Of a DNA stretch of 50,300 nucleotides, positions 1 to 50,300 are shown piece by piece. Source of the DNA: Deltaproteobacteria bacterium (GTDB lineage: Bacteria > Desulfobacterota > Syntrophia > Syntrophales > Smithellaceae); NCBI GenBank assembly GCA_025361065.1, contig JANYAY010000175.1, positions 1-50,300 of the forward strand, given 5' to 3'. The notes beneath the pieces were generated by a model. The model was given only the letters and a program-made list of their open reading frames with translations. It did no database searches and was not told the DNA's origin. Positions within the stretch are counted from its first letter, which is position 1. Each line of letters begins with the position of its first letter. The position numbers and the translations under genes were made by a program.

Positions 1-223
1 TTTCCCTGTCTGTCAGAATGGTATTGAGCGCCACATAGACCTTGGCGTAATAAAGGTGTGCGTGCCGGATCAAGCGGGCAATATCGGCGACGCTCACTCC
101 CGCGTCTGCCCTGGCGGAATATTTTGGAGCGCCGATATACACAGCATCTGCGCCGTGATCAATGGCGGCAATCCCGATTGCGGCATCGCCCGCCGGGGCC
201 AGCAATTCCAGTGCAGTGGACAT
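1..223 (-). CDS. Peptidase U32 family protein (N-terminal part, runs off the window)
   Basis: Reverse-strand reading from ATG at 223: MSTALELLAPAGDAAIGIAAIDHGADAVYIGAPKYSARADAGVSVADIARLIRHAHLYYAKVYVALNTI; ELLAPAG..A...A...GADAVYIG is the U32 N-terminal pattern. Confidence 0.85.
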   Translation of the reverse strand, partial: MSTALELLAPAGDAAIGIAAIDHGADAVYIGAPKYSARADAGVSVADIARLIRHAHLYYAKVYVALNTILTDRE

Positions 224-673
224 TTATTTCTCTCCGGAGGAAACGGCGATTTTCGGGGCGGTCTGGCGGATGAATTCCTCCATGATGGTTTTGGCGCAAG
301 AAAGCGAAGTATAGGAGGCTGTCTGTATACCCGGGCTGCCGCTGATCATGGCGGACAAGGAACGGCCCGATCCTTTTCGCTGTAAGCATAAGACAGGCTT
401 CTTCAATGCCGTGGCCCATCCCAGTTCATATCCTACACCCAGAGACGGCATGGTGACTTCGGCCACAACTAAATCGCAAGATTTAAGCCAGGCCATGTCC
501 CGGTCATGGATATGGCGATCGGTGGGTCCGTCGTCGCCTTGGGACGAGAGGGCGGCGTTGCCGACGTGCTCGGTCAATACTTCTCCGAAAAAACGCAGAT
601 CGGTGATCATTGCTTCATAAATGGCGACGTCGTCCCGTCCGGCCCGGATCGCTCCGGCAAAATATATTTTCAT
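224..673 (-). CDS. Nucleoside 2-deoxyribosyltransferase / DNPH1-like hydrolase
   Basis: MKIYFAGAIRAGRDD...CDLVVAEVTMPSLGVGYELGWA; typical family N-terminus and GxGYELG..A motif. Directly abuts the U32 gene. Confidence 0.8.
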   Translation of the reverse strand: MKIYFAGAIRAGRDDVAIYEAMITDLRFFGEVLTEHVGNAALSSQGDDGPTDRHIHDRDMAWLKSCDLVVAEVTMPSLGVGYELGWATALKKPVLCLQRKGSGRSLSAMISGSPGIQTASYTSLSCAKTIMEEFIRQTAPKIAVSSGEK

Positions 674-940
674 GCGTTCCCCTTTGGCAGATAATGTATA
701 GGAAACGTTGTAATGTATGTCAAGGCAATCTTAACCGGATAACTAAAGGCTTGCGTTCATCCCTCCGCATCTTCATAAACCTGATTTTGTCAACACGGGA
801 AAGCTAAAATGCTCAATGCTGTTTTTCCGATCAGGTTGTTATTTAAGGATTTTTCGCTTTTCTTCCTGCGCCAAATAGTTTAGTATTGCAAACAAAATTT
901 CGGGAAAAGCAAACCGAGGCATATTTACAAAGGGGGTTAT

Positions 941-1705
941 TTGAGCCTTTTTTTTCAACACATTGTAGAACTTTATAGTCATGCGGAATATAACACCGTA
1001 AGAGAAGGACTCCGCAATTTTGAAAAGGCTAACAAGCCTTTCCCATCCTGTATTTACAGAGAACTTGACTATGCAGTGTCGAACACATACAGAAAAATCA
1101 GGGAAGAGAATGTATTTCCCATCCGATTCCTGTGGTTATTTGAACTTAAAGAACAAGTAATGACGGGCGTAGCCATGCCCCTTGACAGGTCTCATTATAA
1201 TCCAGAGTTTTTATATGCACGGTGGTTGAAGTGTCTTGAAGATGAATCTTTCAGGCAGGAAGCTATAAAGGTAGACGTCTTTTTTGACTTCGATAATAAG
1301 GCAATCTCATTAACATGGGGATGGGTTCTCGTCGGCGATACATTTATAGATGATTTGATGGAAATAGAAGCATTCTACGGCGAAGAATTGATGGTTCCTG
1401 ACAAGGAAACTGGAATAGCAAGCCCCTTGTTTGTTAATTATAAATCAAAAAAGATGTGGCAGAATGGTGCTATCAGAGTAGTAAGATGTGAATCAAAAAG
1501 GAAACCGAGGAAGTGTCCTGCCTGTAGCTCATCTCGCATAGCTGAAATTCTTTATGGAATGCCAGAAATTTCCGCTAAGCTTGAAAAGGATTTGAGTGCT
1601 GGTACAATAATTCTGGGTGGATGTTGCATAAGTGATGACGATCCAGAATGGCAATGTGCTGACTGTCAAATGGTGATTTATAAAAAAAGCTTGGCCACAA
1701 GGTGA
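941..1705 (+). CDS. Hypothetical protein with C-terminal zinc-ribbon-like CPAC...CADC motif
   Basis: 254-aa ORF with TTG start; C-terminus has KCPACSSSR...QCADCQM cysteine pairs. No family recognised. Confidence 0.6.
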   Translation: MSLFFQHIVELYSHAEYNTVREGLRNFEKANKPFPSCIYRELDYAVSNTYRKIREENVFPIRFLWLFELKEQVMTGVAMPLDRSHYNPEFLYARWLKCLEDESFRQEAIKVDVFFDFDNKAISLTWGWVLVGDTFIDDLMEIEAFYGEELMVPDKETGIASPLFVNYKSKKMWQNGAIRVVRCESKRKPRKCPACSSSRIAEILYGMPEISAKLEKDLSAGTIILGGCCISDDDPEWQCADCQMVIYKKSLATR

Positions 1706-1720
1706 TTGGAGAGAAGAATA

Positions 1721-2113
1721 ATGCATAGATTGATTGACATCGGATTTCGCAAAGTGGGTGAATGGAAAATACTCAATGAGAGCATAAGCCCTAATCTTTC
1801 TGATCTTGCAAATTCCTCAAACATCCTTTATGCATTTATTTCTGACGGCGAAATTCTTTATGTTGGAAAGACGACGCAGACATTACAGAGGCGACTATAT
1901 GGATATCAAAAGCCTGGTCCTACCCAATTCACGAACATCAAAGGAAATACACTATTAAAAGAACTTCTGTTGAAAGCCGAGTCTGTTGACATTTACGCGC
2001 TTCCTGATAATGGTTTACATCACTTCGGAGTCTTTCATTTAAATTTGGCGGCTGGTTTAGAGGACAGCATTATAACGACATTAAAACCAAAATGGAATGG
2101 CTCGCTAAAATAA
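1721..2113 (+). CDS. GIY-YIG nuclease-domain protein
   Basis: ILYAFISDGEILYVGKTTQTLQRRLYGYQ matches GIY-YIG (variant YxF...LYVGKT...RR). ORF track opens at 1706; internal ATG at 1721 looks more natural. Confidence 0.65.
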   Translation: MHRLIDIGFRKVGEWKILNESISPNLSDLANSSNILYAFISDGEILYVGKTTQTLQRRLYGYQKPGPTQFTNIKGNTLLKELLLKAESVDIYALPDNGLHHFGVFHLNLAAGLEDSIITTLKPKWNGSLK

Positions 2114-2432
2114 ATATCAAGCCGCTCAAGCCTATCGCGGCCTGCTGAAACGCTCTGGCTCAGCTTTTCGTTAGCATTGAAATTTCTTGTCCAAAAGCAA
2201 GGTTAAAACATTTGCAAAAGTATTAAAAACAAGTTGGTCATTCCATGCAAGCGAAGCGCGACGAAGAGCTTCCCCCGTATACTATGAGGGGGAATCCAGT
2301 ATTATCAGTATGTTCTGGATGCCGATTTTCATCGGCATGACGCTATTGATAGCACTTTTTCTATTACGACACAGTCTCCTGCGCCGGTATGATGAAAAGA
2401 GTATAAGGATGGTTAAAACAGGATAAGGATCT

Positions 2433-2792
2433 ATGAACTCAAGTAAAAATACCGGTGTCGTTTATTCCAGTGAGTTTGGCCAGGCTTGTCCTGCTTGCGG
2501 AAAACCTGCTCTCCAATGTGTCTGCCGTAAGAATAAAAAGGTAAATCCCACTGACGGCATTGTGCGGGTACGGTGGGAAACCAAAGGGCGCAAAGGTTCC
2601 GGCATGACGGTGGTTACAGGCATTCCTCTGGATGAGCAGTCGCTGAAAAAACTGGCCTCGCAACTGAAACAAAAATGTGGAACAGGTGGTACGGTCAAAT
2701 CAGGAGTTCTCGAGATTCAGGGCGATCAGCGGGGATTGCTTGCGGCAGAATTATCTAAATTGGGCTACACCGTAAAACATTCGGGCGGATGA
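2433..2792 (+). CDS. yciH: Translation initiation factor SUI1/eIF1-like (YciH family)
   Basis: VRVRWETKGRKGSGMTVVTGIPLDEQSLKKLASQLKQKCGTGGTVKSGVLEIQGDQRGLLAAELSKLGY is classic bacterial YciH/SUI1. Confidence 0.9.
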   Translation: MNSSKNTGVVYSSEFGQACPACGKPALQCVCRKNKKVNPTDGIVRVRWETKGRKGSGMTVVTGIPLDEQSLKKLASQLKQKCGTGGTVKSGVLEIQGDQRGLLAAELSKLGYTVKHSGG

Positions 2793-2883
2793 TGGGTACA
2801 TAATTAACACATCCACCCCCTTAATCCCCCGCCAGCGGGGGACACGAAAAGCATAGGATGATTTTTCCTTGATGCGCCTTTTA

Positions 2884-4140
2884 TCAAGATAACTTTTTGT
2901 TTTTCATTTCATTTTCGAAGGCCAGCAGGGCGGAAGGGAAGGGGGCAAGGCTGCGCTTGATCACGCCTTGCAGAAAAGAGATGGCTACGCCGTAGTTGGT
3001 CACAGGAACGCCTGCCTCTTGCGCTCTGCGCAGTCGGGTGAGCATTTCCCGGCGATTTATCATGCAACCGCCGCAATGCAGGATCAGTTTATAATCTTTC
3101 AGGTTGTCCGGATAATCGCGACCGCATACCGTATCAATCTGCAAGTCACCGCCGACATACTGCCGCAGCCAGCGGGGTATTTTCACCCGGCCGATATCGT
3201 CTTCCATCGCATGATGGGAACAGGCCTCGGCGATCAAAATCCTGTCGCCCGGCTGCAAGGTGTCAATGGCTGCCGCTCCCCGCGCCATAATATTCAAGTC
3301 GGACTTCTGCCTGGCAAAAAGAATGGAAAAGGTGGTCACCGGAATTTCTTTCGGAACATCAGCCGTGACTTTGAGAATGGCCTGCGAATCGGTTACGACG
3401 ATAGCGGGCGGAGTTTTCAGGCAGGCCAATGCCGCCGCCAGTTCTCTTTCCTTAACCACGAGCGTCATAGCGTCGTTGTCCAGAGCATCGCGGATGGTCT
3501 GCACCTGCGGCAGAATGAGCCGGCCTTTGGGCGCTTCCAGATCAATTGGTACTACTAAAACGGCCAAGCCCCCCGGCGGCAGCAAATCACCAATGAGTGA
3601 CGGCGTGCCGCTGAAATCTGCTGGGGCAACTTTCAGCAGTTGATGCTTTAAGGCCGCCAGATAATTTTGACGTTTTGTTTCATCGGTGCAGGATACGGTC
3701 AAAATCCAACCTGATTTTGCTTGCAGTAATTTCAGATGATCAGGTGAAGGACTGCGCAAATCGATCTTGTTGATGACTATCAATAGGGGAATCTTGCGTT
3801 TTTGTGCTTCGGTTAAAACCACTTCTTCGAAATCTGTCCAGATATCAGCCTCGGTGACCAATATAATGACATCGGTGCGGTCAAATACTTTGGCTGTTTT
3901 TTTCAAACGTGCCCCGGAGAGCTCCGATACATCGTCCAGGCCTGCCGTATCCAGAAAAAGCACAGGGCCAAGCGGCAGAAGCTCAATGGCTTTTTCCACT
4001 ACGTCTGTCGTGGTTCCGGCGACAGGCGAGGTGATGGCGATGTCCTGACCGAGCATTAAATTCAGCAGGCTCGATTTGCCGACATTGGTTCGACCCAGAA
4101 GCGCTATATGCAGCCGGTTTCCTTTCGGAGTGTTATCCAT
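2884..4140 (-). CDS. hydF: [FeFe]-hydrogenase H-cluster maturation GTPase HydF
   Basis: GRTNVGKSSLLN Walker A, DTAGLDD, NKID GTPase motifs, plus C-terminal EACSHHA...HCGGCMINRREM cluster-binding motif of HydF. Confidence 0.95.
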   Translation of the reverse strand: MDNTPKGNRLHIALLGRTNVGKSSLLNLMLGQDIAITSPVAGTTTDVVEKAIELLPLGPVLFLDTAGLDDVSELSGARLKKTAKVFDRTDVIILVTEADIWTDFEEVVLTEAQKRKIPLLIVINKIDLRSPSPDHLKLLQAKSGWILTVSCTDETKRQNYLAALKHQLLKVAPADFSGTPSLIGDLLPPGGLAVLVVPIDLEAPKGRLILPQVQTIRDALDNDAMTLVVKERELAAALACLKTPPAIVVTDSQAILKVTADVPKEIPVTTFSILFARQKSDLNIMARGAAAIDTLQPGDRILIAEACSHHAMEDDIGRVKIPRWLRQYVGGDLQIDTVCGRDYPDNLKDYKLILHCGGCMINRREMLTRLRRAQEAGVPVTNYGVAISFLQGVIKRSLAPFPSALLAFENEMKNKKLS

Positions 4141-5519
4141 TATTTATCCTTATAGCCCAGAGCCGTTAACTGATAGGGAGAAAATACTTTGTCGATTAAT
4201 TCTTTGCCCAGTTTCTTTTCTAAAAACAACCGCATATTATTTTCGCTGCCGGAAGAATATTCCGTGATGAACTCCGTTGCTTTTTCGTAGCCGATAATCG
4301 GCAGCAAAGCTGTGATGATCATGGGACTGGCATTGAAATATTCTTCACATTTATCTTTGCAGGCCATAATTCCGCGCACATGAGAAGTTAACAGCACATC
4401 GATATTGATCAGCAGATCCAGCGATTCCAGCAGAGAGTGGGCCAGCAGCGGCAGAAATTCATTGATTTGTAAAGTGCCACGGGCCGCCGTTTCGGTAATG
4501 ATGCCGTCATTGGCAATGACCTTGATGCCGATCTGGATAGCCGCTTCCGCCAAAACAGGGTTGACTTTGCCGGGCATGATGGAAGAACCGGCCTGTAATT
4601 GCGGCAGACGAATTTCACCCAGAAGATTCATCAGACGCAGATCGCCCGCAATTTTAATGAGATTAACTCCATGAGCTTTCAGGATTCCGGATACTTCGAC
4701 AAAAGAATCGGCATTGGCGGTTTCTCCTAAGATGTTTTCGCCCCGGGAGAGTCCCAGCCCCGTTACTTCCCGTAATTTTTCAATGACCAGAAAAATATAA
4801 TTCCGTGGTGCGGCCAGCCCTGTTCCCACGGCTGTTCCGCCTAAATTTACAACACGCAGGCGTTCTTCGCACTTAAAAGTCCGCCAGCGGTCGCGCGAAA
4901 ATGCTTCAGCAAAAGCGGAAAATTCCGCGCCCAGAGTGATGGGAACGGCGTCCTGCAATTCCGTCCGTCCCAGTTTGACGATTGCGGCAAATTCTTTTTC
5001 CTTTTCCTGAAAAGCTCCTTGCAGGCCGCTAATGGCTGCGGATAAATCGCGCAGTCGATAAATAGCGGCAACTTTGAGAGCTGTGGGATAAACATCGTTA
5101 GTGGATTGATGCAGATTGACGTCTTCCAGCGGATGAAGAAGAGAATAATTGCCTTTCTTGCCGCCGAGAAGTTCAATGGCGCGATTGGCAATGACTTCAT
5201 TGATGTTCATGTTGGTAGATGTTCCGGCGCCGCCCTGCAGGGCATCAACGGGAAATTGATCGGAGAGTCCACCTGCGGCAATTTCATCGCAGGCGGCAAT
5301 AATTGCTTTTCCTTTTTCCTCCGGGAGATGGCCGGTTTCCAGATTGGCCAGACAACATGCTTTCTTTGTCAGCGCAAGGCTTTTGATCAGAACATCATTT
5401 ACCTTCAGGCTACTGATGGGGAAATTATTAATGGCTCTCTGGGTATGTATTCCCCAATAAGCATCAGCAGGCATTTCCAATGATCCCAGAAAATCGTGTT
5501 CGATTCTTTTTTCATTCAT
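4140..5519 (-). CDS. aspA: Aspartate ammonia-lyase
   Basis: Fumarase/aspartase superfamily signature GSSIMPGKVNPV; HDFLGSLEMPADAYWGIHTQRAINNF N-terminus. Overlaps hydF start by 1 nt. Confidence 0.9.
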   Translation of the reverse strand: MNEKRIEHDFLGSLEMPADAYWGIHTQRAINNFPISSLKVNDVLIKSLALTKKACCLANLETGHLPEEKGKAIIAACDEIAAGGLSDQFPVDALQGGAGTSTNMNINEVIANRAIELLGGKKGNYSLLHPLEDVNLHQSTNDVYPTALKVAAIYRLRDLSAAISGLQGAFQEKEKEFAAIVKLGRTELQDAVPITLGAEFSAFAEAFSRDRWRTFKCEERLRVVNLGGTAVGTGLAAPRNYIFLVIEKLREVTGLGLSRGENILGETANADSFVEVSGILKAHGVNLIKIAGDLRLMNLLGEIRLPQLQAGSSIMPGKVNPVLAEAAIQIGIKVIANDGIITETAARGTLQINEFLPLLAHSLLESLDLLINIDVLLTSHVRGIMACKDKCEEYFNASPMIITALLPIIGYEKATEFITEYSSGSENNMRLFLEKKLGKELIDKVFSPYQLTALGYKDK

Positions 5520-5546
5520 AAATAACCTGTGCCCGGGGTTGGAAAA

Positions 5547-5582
5547 ACAAAGAGGTTTGTCCGGCAGGACAGACCTCTTTGT
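5547..5582 (-). terminator. Putative intrinsic terminator/attenuator between hydA and aspA
   Basis: Inverted repeat ACAAAGAGGTTTGTCC ... GGACAGACCTCTTTGT (one mismatch); followed on the minus strand by a T-run (TTTTTCC). Confidence 0.65.
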
Positions 5583-5609
5583 TATGGTAACTAATCTCGG
5601 GTAATCAAT

Positions 5610-7370
5610 TTAATCATCTTTTCGATGAGGCAATTCGTCGCCTCTCTTTACATATTTGGTATGCAGCAACTTGTGCGACTTGTGTCCCAAAGGTTCCTTT
5701 AAAAAATTGTCATAGAGCTTTTTGACCGATTCATTTTCGTGAGATTGACGTTTCTTCTGGACATTGCCGTCATCTTTATAAAGGGCCGCAGAACGCAAAA
5801 CTCTAATTTCGTTATTGGTAGGGATCGGCTCGCCCCCGCCGGATATACAACCGCCGGGACAGCACATAATTTCAATGAAGGCATAATCGGCCTTGCCCTC
5901 GCGGATTTTGTCCATTATTTTACGGGCGTTGCCCAGACCATGCGCAACAGCAATTTTCACATCGCCCAGAGCTCCCACCTTAACGGTTGCCTCTTTAACG
6001 CCTTCCAAACCACGTACCGGAGTAATATCCAGACTAGGCAGGTTTTCTCCCGTAACAACGGCATAAACAGTGCGCAGGGCGGCTTCCATAACACCGCCGG
6101 TCGCCCCGAAAATTGTTCCGGCACCGGTATATTCGCCCATCGGGGCGTCGTAATCTTCATCCGGCAGATTGACGAAATCAAGACCACCTTCTTTAATCAT
6201 GCGTCCCAGTTCCCGGGTGGTCAGAACATAATCAACATCGCGGAAACCACTGCTGTTCATTTCCGGTCGCTGGGCTTCAAACTTCTTGGCCGTACAGGGC
6301 ATAATGGATACGGAAACTATGTCTTTCGGATCAATTCCGGAAAGTTCCGCATAATATGTTTTAGCCAATGCGCCGAACATCTGCTGCGGTGATTTACAGG
6401 TGGAAAGATGATCAAGAAGATCGGGGTAAAAATGCTCGCAAAACTTGATCCAGCCCGGGCTGCAGGATGTGATCATCGGTAGTGTTCCGCCTTCTTTGAC
6501 ACGTTTAAGCAGTTCATTGCCTTCTTCGATGATGGTGAGATCGGCCGTGAAATTGGTGTCAAATACTTTATCAAATCCCAGCCTGCGCAGAGCGGCAATC
6601 ATTTTCCCGGTAACCAGACTTCCCGGAGGCATACCGAATTCTTCACCCAGCGCAGCTCTAATTGCCGGTGCTTCCTGGACGATCACGTGTTTAGTCGGGT
6701 CTTGCAGCGCTTTCCAGACTAAATCAACATCATCCTTTTCGTAAAGGGCGCCGACCGGGCAAACAAGAATGCACTGACCACAGGCGATACAATTAGATTC
6801 AACAAGCGGAAGGTCGAAAGCCGGAACAACTCTGACGTCGCTGCCGCGATGCGCGGGAGTCAAAACACTGACCGTCTGAATCTGTTCGCAAACCGTCACG
6901 CAGCGGTGACATTCAATACATTTACGGCTGTCCCGAACGATGGAGGGGCTGGAGCGGTCGATCATTCCTTCCTTCGGGAATTGGGTGTAATCAAAGCGGA
7001 CTTCTTTAAGACCAACAAACTCAGCAACTTTCTGTAAATCGCAGCTGCCGTTTCTCACACAAAAGTTGCACTCCTGCGGATGATTGGCCAATAATAGTTC
7101 CACAATCATTTTTCGGGCGTGACGGACTTTTTCCGTGTTGGTACGCACAACCATACCTTCGGATACGGGGAAAACGCAGGCGGCAATCAAACTACGCTGG
7201 CCTTCAACTTCCGTCATGCAAACGCGGCAGGCGCCGGGGGTATGATTTATTTCCGTCCAGGCGCAAAGGGTGGGTATTTTAATTCCATTTTTTTGGGCAG
7301 CTTCCAGAATTGTGGTACCTGCCTCAACTTCAATCTTGCGATTATCAATAGTCAATTTAACGGTTGACAT
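5610..7370 (-). CDS. hydA: [FeFe] hydrogenase catalytic subunit, HydA-type of multimeric NAD(H)-linked hydrogenases
   Basis: N-terminal 2Fe-2S (CAWTEINHTPGACRVC), His-Cys and 2x[4Fe-4S] domains; H-cluster motifs TSCSPGW, MPCTAKKFE, EIMCCPGGCISGGGEP. Confidence 0.93.
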   Translation of the reverse strand: MSTVKLTIDNRKIEVEAGTTILEAAQKNGIKIPTLCAWTEINHTPGACRVCMTEVEGQRSLIAACVFPVSEGMVVRTNTEKVRHARKMIVELLLANHPQECNFCVRNGSCDLQKVAEFVGLKEVRFDYTQFPKEGMIDRSSPSIVRDSRKCIECHRCVTVCEQIQTVSVLTPAHRGSDVRVVPAFDLPLVESNCIACGQCILVCPVGALYEKDDVDLVWKALQDPTKHVIVQEAPAIRAALGEEFGMPPGSLVTGKMIAALRRLGFDKVFDTNFTADLTIIEEGNELLKRVKEGGTLPMITSCSPGWIKFCEHFYPDLLDHLSTCKSPQQMFGALAKTYYAELSGIDPKDIVSVSIMPCTAKKFEAQRPEMNSSGFRDVDYVLTTRELGRMIKEGGLDFVNLPDEDYDAPMGEYTGAGTIFGATGGVMEAALRTVYAVVTGENLPSLDITPVRGLEGVKEATVKVGALGDVKIAVAHGLGNARKIMDKIREGKADYAFIEIMCCPGGCISGGGEPIPTNNEIRVLRSAALYKDDGNVQKKRQSHENESVKKLYDNFLKEPLGHKSHKLLHTKYVKRGDELPHRKDD

Positions 7371-7405
7371 AAATTATTTCTCCTTAATGGATCTGTAATA
7401 ATATT

Positions 7406-10400
7406 CTAAACGGCAGCATCGCAGCGCAGACAGCGACAGGCTTCTTTAATGGCATCTTCAGCGGTAAAACCTAATTCCACTTCCGCAAAACTTGTTTTGC
7501 GCAGAATGCTTTCCATCTCCGGCATGGCCATCTGGGGACTTTCAATTGACTCTTCATCGATGACCAGCGGCACGTCGATTATTTCTAGAGCCGGTTTTTC
7601 ATATGCAGGCTCACCATTTGCTTGACGAATAGATCCGTCTATGTCATCAGCAGCCTGATGCCCGGCAGCAATTGCCGCAATGACGGTATCCGGTCCGGTA
7701 ACAGCATCACCGCCGGCAAAATAGCGGGCATTTGGTGTGCGTGATTTATAGACATTACCGACGGTCAGGCAATCCCACTTATTGACCGCAATGTTATTTG
7801 CCGGGTCAATAAAGCTCATATCAGGCACCTGCCCGATGGCTGCGATAATTGTATCAACGCGTAACGTGAATTCGGAGCCGGCGACGGCAACCGGTTTTTT
7901 GCGGCCGCTGGAATCGAAATCACCAAGCGTCATGCGCCGGCAGGAAATGGAATTAACTTTGCCCTTGGCACCTTCGATTTTCAATGGGGCAACCAGATAT
8001 TCGATTTTGATTCCTTCCTCTTCGGCGGCTTTGATTTCTTCTTCGGCAGCGGGCATATCGGGTCTTAAGCGGCGGTAAAGAATGGTCACTTCCGCTCCCA
8101 AGCGCAGAGCTACACGGGCGGCATCAATAGCAGAATTGCCGCCACCGATAACGGCAACTTTTTTCCCGAGAGATTTTTCCCCTTTTGACCATTTTTCTTC
8201 GTTGGCGTTAAAATCGCGCAGAAACTCGACTCCGCCGTAAACATTTTGTAAATCTTCGCCGGGGACATTCATTTTCTGGCTCTTGTGAGCGCCGACGGCC
8301 AGATAAATAAAGTCAAAATCTTTTTCCAGCTTCGCAAAAGTTATATCGCGTCCTACCCGGGTATTGAGATTAATTTCTACTCCTAAAGCCTTGATGGTAT
8401 CAATTTCCGCCTGTAAAATTTTGCGGGGCAGACGATAAGCGGGAATTCCCCAGTAGAGCATTCCTCCTGCCGTGTCCAGTTCCTCAAAAACAGTTACTTT
8501 GTAACCGCGCAGCGCAAGGTCGCGGGCGGCGGTAAGTCCTGCCGGTCCTGCGCCGACTACTGCGATCTTTTCTTTTCGAGTTTGGGGAACGGGATCAATT
8601 TTCGGCCTTGGCGCCTGATCAGTAATGAATCTCTTCAGGAACTTAATGGCTATGGATTCATCCAGATTGCCGCGGCGGCATTTAGATTGGCACTTGTGGT
8701 CGCATACTCGGCCGCAAACCGACGGGAAAGGGTTGGTTTGCAGTAATATTTTGTAGGCATCGTCAAATCTTCCTGCTCTGATAAGCGCGATATAAGAAGG
8801 AATGTCCATCTCAATCGGGCAGGTATGCTGACAAGGCGACTTGAACAGGGCTGAGCAAACGGTAGCGCTGCATCGATGATCGTGAATATGTTCTTCATAT
8901 TCTTTGCGGAAATAACGGATGGTGCTCAAGACCGGATTGGGTGCCGTTTGTCCCAGTCCGCATAAAGCCGCGTTCTTAATTACCTCGGCCATTTCTTCCA
9001 GAAGTTCGATATCGCCTTCTTTCCCTTTGCCTCGAGTGATATTAGTCAGGATATCCAGCATACGTTTGGTGCCTTCACGGCAGGGGGTGCATTTGCCGCA
9101 GGATTCATCCTGGCAGAAATCCATAAAAAAACGGGCCATATCTACTGCGCACTTATCTTCATTCATGACGATTAAGCCGCCGGAACCCATGATGGCGCCT
9201 AATTCGACAACTTTTTCATAATCAATGGGTGCATTGAGATGCTGAATAGGAATCATGCCGCCGGAGGGACCGCCAAGTTGAGCTGCTTTAAATTTCTTGC
9301 CTTTGGGAATACCGCCGCCGATATCGTAAACGATGGTGCCCAGTTTTGTGCCCATGGGAACTTCGACTAAGCCCACATTGTTGACATCTCCGGTAAGAGC
9401 AAAAACTTTTGTTCCTTTGCTTTTTTCCGTTCCGATTGAAGCATACCATGCTGCTCCGCGCATGATGATCTGTCCTATGTTGGCCAGAGTCTCCACATTA
9501 TTCAGTATACTCGGTTTTTGCCAGAGACCGGCAACGGCGGGGAAGGGCGGCCGGGGACGCGGCATGCCTCTTTTGCCTTCGATTGAAGTCATCAGCGCTG
9601 TTTCTTCACCGCAAACAAATGCACCGGCTCCCTGATATATTTCCAAATCGAAATCAAAGCCCGTACCTAATATATTCTTGCCCAGAAGGCCGGCTTCTTT
9701 AGCCTGGGCAATGGCTAAAGATAAACGGTGAATTGCCAGCGGATATTCGGCTCGACAGTAAATATATCCTTGATGAGACCCGATCGCTTTTGCGGCGATT
9801 ACCATGCCCTCAAGGACGGCATGTGGATCAGCTTCCAAAACGCTTCGGTCCATGAATGCGCCGGGGTCACCCTCATCTGCGTTGCAGAGAACATATTTTA
9901 TGTCGCTTTTGGACTGGGCGGCAAATTGCCATTTCAAACCGGTGGGAAAACCTGCTCCACCGCGTCCGCGCAATCCGGAATCAAGGACTTCCTTGACAAT
10001 CTGCTCCGGTTTCATCTCGGTTAATGCTTTGGCCATGCCGGCATAACCGTCACGGGCGATGTATTCTTCCATTTTTTCCGGATCAATCAGACCGCGATTC
10101 TTCAGTACGCGCAATTCCTGCAGGGCAAAAAAAGGAATATCCTGCATCGTCGGGATAGGCTTATCCGTAACAGGTTCCCGATATAAAAGACGCTCTAAGA
10201 CTCTTCCCTTGACCAGATGCTCCTCTACCAGGTCGGGAATATCGGTCGCCTGGATTGAAACATAAATAATGCCTTCAGGATAAACGACTATGATCGGTCC
10301 CAGGGCACAAAAACCATTGCAACCCGTTTCCACGACTTTTATTTCGCTAGATAAGCTTCTTTTATCCAGTTCCAGTAACAAAGCCTTTTTTACAGCAAGG

Positions 10401-10462
10401 CTGCCGGAAGATTGACAACCGGTGCCTCCACAAATTAATAAGTGTGAACGAAAAACCTTCAT
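7406..10462 (-). CDS. hydB: HydB/NuoF-like flavoprotein fused to a C-terminal GltD/NfnB-like FAD/NAD(P) oxidoreductase
   Basis: N-terminal thioredoxin-like 2Fe-2S domain; NuoF part GLRGRGGAGFPTGLKW...NADEGDPGAFMDR and CGKCTPCREG; then Fer4_20-like cysteine region (CQHTCP...CGRVCDHKCQSKCRR) and GAGPAGLTAARDLALRGY / GGGNSAIDAARVALRLG Rossmann motifs. Confidence 0.9.
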   Translation of the reverse strand: MKVFRSHLLICGGTGCQSSGSLAVKKALLLELDKRSLSSEIKVVETGCNGFCALGPIIVVYPEGIIYVSIQATDIPDLVEEHLVKGRVLERLLYREPVTDKPIPTMQDIPFFALQELRVLKNRGLIDPEKMEEYIARDGYAGMAKALTEMKPEQIVKEVLDSGLRGRGGAGFPTGLKWQFAAQSKSDIKYVLCNADEGDPGAFMDRSVLEADPHAVLEGMVIAAKAIGSHQGYIYCRAEYPLAIHRLSLAIAQAKEAGLLGKNILGTGFDFDLEIYQGAGAFVCGEETALMTSIEGKRGMPRPRPPFPAVAGLWQKPSILNNVETLANIGQIIMRGAAWYASIGTEKSKGTKVFALTGDVNNVGLVEVPMGTKLGTIVYDIGGGIPKGKKFKAAQLGGPSGGMIPIQHLNAPIDYEKVVELGAIMGSGGLIVMNEDKCAVDMARFFMDFCQDESCGKCTPCREGTKRMLDILTNITRGKGKEGDIELLEEMAEVIKNAALCGLGQTAPNPVLSTIRYFRKEYEEHIHDHRCSATVCSALFKSPCQHTCPIEMDIPSYIALIRAGRFDDAYKILLQTNPFPSVCGRVCDHKCQSKCRRGNLDESIAIKFLKRFITDQAPRPKIDPVPQTRKEKIAVVGAGPAGLTAARDLALRGYKVTVFEELDTAGGMLYWGIPAYRLPRKILQAEIDTIKALGVEINLNTRVGRDITFAKLEKDFDFIYLAVGAHKSQKMNVPGEDLQNVYGGVEFLRDFNANEEKWSKGEKSLGKKVAVIGGGNSAIDAARVALRLGAEVTILYRRLRPDMPAAEEEIKAAEEEGIKIEYLVAPLKIEGAKGKVNSISCRRMTLGDFDSSGRKKPVAVAGSEFTLRVDTIIAAIGQVPDMSFIDPANNIAVNKWDCLTVGNVYKSRTPNARYFAGGDAVTGPDTVIAAIAAGHQAADDIDGSIRQANGEPAYEKPALEIIDVPLVIDEESIESPQMAMPEMESILRKTSFAEVELGFTAEDAIKEACRCLRCDAAV

Positions 10463-10528
10463 TTGGCCAAAATCCTCCTTAAGAAATGATCATGCTCTTT
10501 TGAATGAAATGCATGATGGGCAATAGCT

Positions 10529-10912
10529 TTACTTTGTTATTTCAGCGCCTCTTGCCAGAACGAAAGGCAGTTGAATTTCTCCATCCAAAACATGCCTTTT
10601 AAAAACCTGTCTTATTTTATTGGGATTCATATATTCATATTTTATCGGGTCCTGATTTAATATTTCCACCGTGACTAAGGGTTCCCGGCTGCAAAGCCCC
10701 ATACAGCCCGAGGTGGTTACAACAATATCGTTAATTTTGGCTTCGGCAATTTCCTGCAGCAGTGTATCCAGAACTTCTCTTGCTCCGGAAGCTATGCCAC
10801 AGGTTCCCATGTGCACGGTAATTTTTACTCTGCGCTCACCGTCTCTTAAGGACATTTCCGCATGTACTTTTTCTTTTATTTTTTTCAGATCAGCTATAGT
10901 CAATTTCGCCAT
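10529..10912 (-). CDS. (2Fe-2S) thioredoxin-like ferredoxin domain protein, hydrogenase accessory subunit
   Basis: Four cysteines in thioredoxin-like ferredoxin arrangement (GTCGIASGA...TTSGCMGLCSREPLVTVE); located between hydB and hydC. Confidence 0.8.
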   Translation of the reverse strand: MAKLTIADLKKIKEKVHAEMSLRDGERRVKITVHMGTCGIASGAREVLDTLLQEIAEAKINDIVVTTSGCMGLCSREPLVTVEILNQDPIKYEYMNPNKIRQVFKRHVLDGEIQLPFVLARGAEITK

Positions 10913-10948
10913 CGGCGGTTCCTCCTTTTATTCTGGTTCATAAAGAAA

Positions 10949-11446
10949 TTATGTATATTGACTCAATATTTCTCTTACTTTGGAAGGTTTAACCCGGCCA
11001 TGTACATCTTCATTGACAACCAAGACCGGTCCCAGCCCACAGGCGCCCAGACAACGAATGGTTTCCAGAGTGAACATTCTGTCCGGGGTTGTTTCGCCGT
11101 CTTGAATACCAAATTCCTTCTTTAACGTGTCGGCTATTGCCTTTCCGCCGCGAACATAACAGGCTGTCCCCAGACAAACACGTACTGTATGTTTTCCGCG
11201 AGGGGTCATGGTAAAGAAAGAATAAAAAGTAACAACTCCATAAATACGGCTCAGGGGCAGATTTAATTCCAGCGCAATCTTTTTTTGCACGGATATCGGC
11301 AGATATTCCAAAGCAACTTGCGCTTCTTCCAGCACGGGGATTAAGCCACCGGGTTTCCCTTTATGCTTATTGATAATTTCATTGAGCCTGGTTACCTGTT
11401 CCGGTGTAAAATCTTTTAAAAGTTCATTTTCTTCCGCTTTCATCAA
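10949..11446 (-). CDS. hydC: NADH dehydrogenase 24 kDa-like subunit (HydC/NuoE)
   Basis: GKPGGLIPVLEEAQVALEYLP...VCLGTACYVRGG...CLGACGLGPVLVVNEDVHG is NuoE/HydC. Confidence 0.92.
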   Translation of the reverse strand: MMKAEENELLKDFTPEQVTRLNEIINKHKGKPGGLIPVLEEAQVALEYLPISVQKKIALELNLPLSRIYGVVTFYSFFTMTPRGKHTVRVCLGTACYVRGGKAIADTLKKEFGIQDGETTPDRMFTLETIRCLGACGLGPVLVVNEDVHGRVKPSKVREILSQYT

Positions 11447-11470
11447 TTCCTCCTCGATCTTTGGGGTAAG

Positions 11471-12019
11471 TTAAGCTTCAGGCTTTATTTCGCTAAAACC
11501 TTCTTCTAAAACGCCCCGAATATACTTCAATATTTCAGGATGATTAATGGGTACATCCTCGATTTCTTTACGTATTATTCTGGTGTCCAATTCCGACCGC
11601 CGGTCATTATGCCTGTGTTTTAAAAAAAAATCAACATCTGAATTACCGGCAATAAGAACAATTAGCGTACTGATGATATTACCCATGGGTTGTCTATCCA
11701 TGTGACTGAGGCCGAAAGTTGCTTTAACAGTTGTTCCCTTACCCTCTTGAGATTCCAGTTTAAAATGACCACCGGCTCTTCGGGCGGCATCAGCCAGCAG
11801 TGGAATGCCCAGGCCGAAGCGCCGGACAGTTTTTGTCGTATAGAAGGGATCTAAGACTTTTTCCATCTCTTCTTGTTTCATCCCGCGACCATTATCGATG
11901 ATCTCTATGGAAAGAGAATCATTGGCCGTATCTTCATCGATATCGATTTCAATTAAACTGGCGCCGGCACGAACAGAGTTTTCGGCAATGTCCAGAATAT
12001 GTGATGCCAGTTCCAGCAT
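11471..12019 (-). CDS. HATPase-domain (histidine-kinase-type ATPase) protein associated with hydrogenase
   Basis: ASHILDIAENSVRAGASLIEIDIDED...DNGRGM...FYTTKTVRRFGLGIPLLADAARRAGG. ORF track starts at 12181; internal ATG at 12019 is the likely start because the extension overlaps the PHP gene end and a hairpin region. Confidence 0.8.
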   Translation of the reverse strand: MLELASHILDIAENSVRAGASLIEIDIDEDTANDSLSIEIIDNGRGMKQEEMEKVLDPFYTTKTVRRFGLGIPLLADAARRAGGHFKLESQEGKGTTVKATFGLSHMDRQPMGNIISTLIVLIAGNSDVDFFLKHRHNDRRSELDTRIIRKEIEDVPINHPEILKYIRGVLEEGFSEIKPEA

Positions 12020-12146
12020 TATTAGTGAAACTCCAATTCTGAAAGCGCAGCGCAGCGGAATTGGTAAGTTGAACAATCCCGCAAAGCGGAGGGTATGACA
12101 CCCCGCAACTTGCTGCTGAATATGTTTCCTAAACTTACTTTGGGGT
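12020..12146. repeat. Hairpin-rich intergenic element between the PHP and HATPase genes
   Basis: Nested inverted repeats: CCAATTC...GAATTGG, GCGGAGGGT...ACACCCCGC, TAAGTT...AACTTA. Confidence 0.45.
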
Positions 12147-12896
12147 TCATACCTGTGGCTGCTCCATGACGTAACGGCCATTTTGCCTTTTTAAAGCCAT
12201 TTTTAATTCGGAAAATGTTGGTTCCAAAAGATTTATTCGGGTAAATGTCTTTCCGATATCTTTGATAAAATGAGAGTCTGAAGAAATGATAAACGGAAAT
12301 TTACCCAATTCCGAATATTTAATTCTGGCCTGGTCAAAACCGGTGAGAGGTGTTATCTCGAGAGCGTCAAAATCAGCATTATCATCGATGAAGCCAAGCT
12401 GACTCAGCACACTAAAGCTTTCCCGGTCTATATGTGCGGCAATGGCCAGCCCGCCAAATAGATGAATATAGCCAATCAGAGTATCCAGGGATAAATTCGT
12501 CGCGCCGATCAGTAATTGGTTATTTATCCCCTCTACCTCACCAATTTCATTGACGATAGCCTGAACACCAAAACGCTCTTCATCATTTTCTCCTGCAAGA
12601 TTCCGGTCAATTATATTTTGCAGCAATATCAGGTTGGACAGGGAATCGAATATGGCCAGGAGGTGCACTTCTTCACTGGTTGTGATCTCCATGCCGGGAA
12701 GAACACTCAGATTAGTTGTTTGCGCGGCTTTGATTACGTAAGGAACGTTTGCTGAAGAATTATGATCGCAAATGGCAATCATGTCGAGCTTTGCTTCGAC
12801 GGCTTTTTGCACTAAAGCCATAGGGTGCATATCAAGCTCGGCGCAGGGTGAGAGGCAAGTGTGGACATGCAGATCGCAATTGAAAACTTTCAGCAT
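12147..12896 (-). CDS. PHP-domain phosphoesterase
   Basis: CDLHVHTCLSPCAELDMHP...AICDHNSS...GMEITTSEEVHLLAIF...SDSHF: PHP metal-binding motifs. Confidence 0.85.
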   Translation of the reverse strand: MLKVFNCDLHVHTCLSPCAELDMHPMALVQKAVEAKLDMIAICDHNSSANVPYVIKAAQTTNLSVLPGMEITTSEEVHLLAIFDSLSNLILLQNIIDRNLAGENDEERFGVQAIVNEIGEVEGINNQLLIGATNLSLDTLIGYIHLFGGLAIAAHIDRESFSVLSQLGFIDDNADFDALEITPLTGFDQARIKYSELGKFPFIISSDSHFIKDIGKTFTRINLLEPTFSELKMALKRQNGRYVMEQPQV

Positions 12897-12964
12897 TGTT
12901 CTTTCCGGAATTACGCAAAAAAAATGACCATAAATTTTATGGTCACGGAAGTGGTTGCACGGAA

Positions 12965-13306
12965 TTAATCTTTTTTCTCCAGGAGATTATAGATTTTACC
13001 GGTTAACTCAAAAGCAGGCAAGTTGGATACCATTATTGGTATTTTTTCCTGACTGGCTTTTGCCAAAGTATCCTGAGTTGGTTCGCAGGAATTAATCAGA
13101 ATAATGCCGGCGTGGTCTTTCAGGCTGGCGACGGCGACGATATTCTGGTGAACCTGTCTAGTTATCCAGATATTTCCTTCGTGGGAATTGGCCATAACTT
13201 CGCTTAAAAGGTCCCCCGTGTAACCACCGGTGACATTATTTTTAAGATTCTCCGACGCACATCTGACTTCTAAGCTCAATTCTTGGACTATTGTTGCTAA
13301 ATTCAT
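12965..13306 (-). CDS. DRTGG-domain-like small protein
   Basis: 113 aa; EVRCASENLKNNVTGGYTGDLLSEVMANSHEGNIWITRQVHQNIVAVASLKDHAGIILINS resembles DRTGG-type domains found beside hydrogenase clusters. Confidence 0.65.
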   Translation of the reverse strand: MNLATIVQELSLEVRCASENLKNNVTGGYTGDLLSEVMANSHEGNIWITRQVHQNIVAVASLKDHAGIILINSCEPTQDTLAKASQEKIPIMVSNLPAFELTGKIYNLLEKKD

Positions 13307-13337
13307 TTTAATACCTGAAAGAAGAATTCTGCCGTCT

Positions 13338-13790
13338 TTATTTCTTTATATTTATCGTCATTAAAAGACGTGTGCCTTTGCCTAATTCCGATGAAATAAT
13401 GAACGCGTCGGAATAGCTTTTGATATTATAGAGCCCCATACCGGCGCCAAAACCCATTTCACGAATTTTTTGATTGGCCGTAGAGTAACCTTGCTGCATA
13501 GCCTGATCAATATTGGGAATTCCCGGACCCTCATCAATAACTTCAATCTGAACAGTATCAGGGTTGATCGTTAAATTAACAACACCTTTCCGGGCGTAAG
13601 AGACCACATTTATTTCCGATTCGTAACAAACAATGGCACATTTCCGAACTACGTCGCCGGGAAAATCCATTTGCTTGAGAATGGATTTTATGCTTGTAGA
13701 CACTATCCCGGCGTAATTGAAATTGCCGCCTTCTATATAAAAGCTCCGTTGATAAGAAATATGATCAGTTTCTGGCACTGGCATTGTCAA
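13338..13790 (-). CDS. Anti-sigma-factor-type ATPase (RsbW/RsbT-like HATPase_c_2)
   Basis: CYESEINVVSYARKGVVNLTINPDTVQIEVIDEGPGIPNIDQAMQQGYS...GFGAGMGLYNIKSYSD: N and G boxes of an RsbT-like kinase. Confidence 0.85.
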   Translation of the reverse strand: MTMPVPETDHISYQRSFYIEGGNFNYAGIVSTSIKSILKQMDFPGDVVRKCAIVCYESEINVVSYARKGVVNLTINPDTVQIEVIDEGPGIPNIDQAMQQGYSTANQKIREMGFGAGMGLYNIKSYSDAFIISSELGKGTRLLMTINIKK

Positions 13791-14139
13791 CTTTTTCTAC
13801 ACAACCAACCATCCCTTTCGCGTAAAGCCGTCCTGCGGTTTCAAAGAGAATATATTTGGTTGACAGTATGGGAATTTTCAGCTCTTTGGCCAAATTGATA
13901 GTATCGGTATTGGCTCTTTTGCCTCTAACCAGGACTATTGCCGCAATATCAAGAATGTCGGCGGTGCGAATCACCTGATCGTTAGTCAAACCGGTCAGCA
14001 GAATACTGCCGGCTTTAGCGAAGGCCAGAACATCACTCATTAAATCAGCCCCGAAAGCTGTCTTCACTTCCATATCCAGTTTGTCGTCACCGACTATGAC
14101 GTCGGCGTCAAGAATTTCTTTTACATCGCGTAGTTTCAA
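13765..14139 (-). CDS. DRTGG-domain protein
   Basis: KLRDVKEILDADVIVGDDKLDMEVKTAFGADLMSDVLAFAKAGSILLTGLTNDQVIRTADILDIAAIVLVRGK; DRTGG-like fold pattern. Overlaps the next gene by 26 nt. Confidence 0.7.
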   Translation of the reverse strand: MKLRDVKEILDADVIVGDDKLDMEVKTAFGADLMSDVLAFAKAGSILLTGLTNDQVIRTADILDIAAIVLVRGKRANTDTINLAKELKIPILSTKYILFETAGRLYAKGMVGCVEKVDNASARN

Positions 14140-14493
14140 AGGTTACTCCTCAGTCAATCGGCAGATAAGTTATTATACGTTTTGGGAAAACTTAATTTGA
14201 TGTCCATATCTTTGTGAAACTTACCTATTATCTAACATGCCTGATAATTTTATGTCAATAAGATAATCCAGGCAATGGACATGATTATTTTACCGCAGTA
14301 ACATCGGAGATATGGACATTTTAGGTAGGAAGAAGGAATAGATGGTAGAGAGGATCAATAAAATTGAGGATTGCAAATTTCGGAATTCGCACGATCAACC
14401 TTTAAATACATATAGTTTTAAGCTTTTTATTTGGTGAAGAAAGTGTTATTTCTACAAGGATAATGATTGAAAGTTCAAGGAGGATATAATCAT

Positions 14494-15015
14494 TTGCACG
14501 GGCTGGAGTTAAGGGAAACCAATATTATTCAGATAGTTACAGAGAGTTTGGCGAGATTGTCTCATCATGATAATATTGTCGTCAGGATGAAATCTTCTCT
14601 GGACGATGAAAAGGTATGGATCGACCGTGAACAAATAGGAACTGCTTTTTTTGATCTGGAGCAAAACGCCGTCGAGGCTATGCCGGATGGAGGCACATTA
14701 ACCATTATGCTTGAGGGTGATGAACGGCAGGTATTGATCACCCTGACCGATAGCGGGGCAGGTATTGCCGAAGAAAATATCCCTCTTCTTTTCACGCCTT
14801 TTTTTACCACCAAACCGGTTGGCGACGGAACAGGATTGGGCCTGCCGCAGGCCTTTGCAGCCATCAAAGCTCACAGCGGTAATATTAAAATTGAATCCAA
14901 TGCTAAACCGACGAAAGGGCCGACCGGCACCACCGTCAGAATAACGCTCCCCAGGCGGCAGGTGTTACAGGACAAACAGGCAAAGTTTATACTGCATGAG
15001 GAAGAGGGAGAATAG
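14494..15015 (+). CDS. Orphan histidine-kinase catalytic (HATPase) domain protein lacking a DHp/H-box
   Basis: FFDLEQNAVEAMPDGG...LTDSGAGIAEENIPLLFTPFFTTKPVGDGTGLGL. TTG at 14494 has AAGGAGG upstream (14477-14483); the ORF track opens at 14467. Confidence 0.75.
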   Translation: MHGLELRETNIIQIVTESLARLSHHDNIVVRMKSSLDDEKVWIDREQIGTAFFDLEQNAVEAMPDGGTLTIMLEGDERQVLITLTDSGAGIAEENIPLLFTPFFTTKPVGDGTGLGLPQAFAAIKAHSGNIKIESNAKPTKGPTGTTVRITLPRRQVLQDKQAKFILHEEEGE

Positions 15016-15208
15016 GGGTTTAGGCTGAAGGCTGAAGGCTGAGGGCTGAGGGCTGAAGGCTGAAGGTTTATTTTGTGGCCTGCGGCGTTTTAAATCTTTT
15101 CGGCTGCCGGCCTGTGCCGGCATAACGGCGCGGATAGCGCCTTTCATCTTAACCTTCAGCCCTCAGCCTTCAGTCTTCGGTCTTCAGCCTAAAGCCTTCA
15201 GCCTCTCG
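15016..15208. repeat. Heptanucleotide tandem repeat (GGCTGAA/GGCTGAG) in two inverted arms between convergent genes
   Basis: Left arm TTTAGGCTGAAGGCTGAAGGCTGAGGGCTGAGGGCTGAAGGCTGAAGGTT; right arm AACCTTCAGCCCTCAGCCTTCAGTCTTCGGTCTTCAGCCTAAAGCCTTCAGCC. Confidence 0.85.
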
Positions 15209-16384
15209 TTAGATTCTTTCCACTGTCACAATCTTATTCCGGGCATTAAGATCGGATACCAGTTCCCGTATATAGCCCATTCTCATCGGTTCACCCCGGA
15301 TAAGGTCGGCAACCTGATTGGGGTTAATTGCTGTTCCCACAATCAGGTTAATGTCATCGGCTTCCAGAAAATATCGGGCAAGGCGGGTGGCGGCATCGTT
15401 GTCTTTGGGTAGATCATGAATCGTCCTGGCGCCGCGCATAATCTCCAATGCCTGACCGATGGTTAATATGCCTTCCGTTACCAGGTCGATGCCCTTGATC
15501 ACGGCGGTGGGTGGTGAGCCCTTTTTCTTAGGCTCTTCACTGGTTCGCATCCACGGAGGAATCCATTCCACTTCCAGTTTTTCCTTGAGAACACGTGCCG
15601 CCATTTGGGCCGTACTGCCGCCGCAGATAATTTTAGCTCCTTCGGCGGCCATCAGGCGGGAGACCGCAAACTCGTCCATATCTTTGTTGGTGGGGGGGCC
15701 GGTCAGCACACAAACGGAGATTGCCGGACGTACTTTCATGCAGATGACGGTAGCGTCATCACCCGGCTTGTCATTATAGAGTTTCAAGCAGGTTTTAGAC
15801 ATTGCTTCCGTAAGCTTTACGGTATCAACGCCGGTTTGCACGAAACGCTGCACCGCAGTAGCTACGTTTTTCCATCCCCAACCCAGGCGGTAAATACCGC
15901 CCAACCCGGCGTGTTCATAGCCATCGCTGACTAAAACCATGTAGTCGTTATCCCGGAGTTGAAAATGTGCCTCCTTGATTATTCTGCCTTTGACCTGACG
16001 TTCTTCTACGGGAATGGTGACGATTGCGTTGTCGCGAATGAGAATTAATGGCGGGGAATCAAAAAGGACGATATGGGCGTCGCGTCCATTGTACACGATC
16101 AATACGGCAAAAGTGGCATATGCCAGTTTACGGACAGAGCATTCCGGAAGGGTCTCGACAAGTGTTTGCATGACGTCTTCCACCGTGCCGTCGGCTTCAA
16201 ACATCCGTGCAGCGATTTCAGCGGTGAGCGACGACAGAATGCTGGCTTTAACGCCGCTGCCCAGACCATCGGATAAAACAGCAACAAAAGAATCCGGCTT
16301 AGTGCGGATCATAACCGAGTCACCGCATAATTCCTCGCCGGCTTTATTCAGGCTGACCCAAGTGCATGCGACAAGCTGCCTCAC
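15209..16384 (-). CDS. SpoIIE/PP2C-type serine phosphatase linked to sensory hydrogenase
   Basis: FVAVLSDGLGSGVKASILSSLTAEIAARM...MVLVSDGYE...DDATVICMKVRP: PP2C/SpoIIE metal motifs. Start overlaps the end of the next hydrogenase gene (4 nt). Confidence 0.88.
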   Translation of the reverse strand: MRQLVACTWVSLNKAGEELCGDSVMIRTKPDSFVAVLSDGLGSGVKASILSSLTAEIAARMFEADGTVEDVMQTLVETLPECSVRKLAYATFAVLIVYNGRDAHIVLFDSPPLILIRDNAIVTIPVEERQVKGRIIKEAHFQLRDNDYMVLVSDGYEHAGLGGIYRLGWGWKNVATAVQRFVQTGVDTVKLTEAMSKTCLKLYNDKPGDDATVICMKVRPAISVCVLTGPPTNKDMDEFAVSRLMAAEGAKIICGGSTAQMAARVLKEKLEVEWIPPWMRTSEEPKKKGSPPTAVIKGIDLVTEGILTIGQALEIMRGARTIHDLPKDNDAATRLARYFLEADDINLIVGTAINPNQVADLIRGEPMRMGYIRELVSDLNARNKIVTVERI

Positions 16385-18102
16385 TTCGATCCTTCCTCTT
16401 CCAGCAGTTTCGCCAGATGCAAGACAATCATTTTACTTTCCGCAGTTGTCTCCCCTAAAAGATGCGCTATCTCATGAGCCACCCGCATTTGTTTTTGCAC
16501 CACTTCGCGGGTTTGTTCGAGCGTTTTTGCCCGCAGTTCCAGAAATTTCTGTTTTTCCGTCTCATGCTCTGTGATGTCGCGCATAATGGCTACCAAAAGT
16601 GATTGCCCTTCCACACGGACAATGTTCAGCTCCGCAACGAGATGATCATTGAGACGCCGGACTTTTGCGATCACGGGAACTCCCGTGTCCCACACGGAGA
16701 CGAAATCGTCATAGAGCGGAATCAGCCGGGAGAGGTGTTTGCCCTTAACATCCGCAAGCGAACAGCCAAAGAGTTGTTCGGCCGAGGGAGACATGTCCTG
16801 AATGCCGAGGTGATCATCAAGAATGATAATACAATTCGGAGATACATCCATGACGACCTGGCGCAGGGATTCGGAACGGCGGCGCATATAGGGAATGCAC
16901 ATGGTGACTTCGGCCATGCCGCGCAAAGTGGCGACGGCTTTTTCACGACAACTGGAATAACCGCAGGCACCGCAGTTGAGTTCGTCATCCGGCGTGTATT
17001 TATTGACGCGATGCAGCACTTCCTTAATCTGTTCTTCGCTGAATTCAGGGATAGGCTCCTTTTTATCGGTGTATGTACGGTATAGATCCGGCCAGTTATT
17101 GCGTGGGGGTATTTCATAAACCGGCCGATTCCGCTGATAGTCAATGATTCTTCGGCGGGCCGCATAAATGCCTCCTGCCAGATCGGCCATGGCCGGGCCG
17201 TTAATACAACCGCCGGTGCAGGCCATCAATTCTATCAGAGATGCATTTAGCCGGCCGGCGCGGATGTCACCCAGAATATTCCGGCATGTTTCCAGACCAC
17301 TGGCTACAACCAGTTCGTGATTCAGCATATCGGTGCTCAACGCCGCTGCGCCGATCAGGCCTCCTTCCAGGGGAAATAAACGTGCGTCCATTTGGGTGGA
17401 TGAAGATTCCATTATGCCGTCGACCTTCTGAAAAGTGATCCCCGCTTCATTAAACCAGTTGGCAAGACCGTGGAATGTCATCACCGCCGAAACCGAGTCT
17501 GCTATGGCCGAATCCCGGATCTCCATTTTTTTTGCGATGCAGGGACCGATAAAAACAATATAAGCGTCCGAGCCGTATTTTTGAGTCAGCCAACGGCTAT
17601 GAGCGATCATTGGCGATACGATCGGTGCCAGATGAGGAATCAAGTCGGGATAATATTTTTCGATCAGATTGACAAGAACAGGGCATGAAGAGGTGATTAC
17701 CGGACATTTCTGAGGCATTTTTTCGATGTATTCCCGGTGGGCCAAACCGACCATTTCTGCCCCAAGGGCGGTTTCCTCCACGGCAAAAAATCCCAGCTTT
17801 TTGAGTGCCGCTTCCATTTCGGAGAAATGGCGGAAGTTGAAATATGCGGGTGCGGAAGGGGCGACCGAAGCGATGAGCTTGCGTCCGTCTTTCAGCGCCT
17901 GTTTGACATCCGGTGTCGCGCTTTGGACGTCCTTGGCTTTTTGCGGACAGGTGCGGATGCACGTTCCGCATACAATGCACAATTCCGGCACTACCTGGGC
18001 CTGGCCGTCGTGAACTCGAATAGCTTTGACGTCGCAATGGCGAACACACCGGTAACAATCGCGGCAGCGGGCCGGGTTGGTGATGATGACGGGTTCGTTC
18101 AT
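16381..18102 (-). CDS. Sensory-type (group C-like) [FeFe] hydrogenase with 4Fe-4S and PAS domains
   Basis: N-terminal CRDCYRCVRHC, CIVCGTCIRTCP; diverged H-cluster motifs ITSSCPVLVN, GPCIAKKME, MACTGGCINGPAM; C-terminal CGACGYSSCREKAVA and PAS (VMDVSPNCIIILDDHLGIQDMSPSAEQLFG) plus helical tail. Confidence 0.88.
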   Translation of the reverse strand: MNEPVIITNPARCRDCYRCVRHCDVKAIRVHDGQAQVVPELCIVCGTCIRTCPQKAKDVQSATPDVKQALKDGRKLIASVAPSAPAYFNFRHFSEMEAALKKLGFFAVEETALGAEMVGLAHREYIEKMPQKCPVITSSCPVLVNLIEKYYPDLIPHLAPIVSPMIAHSRWLTQKYGSDAYIVFIGPCIAKKMEIRDSAIADSVSAVMTFHGLANWFNEAGITFQKVDGIMESSSTQMDARLFPLEGGLIGAAALSTDMLNHELVVASGLETCRNILGDIRAGRLNASLIELMACTGGCINGPAMADLAGGIYAARRRIIDYQRNRPVYEIPPRNNWPDLYRTYTDKKEPIPEFSEEQIKEVLHRVNKYTPDDELNCGACGYSSCREKAVATLRGMAEVTMCIPYMRRRSESLRQVVMDVSPNCIIILDDHLGIQDMSPSAEQLFGCSLADVKGKHLSRLIPLYDDFVSVWDTGVPVIAKVRRLNDHLVAELNIVRVEGQSLLVAIMRDITEHETEKQKFLELRAKTLEQTREVVQKQMRVAHEIAHLLGETTAESKMIVLHLAKLLEEEGSK

Positions 18103-18416
18103 GATAAGCCTTCCTTTCCCGAGGAGGGCAGTGCGGCGGAATCATCGACAATGCGCGACGCAAATTTGTTGTCAACCCGGGTGAGAACTTTCTCGTAAAA
18201 GAAAGATTCCGCCTGTGCAGGGCTGATGCCGCTGAATTCCTGGTCGCCCACGCGCACGGAAACTCCTTTGGAGCAGGTATCCATGCAGAAGGCGCCGACA
18301 ATATCGACAAGCCCTTCGAGTTTTTCTTTTTGAATCAGACGGAATAATTCCGACGCCAGTTCATCAGAGCCGCGCAGGCTGCAGGAGCTGCCGACACAAA
18401 TTGTTATTATGAGCAT
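18099..18416 (-). CDS. (2Fe-2S) thioredoxin-like ferredoxin protein
   Basis: MLIITICVGSSCSLRGSDELASELF...GAFCMDTCSKGVSVRVGD: C-x4-C and C-x3-C pairs. Overlaps the sensory hydrogenase start by 4 nt. Confidence 0.82.
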   Translation of the reverse strand: MLIITICVGSSCSLRGSDELASELFRLIQKEKLEGLVDIVGAFCMDTCSKGVSVRVGDQEFSGISPAQAESFFYEKVLTRVDNKFASRIVDDSAALPSSGKEGLS

Positions 18417-18417
18417 T

Positions 18418-21400
18418 TTATTTTCCAGCTTCTTCCGCCGGGATTATCGGCAGCAGATGGGCATCAATAAAATCTCCCACCTGATCGATATTTTCCACGG
18501 GAATTATTTTATTACCGATTGCCACATTGGGTCCACCCTCACACTGTCCGGTACAGAAACGTGCCTTGATGCGGAAATGTTGAGCAATTCCCCGCTGTCT
18601 CAGTTCTATGGCTAATCCTTCCAGCAGCTTCCAGGAACCCTTGATGTAGCAGTTGGTTCCGATGCACACTCCAACATCGACTACCGGTAAGGATACCACC
18701 GGTTCTTCCTTAACGTCCTGCATGCGCATGGAGCGGCGCTTGTAGGTCGTATGGAGAGCGTGGTGTGACATTTCGCTGTCCGGCTCGCCCAGCCAGTTCG
18801 TGTAAATATCCTGAACGGAAGTGTTATCCTGGCTGGTGCGGATGGGCGCATCCTGATCCAGTCGATAGAGGACTTCCAAGCGGTGTTCCGTATCGCTTTG
18901 CAAAAGTGGCGCAGGATTGCCGGAGCCGTTGATGCAGCCGCCGGGACAGGCCATGACTTCAATCAGATCATAAGGAGCGTCGCCGTCTCTCATCCGGTCG
19001 ATCAGCCTTTGAGCGTTTTGCAGGCCACTGACTACTGCCAGGCGCACTTGGGAATCACCAAGAGTGATGATTGCTTCTTTTACGCCCTGAAGACCGCGGA
19101 CGGCTTCATAGGCGAAGCTTTCCATCCGTTTGCCCATAACGCGTTCCGCAGCCAAGCGCAGCGCGGCTTCCGCGACGCCGCCGCTGGCACCGAAAATAAT
19201 CCCTGCGCCGGACACTTTGCCGAAGAAAGCATCCACCGGCACAGGTGTAATTTTGCGCGGATCGATGTTTTTTTCGCCAAGCATAGTCATTACATCCCAG
19301 GTCGTCAGTACGCGATCGACATCCTGAATATTATCGGTTTTGAACTCGGGGCGCATAGACTCATATTTTTTGGCGTTACAGGGCATGATGGATACAAAAT
19401 AAAGAAATTCCGGCCGCACCTTGAGCTGTTTGGCGAAGTATTGTTTCATCACCGCGCCGAACATCTGCTGCGGCGATTTGCAGGAAGATAAATGCGGCAG
19501 GAGATCCGGCGCCATTTTTTCGCAGTAATTTACCCAGGCCGGACAACAGGAGGTAATCTGAGGCAGAACACCGCCTTCAGCCACTCTTGACAGGAATTCC
19601 GTGCCTTCTTCCATAATGGTCAGATCGGCCGCCCAGCAAGTATCAAAAACAAAATTAAATCCCAGTTTCTTTAAACAGGCACTCAAAACCGGCATGACTT
19701 CGGCGCCGTTGATACCGTATTGTTCAGCGAAAGCGGCACGCACGGCCGGAGCGATCTGCGCGACGACGGTCAACTCGGGATCTTTCAGAGCCCTGTAAAC
19801 ATCGGGCAGCGTCGGTTTCAGGGTCAGTGCGCCGGTAGGACAAACCATAGCGCAGTGGCCGCAGGCCACGCAGGCGGTCATGTCCAGTGGGCGATGGTCG
19901 TTGGGGCCGATGGTCAGAACATCATTGGTTTCATAGAAGCTCAGCGCCGAAGCGCCTTCCATTTCCCGGCATACTTTCAGGCATAGTCCGCACAAAATAC
20001 ACTTGCCGGAATCCCGTATAATGATGGGGTGGTTTTCATCAATGGGCAGAGGCTTGGCCGGTTGTGTTGGATCATGCTCGACGCCATACTCGCTGGCGTA
20101 GTTGCGCAGCTCGCAATCATAGCGTTCCGTGCAGCCGCAGGCAATGCAGCGGGAGGCTTCCGCCATCGCTGTGTCGTGATCCCATGTTGTGGAAGATTCG
20201 CCGAAATTTGTTTTTCTGGACTTTGCCGCCAGAACCGGCACTTCCTGACGAGGGGACGGGTTGATACCCCGGAAAGTTTCCGGCGGCAATTCCTTCCAAC
20301 TGCCTTTAGTGCAGGTATAGGGGTCGGCCTTTGCGGTGACGGAGCCTATGCGCACAAATTCATCCATCGATTCTGCGGCGAGCTTGCCGGCGCCGATGGC
20401 GGCAATGGCGATATCCGGGCCGGTAACGCAGTCACCGCCGGAGAAAACCCAGGGCAAGGCTGTTTGCATGGTTTGCTGATTGACTAGGACATTGCCCCAT
20501 TTGTCAATTAATGTCTTATTTTCAATACAAGAACCGTCAACCGCCTGGCCAATGGCGGAAATAATAGTTGTCGCTGCGAGCACGAACTCAGAACCTTCCT
20601 GAGGCAGGGGACGACGCCTTCCGCTCTTGTCCGGTTCACCCAGTGCCATTCGGACGCAGGTCAGTTGCAGTGCTTCGCCCGACGACGTGATGGAAACCGG
20701 TGCGGTGAGATACTGCATGTTGACGCCTTCCTCAATGGCTTCTTCAATTTCTATATCCTGGGCGGGCATTTCCTGACGGGTGCGGCGATAGGCGACAATA
20801 ACGTCTTTGACGCCCAGACGGACAGCGCTCCGCGCCGCATCCATGGCCGTGTTACCACCGCCGATGACGATTACTCGATTGCCCAGTGCAGGTTGTTCAC
20901 CCCGTGCGAGCTTTGCAAGAAAATCAAGGCCGGACAGGACGCCTTGGGCGTCTTCGCCTTTCGCACCAATGGCGGTCGCTTTTTGCGCGCCCAGTCCCAA
21001 AAAAACAGCTTCAAAGCCGTCTCTTTTGAGTGATTCCAGTGTAAAATCCCGTCCCAGTCTTTTGTTATAGTTAATAGTGACGCCCAGATCAAGTATAGCC
21101 TGAATTTCCGCGTCCAGGTCTTTTTCGGGCAGCCGGTAATAAGGTATGCCCCAGCGCAGCATGCCGCCGGCCGCTTCCTGCATCTCAAAAATATTGACGG
21201 TGTGACCCCTGCGGCGTAAAAACCAGGCGGCGGTTAAACCGGCCGGACCCGCTCCGATGATTGCAATTTTCTTTCCAGTATCCGGCAAACACACGGGACG
21301 ATAGTTATCGGACTGGTATAAGTTCCAGTCGGCAACGAAACGTTTGATGCCGTTGATGTTGACGGCGCCGTCCAGGGCGCTGCGGCGGCAATCCGTTTCA

Positions 21401-21852
21401 CAGGGATGAGGGCACACGCGTCCGCAGACGGCGGGCAGGGGATTGCTGTCCTTGATTACCGCGAGAGCCTCCGTAAAATTGCCGCAAGTGACATGATAAA
21501 TGTATTTCTGAATGTCAATATGCGCCGGGCAGCGTAAAACACAGGGCGCGACACAGTCGCCATAATGATGGCGCAATAGAGCCTGAAGGTAAATCTTTCG
21601 ATAGCTTATGAGTGCTGCGGATTGAGTGCGTATCACCATGCCGTCGGCAACCGGCGTGGATGTCGCCGATACAAATCTGGTTTTGTCGCCGTCGGCTACT
21701 TCCACAAATGCGGCTTCAAAGTTACTTGGAGGGCTGACGCGGGGATCATATCCCAAAGCGGGAATGTCTATTCCGGAAGAACGGGCAGTGTCTATAATCG
21801 TCAAACCGGCTGCTGTTACACAGTCTTTTCCGTCGATATTTACTGTAATCAT
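18418..21852 (-). CDS. Multidomain [FeFe] hydrogenase: 2Fe-2S + GltD/NfnB-like FAD/NAD(P) domain + HydA H-cluster domain + NuoE-like 2Fe-2S tail
   Basis: GAGPAGLTAAWFLRRRGH and GGGNTAMDAARSAVRLG (GltD); H-cluster motifs TSCCPAW, MPCNAKKYE, EVMACPGGCINGSGNP; C-terminal GVCIGTNCYIKG...ARFCTGQCEGGP (2Fe-2S thioredoxin-like). 1144 aa uninterrupted. Confidence 0.92.
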   Translation of the reverse strand: MITVNIDGKDCVTAAGLTIIDTARSSGIDIPALGYDPRVSPPSNFEAAFVEVADGDKTRFVSATSTPVADGMVIRTQSAALISYRKIYLQALLRHHYGDCVAPCVLRCPAHIDIQKYIYHVTCGNFTEALAVIKDSNPLPAVCGRVCPHPCETDCRRSALDGAVNINGIKRFVADWNLYQSDNYRPVCLPDTGKKIAIIGAGPAGLTAAWFLRRRGHTVNIFEMQEAAGGMLRWGIPYYRLPEKDLDAEIQAILDLGVTINYNKRLGRDFTLESLKRDGFEAVFLGLGAQKATAIGAKGEDAQGVLSGLDFLAKLARGEQPALGNRVIVIGGGNTAMDAARSAVRLGVKDVIVAYRRTRQEMPAQDIEIEEAIEEGVNMQYLTAPVSITSSGEALQLTCVRMALGEPDKSGRRRPLPQEGSEFVLAATTIISAIGQAVDGSCIENKTLIDKWGNVLVNQQTMQTALPWVFSGGDCVTGPDIAIAAIGAGKLAAESMDEFVRIGSVTAKADPYTCTKGSWKELPPETFRGINPSPRQEVPVLAAKSRKTNFGESSTTWDHDTAMAEASRCIACGCTERYDCELRNYASEYGVEHDPTQPAKPLPIDENHPIIIRDSGKCILCGLCLKVCREMEGASALSFYETNDVLTIGPNDHRPLDMTACVACGHCAMVCPTGALTLKPTLPDVYRALKDPELTVVAQIAPAVRAAFAEQYGINGAEVMPVLSACLKKLGFNFVFDTCWAADLTIMEEGTEFLSRVAEGGVLPQITSCCPAWVNYCEKMAPDLLPHLSSCKSPQQMFGAVMKQYFAKQLKVRPEFLYFVSIMPCNAKKYESMRPEFKTDNIQDVDRVLTTWDVMTMLGEKNIDPRKITPVPVDAFFGKVSGAGIIFGASGGVAEAALRLAAERVMGKRMESFAYEAVRGLQGVKEAIITLGDSQVRLAVVSGLQNAQRLIDRMRDGDAPYDLIEVMACPGGCINGSGNPAPLLQSDTEHRLEVLYRLDQDAPIRTSQDNTSVQDIYTNWLGEPDSEMSHHALHTTYKRRSMRMQDVKEEPVVSLPVVDVGVCIGTNCYIKGSWKLLEGLAIELRQRGIAQHFRIKARFCTGQCEGGPNVAIGNKIIPVENIDQVGDFIDAHLLPIIPAEEAGK

Positions 21853-21978
21853 TTAAATACTTTCTTGCCTTTTATTCTATTGCTGAATTCTCTGCAAAAT
21901 AGCTAATTTTCTTGTATAAAAATTAAATTCAAGAAATTTCATCAGACAGCGTAAAAGACTGATCAGAAATTTATTTTT

Positions 21979-21993
21979 TACTGACCGTCAGTA
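21979..21993. promoter_or_regulatory. Perfect odd palindrome upstream of the hydrogenase fusion gene (candidate operator)
   Basis: TACTGACCGTCAGTA, about 127 nt upstream of the start at 21852 (minus strand). Confidence 0.35.
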
Positions 21994-22014
21994 TAGGAAA
22001 TCCAATACGGCAAG

Positions 22015-23019
22015 TCAACTCAAATAATCTTCATACCCTTGAGTCAGATAAAATGTTGCCAGATCAAAAAAGATAGTCATTCGTCTTTGCATTTCAAAGG
22101 TCATGTAAAGGTCAATATTTTTACGCCAGCCGTCCTGATGTATTCCTATTTCCCATATGTGTTTACGGATGAGGCTGAGCGCGCTCAGCGCTGCACTGAG
22201 CTTGAAGCCTTCTTTTCTTCTTTCCCGGCCAAGTTTTATGTAAAAAGTTTTCAGGTGATTTATGTCATATAAACCTTCCAGCCAGAGAATGATTTGGGAA
22301 ACGATTTTATCACCAATGCTAAACAACCTTTTGCGGTCATATTTGTGGTATTCAGCGGTGGAATTGCTGTTCGCTACATCTTCTATCCAGCTGCAGATAA
22401 TGTCTTCTTTATTCTTCACGATGATTTTGACCAGGCGCCGGGTCAGGGCATTTTTTGCAACATCCGGCTTTTGCGAATTTTTATCGGCCTGCTCCAGGGA
22501 ATCCAGAATAGCCCAATAATCTTTTTTGCTTTTTATATAAGCATTAAGTGCCCGACGATTCGGCCGGAAAGCTAATAAGGGTATTTTCCCCACGGGCCAA
22601 AATTCCGCATTAGCACTATCATCACCGGCTGCAAGCTTTCCGCCGGTTTGTTCCACCACAAAGGTCAAGAAAAGCAAATCTCCGTAAAATCGGCTTTTGT
22701 AGGAATCGACATCGAGCAGACGGAGTATTTTCCCTTTAATGCCGGTCTCTTCTTCCAGCTCGCGCAGAGCCGCATCTTCAATGCTTTCGCCGGCCTCGGC
22801 AAATCCGGTTGGCAGACACCAGTGACCTTTAAAGGGCGCCCGGTCGCGCTTAACCAGAAGAATTTGGCGCGAGGAATCCAGAATAGAGGAAACAACCGGC
22901 AGGGGATTTTCATAAAAAAACGACTGGCACGAAGGACAAAAATCTCTCAGAACATTATCTTCAAACTTCTTGATAAGGCCATCACTGCAATATAAACAAA
23001 ACTGGCGTTGCTTTTTCAT
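22015..23019 (-). CDS. NUDIX hydrolase with N-terminal zinc ribbon and C-terminal RsbRD_N-like helical domain
   Basis: CLYCSDGL...FCPSCQSFFYENP; NUDIX box GFAEAGESIEDAALRELEEETGI; C-terminal IICSWIEDV...FYIKLGRERRKEGFKLSAALSALSLIRKHIWEI resembles RsbRD N-terminal domain. ATG at 23019 overlaps the upstream stop. Confidence 0.85.
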   Translation of the reverse strand: MKKQRQFCLYCSDGLIKKFEDNVLRDFCPSCQSFFYENPLPVVSSILDSSRQILLVKRDRAPFKGHWCLPTGFAEAGESIEDAALRELEEETGIKGKILRLLDVDSYKSRFYGDLLFLTFVVEQTGGKLAAGDDSANAEFWPVGKIPLLAFRPNRRALNAYIKSKKDYWAILDSLEQADKNSQKPDVAKNALTRRLVKIIVKNKEDIICSWIEDVANSNSTAEYHKYDRKRLFSIGDKIVSQIILWLEGLYDINHLKTFYIKLGRERRKEGFKLSAALSALSLIRKHIWEIGIHQDGWRKNIDLYMTFEMQRRMTIFFDLATFYLTQGYEDYLS

Positions 23020-23912
23020 AAGAGGTCCTTTGACTCCAGAGGTTGGGAACAAATGAAAATTGCGTCGTCCTTGCACATTGTGATGCCGCTCGTTTCGGCA
23101 CCTATATCTTGCAACTTGTGTAAAAGCTTATCGACGATATTTTTTTTGTGGGCTCTCGTTCCGGCAAGAAAAAAAGCACTTTTAAACTGATAATAATCCA
23201 TAAAGAAATATATGTCCCACGGCTGGAAGATAAGCGAATTTTTAAAATCAAATTTCCGGATGTGACCAAAAAATGGGCTGAGCATCTTTTCGCCGTTTTC
23301 GGCTGAAAACTGCCGAATGATGACCTCTATAGGCAGGAGCTGATTGTTCATGAGCAGTTGATATTCTTCCAGAGTATTTCTGGTGATGGTAATCAATTCC
23401 TGCATATTGCATTGATCATGAGTAATCGTGATAAAGGTTCCGTCTTTTTGCAGAATACGGGATATTTCCGGTATCATGTCGACAAAAAAATAAAGAGCAA
23501 AGCTGCAAATGACCAAATCAAAAGAAGCAGGCGGGTATTTTTTGATCAAATGAACGCCTGCTGACGAAAATGTCCCCTGGTAGCCCGCCCGTTTGCATGC
23601 CTCCAGGAAAAAAGGTTCGTATTCGGCAATGATATCCATACCGGTGATTGTTGCCTCCCGGTGCAGCCGTCCTTTCAAGGCTTCCGTAAACGCGCCAAAG
23701 GCGCAACCCATCTCTAAAACATTGCGGCAGTTGGAGAGATCAACCTGATTCAGGGCCGTAAGGCGAATATCCTCTTTGTTTGACGAGAATTGACGAATGA
23801 GCATCTCAATATGCTGATGCTTTTGCACATTGCGAAAAACCTGACGAATCTTTTTTTTGTCGAGAAAATCAGCCATGTTTGTTTTTTGTCCAACTTTCTT
23901 TACAAAACTCAT
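23016..23912 (-). CDS. SAM-dependent class I methyltransferase
   Basis: NVLEMGCAFGAFTEALKGRLHREATITGMDI (motif I) and FDLVICSFALYFFVDMIPEISRILQKDGTFI. Confidence 0.8.
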   Translation of the reverse strand: MSFVKKVGQKTNMADFLDKKKIRQVFRNVQKHQHIEMLIRQFSSNKEDIRLTALNQVDLSNCRNVLEMGCAFGAFTEALKGRLHREATITGMDIIAEYEPFFLEACKRAGYQGTFSSAGVHLIKKYPPASFDLVICSFALYFFVDMIPEISRILQKDGTFITITHDQCNMQELITITRNTLEEYQLLMNNQLLPIEVIIRQFSAENGEKMLSPFFGHIRKFDFKNSLIFQPWDIYFFMDYYQFKSAFFLAGTRAHKKNIVDKLLHKLQDIGAETSGITMCKDDAIFICSQPLESKDLL

Positions 23913-23950
23913 GGTCTTGAACCGGTATGAATCGGCGTATAAAAGAAATA

Positions 23951-24637
23951 TCAGGCCAGTCTTCTTGCGCCCCGGGCCAGATCAGCCAGCCCCTGTTCAT
24001 TCAGAATCAAAATAGAGCGTGTAGTGACTTTAATTAGTTTTTCATCATTCATTCGTTTTAATATGCGGGACAAGGTTTCGGGAATCGTTCCCAGCAGACC
24101 GGCCATCTGATTTTTAGAGATGTCCAACTTGACGGTGGCGGAATCGTCGTTATGTTCATACAGATAGAGCAGATAAGCGGCCAGTCTTCCCGGCACTTCT
24201 TTGAGGGATAGGTCTTCCACAAGCGAAGCGAGCTTGCGCAGCCGCAGTGATAGAAGCGCCAGCATCGAAAGAGCCAGCGACGGTTCGCGACTGATTACCT
24301 CGACAAATTTCAGCCGTGGAAAAAAGAGAGAGCGCGTTTCCACGAGAGCCTGGGCGGACGCGGGATAATGTTCTCCGGCGAAAACGGCCGCTTCGCCAAA
24401 TGGTTCATGCTCTTCCAGGATATGAAAAATCTGTTCCTTACCTTCGGATGAGAGTTTGAAAATTTTTACTTTTCCGGAAAGGATGACGTAAAAGCCGATC
24501 CCCTCATCGCCTTCGTAAAAAAAGCTTTGTCCCCGCGAGAAAGTCCGGCAAACGGCAATGGCGCCCAGGCTTGCACATTGCATTGGCGTCAGGCCTGCAA
24601 AGAGAGGAATTGAGGCGATCGTTTGAGTCATATCCAT
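23951..24637 (-). CDS. Crp/Fnr-family transcriptional regulator
   Basis: cNMP-binding fold (FFYEGDEGIGFYVILSGKVKIFKLSSEGKEQI...GEAAVF) and HTH MAGLLGTIPETLSRILKRM; divergent from hcp. Confidence 0.9.
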   Translation of the reverse strand: MDMTQTIASIPLFAGLTPMQCASLGAIAVCRTFSRGQSFFYEGDEGIGFYVILSGKVKIFKLSSEGKEQIFHILEEHEPFGEAAVFAGEHYPASAQALVETRSLFFPRLKFVEVISREPSLALSMLALLSLRLRKLASLVEDLSLKEVPGRLAAYLLYLYEHNDDSATVKLDISKNQMAGLLGTIPETLSRILKRMNDEKLIKVTTRSILILNEQGLADLARGARRLA

Positions 24638-24673
24638 AATTTATTTCCTTGAAAGAAAAAATAACACTGATGT

Positions 24674-24687
24674 TTGACTTAAGTCAA
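24674..24687. promoter_or_regulatory. Crp/Fnr-superfamily-type palindromic site in the crp/hcp intergenic region
   Basis: Perfect 14-nt palindrome TTGACTTAAGTCAA (TTGAC-N4-GTCAA). Confidence 0.7.
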
Positions 24688-24764
24688 GGCGCAACTCTCA
24701 ATATTCGTTCATATTGCCGGACAAAAGACGGTACAAAAAAATATAAATACAAAGGAGACAATCA

Positions 24765-26408
24765 ATGGAGAATTTAGCAATGTTCTGTTACCAGTGCGAA
24801 CAGACGGCGAAGGGAGAGGGATGCAATAAGTCAGGGGTGTGCGGCAAGGACCCGGAAGTTGCCGCCCTTCAGGATGTTCTGGTTTACGCACTTAAAGGAT
24901 TGTCGGCGGTAGCGGTGGATGCAAGGATCGCCGGTATTGTCGATCATGAAATTGATGTCTTTACAATCAAAGCGCTTTTTTCGACCCTGACCAATGTGGA
25001 TTTTGACCCGGCGCGTTTTGTTTATCTGATCAAACAATGCGTCAAGCTGCGCGATGCCCTGACAGGCAAAGTCAAAAAAGCCGGTGGACATGTCGATGAG
25101 AAAACGGCAGCAATTATTTTTCAGCCGGAAACGACGATTGCGGGACTGGTCGGGCAGGCAAAAGTCGCATCGTTTAAGGTGGAAACGGCAATAAATCCCG
25201 ATATTCAGTCCCTTCAGCACATCTTGCTTTTCGGAGTAAAAGGTGTGGCTGCCTATGCCGATCATGCTCAAATTCTGGGACAGGAAGATGACAAAGTATA
25301 TGCATTTATCCATGAGGCGCTCGCCGCAATGTTGCGCACTGATCTGACTCTTGATCAGGCGCTTGCGCTGGTTTTAAAATGCGGTGAAATCAACCTGCGC
25401 ACCATGGAACTTCTGGATGCGGGAAACACAACTACTTACGGCCATCCGGTGCCAACAAAAGTGCCCCTGGGTGTGAAGAAAGGCAAGGCTATCCTGATTT
25501 CCGGTCACGATCTGAAAGATTTATCGGAACTCCTGAAACAAACACAAGGGAAGGGGATAAATATTTATACCCATGGCGAGATGCTTCCGGCGCATGGTTA
25601 TCCCGAACTGAAGAAATATCCGCATTTGTACGGGCACTATGGAACGGCCTGGCAGAATCAGGCCAAAGAGTTTGCGGAATTTCCCGGCGCGATTCTCATG
25701 ACCACCAACTGCATTCAGAGACCGCGTGATGCTTATGCGGCTAATATCTTTACTTGTGGTCTGGTGGGTTGGCCGGGTGTTCCGCATATCGCTGGGGCCA
25801 ACTTTGAACCGGTAATTCAGAAGGCACTGGAATTGCCTGGGTTTTCCGCCGATAAGGAAGGGAAGTCGGTGATGGTGGGATTTGCCCGCAATGCCGTTTT
25901 AGGCGTGGCCGATCAAGTAATCGCTGCGGTGAAAGGGAAGGCCATCCGCCATTTCTTCCTGGTTGCCGGTTGTGACGGAGCCAAGCCCGGCAGAAATTAT
26001 TATACGGAATTTGTGGAAAAAGCACCGAAAGATACGGTTATTCTGACTTTGGCCTGCGGGAAGTTCCGCTTTTTTGATCAGGAACTGGGGGATATCGGTG
26101 GCATTCCTCGCCTTCTCGATATCGGACAGTGCAACGATGCTTATTCCGCCATCCAGATTGCTCTGGCTTTATCCAAAGCTTTCAATGTGGGAGTTAACGA
26201 ATTGCCACTTTCCATGATTTTATCCTGGTACGAGCAAAAGGCAGTGGCTATATTACTGACGCTGCTTTATCTCGGCATTAAGGATATTAGATTAGGGCCG
26301 TCTCTTCCGGCATTTATTACTCCTAATGTATTGGATGTGTTGGTGAAGAATTTTGCCATCAAACCGATTACGACACCGGATGAGGATCTGAAAGCCATTC
26401 TGGGATGA
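24765..26408 (+). CDS. hcp: Hydroxylamine reductase / hybrid-cluster protein
   Basis: MFCYQCEQTAKGEGCNKSGVCGKDPEVAALQD N-terminal cluster motif; TTNCIQRP, GCDG and FGVGVNELPLS-type segments. Confidence 0.95.
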   Translation: MENLAMFCYQCEQTAKGEGCNKSGVCGKDPEVAALQDVLVYALKGLSAVAVDARIAGIVDHEIDVFTIKALFSTLTNVDFDPARFVYLIKQCVKLRDALTGKVKKAGGHVDEKTAAIIFQPETTIAGLVGQAKVASFKVETAINPDIQSLQHILLFGVKGVAAYADHAQILGQEDDKVYAFIHEALAAMLRTDLTLDQALALVLKCGEINLRTMELLDAGNTTTYGHPVPTKVPLGVKKGKAILISGHDLKDLSELLKQTQGKGINIYTHGEMLPAHGYPELKKYPHLYGHYGTAWQNQAKEFAEFPGAILMTTNCIQRPRDAYAANIFTCGLVGWPGVPHIAGANFEPVIQKALELPGFSADKEGKSVMVGFARNAVLGVADQVIAAVKGKAIRHFFLVAGCDGAKPGRNYYTEFVEKAPKDTVILTLACGKFRFFDQELGDIGGIPRLLDIGQCNDAYSAIQIALALSKAFNVGVNELPLSMILSWYEQKAVAILLTLLYLGIKDIRLGPSLPAFITPNVLDVLVKNFAIKPITTPDEDLKAILG

Positions 26409-26469
26409 GATGATCTCGGACATTTCAGCGAACAGACTGATAAAGTATGCTTTCCCATGAATAAAATCA

Positions 26470-26497
26470 GTAGAGACATTGCTTGCAACGTCTCTAC
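26470..26497. repeat. Short near-perfect inverted repeat
   Basis: GTAGAGACATTGCTTGCAACGTCTCTAC, one mismatch between arms. Confidence 0.6.
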
Positions 26498-26522
26498 AAA
26501 AATAACTTCTTGATTCAATAAC

Positions 26523-26559
26523 GGCTGCTCTTCCCAAACAAAAGGGAGAGCAGCCATTT
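26523..26559 (+). terminator. Putative intrinsic terminator downstream of hcp
   Basis: GGCTGCTCTTCCC aaacaaaa GGGAGAGCAGCC ATTTT; stem with one bulge and short T-run. Confidence 0.6.
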
Positions 26560-26815
26560 TGCATCTTATGCCATTTCGAAATCAAAGTGCTATCTTTGTT
26601 GGCGTCGTAGTGATCTGCGAAACATCTCTATCTGTCATTCCGGGCTTGACCCGGAATCCAGGAAATACTTGATAACTTTTATATATTGAAGTATTAGCTC
26701 ATAATCATAAAGTATTTTCGCGGGATGTTATGCTGGCATCATCGCGGCGTTTAGGTAATTAACACCGATCCATATAACCATTGTTGGCCAACTAAAAGTA
26801 AAAAAGAAATCCTTA

Positions 26816-27970
26816 ATGATTAATCAAAAATACAGAGTAATAATACTTGGTGCCGGGTTCTCGAAATCGGCCGGTATCCCGCTTGCCGATGAGCTTTGGC
26901 GCGAAATACTTGTTCAGAGTAAGTCACTTTGGGGGCGAGCAAGCAAGTTTAATGATGATCTTGACAAGTATATTTCATGTTGACGAAAATGCGACGACGT
27001 GGAACTCACGAGAGATACCGTTAATTTTGAAGAGTTCCTAGGCTTTCTCGACATTGAACACTATCTCGGTCTAAGAGGTCCAGACACTTGGAGTAGAGAT
27101 GGCAATGAGAGACAAGTAGTTGTAAAAACATTGATTGGAGAAATACTATCGCAATATATGCCCCCATCGAATGCGCTCCCAGAACTATATCTAGAATTTG
27201 CCCGCCGCCTTCAACCTCATGACTATGTTTTAACATTTAATTATGACATTCTGCTTGAACGAGCACTCGATGCAGTTAATAAGCCATATAGGTTATTCCC
27301 TGATCGGTATGAATCATTCGGACGGAATATCGGATTTGTAGATTCAAACAAAGATGAAATAGTTATCCTGAAATTGCATGGTTCCATTGATTGGTTTGAC
27401 AAGAGTGGGTATTTAGAGATGGAGAAAGATTTCAAGGAACAGGGAGCCACAATTTTACCGACGCACCCTGTATTTAACAGCAATTTCGACTGGGGGATAA
27501 GTAGAGTCCTTGATGGACCAAGGAGAGCAAATGATCCTCTTCAAAATATGCATAGAGTCGCCGATATTGAAGGTCTTTATAAACAACAAATCTTGTTTTC
27601 GGCAACCCCCTGGATGCTCTCCCCTTCTACTAACAAAATCATTTATGCAAGCCCACTTGAAGAGTTTTGGGACGGGCTCGGTAGATCTGGATGTACTAAT
27701 TTTGGTATGGCAATTATCGGATACTCACTCCCAAGTCATGATCATTATGCAAGGCAAGCCATCTATTCAATAGTAAAAAACTATCAAGAGGTAAACTGGG
27801 GTGAAGATTTTTTCGGCTTCAAAAAGACACCACTGGTGTTAATAGATCACAGGACTACTCCTGAAAGTGTTAGAGATTTTAAAAACAATTACCGATTTAT
27901 TGATTTTGACAAGTCTATATTACACATGGATGGACTTGATGCAGTAGCCATTGACAAAATATTCAATTAA
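26816..27970 (+). pseudogene. SIR2-family (SIR2_2-like) protein interrupted by an in-frame TGA at 26981
   Basis: Frame from ATG 26816: MINQKYRVIILGAGFSKSAGIPLADELWREILVQSKSLWGRASKFNDDLDKYISC-TGA-RKCDDVELTRDTVNFEEFLGFLDIEHYLGLRG...LTFNYDILLERAL...ILKLHGSIDW; both halves lie in the same frame. Confidence 0.75.
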
Positions 27971-28065
27971 GATGATGGCAAATCAGGCAATACAGCCGAT
28001 CGCTACGCTCCGGCTGATTTCTATCTTGAACTAGAATCAATCATAATAAATTTCATGGATTGATC

Positions 28066-28081
28066 ATAGCATATATGCTAT
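28066..28081. promoter_or_regulatory. Perfect palindrome upstream of the HigBA-like operon (candidate autoregulatory operator)
   Basis: ATAGCATATATGCTAT, ending 9 nt before the GTG at 28091. Confidence 0.5.
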
Positions 28082-28090
28082 AAGACTCAC

Positions 28091-28429
28091 GTGAATTGGA
28101 CAATAACTTACTATAGCGAATCGCTTCAGAACGAAATACTTGATTTACCTGCTGGCTTTCTTGCTCGTTTCCTTAGATATACCGATCGTATGGAGTTATA
28201 TGGTCCTGATTTAGGAATGCCCCACACGCGGGCGATGGGTGAAGGGTTATTTGAATTACGATTAAAAGCAGCAGAGGGCATTGCGCGGGTATTCTACTGC
28301 ACGATGATTGGCAAAAGGATAGTGATGTTGCACCAGTTCATTAAAAAAACGGACAAAACACCGCCCAAAGAACTTGCCATAGCAAGGCGGCGGTTGAAGG
28401 AGATCAATGCTCACTCACAAAGAACTTAA
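28091..28429 (+). CDS. RelE/HigB-type toxin (phage-derived Gp49-like family)
   Basis: WTITYYSESLQNEILDLPAGFLARFLRYTDRMELYGPDLGMPHTRAMGEGLFELRLKAAEGIARVFYCTMIGKRIVMLHQFIKKTDKTPPKELAIARRRLKE. Confidence 0.9.
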   Translation: MNWTITYYSESLQNEILDLPAGFLARFLRYTDRMELYGPDLGMPHTRAMGEGLFELRLKAAEGIARVFYCTMIGKRIVMLHQFIKKTDKTPPKELAIARRRLKEINAHSQRT

Positions 28430-28754
28430 GGCTCGCGCCCTTAAACGCGCGGATGTAAAATCTGAATACGATCAGCTTGACAAAGAATTTGCTTTTCTTG
28501 ACGAATTTCTCAAGGCACGTTCTTCCGCCGGCATCACTCAGGCGGAAGTTGCCGAACGTATCGGAACAACTCAATCAGCGATTGCTCGTTTGGAGTCCGG
28601 CAGCGGAAAGCACTCTCCATCTCTGGCAACATTACAAAAATATGCACATGCGCTTGGTTGCCGTCTGGAGTTACGCTTAATTAATGAAATGATACACATA
28701 AACAGGGAAGGTCGAACAACACGTTCCACCGGACGCACTAAAGCTCGTCGGTGA
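28407..28754 (+). CDS. XRE-family HTH antitoxin (HigA-like)
   Basis: RSSAGITQAEVAERIGTTQSAIARLESGSGKHSPSLATLQKYAHALGCRLEL; overlaps the toxin end by 23 nt. Confidence 0.9.
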   Translation: MLTHKELKARALKRADVKSEYDQLDKEFAFLDEFLKARSSAGITQAEVAERIGTTQSAIARLESGSGKHSPSLATLQKYAHALGCRLELRLINEMIHINREGRTTRSTGRTKARR

Positions 28755-28815
28755 GCTTCGCCGTACCAATACTCCAGATGTGTAATATGAGTATTTCAGG
28801 AGAAGTTGCCCTGAA

Positions 28816-29262
28816 TCAGCACTGATTTTCTATCTCCATTATCTTGGCAATTCTTCGTTGATGACGGTCGCCGGCGAATGCCGTGTCCATGAATTTCTCT
28901 ATCATGCCGGTGACCGGAACTGAATATTTAACTCTGCCACCAAAGGCCAAGAAGTTGGCATTATTATGAGCCTTAGCCATTTCCGCAGTAAACAAGTCAT
29001 GCACCAGCGCACACCGGATGCCTTTAATTTTATTAGCGGCGAGCGACATGCCGATGCCCGTACCGCAAAGCAAAATACCGAAATCATAGCCGCCTTGATT
29101 AAATTCCCGGCAGGCGTTCACCGCAATATCAGGATAGTCCACTGAATCTTCGCTATTAACGCCCATATCCTTGATCACGCAATTTTTGGCCTTTAAAAAA
29201 GATATAATCTTATCCTTTAAATCAACTGCGCCGTGATCAGAGGCGATAATTATTTTTTTCAT
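28816..29262 (-). CDS. rpiB: Ribose-5-phosphate isomerase B
   Basis: KKIIIASDHGAVDLKDKI...DYPDIAVNACREFNQGGYDFGILLCGTGIGMSLAANKIKGIRCALVHD. Confidence 0.95.
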   Translation of the reverse strand: MKKIIIASDHGAVDLKDKIISFLKAKNCVIKDMGVNSEDSVDYPDIAVNACREFNQGGYDFGILLCGTGIGMSLAANKIKGIRCALVHDLFTAEMAKAHNNANFLAFGGRVKYSVPVTGMIEKFMDTAFAGDRHQRRIAKIMEIENQC

Positions 29263-29376
29263 TTGGTACTCCCCGTATTGTCATTTATATTTTTATAGCT
29301 CTCATTTTTACGAGATTGTGAAATAAGTCAATAAAAAAAACTTTGCAACGCCTTCAGATTTACGTTAAAAAGTCCC

Positions 29377-30264
29377 ATGCAGGAATTATTGGAAAAATAT
29401 TTTAATTATCTGTTAATCGAACGTGGTGTGGCCCAAAATACACTGGAAGCCTATCGACGTGATTTAAGACGTTTTCTATTAATTGTTCAGGAAAAAGGAT
29501 TTACAGATTTTCAACAGATTATGCCGGAAGCGATTATAGAATATCTGGTGCGAATAAAAGATGAAGGGCTTTCGCCCAATTCGATGAACAGGTCACTGGC
29601 TGCAATGCGGGGTTTTTATAAGTATCTTTTGCGAGAAAAGATGATCGAACAAACACCGCTGGCTAATATTGAGTTGGCTAAAGTATGGATGCGTCTGCCG
29701 GATACTATCAGCAAAGAAGAGATGAATCTTATTTTGGCCCAACCGGGAGTGGAAACCGCCGCAACACTGCGCAATACTGCGATGCTGGAATTGCTTTATG
29801 CGACGGGCATTCGTGTTTCGGAATTAATCGGGTTGACAATGAACAGCATTAACTGGCAAGTTGGTTTTCTGGTTGTTATGGGGAAGGGCAGTAAGGAACG
29901 GATCGTTCCTATCGGCAAAACAGCTTATGATTGCACGAAACTCTATGTGGAAGAGTCCCGGCCGCAATTGATGCAGGGTAAAAGCACGGATGTTTTATTT
30001 CTTAACCGTTTCGGAGGGAAATTTACCCGTCAGGGTTTTTGGAAAATGGTTGTCGGGTATGCAAAAAAATCCGGATTGCAAAAGAAAGTTCATCCGCATA
30101 CTTTTCGTCATTCGTTTGCTTCCCATCTTTTGGAAGGCGGAGCCGATTTGCGGACGGTCCAGGTAATGCTGGGGCATGCCGATATTTCCACAACACAAAT
30201 TTATACTCATATAACCCGGGAGAGGTTAAAGGAAATTCATCAAAAATACCATCCCCGGGGTTGA
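29377..30264 (+). CDS. xerD: Site-specific tyrosine recombinase XerD
   Basis: ATGIRVSELIGL, HPHTFRHSFASHLLEGGADLRTVQVMLGHADISTTQIYTH catalytic motifs (R...HxxR...H...Y). Confidence 0.92.
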   Translation: MQELLEKYFNYLLIERGVAQNTLEAYRRDLRRFLLIVQEKGFTDFQQIMPEAIIEYLVRIKDEGLSPNSMNRSLAAMRGFYKYLLREKMIEQTPLANIELAKVWMRLPDTISKEEMNLILAQPGVETAATLRNTAMLELLYATGIRVSELIGLTMNSINWQVGFLVVMGKGSKERIVPIGKTAYDCTKLYVEESRPQLMQGKSTDVLFLNRFGGKFTRQGFWKMVVGYAKKSGLQKKVHPHTFRHSFASHLLEGGADLRTVQVMLGHADISTTQIYTHITRERLKEIHQKYHPRG

Positions 30265-30290
30265 AATCAGAGCGGCTGAAAAAGAGAAAG

Positions 30291-32306
30291 ATGGCAGAAG
30301 ATAATAAAAAAAACGACAGGCAGAAGAAAAGAATACTGGTAAAAATATGGCTGATTCCCGGTGCTTTGGCTATCACAGTTATTATTTTTGCATTATTATA
30401 CTTCCTTCGTCCGCAAGCAATTGAAACTATTACTTTTAACGCCAATCGCCTGAAAAATATTATTTCTTACTATCTTTTGCAGAGTAATCCTCATTTTTAC
30501 TACCTGGAAATGGAAAAAAACGGCAAAGATATTCTTGTCCGCGCTAATGAATCCCTGGAAATTACTTACCGGGACGAATTTGTGGTGAAGTCGGTTGTCA
30601 GCGACGACATAAAGGGAAAGCACATAACAGTGAATATTGAAGGTCTGGGCAAAGGAGCCAATGATCTGGGTGTTTTGATGCGCGGAGTGGATCTGGTCAA
30701 TATTATAATGCAGAAAGGTGTGATGAGCCAGGGCGGAGGCGCAGTAACTGGGTATAACATCCGCATCAATTACGGCAATGATTTGCTGGCCTCAATTCCG
30801 CTGAGAGTGGTTATTACACCACAGGATTGGCTGCGTTTCGCCAAAGATACGACGAATGTCAGGATACAAATTGAATATCTGAAAAAAGCAATTGCTCTCA
30901 ATAGAGAAGATACGGGTGTGCGCAAAATTCTGGCCGGAATCTATGCCAGATTGGAGAGACTGGATGATGCGATCATTCAATATCAGGATATATTGACGAT
31001 AAGTCCTGAGGATAAAGTGGCTTTGCGGGAATTAGCCAAATGCCATATCCGCAAAAAAGAATATGATCAGGCCATCGAGGTATCTAAAAAACTCATCAAA
31101 ATAAGCCCACAGGATGCGGAAGCTTATGCCAGCCTGGGCTTTTCCTTCGAAGAAAAAGGTCTTTGGGATCAGGCAATCAAAAACTATAATGCCGCTGTTA
31201 AAAATGATCCCGAAAATTACACCGTTCGATTAAAACTGGGCAATGCTTATGTTCACCTAAAAAAGATGAACCCGGCCATCGAGCAATATGAATATATTGT
31301 CGCGCATGCGCCGGATAAGAATTCGGCAAAGCTGGCCCTGGGTGATACTTATTTGAAAATAAGAAAATTCGATGATGCTGTTAAATATTATAAGGAAGTG
31401 ATTAAAGATCAGCCGCGGCATGCTGTTGCCTATGCTAATTTGGCTGCCGCTTATGCGGGAAAAGGAAAGCCTCAGGAAGAACTTGATAATTTAAAAAAAG
31501 CGGCAGCGCTTAACCCTGATCAACCGGTAATCCGTTTTAATCTTGGCGCTGCATATGAGAAACGAAAGCTTGATTCCGATGCCATCAAAGAGTATGAGCA
31601 GGCCTTGAAAATTAAACCTGATGATTCCGATACAATAGAGCGGTTGGCGGATTTATTTTTTAAAAACAACAAGTATGATCAGGCTGTTAAATATTATGAA
31701 AGGCTGGCCAGGCTTCATCCCAAAAGTTCAGCAATTTTTTCTAATCTTGGTTTTGCCTATGGTGAATTAAAGAATTATGCCGCATCTGCGGAAAACTATA
31801 AAAAAGCAATTAAACTCGGTTCGAAGAGCGCGAACTTGCATTATAATCTTGCTTATACTTACGGTAAACTGGGGCGGGAAAAAGATGCAATCTCGGAGTA
31901 CGAAAAAATATCACCTCCTACCAGGGAAGTGTTAAGTATTCTCGCCCAGTATTATTTGAAAGACAACAAAAATGATCAGGCCATAAAATATTATAAAAAA
32001 ATTGTTGTATTGGATCCCAAAAAAGCTGCGTCTTATGCCAGCTTGGGATTGGCTTATGCTGCGCGTGATGATTGGGACAAGGCAATTGAAAACTATCTTA
32101 TTGCGCTGAAGTATGATCGGGAAGATGATGAGCTTTATGCCAACCTGGGAGAGGCATATGAAAAGAAAGGGCTCTATCAGGAAGCGCTGAAGGCTTATAC
32201 CAATGCCTACGAGCTGAATCCGGAGTCACCGAAGGCGGATAAAAAAATACCAAAGTTGAAAATTTTACTTTTGCAGAAGAAATTGCAGAAAACAAACAAG
32301 GAGTAA
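30291..32306 (+). CDS. Membrane-anchored TPR-repeat protein
   Basis: N-terminal TM (LVKIWLIPGALAITVIIFALLYFL) and many TPR units (e.g. AYASLGFSFEEKGLWDQAIKNYNAAVKNDPENY). ORF track extension to 30039 overlaps xerD and is unlikely. Confidence 0.85.
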   Translation: MAEDNKKNDRQKKRILVKIWLIPGALAITVIIFALLYFLRPQAIETITFNANRLKNIISYYLLQSNPHFYYLEMEKNGKDILVRANESLEITYRDEFVVKSVVSDDIKGKHITVNIEGLGKGANDLGVLMRGVDLVNIIMQKGVMSQGGGAVTGYNIRINYGNDLLASIPLRVVITPQDWLRFAKDTTNVRIQIEYLKKAIALNREDTGVRKILAGIYARLERLDDAIIQYQDILTISPEDKVALRELAKCHIRKKEYDQAIEVSKKLIKISPQDAEAYASLGFSFEEKGLWDQAIKNYNAAVKNDPENYTVRLKLGNAYVHLKKMNPAIEQYEYIVAHAPDKNSAKLALGDTYLKIRKFDDAVKYYKEVIKDQPRHAVAYANLAAAYAGKGKPQEELDNLKKAAALNPDQPVIRFNLGAAYEKRKLDSDAIKEYEQALKIKPDDSDTIERLADLFFKNNKYDQAVKYYERLARLHPKSSAIFSNLGFAYGELKNYAASAENYKKAIKLGSKSANLHYNLAYTYGKLGREKDAISEYEKISPPTREVLSILAQYYLKDNKNDQAIKYYKKIVVLDPKKAASYASLGLAYAARDDWDKAIENYLIALKYDREDDELYANLGEAYEKKGLYQEALKAYTNAYELNPESPKADKKIPKLKILLLQKKLQKTNKE

Positions 32307-32313
32307 AAAAAGC

Positions 32314-33156
32314 ATGAAACAAATTGACATGGACAATTTTGCCATAGGCGATAAAAATGGATTTGTTCTCATTGCCGGTCCGTGCGTACTGGAGAATGAA
32401 GAAGCTGCAATGGATATAGCCTTGTACTTGCAGAAGCTTACCACCAGACTGAAAATTCCCTATATCTTTAAAGCATCATACGACAAAGCTAATCGGACAT
32501 CGATCAATTCTTACCGGGGGCCGGGAGCAAAAGAAGGATTAGCTATTCTCCAAAGAATAAAAGATAAACTGGGAGTTCCCGTCCTTTCCGATGTTCATCG
32601 TTTTGAGGAAATCGATCCGGCGGCGGAAGTCCTGGATATAATGCAAGTGCCGGCTTTTCTTTGCCGTCAGACGGATTTTATTTTGGAGATAGCGAAAAAA
32701 GCCCGGGTAATCAATGTCAAAAAAGGACAATTTCTGGCGCCGGGAGATGTAGCCAATATAATTGCCAAAGCTAAGTCAGCGGGCAATGATAATATTATGA
32801 TAACAGAACGCGGCACGTCGTTTGGTTATAACAATCTGGTATTTGATGTGCGTTCTTTACCGATTATGAGAGAGATGGGATATCCGGTAATTATTGACGC
32901 CACGCACGCCGTGCAACTACCCGGTGGTGCCGGTACCGCCTCCGGCGGTGAGCGGTCAATGGTGGAGTATCTTGCCCGCGCAGCTGTAGCTGCCGGTGTG
33001 GACGGTATTTTTTTGGAGGTTCATCGCAATCCGGAAATGGCTTTGTGCGACGGAGCCAACTCGCTTTATCTCGATTCTCTGGAGGATTTGCTCACAACAT
33101 TAAAGCAGATTGATGAATTGGTGAAGGGAAAATCCAGTAATAAAGGAAAATCATAA
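32314..33156 (+). CDS. kdsA: 3-deoxy-8-phosphooctulonate synthase
   Basis: LIAGPCVLENEEAAMDIA...FKASYDKANRTSINSYRGPG...DVHRFEEIDPAAEVLDIMQVPAFLCRQTD. Confidence 0.96.
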   Translation: MKQIDMDNFAIGDKNGFVLIAGPCVLENEEAAMDIALYLQKLTTRLKIPYIFKASYDKANRTSINSYRGPGAKEGLAILQRIKDKLGVPVLSDVHRFEEIDPAAEVLDIMQVPAFLCRQTDFILEIAKKARVINVKKGQFLAPGDVANIIAKAKSAGNDNIMITERGTSFGYNNLVFDVRSLPIMREMGYPVIIDATHAVQLPGGAGTASGGERSMVEYLARAAVAAGVDGIFLEVHRNPEMALCDGANSLYLDSLEDLLTTLKQIDELVKGKSSNKGKS

Positions 33157-33157
33157 G

Positions 33158-33697
33158 ATGAAAAAAAATCTTCAAGAAAAACTCAAGAATATAAAAATGC
33201 TGATTCTGGACGTGGACGGAGTAATGACGGACGGCCGGGTAATAATGGATGACAGTGGTCGGGAAATAAAAAATTTCGATGTCCGCGATGGTCATGGCAT
33301 CAAGCTTATTCAACGCTATGGGATAAAAGTGGTGCTGCTAACCGGACGTAAATCGGAAGTAGTTTTGTGCCGCGCGCGTGATCTGGAAATTAAAGAGGTT
33401 TATCAGAAAGTGTTCAACAAGAAAGAAGTATTTGCGAAGATTTTACTCAAAAACAAACTGGATTGTGACGCCGTAGCGTTCATCGGCGACGATATTGTCG
33501 ATATTCCGGTATTAAAAGCAGTCGGTTTTTCCGTTGCCGTAGCCGATGCGCTGGATGCAGTAAAAAAATCGGTTAATTATATAACGCAAAATAAAGGCGG
33601 ACGCGGTGCGGTGCGGGAAGTCTGTGAAATGCTCCTGCAGGCGCAGGGAAAATGGCCGGAGATCGCGGCTAAATATGAATTTACCGAATATCTTTAG
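33158..33697 (+). CDS. kdsC: KDO-8-phosphate phosphatase (HAD family)
   Basis: MLILDVDGVMTDGRV...NFDVRDGHGIKLIQRYGIKVVLLTGRKSEVV...FIGDDIVDIPVLKAVGFSVAVADA. Confidence 0.94.
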   Translation: MKKNLQEKLKNIKMLILDVDGVMTDGRVIMDDSGREIKNFDVRDGHGIKLIQRYGIKVVLLTGRKSEVVLCRARDLEIKEVYQKVFNKKEVFAKILLKNKLDCDAVAFIGDDIVDIPVLKAVGFSVAVADALDAVKKSVNYITQNKGGRGAVREVCEMLLQAQGKWPEIAAKYEFTEYL

Positions 33698-33772
33698 TTT
33701 TACTTTAGCTTTGCAATGTTGTAAATATTAAATATTGAGGGGAATTGGAAATTATTTAGTGATTGTTCGACA

Positions 33773-33815
33773 GGGGGCATAACACCTTGGAAAACCAAAC
33801 AAGCGTTATGCCCCC
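33773..33815. terminator. Inverted repeat after kdsC (terminator/cruciform-like)
   Basis: GGGGGCATAAC accTTGGaaaaCCAAacaagc GTTATGCCCCC; perfect 11-bp arms with an inner TTGG/CCAA stem. Confidence 0.55.
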
Positions 33816-33855
33816 GGATAGAATTCGAAAAGCAGATAATGCCGGGCATTCAGAA

Positions 33856-34824
33856 TCAGACTTTATTGAGTAGTTTTAACAAAGAAAGCAATTTATCATC
33901 GCGCCAGCGGCTGATTTCCTCATTTGTTTTTCCATCCTCCGCGCGTCGATGGGCCATTTCTTTATCAACACCTTCCTGCAGGATATCAATGCATCCTTCC
34001 GGCCATTTTTTCCAGACAGCCATATCATTCATCCACATTTCAGCGGATGGGCCGATGTGCATCATAACACCTTTCAATCCGAACGGGCCGCCCCCCAATT
34101 GAAAAATCAGATTCTGCCCCATCAGGGCATAACGCAGGCCCGGACCACAACAGAGAGCTTTATCCACATCCTCGACGGTGCAGACGCCACGGAGAACAAG
34201 ATCAACAGCCTCACGATAAATAGCTATCTGCAAGCGGTTGGCAATAAATCCCGGAGCTTCTTTCTGCAGAATAATCGGTTCTTTACCGGCGGTTTGGAAA
34301 AAGTCATATGCCATTTGCAGCACTGCGGGACTGGTGTGTTCTCCTTTACTGATTTCCACGAGAGGAATCAGGTGGGGCGGGTTATAGGGATGGGCTCCAA
34401 TGCAGCGTTCCGGGTATTTTGAATTTTTCGCTATTTCCGTAATCAGCAGTCCCGAAGTGCTGCTGGCGAAGATGGCCTCTTTTGATCCGTACTGATCCAG
34501 AGCGGCCACAAGAGCTTGTTTATGTTCATATTTTTCCGGTGCGCACTCCTGAACAAACTGAGCATCACTAAGGGCATCTTTGAGCTCTTTTGTATAAAAA
34601 GCTTTTTGCAACACTTTATCTTTGACCTCGGAAGTTATGACACCTTTATCGGCCAGATAGGATAAGTTGGCAGTGATGCGCTCCTTTGCCGTCTGTAATA
34701 AAGCATCATTAACATCATAGACATTGACGTCAAAACCCTTCCACAGGAAAAAAGTTGCCCACCCTGACCCGATAAGACCGCTACCGCCAAGAACTGAAAT
34801 TTTCTTGATATCTACTGCCTTCAT
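33856..34824 (-). CDS. 3-hydroxyacyl-CoA dehydrogenase-family protein (L-carnitine dehydrogenase-like)
   Basis: ISVLGGSGLIGSGWATFFLWKGFDVNVYD; SSTSGLLITEIA, GAHPYNPPHLIPLVEI; C-terminal GPGLRYALMGQNLIFQLGGG resembles the carnitine/gulonate dehydrogenase branch. Confidence 0.8.
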   Translation of the reverse strand: MKAVDIKKISVLGGSGLIGSGWATFFLWKGFDVNVYDVNDALLQTAKERITANLSYLADKGVITSEVKDKVLQKAFYTKELKDALSDAQFVQECAPEKYEHKQALVAALDQYGSKEAIFASSTSGLLITEIAKNSKYPERCIGAHPYNPPHLIPLVEISKGEHTSPAVLQMAYDFFQTAGKEPIILQKEAPGFIANRLQIAIYREAVDLVLRGVCTVEDVDKALCCGPGLRYALMGQNLIFQLGGGPFGLKGVMMHIGPSAEMWMNDMAVWKKWPEGCIDILQEGVDKEMAHRRAEDGKTNEEISRWRDDKLLSLLKLLNKV

Positions 34825-34861
34825 AATATGACCTTTCATTTCTTAATTTAATTCCACTCAC

Positions 34862-34948
34862 GCGGGACGAGCGTTCATTCTCCGCAGCTTGCCGTGATAT
34901 AATGACGCTCATTTCATACCTCGGCAGCTTGCTGCGAGGTGGTTGATT
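34862..34948. repeat. Dispersed structured repeat, copy A
   Basis: GCGGGACGAGCGTTCATTCTC...GATATAATGACGCTCATTTCATACCTCGGCAGCTTGCTGCGAGGTGGTTGATT; second copy at 45792-45879. Confidence 0.85.
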
Positions 34949-34960
34949 GGCAAAATCAAA

Positions 34961-35024
34961 AGGGCCGCTCATTAATTATCAGGAGGGGTCAATTATGGTA
35001 CACTATTCTTTAATGAGCGACCCT
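34961..35024. repeat. Inverted repeat downstream of copy A
   Basis: AGGGCCGCTCATTAA (34961-34975) and TTAATGAGCGACCCT (35010-35024); 14/15 complementary. Confidence 0.75.
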
Positions 35025-35089
35025 GATGAAAATTTTATACTGTTGCAGATAGCCCTTCGGGTTTTGCTGCCAAAGGACTATAAGAAACA

Positions 35090-36013
35090 TTAGTAATTAA
35101 CCTTGTCGATGCCTTTGAGCCCCAGAATCTTTCGTGCTTCTTCCGCAGTAGCCGGTTCCACACCAAGTTCTTTGGCGATGCGGGCGATCTTGGCAACTTG
35201 CTCCGCATTGCTCTTGGCTAAATTTCCTTTATCGAGATAGAGGTTGTCCTCCAGGCCGACACGGACATTGCCGCCCAGCAAGAGACCCTGCGTACAGATC
35301 GGGAACTCTGCTTTTCCCGCCGCACAGACGGAAAATTCAAATTCCGGGATATTGCGCTTGGCATGTTCGACCAGGAACATCAGATTCTCCACAGTGGCGG
35401 ACAACCCGCCCAGAATGCCCAGCACAAACTGCAGATAGATCGGCGTCTTGATATAGCCGGCCTGAATCAGGAAGGCCAGGTTGTTCACATGAGCGGCATC
35501 ATATACTTCAAATTCCGGTTTGGTCTGCGTCTCGGCGAATTGGGCGCAGTATTCCCTCAGGGTCTTAAAGGTGTTGGGGAATATAAAATCCTCCGACATG
35601 CCCAGCATCATCTTTTCCCAATCATACTTCCATTCCTTGTAACGGCCCACCATCGGGAAAAGACCCCAGTTTATGGAACCACCATTGCAGGATGCCATTT
35701 CCGGCTTGTACTGCGTTACCGGAGCGAGGCGCTCCACGATGCTCATGCCCATCCCTCCGCCTGTCGTGATGCAGATGACGGCAGGACAGCGGCTCTTGAT
35801 GCTCGTAATAATCTCCTTGATCAATCCCAGATCGGGAGAAGGCATGCCATTTTCGGGATTGCGGGCGTGGACGTGAACAACCGCCGCCCCCGCTTCGTAG
35901 GAACGGACGGCGTCATCGGCAATCTGCTGCGGTGTGATGGGCAGATATTCCGACATGGTGGGGGTGTGTATACTTCCCGTAATTGCTGCGGTGATGATAG
36001 CTTTTTGTTTCAT
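35090..36013 (-). CDS. BKACE family beta-keto acid cleavage enzyme (3-keto-5-aminohexanoate cleavage-like)
   Basis: KAIITAAITGSIHTPTMSEYLPITPQQIADDAVRSYEAGAAVVHVHARNPENGMPSPD; HVHAR and GLEDNLYLDKG motifs. ATG at 36013 is preceded by AGGAGG. Confidence 0.92.
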   Translation of the reverse strand: MKQKAIITAAITGSIHTPTMSEYLPITPQQIADDAVRSYEAGAAVVHVHARNPENGMPSPDLGLIKEIITSIKSRCPAVICITTGGGMGMSIVERLAPVTQYKPEMASCNGGSINWGLFPMVGRYKEWKYDWEKMMLGMSEDFIFPNTFKTLREYCAQFAETQTKPEFEVYDAAHVNNLAFLIQAGYIKTPIYLQFVLGILGGLSATVENLMFLVEHAKRNIPEFEFSVCAAGKAEFPICTQGLLLGGNVRVGLEDNLYLDKGNLAKSNAEQVAKIARIAKELGVEPATAEEARKILGLKGIDKVNY

Positions 36014-36087
36014 AATAATATTTATTCCTCCTTTGTTTTTATCCTTTATATTCTTTTCGGCCCGGAAGGGCAAGATGAAGAAGAAGC

Positions 36088-36999
36088 TTAAGCTTTCTTC
36101 TTGGGATTCAGGAAATCAGGGCTCAGAAACTCGGGATTGGGGTAAGTGTAAAATCCTTTCCCGGTCTTTACTCCCAGTTCACCTTTCTTTATCTTTTCCA
36201 GAAATGCTTCCGGCGGTTTATCTTTGGGGTCCTTCGAGTCATTGTAATAAACCATTTCGATGTCATAAACTACATCAAGTCCGACCATGTCCATCAAACC
36301 GAAAGGTCCGATAGGCATTTTGCTGAAGATACGCCAGGCGCGATCGATATCCCGGAAATCGACATAACCATTGCCCCACATATAGAGAATTTGTCTTTTA
36401 ATTGCTCTCCAGACACTGTTGAAACAGAAACCCAATATTTCTTTGTTTACTTTGAGCGGAACACAACCCAGCGAAATAATCCAGGCCTCACCTTTTTCCA
36501 TAACTTCCGGCAGAGTCTTGGATCCGGGGGCGATATCGGTCATGATCATGCCCTGCAGCGGCTGATAGAAATGGGCATTGATGCATTTTTCCGGCCGGCC
36601 GCTCGCGGCTTCCATCCGGGAGATGGGCATCGAAGAGCTGTTTGACGCAAAAATGGCTTTGGCCGGGGCATTCTCATTCATTTTTTTAAAAACATCGAGT
36701 TTGACGTCTAAATTTTCAAATACTGCTTCGATCACAAAATCAGTATCCTTCAGCGCAATGGCCATATCCGTTGTAAAGATAATTTCGCTTTTTAATCTTT
36801 CCCAGTTATCCCAGGGAATTATGGGAGTGATGCCTTTATTCTTGAAGTCTCCAACAAGTCTTTTATAGGTATCGTCGAAGGCAGTTTCCTTGGTATCGTA
36901 GATACTGACTTTATATCCGGCATAAGCCGAAAGCAGAGCAATCTGTGCTCCCAGCAATCCGGCGCCAACTACGGCAACTTGTTCAAATGGTCTTGACAT
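36088..36999 (-). CDS. 3-hydroxyacyl-CoA (3-hydroxybutyryl-CoA-type) dehydrogenase
   Basis: VAVVGAGLLGAQIALLSAYAGYKVSIYD...ASNSSSMPISRMEAASGRPEKCINAHFYQP; C-terminal GPFGLMDMVGLDVVYDI...GVKTGKGFYTYPNPEF. Confidence 0.88.
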   Translation of the reverse strand: MSRPFEQVAVVGAGLLGAQIALLSAYAGYKVSIYDTKETAFDDTYKRLVGDFKNKGITPIIPWDNWERLKSEIIFTTDMAIALKDTDFVIEAVFENLDVKLDVFKKMNENAPAKAIFASNSSSMPISRMEAASGRPEKCINAHFYQPLQGMIMTDIAPGSKTLPEVMEKGEAWIISLGCVPLKVNKEILGFCFNSVWRAIKRQILYMWGNGYVDFRDIDRAWRIFSKMPIGPFGLMDMVGLDVVYDIEMVYYNDSKDPKDKPPEAFLEKIKKGELGVKTGKGFYTYPNPEFLSPDFLNPKKKA

Positions 37000-37084
37000 A
37001 AATCCTCCTTCATCAAATGTTTCAGAACTGAAAATTTTAACTATCTCTCCTGATCACAGTGATCAGGAGAGATGAAAATTGCTT

Positions 37085-38395
37085 TTAGTACATCATGATT
37101 CCCAGAGGAATAACGATTATCAGGGTCAACAGTGTTGCAATGATATGGCCAAAAAATACGTGCTTGTAAGCATTCATGTGGGTCAATCCGGCGATGGCTA
37201 AAAAGGTAATAACAACGCCGTTGTGCGGCATGGCATCAAAACATCCTGCCGACATTGTGGAAACACGGTGAATAAGTTCGGGGCTGAGACCCAAAGCCAG
37301 ATATTTCGCCGATAATGTTTCCAGAATAATTCCCAAACCACCGGAAGCCGAACCGGTAATTGCGGCCATGACATTCGTGGCAATGGCCAGAGAAACAATC
37401 GGATGCATGGGCAGGGTTAACATCCAGGCGGTGATAACCTTAAAGCCGGCCGTAGCCGCAACTGCCATTCCATAACCGACATCAGCGCAGGTGTTAACAA
37501 TGGGAATAACTGTGTTGACGGCACCCTTGCTGAGTGTGTCCAGAATGTTCGTGAAGTTTTTGAAGAAGAATACATAGGAAACCAAAGCACCGGCGGACAA
37601 CGCGATTACGGCATCCAGTTTGAAATAGTTTAACAGGACTACAACCACGATCAGGGGAACTATGCTGAGCCAGACGTTGGGGAGTTTTTCCAGAGAAACA
37701 TCGGCAACGCTTACTAAACCGACACCGGAAGGAGCAACATAACCTTCGCCCTTCTTCTTGGTTTGCTTTACTGCATATACTGAGTAGATATAGGTGAAAA
37801 TCAGAACAATAATTGAAGCGATAATACCCAGTGCCGGCGCCGCCATCGGGGTGGATGCCATATACTTTGTGGGCATGATATTCAATACCTGGGGTGAGCC
37901 GGGCATCATGGTCATGGTCACAGATCCGATACCCAGGGCAAAAGAGATAGCAAAGAGATGCCACGGGATATCCAAATCCTTGAACATGGGACGGGAAATG
38001 GGGATCATGACGAAGACGACGACAAACAAGCTGACTCCGCCGTAAGTCAGGGCAATCGCGATAACACCGGCAGCCCAGATAGCGGCAATGGCGCTCTTCC
38101 GACCGATTAACTTCAGCAATCCTTCGGCGATAGACCGCGCGGCACCGCTGTCTTCCATAAACTTACCGAAGAGAGAACCGGCCAGAAACAGCAAATAAAA
38201 TTTGCCGGCATAACTGACGAAACCCTTCATATAAGGTCCATAAAGAGTCTGTACGATGTTCATGCTGGAAAACAAGGCAACAATAATGGCTGCCAGGGGC
38301 GCAATCAAAATGATATGCCACCCTCTCAGAGCAAGAACGATGATGAAGACCAGGGACAAGACGATTCCAATGATACTGATAGTGCTTACATCCAT
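37085..38395 (-). CDS. GntP-family permease
   Basis: 436-aa polytopic protein; LTYGGVSLFVVVFVMIPISRPMFKDLDIP, MPGSPQVLNIMPTKYM, GSASGGLGIILETLS, MPHNGVVITFLAIAGLTH. Confidence 0.85.
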   Translation of the reverse strand: MDVSTISIIGIVLSLVFIIVLALRGWHIILIAPLAAIIVALFSSMNIVQTLYGPYMKGFVSYAGKFYLLFLAGSLFGKFMEDSGAARSIAEGLLKLIGRKSAIAAIWAAGVIAIALTYGGVSLFVVVFVMIPISRPMFKDLDIPWHLFAISFALGIGSVTMTMMPGSPQVLNIMPTKYMASTPMAAPALGIIASIIVLIFTYIYSVYAVKQTKKKGEGYVAPSGVGLVSVADVSLEKLPNVWLSIVPLIVVVVLLNYFKLDAVIALSAGALVSYVFFFKNFTNILDTLSKGAVNTVIPIVNTCADVGYGMAVAATAGFKVITAWMLTLPMHPIVSLAIATNVMAAITGSASGGLGIILETLSAKYLALGLSPELIHRVSTMSAGCFDAMPHNGVVITFLAIAGLTHMNAYKHVFFGHIIATLLTLIIVIPLGIMMY

Positions 38396-38517
38396 AATAA
38401 ACCTCCTCTAATTTGAATTATGATTTACTTTTAGAGAAGGATAGCAAAATAATCAATGGGGGGTAGCCCTATTTAAGCAGGGGGATTTATCTACTTTTTA
38501 TCGGTAGGGAGAAATGG

Positions 38518-39186
38518 TTAATCTTCCCAGAGGTCGGGATCAACCACCCCTATTTTGATGGCGTACTTCATTAAACCGAGGCGATCATGCACTCCTAATT
38601 TGCTCATAATACTGGTGCGGTGCTTTTCCACGGTCTTGGGGCTAACACAGAGAAGGTCTCCAATTTTACTTGTGGAGAAACCTTGTGCTACCAGGCGAAA
38701 AACCTGCTGTTCTCTTTCCGAGAGGAGATCATATCCGCTTGCTGCCGGATTGCTCGCGCGTCGCTTGGCATATGAGCCAATAACTTCCGTACGCAGCTTG
38801 GAGCTGAGAAAATATTCTCCGCGATGAGCGGCGCGAATAGCTTCCAGAATGTCGGAACTGGGAGAGGCCTTCATTACATAACCCAAAGCTCCGGCGGCGA
38901 GCACCTGTCGAACATAGGTTTCTTTCGAATGCATGGACAGAACAACTATTTGTGTTTTGGGCACTGATTCTTTAATCAGACTGATTGCTTCCAGTCCGGT
39001 TAATTGCGGCATGGCAATATCGAGGAGTGTAACATCCGGATGCAGCGTTTTTACTTTTTCCAGACATTGTTTTCCGTCTTCCGCCTCTCCAACGACTTCC
39101 ATATCTGGCTGGCCGCTGAGAAGTTGTCTTAAACCATCCCGTACGATAGCATGATCATCAGTGATTAGAATTCTTATTTTATTCAT
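38518..39186 (-). CDS. NarL/LuxR-family response regulator
   Basis: RILITDDHAIVRDGLRQLLSGQPDMEVVGEAEDG...LLDIAMPQLTGLE; LSEREQQVFRLVAQGFSTSKIGDLLCVSPKTVEKHRTSIMSKLGV. Confidence 0.95.
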   Translation of the reverse strand: MNKIRILITDDHAIVRDGLRQLLSGQPDMEVVGEAEDGKQCLEKVKTLHPDVTLLDIAMPQLTGLEAISLIKESVPKTQIVVLSMHSKETYVRQVLAAGALGYVMKASPSSDILEAIRAAHRGEYFLSSKLRTEVIGSYAKRRASNPAASGYDLLSEREQQVFRLVAQGFSTSKIGDLLCVSPKTVEKHRTSIMSKLGVHDRLGLMKYAIKIGVVDPDLWED

Positions 39187-39193
39187 CTTCTTC

Positions 39194-40690
39194 TCAAGTT
39201 AAAGGTAATTCAATTCTAATAGTCGTTCCCTTGCTGGGTGCAGATATTATATCAATATTACCCCGTAAGGCAACTACCCTTTCTTTCATGCTTTGCAGAC
39301 CTATTCCTTGTGTTTTTATATTCTTTGGTAAGCCGTTATCCGACTGCTTAAAACCAATGCCGTTATCCTTGATAACAAATAGTACCCATGGATAACTGTT
39401 AGTTACCATAATTTTGACCGCAGTGGCTTTTGCATGCTTTCGAACATTGGTCAGGCACTCCTGACAAAACCTATAGAGAACTGTTTCTGTTTCCGGATTC
39501 AGTCTTTTTTTAAAGCCGGTAACTGCCAGTTTAATTTTGATATCCGGATGCCGCTTAATAAATTCTTTTATATACCATTCCATAGCCGGAATCAAACCGA
39601 GATGATCCAATACATCGGGGCGAATATACGAAGTGGTTTTTCGCACTACATCAGCAAGTTTTTCAACATTAGTGATAAGATTGTTAAACTTATTTATTTG
39701 CTCCCTTGCCTCCGGGGGTAATGAACGTTGCATCGCTTCGAGGTCAAAATGCAATGCTGTCAGGGCTTGACCGAACTCATCATGAATATCGGCGGCAATC
39801 TTTTTTCTCTCTTTTTCGGCAGCCTCAATGAGCCTGAGGGTTAAGAACCGGATTTCTTCTTCAGCCCGCTTGCTTTGCGTTATATCGATAAAATTGCCGA
39901 TAACTGAAGGTTGTCCCATGTAAGAGGCATGTGCTGCTCTTAATTCCACCCAGATGAAAGTTCCGTCCTTTTTTAGAGCACGGAAGGGATATTGGTGAGG
40001 GAAAAAGTCTTTTTTTGTTCTTCTCAGGCCTCTTTCCTTAACCAGCGGCCTGTCTTCCGGATGAACGACTGACCAGAAGGCTTTGCCGATAATTTCCGTC
40101 GGCGAGTCATATCCAAGCATTTCGGCAAAACGTTGATTGGCATAGCAGAAACGGGTTTTCTGATGAATGAAAATCGCAGCCAAAGAATTCTCAGCTACTG
40201 TCCGATATTTTTCTTCGGATTCGATCAGCGCCCGTTCAGCCTTTTTACGGCCGGTGATGTCAATAACAAATCCTTCGTAACCATCCATGTTTCCATTTAT
40301 ATTCCGACGTGCGGTTGATGTCTGAACATCAATGATAGTGCCATCTTTCCGGCGAAGGCGGGTTTCGAATTCCGGGACAAAGCCATATTTATCAATTTTA
40401 CGCAAAAAACGAACCCGGTCATCAGGATCGGCATAAATAAGGTTGACGTCCATGCCGACAATTTCATCACGACTGTTGTAACCTAAAAGATCAAGGCCGG
40501 ATTTATTGATGTCCAGAACCTTTCCTCTAAAATCCGTGCGGTAAACCATAACGGGAGAATGTTCAAAAATGTGAGTATATCTTTTTTCTGATTCCTTCAG
40601 TTCTTTGGCAACATCCTTGGAAATAGCGATATCTTTTTCCAGTTTCCGGATTTTTTTTTGCAGCAGTTCGACGGAGTTTTTATTAATCAT
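39194..40690 (-). CDS. PAS-domain sensor histidine kinase (HisKA_3 type)
   Basis: Two PAS/PAC blocks (FEHSPVMVYRTDFRG..., VAENSLAAIFIHQKTRFCYANQRFAEMLGY...); RKKIAADIHDEFGQALTALHFDLEAM; NVRKHAKATAVKI; GIGLQSMKERVVALRG. Start uncertain (40690 or 40726). Confidence 0.92.
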   Translation of the reverse strand: MINKNSVELLQKKIRKLEKDIAISKDVAKELKESEKRYTHIFEHSPVMVYRTDFRGKVLDINKSGLDLLGYNSRDEIVGMDVNLIYADPDDRVRFLRKIDKYGFVPEFETRLRRKDGTIIDVQTSTARRNINGNMDGYEGFVIDITGRKKAERALIESEEKYRTVAENSLAAIFIHQKTRFCYANQRFAEMLGYDSPTEIIGKAFWSVVHPEDRPLVKERGLRRTKKDFFPHQYPFRALKKDGTFIWVELRAAHASYMGQPSVIGNFIDITQSKRAEEEIRFLTLRLIEAAEKERKKIAADIHDEFGQALTALHFDLEAMQRSLPPEAREQINKFNNLITNVEKLADVVRKTTSYIRPDVLDHLGLIPAMEWYIKEFIKRHPDIKIKLAVTGFKKRLNPETETVLYRFCQECLTNVRKHAKATAVKIMVTNSYPWVLFVIKDNGIGFKQSDNGLPKNIKTQGIGLQSMKERVVALRGNIDIISAPSKGTTIRIELPLT

Positions 40691-41138
40691 GTGTACACTA
40701 ACCTTATAATGAAAATGGTACATCAATGGGAATAATCACTCCAGTCAAAAGGGACTTTCATCCTAATTGATTGGTTGATGACACTTAAGCTTAAATAATC
40801 GGTTACGCATAGATTTTATTGCTGAAGTGTAGTAAACAGATAAACGAAAATAGCAATGTTGTCAACAAACGAATTTGTCAAACGAATTTGTCTGTATCGG
40901 CAGCCGTTAAAGCAGAAAACAGAAAAAACTTCAATTCCCCCGCAGCTAAACATTAGGAGAGCATTTATTAAAGATATTCATGGTATCAATAATTTTCTTC
41001 AAGGGATGTTTTATCCTGAGGAAATCAACTCCGGGGGAGATTTGCTGCCAACCTTAAATCTTTACATGTCTGATGCTGAGTGATATAAAAGAATCAGTTA
41101 TAGACAGAAAGAAAAAGAGCGGCTGAATCTGATACAAG

Positions 41139-41684
41139 ATGAAATTAAATAAAAAAAATGTAATTCTACTAGCGATTTTAGTTATTGTATTGGCGGCAGC
41201 GGTTGTTATTGGTTATGTCATTCTTGATAAGCCCAAGAACATATTGAAGATATTGCCGGATCAGGTTGATCTGCAAATTAAAGATTTTGTCTATACGGAA
41301 GTAGGCGAAGCAAACTCCAAATGGGAAGTAAAAGCTCAAACTGCCCAATATAATAAAAAGCAAAATCTGGCTGTATTTGATCGTGTTCAAATAAAATTGA
41401 CGACTGCTGAAAAAAAAGTGTATGTGATGACCGGTGATAAAGGTCAAATGCTGACGGACAAAAAAGATATCGAAATTAAAGGTAATGTTGCCATTGTCTC
41501 TGACTCCGGAGACCATTTCACCACTGATTATCTTAAATATTCCGATGCTGAAAAGAAATTTTATACCGATGCGCCGGTCTCTATGGAGAATAAACATATG
41601 AAACTAACAGGTCAGGGACTTACTCTTTTTACGAATACCGGTGAATTAAACCTTAACTCTTCAGTAAAAGCAAAAATAAATTAG
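41139..41684 (+). CDS. lptC: LPS export periplasmic/membrane protein LptC
   Basis: N-terminal TM then QVDLQIKDFVYTEVGEANSKWEVKAQTAQYNKKQNLAVFDRVQIKL...GNVAIVSDSGDHFTTDYLKYSDAEKKFYTDAPV; syntenic with lptAB. Confidence 0.9.
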   Translation: MKLNKKNVILLAILVIVLAAAVVIGYVILDKPKNILKILPDQVDLQIKDFVYTEVGEANSKWEVKAQTAQYNKKQNLAVFDRVQIKLTTAEKKVYVMTGDKGQMLTDKKDIEIKGNVAIVSDSGDHFTTDYLKYSDAEKKFYTDAPVSMENKHMKLTGQGLTLFTNTGELNLNSSVKAKIN

Positions 41685-41696
41685 TCAGGAAACAAA

Positions 41697-42260
41697 ATGG
41701 TGATTAAAAAGATATTTGCATTATTTATATTGCTTACACTATTTGTTGTTTCCACCGTGCAGGCCAAAGATAATCCGGCAAAAATGAATAAACTAAATTC
41801 CAAAGAGCCGATTGAAATTGTTTCGGATCGCATGGATGCTTTTAATGAAAAAAAACTGGTAATTTTTTCCGGTAATGCTGTGGCCACTCAAGGCGATAAG
41901 GAGATAAAGTCAGATCGATTGTTTTTGTATTACAAAAAAGAAACTGGTAAAAAAGATAAAGTTGGCGCTAAAGAGATCGAAGGTACCGGCGATCTGGAAA
42001 AAATTGAAGCTAAAGGAAACGTTATTGTGACCCAAAAAGCGCGAATTGCGACGGGAGATGAAGCCGTATATTTTCAGGAGAGCGGGCAAATTATAATGAC
42101 GGGAAACGCAACGCTGCGCGATGGGAAAAACTTGATAAAAGGTGATAAAGTAATTGTCTTTGTCAATGAAGATCGCGGAGTAGTTGAAAGCAATCCGAAA
42201 AAAAGAGTAAAGGCCATCATCTATCCCCAAGAGAAAAATGAAAATAAAAAAAGTAATTAA
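41697..42260 (+). CDS. lptA: LPS transport periplasmic protein LptA
   Basis: Signal peptide; PIEIVSDRMDAFNEKKLVIFSGNAVATQGDKEIKSDRLFLYYKK...IEAKGNVIVTQKARIATGDEAVYF. Confidence 0.92.
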   Translation: MVIKKIFALFILLTLFVVSTVQAKDNPAKMNKLNSKEPIEIVSDRMDAFNEKKLVIFSGNAVATQGDKEIKSDRLFLYYKKETGKKDKVGAKEIEGTGDLEKIEAKGNVIVTQKARIATGDEAVYFQESGQIIMTGNATLRDGKNLIKGDKVIVFVNEDRGVVESNPKKRVKAIIYPQEKNENKKSN

Positions 42261-42272
42261 AGACCGCAAAAT

Positions 42273-42995
42273 ATGAGTAATTTGTTGGCAAAAGGGTTAA
42301 CTAAAATTTACAGCAAGAGAAAAGTTGTCAATAATATCGATTTGTTAATTTCACCGGGTGAAGTTGTAGGTCTTCTTGGTCCTAATGGAGCCGGAAAAAC
42401 AACAACATTTTATATGATTGTTGGCTTAATTAAACCCGATGATGGAGAAATATTCCTCGATGGCGAAGATATAGGCAGATATCCCATGTATAAAAGAGCA
42501 CGGAGGGGATTAAATTATTTACCGCAGGAGCCCTCAATCTTTCGCAAGCTGACCGTGGAAGAAAATATTCTGGCAATCTTGGAAACACTTGATTTACAGG
42601 AAGAGGAAAAAACAGAAAGGCTCCAAGAACTGCTTTGCGAATTAGATCTGACCGGACTCGCTAAAAATCATGCTTATTCTCTTTCCGGCGGAGAAAGAAG
42701 AAGAGTGGAGATTACACGGGCCTTAGTTACATCGCCGAAGTATATTCTTTTAGATGAACCTTTTGCCGGCATTGATCCGCTTGCCGTTGCTGATATTCAG
42801 AAGATAATTGCTAAATTAAAAGCAAAAGGAATCGGTATCATTATTTCTGATCATAACGTACGGGAAACTCTTTCTTGTTGTGACCGCGCCTATATTGTTA
42901 ATGAAGGAGCAATCCTTGTTGAAGGTGAACCGGAAGCAATCGCGAATAGCGAATTGGCCCGAAAGTTCTATTTTGGTGAAGATTTCTGCTTATAA
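42273..42995 (+). CDS. lptB: LPS export ABC transporter ATPase LptB
   Basis: LLGPNGAGKTTTFYMIVGLIKPDDGEI...LNYLPQEPSIFRKLTVEENILAILE...LSGGERRRVEITRALVTSPKYILLDEPFAGIDPLAV. Confidence 0.97.
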   Translation: MSNLLAKGLTKIYSKRKVVNNIDLLISPGEVVGLLGPNGAGKTTTFYMIVGLIKPDDGEIFLDGEDIGRYPMYKRARRGLNYLPQEPSIFRKLTVEENILAILETLDLQEEEKTERLQELLCELDLTGLAKNHAYSLSGGERRRVEITRALVTSPKYILLDEPFAGIDPLAVADIQKIIAKLKAKGIGIIISDHNVRETLSCCDRAYIVNEGAILVEGEPEAIANSELARKFYFGEDFCL

Positions 42996-43021
42996 TCTCT
43001 CATAGATAAAGATTGTTAATT

Positions 43022-44497
43022 ATGGCCTTTGAATTAAAACAAAACCTTAGACTTTCACAGCAGTTAATTATGACTCCTCAACTGCAACAGGCAATAAAGC
43101 TCTTGCAGTTGTCCCGCTTGGAGCTTGTCGATACAATAAACCAGGAAATGGAAGAAAACCCTCTCCTGGAGGAAACTTTACCGGACGAGGGAAATGAAGA
43201 TGAAGTTCATTTGGCAAGCGAAGATGATGTCCAGTCAATTGAAAAGCAAGATGTAAAAATAATCGAACGCACGGAAGAGCTAACCGGTGAAGGAGACGGC
43301 CGGGAAGAATTCGATTGGAGTAATTATCTGGAAGATTACGGGCCGGTCGGTGTAACTTATGACCGTAAAGATGCGGAAGCTCCGGCCTGGGACAATATAA
43401 TTACGGAAAGCCAATCACTTACCGAACATTTGATGTGGCAAATGAAGCTTTCGCCTCTGACTGAAGAAGAGATGCGGGTAGGTTCCCAAATAGTCGGCAA
43501 TCTTGATCAAAACGGTTATTTATGCGCAACGGTTCAGGAAGTTGCTCTATTGGAAAAAGTTACGGAAGAATTTGTAGAAGCCGTATTGAAAAAAGTACAA
43601 GAGTTTGATCCGGCAGGGGTTGCTGCACGCGATTTGCAGGAGTGTCTTTTAATTCAGGCAAGAATGCTGGGAGTTAAAAATCCCGTTATTGAAGTAATAA
43701 TTAAAGACCATCTTAAAGATTTAGAACTAAAAAATTATATACACATTGCCCGTAAATTAAAAATTCCTTTACGCGAAGTGGAAATTGCAGTCCTGTTGAT
43801 CAGCAATATGGAACCAAAGCCGGGAAGTATGTTTTCGGAAGAAAAAGTTCAATCAATAATTCCCGATGTTTATGTTGTTAAAGCAGGAGATGAATATAAA
43901 ATAATTCTCAATGATGACGGGATGCCGCGTCTGCGAATAAGTAATTTTTACCGGGAAGTAATGGCCGGACTGAGCGGTCATGGTGATCATAATGAGGAAG
44001 AAAACGGGAAAAAATATATTCGCGACAAGGTTCAATCGGCGACCTGGTTGATTAAAAGTATTCAACAACGGCAGAAGACGATTTACAAGGTTACCGAAAG
44101 TATAGTCAAATTTCAAAGAGATTTTTTTGATCGGGGCATTAACTTTCTTAAGCCCTTAATTCTCAGAGACGTAGCCGATGATGTGGAAATGCACGAATCT
44201 ACTATCAGCCGGGTTGTTACGAATAAGTACATGCACTCTCCCCGCGGCATTTTTGAAATGAAATATTTCTTCGGCAGTTCCATCCAGAGAACTTCCGGTG
44301 AAACAATTGCCTCCAAGAGCGTCAAAGAAGAAATTAGAAATCTGGTCAGCAGGGAAGATCCCAAAAAACCTTATAGTGATTGCGAAATAGTTGATCTGTT
44401 AAAAGAAAAAGGAATCACCATTGCGAGGCGTACTGTTGCCAAGTATAGAGAAATGATGGGTGTTTTGCCATCATCGAAAAGGAAGAAATATTTTTAG
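43022..44497 (+). CDS. rpoN: RNA polymerase sigma-54 factor
   Basis: MAFELKQNLRLSQQLIMTPQLQQAIKLLQLSRLEL N-terminus and RpoN box ARRTVAKYREMMGVLPSSKRKKYF. Internal ATG at 43022 preferred over the 43013 start. Confidence 0.97.
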   Translation: MAFELKQNLRLSQQLIMTPQLQQAIKLLQLSRLELVDTINQEMEENPLLEETLPDEGNEDEVHLASEDDVQSIEKQDVKIIERTEELTGEGDGREEFDWSNYLEDYGPVGVTYDRKDAEAPAWDNIITESQSLTEHLMWQMKLSPLTEEEMRVGSQIVGNLDQNGYLCATVQEVALLEKVTEEFVEAVLKKVQEFDPAGVAARDLQECLLIQARMLGVKNPVIEVIIKDHLKDLELKNYIHIARKLKIPLREVEIAVLLISNMEPKPGSMFSEEKVQSIIPDVYVVKAGDEYKIILNDDGMPRLRISNFYREVMAGLSGHGDHNEEENGKKYIRDKVQSATWLIKSIQQRQKTIYKVTESIVKFQRDFFDRGINFLKPLILRDVADDVEMHESTISRVVTNKYMHSPRGIFEMKYFFGSSIQRTSGETIASKSVKEEIRNLVSREDPKKPYSDCEIVDLLKEKGITIARRTVAKYREMMGVLPSSKRKKYF

Positions 44498-44666
44498 TAG
44501 CAGATATCGAGTGGCGGTCTCAAATATGGCTGATATAAAAAAATATTAATTGACTTTTAGTTTTGACACCACTATATGACTTGCCTTTATTTGCCAGAGG
44601 TTGCTTGTATACGGTTAAACAGTAATAAGCTTTTGGAGAGCCTAAACTAATCAGGGAGGAATAATT

Positions 44667-45200
44667 ATGAAGATTTCGGTTACTTTCAGAAATGGTGAAG
44701 GTGAGAACTGGCAAAAAGTTTACGCAGAAGAGAGAATAGTAAAACTCAAAAAATACTTAGATATGCCCGCCGAAGCCCACATTATCCTATCCACGGAAAA
44801 ATTCAGGAGTTCTGCAGAAATCAATCTCAGCGCCAATGGCTGGAATGTAAATGCCAAAGAAGAAGCGAAAGATATGCATCTGGCGATAGATAGCTGTATC
44901 GAAAAAATTGAAAAGCAGCTAAAAAAACAAAAAGAAAAAGTCAGAGAACATAAACCCCGCAGTATTCGCCATGCCGAAGAAAAGATTGGTGAAAGTGAAG
45001 AAGAGGAAGAGTCGGCAGCAACCAAAATTGTGGAAACTCGAAAAATCGTTTTAAAGCCCATGTCCCTTGATGAAGCAATAATGGAAATCGAAGGAAGTAA
45101 AACACATTTTATCATTTATCGCGATTCTTCTTCCGAGAATGTAAGTTTGGTTTACCGTCGTGATGATGGTAATTATGCCCTTATTGAGACGAATAGTTAA
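44667..45200 (+). CDS. hpf: Long-form ribosome hibernation promoting factor
   Basis: MKISVTFRNGEGENWQKVYAEERIVKLKKYL...; C-terminal IVETRKIVLKPMSLDEAIMEIEGSKTHFIIYRDSSSENVSLVYRRDDGNYALIE dimerisation domain. Confidence 0.92.
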   Translation: MKISVTFRNGEGENWQKVYAEERIVKLKKYLDMPAEAHIILSTEKFRSSAEINLSANGWNVNAKEEAKDMHLAIDSCIEKIEKQLKKQKEKVREHKPRSIRHAEEKIGESEEEEESAATKIVETRKIVLKPMSLDEAIMEIEGSKTHFIIYRDSSSENVSLVYRRDDGNYALIETNS

Positions 45201-45313
45201 TGAAAAGTTGTCTTCCGGGTTGCAATCAGCTTTAAGCGGAGCGCTTATCTTGGCAAATTTATTACTGCGGAATATAGTCGTAAATACTGTGCATTTTTAA
45301 ACAGGTGAGTTAA

Positions 45314-45781
45314 ATGCGTTTGGAACAAATCTTAAAAATTGAATATCTTAACGATAATTTGCAGGCGAAGAATAAAACTGAAGCATTAGCTGAATTATCA
45401 GAAATAGTCATGAAAGGCCCTCTGAAGCTTAATAAGACAAAAATATTTGATGTTTTACAGCAAAGAGAAAAACTTGGCTCTACCGGAATTGGTGATGGTG
45501 TGGCTATTCCTCATGGTAAGATAGCCGATCTCGAAGAGCTTATTGTGGGCTTTGGCCGCAGCAAGAATGGTGTTGCGTTTGATTCTATTGATGGCAAACC
45601 TGTACACCTCTTCTTTTTGCTTTTAGCTCCGGAAAATTGTACTGGTCAGCACCTGAAAGCTTTAGCAAAGATTTCCAAAATGTTGAAAGCAGGTAATTTC
45701 CGCAGAAAGCTTATGGACGCAAAATCCAGCAGTGATTTATATAAGATAATTATTGAACAGGATGAGACCTGTCTTCTTTAA
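45314..45781 (+). CDS. ptsN: PTS IIA-like nitrogen regulatory protein
   Basis: VLQQREKLGSTGIGDGVAIPHGKIADLEELIVGFGRSKNGVAFDSIDGKPVHLFFLLLAPENCTGQHLKALAKISKML. Confidence 0.95.
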   Translation: MRLEQILKIEYLNDNLQAKNKTEALAELSEIVMKGPLKLNKTKIFDVLQQREKLGSTGIGDGVAIPHGKIADLEELIVGFGRSKNGVAFDSIDGKPVHLFFLLLAPENCTGQHLKALAKISKMLKAGNFRRKLMDAKSSSDLYKIIIEQDETCLL

Positions 45782-45791
45782 TCCAGCTCCA

Positions 45792-45879
45792 GCGGGACGA
45801 GCGTTAATTCTCGTGAGCGAGCTCGCGATATAATGACGTTCATTTCATACCTTGACAGCTTACCGCCAGGTGGTTGATT
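45792..45879. repeat. Dispersed structured repeat, copy B
   Basis: GCGGGACGAGCGTTAATTCTCGTGAGCGAGCTCGCGATATAATGACGTTCATTTCATACCTTGACAGCTTACCGCCAGGTGGTTGATT; pairs with 34862-34948. Confidence 0.85.
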
Positions 45880-45904
45880 AATGTAAAATATAAATCGCAC
45901 ATTC

Positions 45905-46771
45905 ATGAAAAAGAAATTATCTCTAAAAGAAATATTTCGGGGAAGGATCATCAGGCTGGGTATAAAAGAAATCTTTCCTGCGATCGGATTGGACAAAGAA
46001 CTTACAGCAATTAATATTCTACTTATTAGTCAAATACCTTTTCCTGCAAAAAAAAATAATGCTCCAACCATAGCAATAATAACACCACAGGCGCTAAATC
46101 AATTATGCCTGCTGGGACAAAATGTTTGTCGACAAATGCTGGAAAATATATTTAAGAAAAATATTTGTTTTCTTGTTTTATCAAGTTCTTTATGCATTCC
46201 GTCTTTTTTAAAGAAACATACTGCAAATTATAATATTCCATCTGCTGCATCGAAGTATGATGAGCATTATCTGAGAAGCATTTTGAGAGAATTGATCCGC
46301 GAAAAATTTGCCAAAGCTATTTCCGTTCATGGAGTTATTCTGGAAGCAAAAGGAAAAGGTATCTTAATCACCGGCGCCAGTGGTATCGGGAAAACAACGG
46401 CAGCTTTAAATTCAGTTGCCAATGATTATTACTGGGTAGCCGATGATATCGCGGTTATTAAAAGAAATAAAAAAGGAGAATTAATTGCCGGTGGTCATAA
46501 AAAAATTAATTCTTACATTCATACCGAAACTACGGGAATCATGCCTGTCGGTAAATTGATTAAACCGGACAGGATCAAAAAGAATACAAGACTTGCCGCC
46601 ATGATAAAAATTGAGAAAACAGGAACAAGATATATTAGGATAAGGAAAGGTGAGACAAAAATACTGGGGAATAAGTTAACTTGTTTACACATCAAAATTC
46701 CGTCCTCTGGCTTTTTTGATGAAAATCTGTTAAAAAAATCTTTAAGACAACTACCAAAGGATAATTTATGA
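45905..46771 (+). CDS. Divergent HPr kinase/phosphorylase-like protein
   Basis: [58 protein letters not shown]; matches HprK C-terminal P-loop region. Canonical IRGLGIINV-type segment not seen. Confidence 0.8.
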
Positions 46772-47634
46772 AAAATCTTCGCGTTGTAATTATTACAGGT
46801 CTTTCCGGTTCCGGTAAAAGTACGGCGCTCCGGGCACTGGAAGATATCGGCTTTTTTTGCGTTGATAATCTGCCGGTTGTTTTATTGCCGAAATTTCTGG
46901 ATATAACTGTACAATCGTCTCCGGAAATAAAACGTGTTGCCCTGGTCATGGATCTGCGCGAAAGAGGTTTTTTGGAAAAGTACAAACGTATTTTTGCCCA
47001 CATTAAAGGAAAAGGCTATAAAATTGAGATTCTCTTTCTTGATTCTACGGATGATTCTCTTTTGCATCGTTTCAGTGAGACCAGACGTACACATCCACTT
47101 TCCGAACAGGGTTCGGTTATGGATGGCATCCGGTTGGAAAGAGAAAAATTATCCTCTTTGAAGCAGATGGCAGATCAGGTTATTGACAGCACATCGACAA
47201 ATGTTCATCAACTTAAAGATATGGTTCAACGGCATTATTTGCCGGCTTCAGTGCATAAGAAACTGATAGTGAATGTTATTTCCTTTGGATACCGTTATGG
47301 TTTACCGAGTGATGCCGATCTCGTTTTTGATGTAAGATTTTTACCTAATCCATATTTTACTCCGGCGCTAAAAGACTTTGACGGACAAAATAATGCCGTT
47401 CGTGAATTTGTTTTGAACAATGAAAAGAGCATAACTTTTTTGAAAAAGTTTTTAGATTTAATGACTTTTTTAATTCCTTTATATGACAAGGAAGGTAAGG
47501 TGCGCTTAAATGTTGCTTTAGGTTGTACAGGCGGAAAACACCGTTCCGTAGTTATGGCTAATCAATTAGGGGCGCATTTTTCGGAAATGAAATATATTGT
47601 CAATATTACTCATCGCGACATCAACAAAAGCTGA
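46768..47634 (+). CDS. rapZ: RNase adapter protein RapZ (P-loop nucleotide-binding)
   Basis: [86 protein letters not shown]. Confidence 0.96.
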
Positions 47635-47757
47635 TGGCCTCGTAAAAAGGCCGTATGCTGCGTTGCGCTTCATCCCTCGTCACTGCGGCGTACGACAAGT
47701 ACGCCTCATTCCTCGGTATTCGCGCGCCTTGCCTGCAACCTTTTTACTAGGCCATCA
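47632..47757. repeat. Long inverted-repeat element between convergent rapZ and M23 peptidase genes
   Basis: Outer arms TGATGGCCTCGTAAAAAGG (47632-47650) and CCTTTTTACTAGGCCATCA (47739-47757); inner perfect arms GGCGTAC/GTACGCC (47687-47705). Confidence 0.8.
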
Positions 47758-47769
47758 AAGCTAGTATTA

Positions 47770-49107
47770 TCAGAAAATCATTTTTTTGCTTATATTGTCG
47801 TTAATCCAGTGCGGATCCCACCATTCCTGCGGGTTGACGAATTGTCCTCCGGCAAGAATACTGAAATGTAAATGATCACCTCCCGCGAGACCGGATATGC
47901 CGGAATGACCGATTACCTCTTCCTTTTTCACCGCTTTTCCGACTGTAGTATTAAGGGCAGACAGATGCCCATAAAGACTGAATAAACCCTGGCCGTGATC
48001 AATAATAACTGCATTGCCGTAAATTCCCAGGACACCGGCAAATACGACAATGCCATTGTTGGCTGCTTCAATAGCCGCATGGGCATTAGAGGCGAGGTCA
48101 ACGCCAACGTGCAGAGAATTGGCTATTGCTTTATTTGCGACCATGTATGTTCTTTTGTCACCGAATAAAGCCATCGGTTGAGCTCTCTGCATCCGCAGGA
48201 ATGTTCCTTCCCAAAGTTGTTTAGGCGAAGATTTTTGACAGATTGTCTGTAGTGTGCGGAAATTATCATCACGCATTTGTCCATTCACATAGGTGAATAT
48301 TTCCAATGGTGTTTTCCCTTGTAAGGCAGGAACCATTGCCTGAAATTCAGGCATTTTCTGTTGCAGGAAAGTCTCACTCAAATTCATTTTGTCTGCACGA
48401 AATTTCTTTTCCTTAATCAGGCAGGGAATTGCAATGCTGGCTTCATTGCCCGCGGTATCGCGGGCAAATACTTTAATTGCTGTTTTTGTTCTTGTTGCAT
48501 CAATCGGTATAGCAAAGTAGGTAAGCGTGGTGGGCTTGTTGTCAACCAGTACCGTATAACCGGGAGTAAAGTGATCATTAACATAAACACCGTTTAAAAC
48601 GGAGGGCTTTGATATGCGGAAAGCAATGAAACATGTACCGCCTTGATTGGCGTTATTGACGGGATTGAGCAGATATATCTGCGGAGGCACAGTGTCTATT
48701 GTGACCGGCTGTGAGAAAATGACCTGATTCTTAAACAATGAGTGGTCAGTTGCCGTAAATTTAATTACAGCCGGGCCATCATGTAACTTTAGTGCGGCAG
48801 TGTCCAGGGTTAAGGATATTATTTTCTGTTTGTTTCCTTTGGAAGGAATATTTTCTTGAGCGATAATCAGCCCCTTGTTATCCTGAATAATTTCTGCATA
48901 TATTTGTGACAGGCCGCTTTTTTGATCGGAAAATGTTATCTCCAGTTTCTTTTGTTTTCCAATCATGCTGATATCCTGATTGAATTTAATTGACGGTGTT
49001 TCTCTTTCCAGATAATTCCCCCAATAAAGCCCGCCCAGGCCGGCGATTATTATTAGACCGGCAATAACAATAGCAATAATTGTGAAGGATGAGTTAACTT
49101 TTTTCAT
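47770..49107 (-). CDS. M23-family (LytM-like) metallopeptidase, membrane anchored
   Basis: HVGVDLASNAHAAIEAANNGIVVFAGVLGIYGNAVIIDHGQGLFSLYGHLSALNTTVGKAVKKEEVIGHSGISGLAGGDHLHFSI; N-terminal TM. ATG at 49107 has GGAGG upstream. Confidence 0.92.
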   Translation of the reverse strand: MKKVNSSFTIIAIVIAGLIIIAGLGGLYWGNYLERETPSIKFNQDISMIGKQKKLEITFSDQKSGLSQIYAEIIQDNKGLIIAQENIPSKGNKQKIISLTLDTAALKLHDGPAVIKFTATDHSLFKNQVIFSQPVTIDTVPPQIYLLNPVNNANQGGTCFIAFRISKPSVLNGVYVNDHFTPGYTVLVDNKPTTLTYFAIPIDATRTKTAIKVFARDTAGNEASIAIPCLIKEKKFRADKMNLSETFLQQKMPEFQAMVPALQGKTPLEIFTYVNGQMRDDNFRTLQTICQKSSPKQLWEGTFLRMQRAQPMALFGDKRTYMVANKAIANSLHVGVDLASNAHAAIEAANNGIVVFAGVLGIYGNAVIIDHGQGLFSLYGHLSALNTTVGKAVKKEEVIGHSGISGLAGGDHLHFSILAGGQFVNPQEWWDPHWINDNISKKMIF

Positions 49108-49310
49108 TATTTCCTCCGGATCTGTGAGATGCAATATCTGCGCGCGTGTATAATTTCTTTCAATGCCTTTTGCAAGACAAATTTCTGTAAGTTATAAAGA
49201 TGCTGATGATTGTCTTAGTACAAACGGGTGCTGTTTTTCCCCGTTAGTTATGCCTTGATCTTGCATTTAAACACTGTTATATTCTCAAAAAAATAAAGTG
49301 ATGAAGATAT

Positions 49311-50300
49311 ATGCTCAATGGTAAGAAAATTGTCCTGGGAGTAACCGGTGGAATTGCTGCTTACAAAGCGGCGGAATTAACCCGTACTCTGATCAAAGAA
49401 GGTGCGCAGGTAAAAGTCATTATGACTAAAAGTGCCAGAGAATTTATTTCTCCGTTAACACTTCAGACACTTTCTCGTGATATGGTATATACGGACATGT
49501 ATGTTCCTGCTGCCAAATATGACATGGCCCACATAAGTCTTGCCGAATTTGCCGATGCCTTTGTTATTGCGCCGGCAACAGGAAATATCATCGGGAAAAT
49601 AGCATCGGGCATAGCTGATGATTTGCTTTCGACCACAATTATGGCTGCCGGTAAACCTACACTTATTTGTCCGGCAATGAATGACAAGATGCTGGCTAAT
49701 CCCTTTGTTCAGGAAAATATCAATAAACTTAAAAAATATGGTTATATCGTAATGGATTGTGCTTTCGGTGAGTTAGCATGCAAAACTCAAGGTTCAGGGC
49801 GGCTGCCGGATGTTTCCGCGATAGTCGAAGAAATAAAAACTCTGTTAACCCCCAAAGATTTAACTGGTGAAAGAATTCTGGTTACTGCCGGACCCACGGA
49901 AGAACCGCTGGACCCGGTGCGTTTTATCACAAATTTATCGTCGGGTAAAATGGGTTATGCTTTGGCAAGAGTCGCCCGCAGGCGTGGCGCTCAAGTTACT
50001 CTAATTACAGGACCGACGAATCTGCCGCTGCCGCAAGTTGATAAAGTAATCCGGATTCGTACGGCACAGGAAATGTATGCAGCCGTATTGGAACATTTTA
50101 AGAAAGCGACGATAATAATCAAAGCTGCCGCTGTTGCCGATTACCGGCCCGTTGCTTTAGCAAAGGAAAAGATAAAGAAAAGTGATCCCTCTCTCTCCCT
50201 GAGTCTGGAAAGAAATCCGGATATAATAGCGGAGGTCGGCAGGATCAAAGGCAACCGCATGCTGGTCGGTTTTGCCATGGAAACGCAGGATCTTCTGGCC
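49311..50300 (+). CDS. coaBC: Bifunctional phosphopantothenoylcysteine decarboxylase/phosphopantothenate-cysteine ligase (partial, runs off window)
   Basis: MLNGKKIVLGVTGGIAAYKAAELTRTLIKEGAQVKVIMTKSAREFISPLTLQTLS...APATGNIIGKIASGIADDLLSTT...PAMNDKM...VTAGPTEEPLDPVRFITNLSSGKMGYALA. Confidence 0.96.
   Translation, partial: MLNGKKIVLGVTGGIAAYKAAELTRTLIKEGAQVKVIMTKSAREFISPLTLQTLSRDMVYTDMYVPAAKYDMAHISLAEFADAFVIAPATGNIIGKIASGIADDLLSTTIMAAGKPTLICPAMNDKMLANPFVQENINKLKKYGYIVMDCAFGELACKTQGSGRLPDVSAIVEEIKTLLTPKDLTGERILVTAGPTEEPLDPVRFITNLSSGKMGYALARVARRRGAQVTLITGPTNLPLPQVDKVIRIRTAQEMYAAVLEHFKKATIIIKAAAVADYRPVALAKEKIKKSDPSLSLSLERNPDIIAEVGRIKGNRMLVGFAMETQDLLA

Follow-up and report, generated by a model that had tools for sequence, protein, structure and literature searches.

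A probable single-chain NADP(H)-linked [FeFe] hydrogenase, built from GltD, HydA and thioredoxin-like modules, in a Smithellaceae genome

The window analysed here, a stretch of 50,300 nucleotides from a Smithellaceae genome, encodes on its minus strand a protein of 1144 amino acids (P0001, 18418..21852) in which a GltD module, an [FeFe] hydrogenase domain and a thioredoxin-like [2Fe-2S] domain are joined in one chain. Judging from its sequence, we consider it probable that P0001 is a self-contained, reversible and non-bifurcating NADP(H):H2 oxidoreductase situated in an hfs-like operon. From the features described below we infer which cofactors it binds, its preference for NADP, the route and direction of the electrons and that it does not bifurcate, the preference for NADP over NAD resting on motif resemblance and the cofactor distances coming from homology only.

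The frame is uninterrupted and starts with an ATG at 21852, preceded on its 5' side by the ribosome-site-like stretch AAGGCAAGA, and runs down to 18418. A reading made from the sequence alone had claimed a single 1144-residue frame, and this is exact at 18418–21852 but for the strand; a plus-strand reading of the same interval is ruled out by its many stops. The domain search, together with structure matches and a 28-member family alignment (A1), supports the further claim that GltD, HydA and thioredoxin modules form one polypeptide. P0001 is a conserved protein and not a chance fusion. The 28 aligned relatives, from which the ligand conservation counts for the family are taken, share 66–90% identity and come from Smithellaceae/Syntrophorhabdus-type MAGs, and the architecture is found at 25 named loci, one of them cut by a contig end. 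Full-length, it is present in 18 of the 155 genomes of the class, its own genome counted, in 19 copies. Such recurrence across loci and genomes shows that the architecture is no artefact of the source MAG, and the independence of the assemblies rules out an accidental or assembly-made fusion.

Residues 1–95 (21568..21852, minus strand) form a [2Fe-2S]-ferredoxin fold, recognized by the Pfam family Fer2_4 at residues 1–78, in which all four cluster cysteines are missing. At the ligand columns 34, 45, 48 and 64 there is no Cys in any of the 28 relatives, and the same four columns carry Cys in 28/28 of those StnC-like, HydA and second-fusion sequences that have no gap there. To judge by these positions the N-terminal domain is cluster-less, so that of the 2Fe-2S N-terminus proposed earlier the fold stands and the cluster falls. 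The N-terminal 2Fe-2S of stand-alone HydA is presumed to act as a ferredoxin port, and that of StnABC lies between the StnC clusters and the FMN module; as an electron port in P0001 it is ruled out by the missing ligand cysteines.

The segment that follows, residues 96–155 (21388..21567, minus strand; Fer4_20, conserved in 28/28), holds H96 and C100, the first half of a His-ligated [4Fe-4S] site, and then the GltD/DPD_II cysteines C104, C108, C147, C151 and C155, with the ligand Lys170 after them; the DPD_II/Fer4_20 match in Pfam extends over residues 100–178. Lys170 is present in all 28 relatives, a count that reads the residue and not its bond, and its equivalence to StnC K170 derives from a structure-sequence alignment and the published description (PMC10482914). 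C143 is ruled out as a cluster ligand, as it is not conserved in StnC-like homologues. The GltD FAD/NADPH double Rossmann module occupies residues 191–505 (20338..21282, minus strand), with a Pyr_redox_2 match at 195–489, the motif GGGNTAMD...YRRTRQEMPA, and R240, R356 and R357 invariant in 28/28, the first of these at the position of NfnB R201 and StnC R239. Residues 568–580 (20113..20151, minus strand) read RCIACGCTERYDC; C569 and C572 finish the GltD clusters, and C574 and C580, which in alignment A3 are common to P0001 and HydA without GltD, finish the His-ligated site. H96, C100, C574 and C580 are the same four His-cluster ligands as in HydA without GltD, with GltD inserted between ligands 2 and 3, and this placement inside the ligand motif suggests that the FAD is wired towards the H-cluster.

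The hydrogenase half begins with a [4Fe-4S] dicluster at residues 618–671 (19840..20001, minus strand; C618/621/624/628 and C661/664/667/671, conserved in 28/28), matched by Fer4_7 and by a 4Fe-4S dicluster domain at about residues 617–677. The [FeFe] H-cluster domain spans residues 695–976 (18925..19770, minus strand; Fe_hyd_lg_C, PF02906, E 1.4e-88), exactly where a match within its own genome is found, and is followed by Fe_hyd_SSU at 989–1040. Its ligands C770, C825, C969 and C973 are kept in 28/28, bearing out the claim of a complete H-cluster domain. P0001 scores 458.9 bits against TIGR02512 (cut-off 405.95) and has the group A signature with motifs L1–L3, and it falls below the models for NADH-dependent group A6 (NF040763, 607.5 against a cut-off of 765 bits) and for the clostridial ferredoxin hydrogenase (NF040762, 457.7 against 900 bits). 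The third motif had been noted as unusual, and indeed reads EVMACPGGCINGSGNP. The change from G to S (S977) is shared by 28/28 relatives and leaves both cysteines intact, so it is not supported as the mark of a dead or odd H-cluster; the second fusion at locus L061 has GAG at this position.

The C-terminal thioredoxin-like [2Fe-2S] domain has its core at residues 1059–1129 (18466..18678, minus strand), the fold as a whole spanning about 1058–1130. Its match to PF01257 (23.0 bits) lies just below the Pfam cut-off of 24.8, the alignment with Thermotoga maritima HydA reaches residue 1124, and all four cysteines (C1063, C1068, C1100 and C1104) are present in 28/28, in agreement with the NuoE-like fold originally assigned. 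The invariance of this domain implies another redox partner, one left unused in the reading favoured above and to that extent at odds with it.

Among solved structures, those nearest to residues 2–679 are the NADPH subunits of StnC/NfnABC-type transhydrogenases (46% aligned identity to 9bov_A), which align with this part of P0001 over its whole length, while residues 574–1041 match group-A [FeFe] HydA. Of the GltD/NfnB-like module proposed from the sequence, the GltD assignment can thus be retained, and the NfnB type gives way to StnC. A first AlphaFold model (pTM 0.58), in which the dicluster came out poorly, gave way to one built on a deeper alignment (pTM 0.76, pLDDT 83). This second model superposes on 686 columns of 9bov_A at 3.2 Å and on 471 columns of the HydA structure 8a6t_A at 2.6 Å. 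Since the StnC-like and HydA alignments both cover residues 574–679, the chain of clusters is predicted to be continuous from FAD to H-cluster, and homology superposition makes it unlikely that the FAD lies too far from any cluster.

In the mechanism that we favour, NADPH would bind at the GltD module and pass a hydride to FAD, from which electrons would leave singly through the two GltD-type [4Fe-4S] clusters (C104/108/147/151/155/569/572 and K170) to the His-ligated [4Fe-4S] cluster (H96/C100/C574/C580), on to the ferredoxin-like dicluster (C618–C671) and finally to the H-cluster (C770/C825/C969/C973), where protons would be reduced; in reverse, H2 would reduce NADP+. The N-terminal 2Fe-2S port would have been removed and the C-terminal [2Fe-2S] domain kept as a side port. 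The NADP(H) linkage suggested earlier is plausible. By calculation, NADPH at −370 mV balances about 1 kPa of H2, and for NADH at −280 mV the balance lies at no more than about 1.3 Pa, so that NADPH could drive H2 release without bifurcation at syntrophic H2 levels.

The gene is the first of a tight unit. One nucleotide past its stop lies the start codon of a 105-residue thioredoxin-like [2Fe-2S] protein (18099..18416, minus strand; a weak nuoE_fam match), which follows the fusion in 17 of the 25 loci. Its stop is overlapped by 4 nt by the start of a HydS-type sensory [FeFe] hydrogenase with a PAS domain, HfsB-like by synteny (16381..18102, minus strand; PF02906, FeS and PAS), and a SpoIIE/PP2C-type serine phosphatase follows, HfsC-like by synteny (15209..16384, minus strand; PF07228). 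The hfs-type set of catalytic [FeFe] hydrogenase, HydS(PAS) and serine phosphatase is thereby assembled at 15209–21852, as it is in 17/25 loci. Because P0001 belongs to such an operon, with thioredoxin-like protein, sensor and phosphatase, the enzyme is probably regulated in response to H2 or redox state. Maturation genes are present in the genome, HydF within the window (2884–4140) and HydG with a HydE-like gene on contig C12. No StnA or StnB partner genes stand beside P0001, the next genes in its own and its relatives' loci being those for the 105-residue protein, HydS and PP2C or unrelated ones.

The absence of NuoF, stated earlier for the unit, holds for the four genes at 15209–21852; the same strand does carry, 8 kb further downstream, a NuoF–GltD fusion accompanied by a NuoE, a Trx and a HydA of its own (5610–11446). 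As such a cluster is also close by in several relatives, one could speculate that P0001 is an extra BfuA subunit acting in trans on a NuoE/NuoF core and coupling H2, NADPH, NADH and/or ferredoxin. In FeFe-Bfu enzymes the His-ligated cluster A4 is the proposed exit to BfuBC, and Type 2 Bfu enzymes without the BfuA A3 cluster still bifurcate through it (PMC9304861); P0001 retains A4 intact. Even so, we consider this unlikely. The nearby core has a HydA of its own, the only other NuoF gene of the source genome likewise comes with its own NuoE and BfuA-type partner, and there is no NuoE/NuoF beside the fusion at L048, L050, L051, L053, L054 or L055, nor beside the second fusion at L080. Furthermore, the N-terminal 2Fe-2S that leads to the FMN subunit in StnABC is lost in 28/28. 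By gene content, the independence from NuoF that had been proposed is probable.

Bifurcation at the GltD FAD within the chain itself had been proposed by analogy with NfnB; NADPH electrons would then be split between the H-cluster and a second acceptor such as ferredoxin or the C-terminal 2Fe-2S. The NfnB-type fold and the invariant R240 would be compatible with this, and the C-terminal 2Fe-2S domain might serve as a second branch, but StnC carries the same Arg and its FAD in StnABC was shown to be non-bifurcating, its nearest cluster being ligated by a Lys (K170) and not, as in NfnB, by Glu (PMC10482914). Given the StnC-type Lys in 28/28, a single cluster chain out of the GltD module and no NfnA-like gene in the unit (the one in the genome adjoins its own NfnB on contig C46, apart from the contig of P0001), we regard the proposal as quite improbable. 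Its variant without NuoF and NfnA, in which bifurcation or confurcation would send one branch from FAD to the H-cluster and the other through the C-terminal [2Fe-2S] to ferredoxin or the 105-residue protein, would in our estimate have only a slim chance. Equally slim is the prospect that P0001 uses NADPH or H2 to reduce a different acceptor, its C-terminal 2Fe-2S feeding the 105-residue protein in a redox-signalling relay with HydS and the phosphatase. The translational coupling to this 2Fe-2S protein, the HydS/PP2C genes in 17/25 loci and the 28/28 C-terminal ligands could be explained in this way, yet the C-terminal domain is also kept in relatives without Trx/HydS neighbours, it is among the least conserved parts of the protein (66% mean identity, against 84% for the H-domain), and HydS enzymes possess an H2-sensing H-domain of their own and so need no electron feed.

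The non-bifurcating NADP(H):H2 oxidoreductase thus preferred can be placed among known systems. Over residues 2–679 its domain order is that of the StnC/NfnA proteins from the StnABC–NfnABC transhydrogenases of Sporomusa ovata (8oh5_C), Caldicellulosiruptor saccharolyticus (9bov_A) and Thermococcus sibiricus (9n5u_A). Shared with StnC are the ferredoxin fold, the GltD inside the His-cluster motif, the return motif CxxCxCxxxxxC and the dicluster (PMC10482914; PMC7483475), as well as the Lys170 ligand position and the Arg near the FAD. P0001 therefore has the NuoG-like subunit with inserted GltD and the Lys at the FAD-proximal cluster that mark the Stn family, and differs from it in the lost N-terminal [2Fe-2S] cysteines (cluster C4 in StnC), in having no StnA/StnB genes and in its C-terminus, which in StnC is an inactive FdhF-like domain and here an active-type [FeFe] H-domain with a Trx domain. 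Compared with HydA of the trimeric bifurcating [FeFe] hydrogenases of T. kivui (8a6t_A), A. woodii (7q4v_A) and T. maritima (7p5h_A), and with CpI of C. pasteurianum, residues 574–1041 are alike in the ligands of the His-cluster, the dicluster, the motifs of the H-cluster and the SSU, and the C-terminal 2Fe-2S domain is found in T. maritima HydA as well; unlike them, P0001 has GltD within the chain, lacks the FS2 cysteines and probably has no dedicated NuoF/NuoE. NfnB of the electron-bifurcating transhydrogenase NfnAB shares the GltD fold, two [4Fe-4S] clusters, FAD and NADPH site; P0001 differs in the Lys that replaces Glu next to the FAD, in having no NfnA and in its attached H-cluster domain. 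The operon resembles hfsABCD of Thermoanaerobacterium, and HydA2/HydS of Ruminococcus albus, in bringing together a hydrogenase, a PAS-HydS sensor and a SpoIIE/PP2C phosphatase (PMC11837493), but HfsD is described as ferredoxin-linked, while the catalytic gene here is an NADPH-module fusion upstream of the sensor.

With HydDB group A2, the putative glutamate synthase-linked [FeFe] hydrogenases whose role is listed as undetermined (PMC5037454), and with the dimeric NAD(P)H-dependent enzymes, P0001 has in common that HydA is functionally linked to an NAD(P)H module of the GltD type, with no NuoF involved (PMC5037454, PMC3561251). In group A2, however, GltA/GltD is the protein immediately downstream, and here GltD lies inside the hydrogenase polypeptide, the downstream product being the 105-residue protein. 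Published work cautions that hydrogenase cofactor specificity is not readable from sequence alone (PMC3561251), and no characterised GltD–HydA fusion was found in the open-access literature. P0001 offers a single chain on which the function proposed for GltD-linked (group A2) hydrogenases can be tested directly. If our reading is correct, no simpler NADP(H)-linked [FeFe] hydrogenase was seen in this analysis: a single gene would provide the flavin entry, the wire and the H-cluster, with no FMN subunit, and would offer a single-protein answer to the role of group A2. Syntrophs would then have a way to shed electrons from NADPH as H2 that needs no bifurcation at pressures up to about 1 kPa. A bifurcating scaffold would have become non-bifurcating through one cluster loss and a change of partner domain. 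Enzymes that make H2 from NADPH with a single gene are also sought for cofactor recycling. As to the second fusion, L061 groups with the P0001 family in the N-terminal tree (97/96, the 9bov row being approximate) and takes no firm place in the H-domain tree (80/21).

The gene of the fusion protein P0001 is an open frame of 1144 codons on the minus strand (21852→18418), which bears out the uninterrupted frame of the sequence-only reading; a AAGGCAAGA stretch precedes its ATG. The plus-strand reading of 18418–21852 was ruled out, as stops run throughout. Pfam and NCBIfam models assign a ferredoxin fold (Fer2_4, residues 1–78), DPD_II/Fer4_20 (100–178), Pyr_redox_2 (195–489), a 4Fe-4S dicluster (about 617–677), Fe_hyd_lg_C (695–976), Fe_hyd_SSU (989–1040) and a thioredoxin-like 2Fe-2S domain (1059–1129). 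The protein scores above the cut-off of the NCBI group A [FeFe] model (458.9 vs 405.95 bits), and below those of the NCBI NADH-dependent A6 and clostridial ferredoxin hydrogenase models.

At the sequence level, residues 2–679 correspond to NADPH subunits of the NfnABC/StnABC transhydrogenases (9bov_A, 645 bits; 8oh5_C, 570; 9n5u_A, 517) and residues 574–1041 match T. kivui HydA (8a6t_A, 435 bits), while the T. maritima HydA alignment reaches residue 1124. Superposed on solved structures, a second AlphaFold model of P0001 (mean pLDDT 83, pTM 0.76) aligns with 9bov_A across 686 columns (3.2 Å) and with 8a6t_A across 471 (2.6 Å). HydA proteins without GltD have the same His-ligated [4Fe-4S] ligands as P0001, which carries GltD inside; alignment with them identifies H96, C100, C574 and C580 as the ligands of HydA's own cluster, so that the 473-residue GltD module is an insertion that separates the second ligand from the third. 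Seven further cysteines common to P0001 and StnC-like proteins (104, 108, 147, 151, 155, 569 and 572), together with K170, fit the two GltD clusters.

Judged from these alignments, P0001 is most likely an NADPH-to-H-cluster wire in a single chain, in which electrons would pass, in either direction, from NADPH through FAD, the two GltD clusters, the His-ligated cluster and the dicluster to the H-cluster. Both halves of such a wire exist in known structures, because the StnC-side and HydA-side alignments have the His-ligated cluster and the dicluster in common. HydA and CpI structures cover the part from the His cluster to the H-cluster. From FAD to the dicluster region, neighbouring clusters in StnC lie 9–18 Å apart (PMC10482914).

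Flavin bifurcation, which had been proposed by analogy with NfnB, is not expected at the P0001 GltD FAD, because the nearest solved relatives are StnC-type and the unit is without an NfnA-like partner. In StnABC, the structure and mutants identify the GltD FAD as the non-bifurcating flavin and assign bifurcation to the FMN subunit. In the cluster nearest to FAD, StnC uses Lys170 at the position of a Glu in NfnB (PMC10482914), and P0001 and its family have the StnC-type Lys170 (28/28). NfnB moreover needs NfnA as its high-potential branch, and the NfnA-like gene of the P0001 genome adjoins that genome's own NfnB on another contig (C46). Calculated at 37 °C and pH 7 with cofactor potentials from PMC10482914, NADPH (−370 mV) balances about 1 kPa H2 and NADH (−280 mV) about 1.3 Pa, so that, on these energetics, a syntroph living at a few Pa H2 can release H2 from NADPH without bifurcation.

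P0001 is a member of a conserved family (P0001 and 27 relatives, 66–90% identity to P0001). Full-length fusions occur in 18 of the 155 genomes of the class, its own included; the 25 named loci retrieved, of which one is truncated where its contig ends, come mostly from Smithella, Syntrophaceae, Syntrophus, Syntrophorhabdus and deltaproteobacterial MAGs. The phylum sample outside the class gave one further orthologue (68%), one divergent second fusion (L061, 45%) and otherwise StnC-like matches confined to residues 1–680. One fusion, 76% identical and with Trx, HydS and phosphatase genes beside it, comes from a MAG labelled Spirochaetes, as a result of either gene transfer or mis-binning.

The 2Fe-2S N-terminus of the sequence-only reading stands as a fold (Fer2_4, 73% mean identity in the family) and falls as a cluster: no member (0 of 28) carries cysteine in any of the four [2Fe-2S] ligand columns, and G34 is invariant at the site of the first. 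These columns do hold cysteines in each of the 28 controls without a gap there (StnC-like, HydA, L061), and every other cluster ligand of P0001 is conserved in 28/28. Loss of the cluster probably came later than the fusion itself, because the N-terminal tree groups the cysteine-keeping L061 with the P0001 family against StnC-like proteins (support 97/96). The second fusion, a monocistronic 1189-aa GltD–HydA ORF (L080:3872–7441; 45% identical to P0001), keeps the N-terminal 2Fe-2S cysteines and has an incomplete cysteine set in its C-terminal Trx domain, the mirror image of the loss in P0001.

In StnABC, the FMN subunit is reached from FAD by way of the equivalent N-terminal cluster (PMC10482914). 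Its loss alone would not prove independence from a NuoE/NuoF partner, because Type 2 Bfu enzymes, which on our reading of the A3 label are without that cluster, still feed BfuBC, their NuoF/NuoE core, through A4 (PMC9304861). The fusion stands without a NuoE/NuoF neighbour in L048, L050, L051, L053, L054 and L055, as does the second fusion in L080. It is possible that it works with a NuoF-type partner in trans, since genomes with a monocistronic fusion hold NuoF genes elsewhere, but both NuoF genes of the P0001 genome (assembly 3.95 Mb, 97% complete) already have partners. One encodes a NuoF–GltD protein accompanied by a NuoE, a Trx protein and a HydA of its own (7406–10462, 5610–7370, 10529–10912 and 10949–11446, minus strand); the other, a 637-aa NuoF, lies with NuoE, a HoxU-like 237-aa protein and 2-oxoacid oxidoreductase genes (C47:19000–31000). 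Neither is an orphan seeking a catalytic subunit. In the NuoF–GltD protein the GltD FAD/NADPH module replaces the NuoF C-terminal ferredoxin domain, matching 'sub-type I BfuB', described in silico for Hydrogenedentota (PMC11406978), and the cluster is possibly an NADH/NADPH/H2 enzyme. On C47, the NuoE, NuoF and HoxU-like genes directly follow those for 2-oxoacid:ferredoxin oxidoreductase, resembling the predicted Por-Bfu arrangement.

The modules of P0001 are each known. HydDB group A2, 'glutamate synthase-linked (putative)' with its role listed as undetermined, is defined by GltD in a downstream protein (PMC5037454), whereas in P0001 GltD is inside HydA; Carere et al. include dimeric [FeFe] hydrogenases that depend on NAD(P)H (PMC3561251). 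Among the open-access papers searched, none was found to describe GltD inside HydA. As far as that literature goes, the module combination, the insertion point, the N-terminal cluster loss and the single-gene form are new.

A 105-aa Trx protein, the sensory hydrogenase HydS and a phosphatase follow the fusion in 17 of the 25 loci, and in the window operon starts and stops are spaced by 1 nt or overlap by 4 nt. By analogy, these hfs-like sensor genes suggest control of the fusion by H2; deleting HfsB in Thermoanaerobacterium leaves the system deregulated (PMC5707799, PMC11837493). Between the two hydrogenase clusters lies a regulatory cassette (11471–14139, minus; 14467–15015, plus) with DRTGG, HATPase (anti-sigma/kinase-like) and PHP domains and a divergent histidine-kinase ATPase fragment, kept in several relatives. 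HydA and the maturase gene hydF are separated by an aspartate ammonia-lyase gene (4140–5519, minus), an order kept in locus L056. Upstream, a block conserved beside the fusion in close relatives (22015–26408) encodes a Crp/Fnr regulator, a methyltransferase, a NUDIX protein and a divergent hybrid-cluster (prismane) protein; a SIR2-like-domain protein and then a Gp49/HTH pair, which looks like a toxin–antitoxin module, lie at 26999–28754 (plus).
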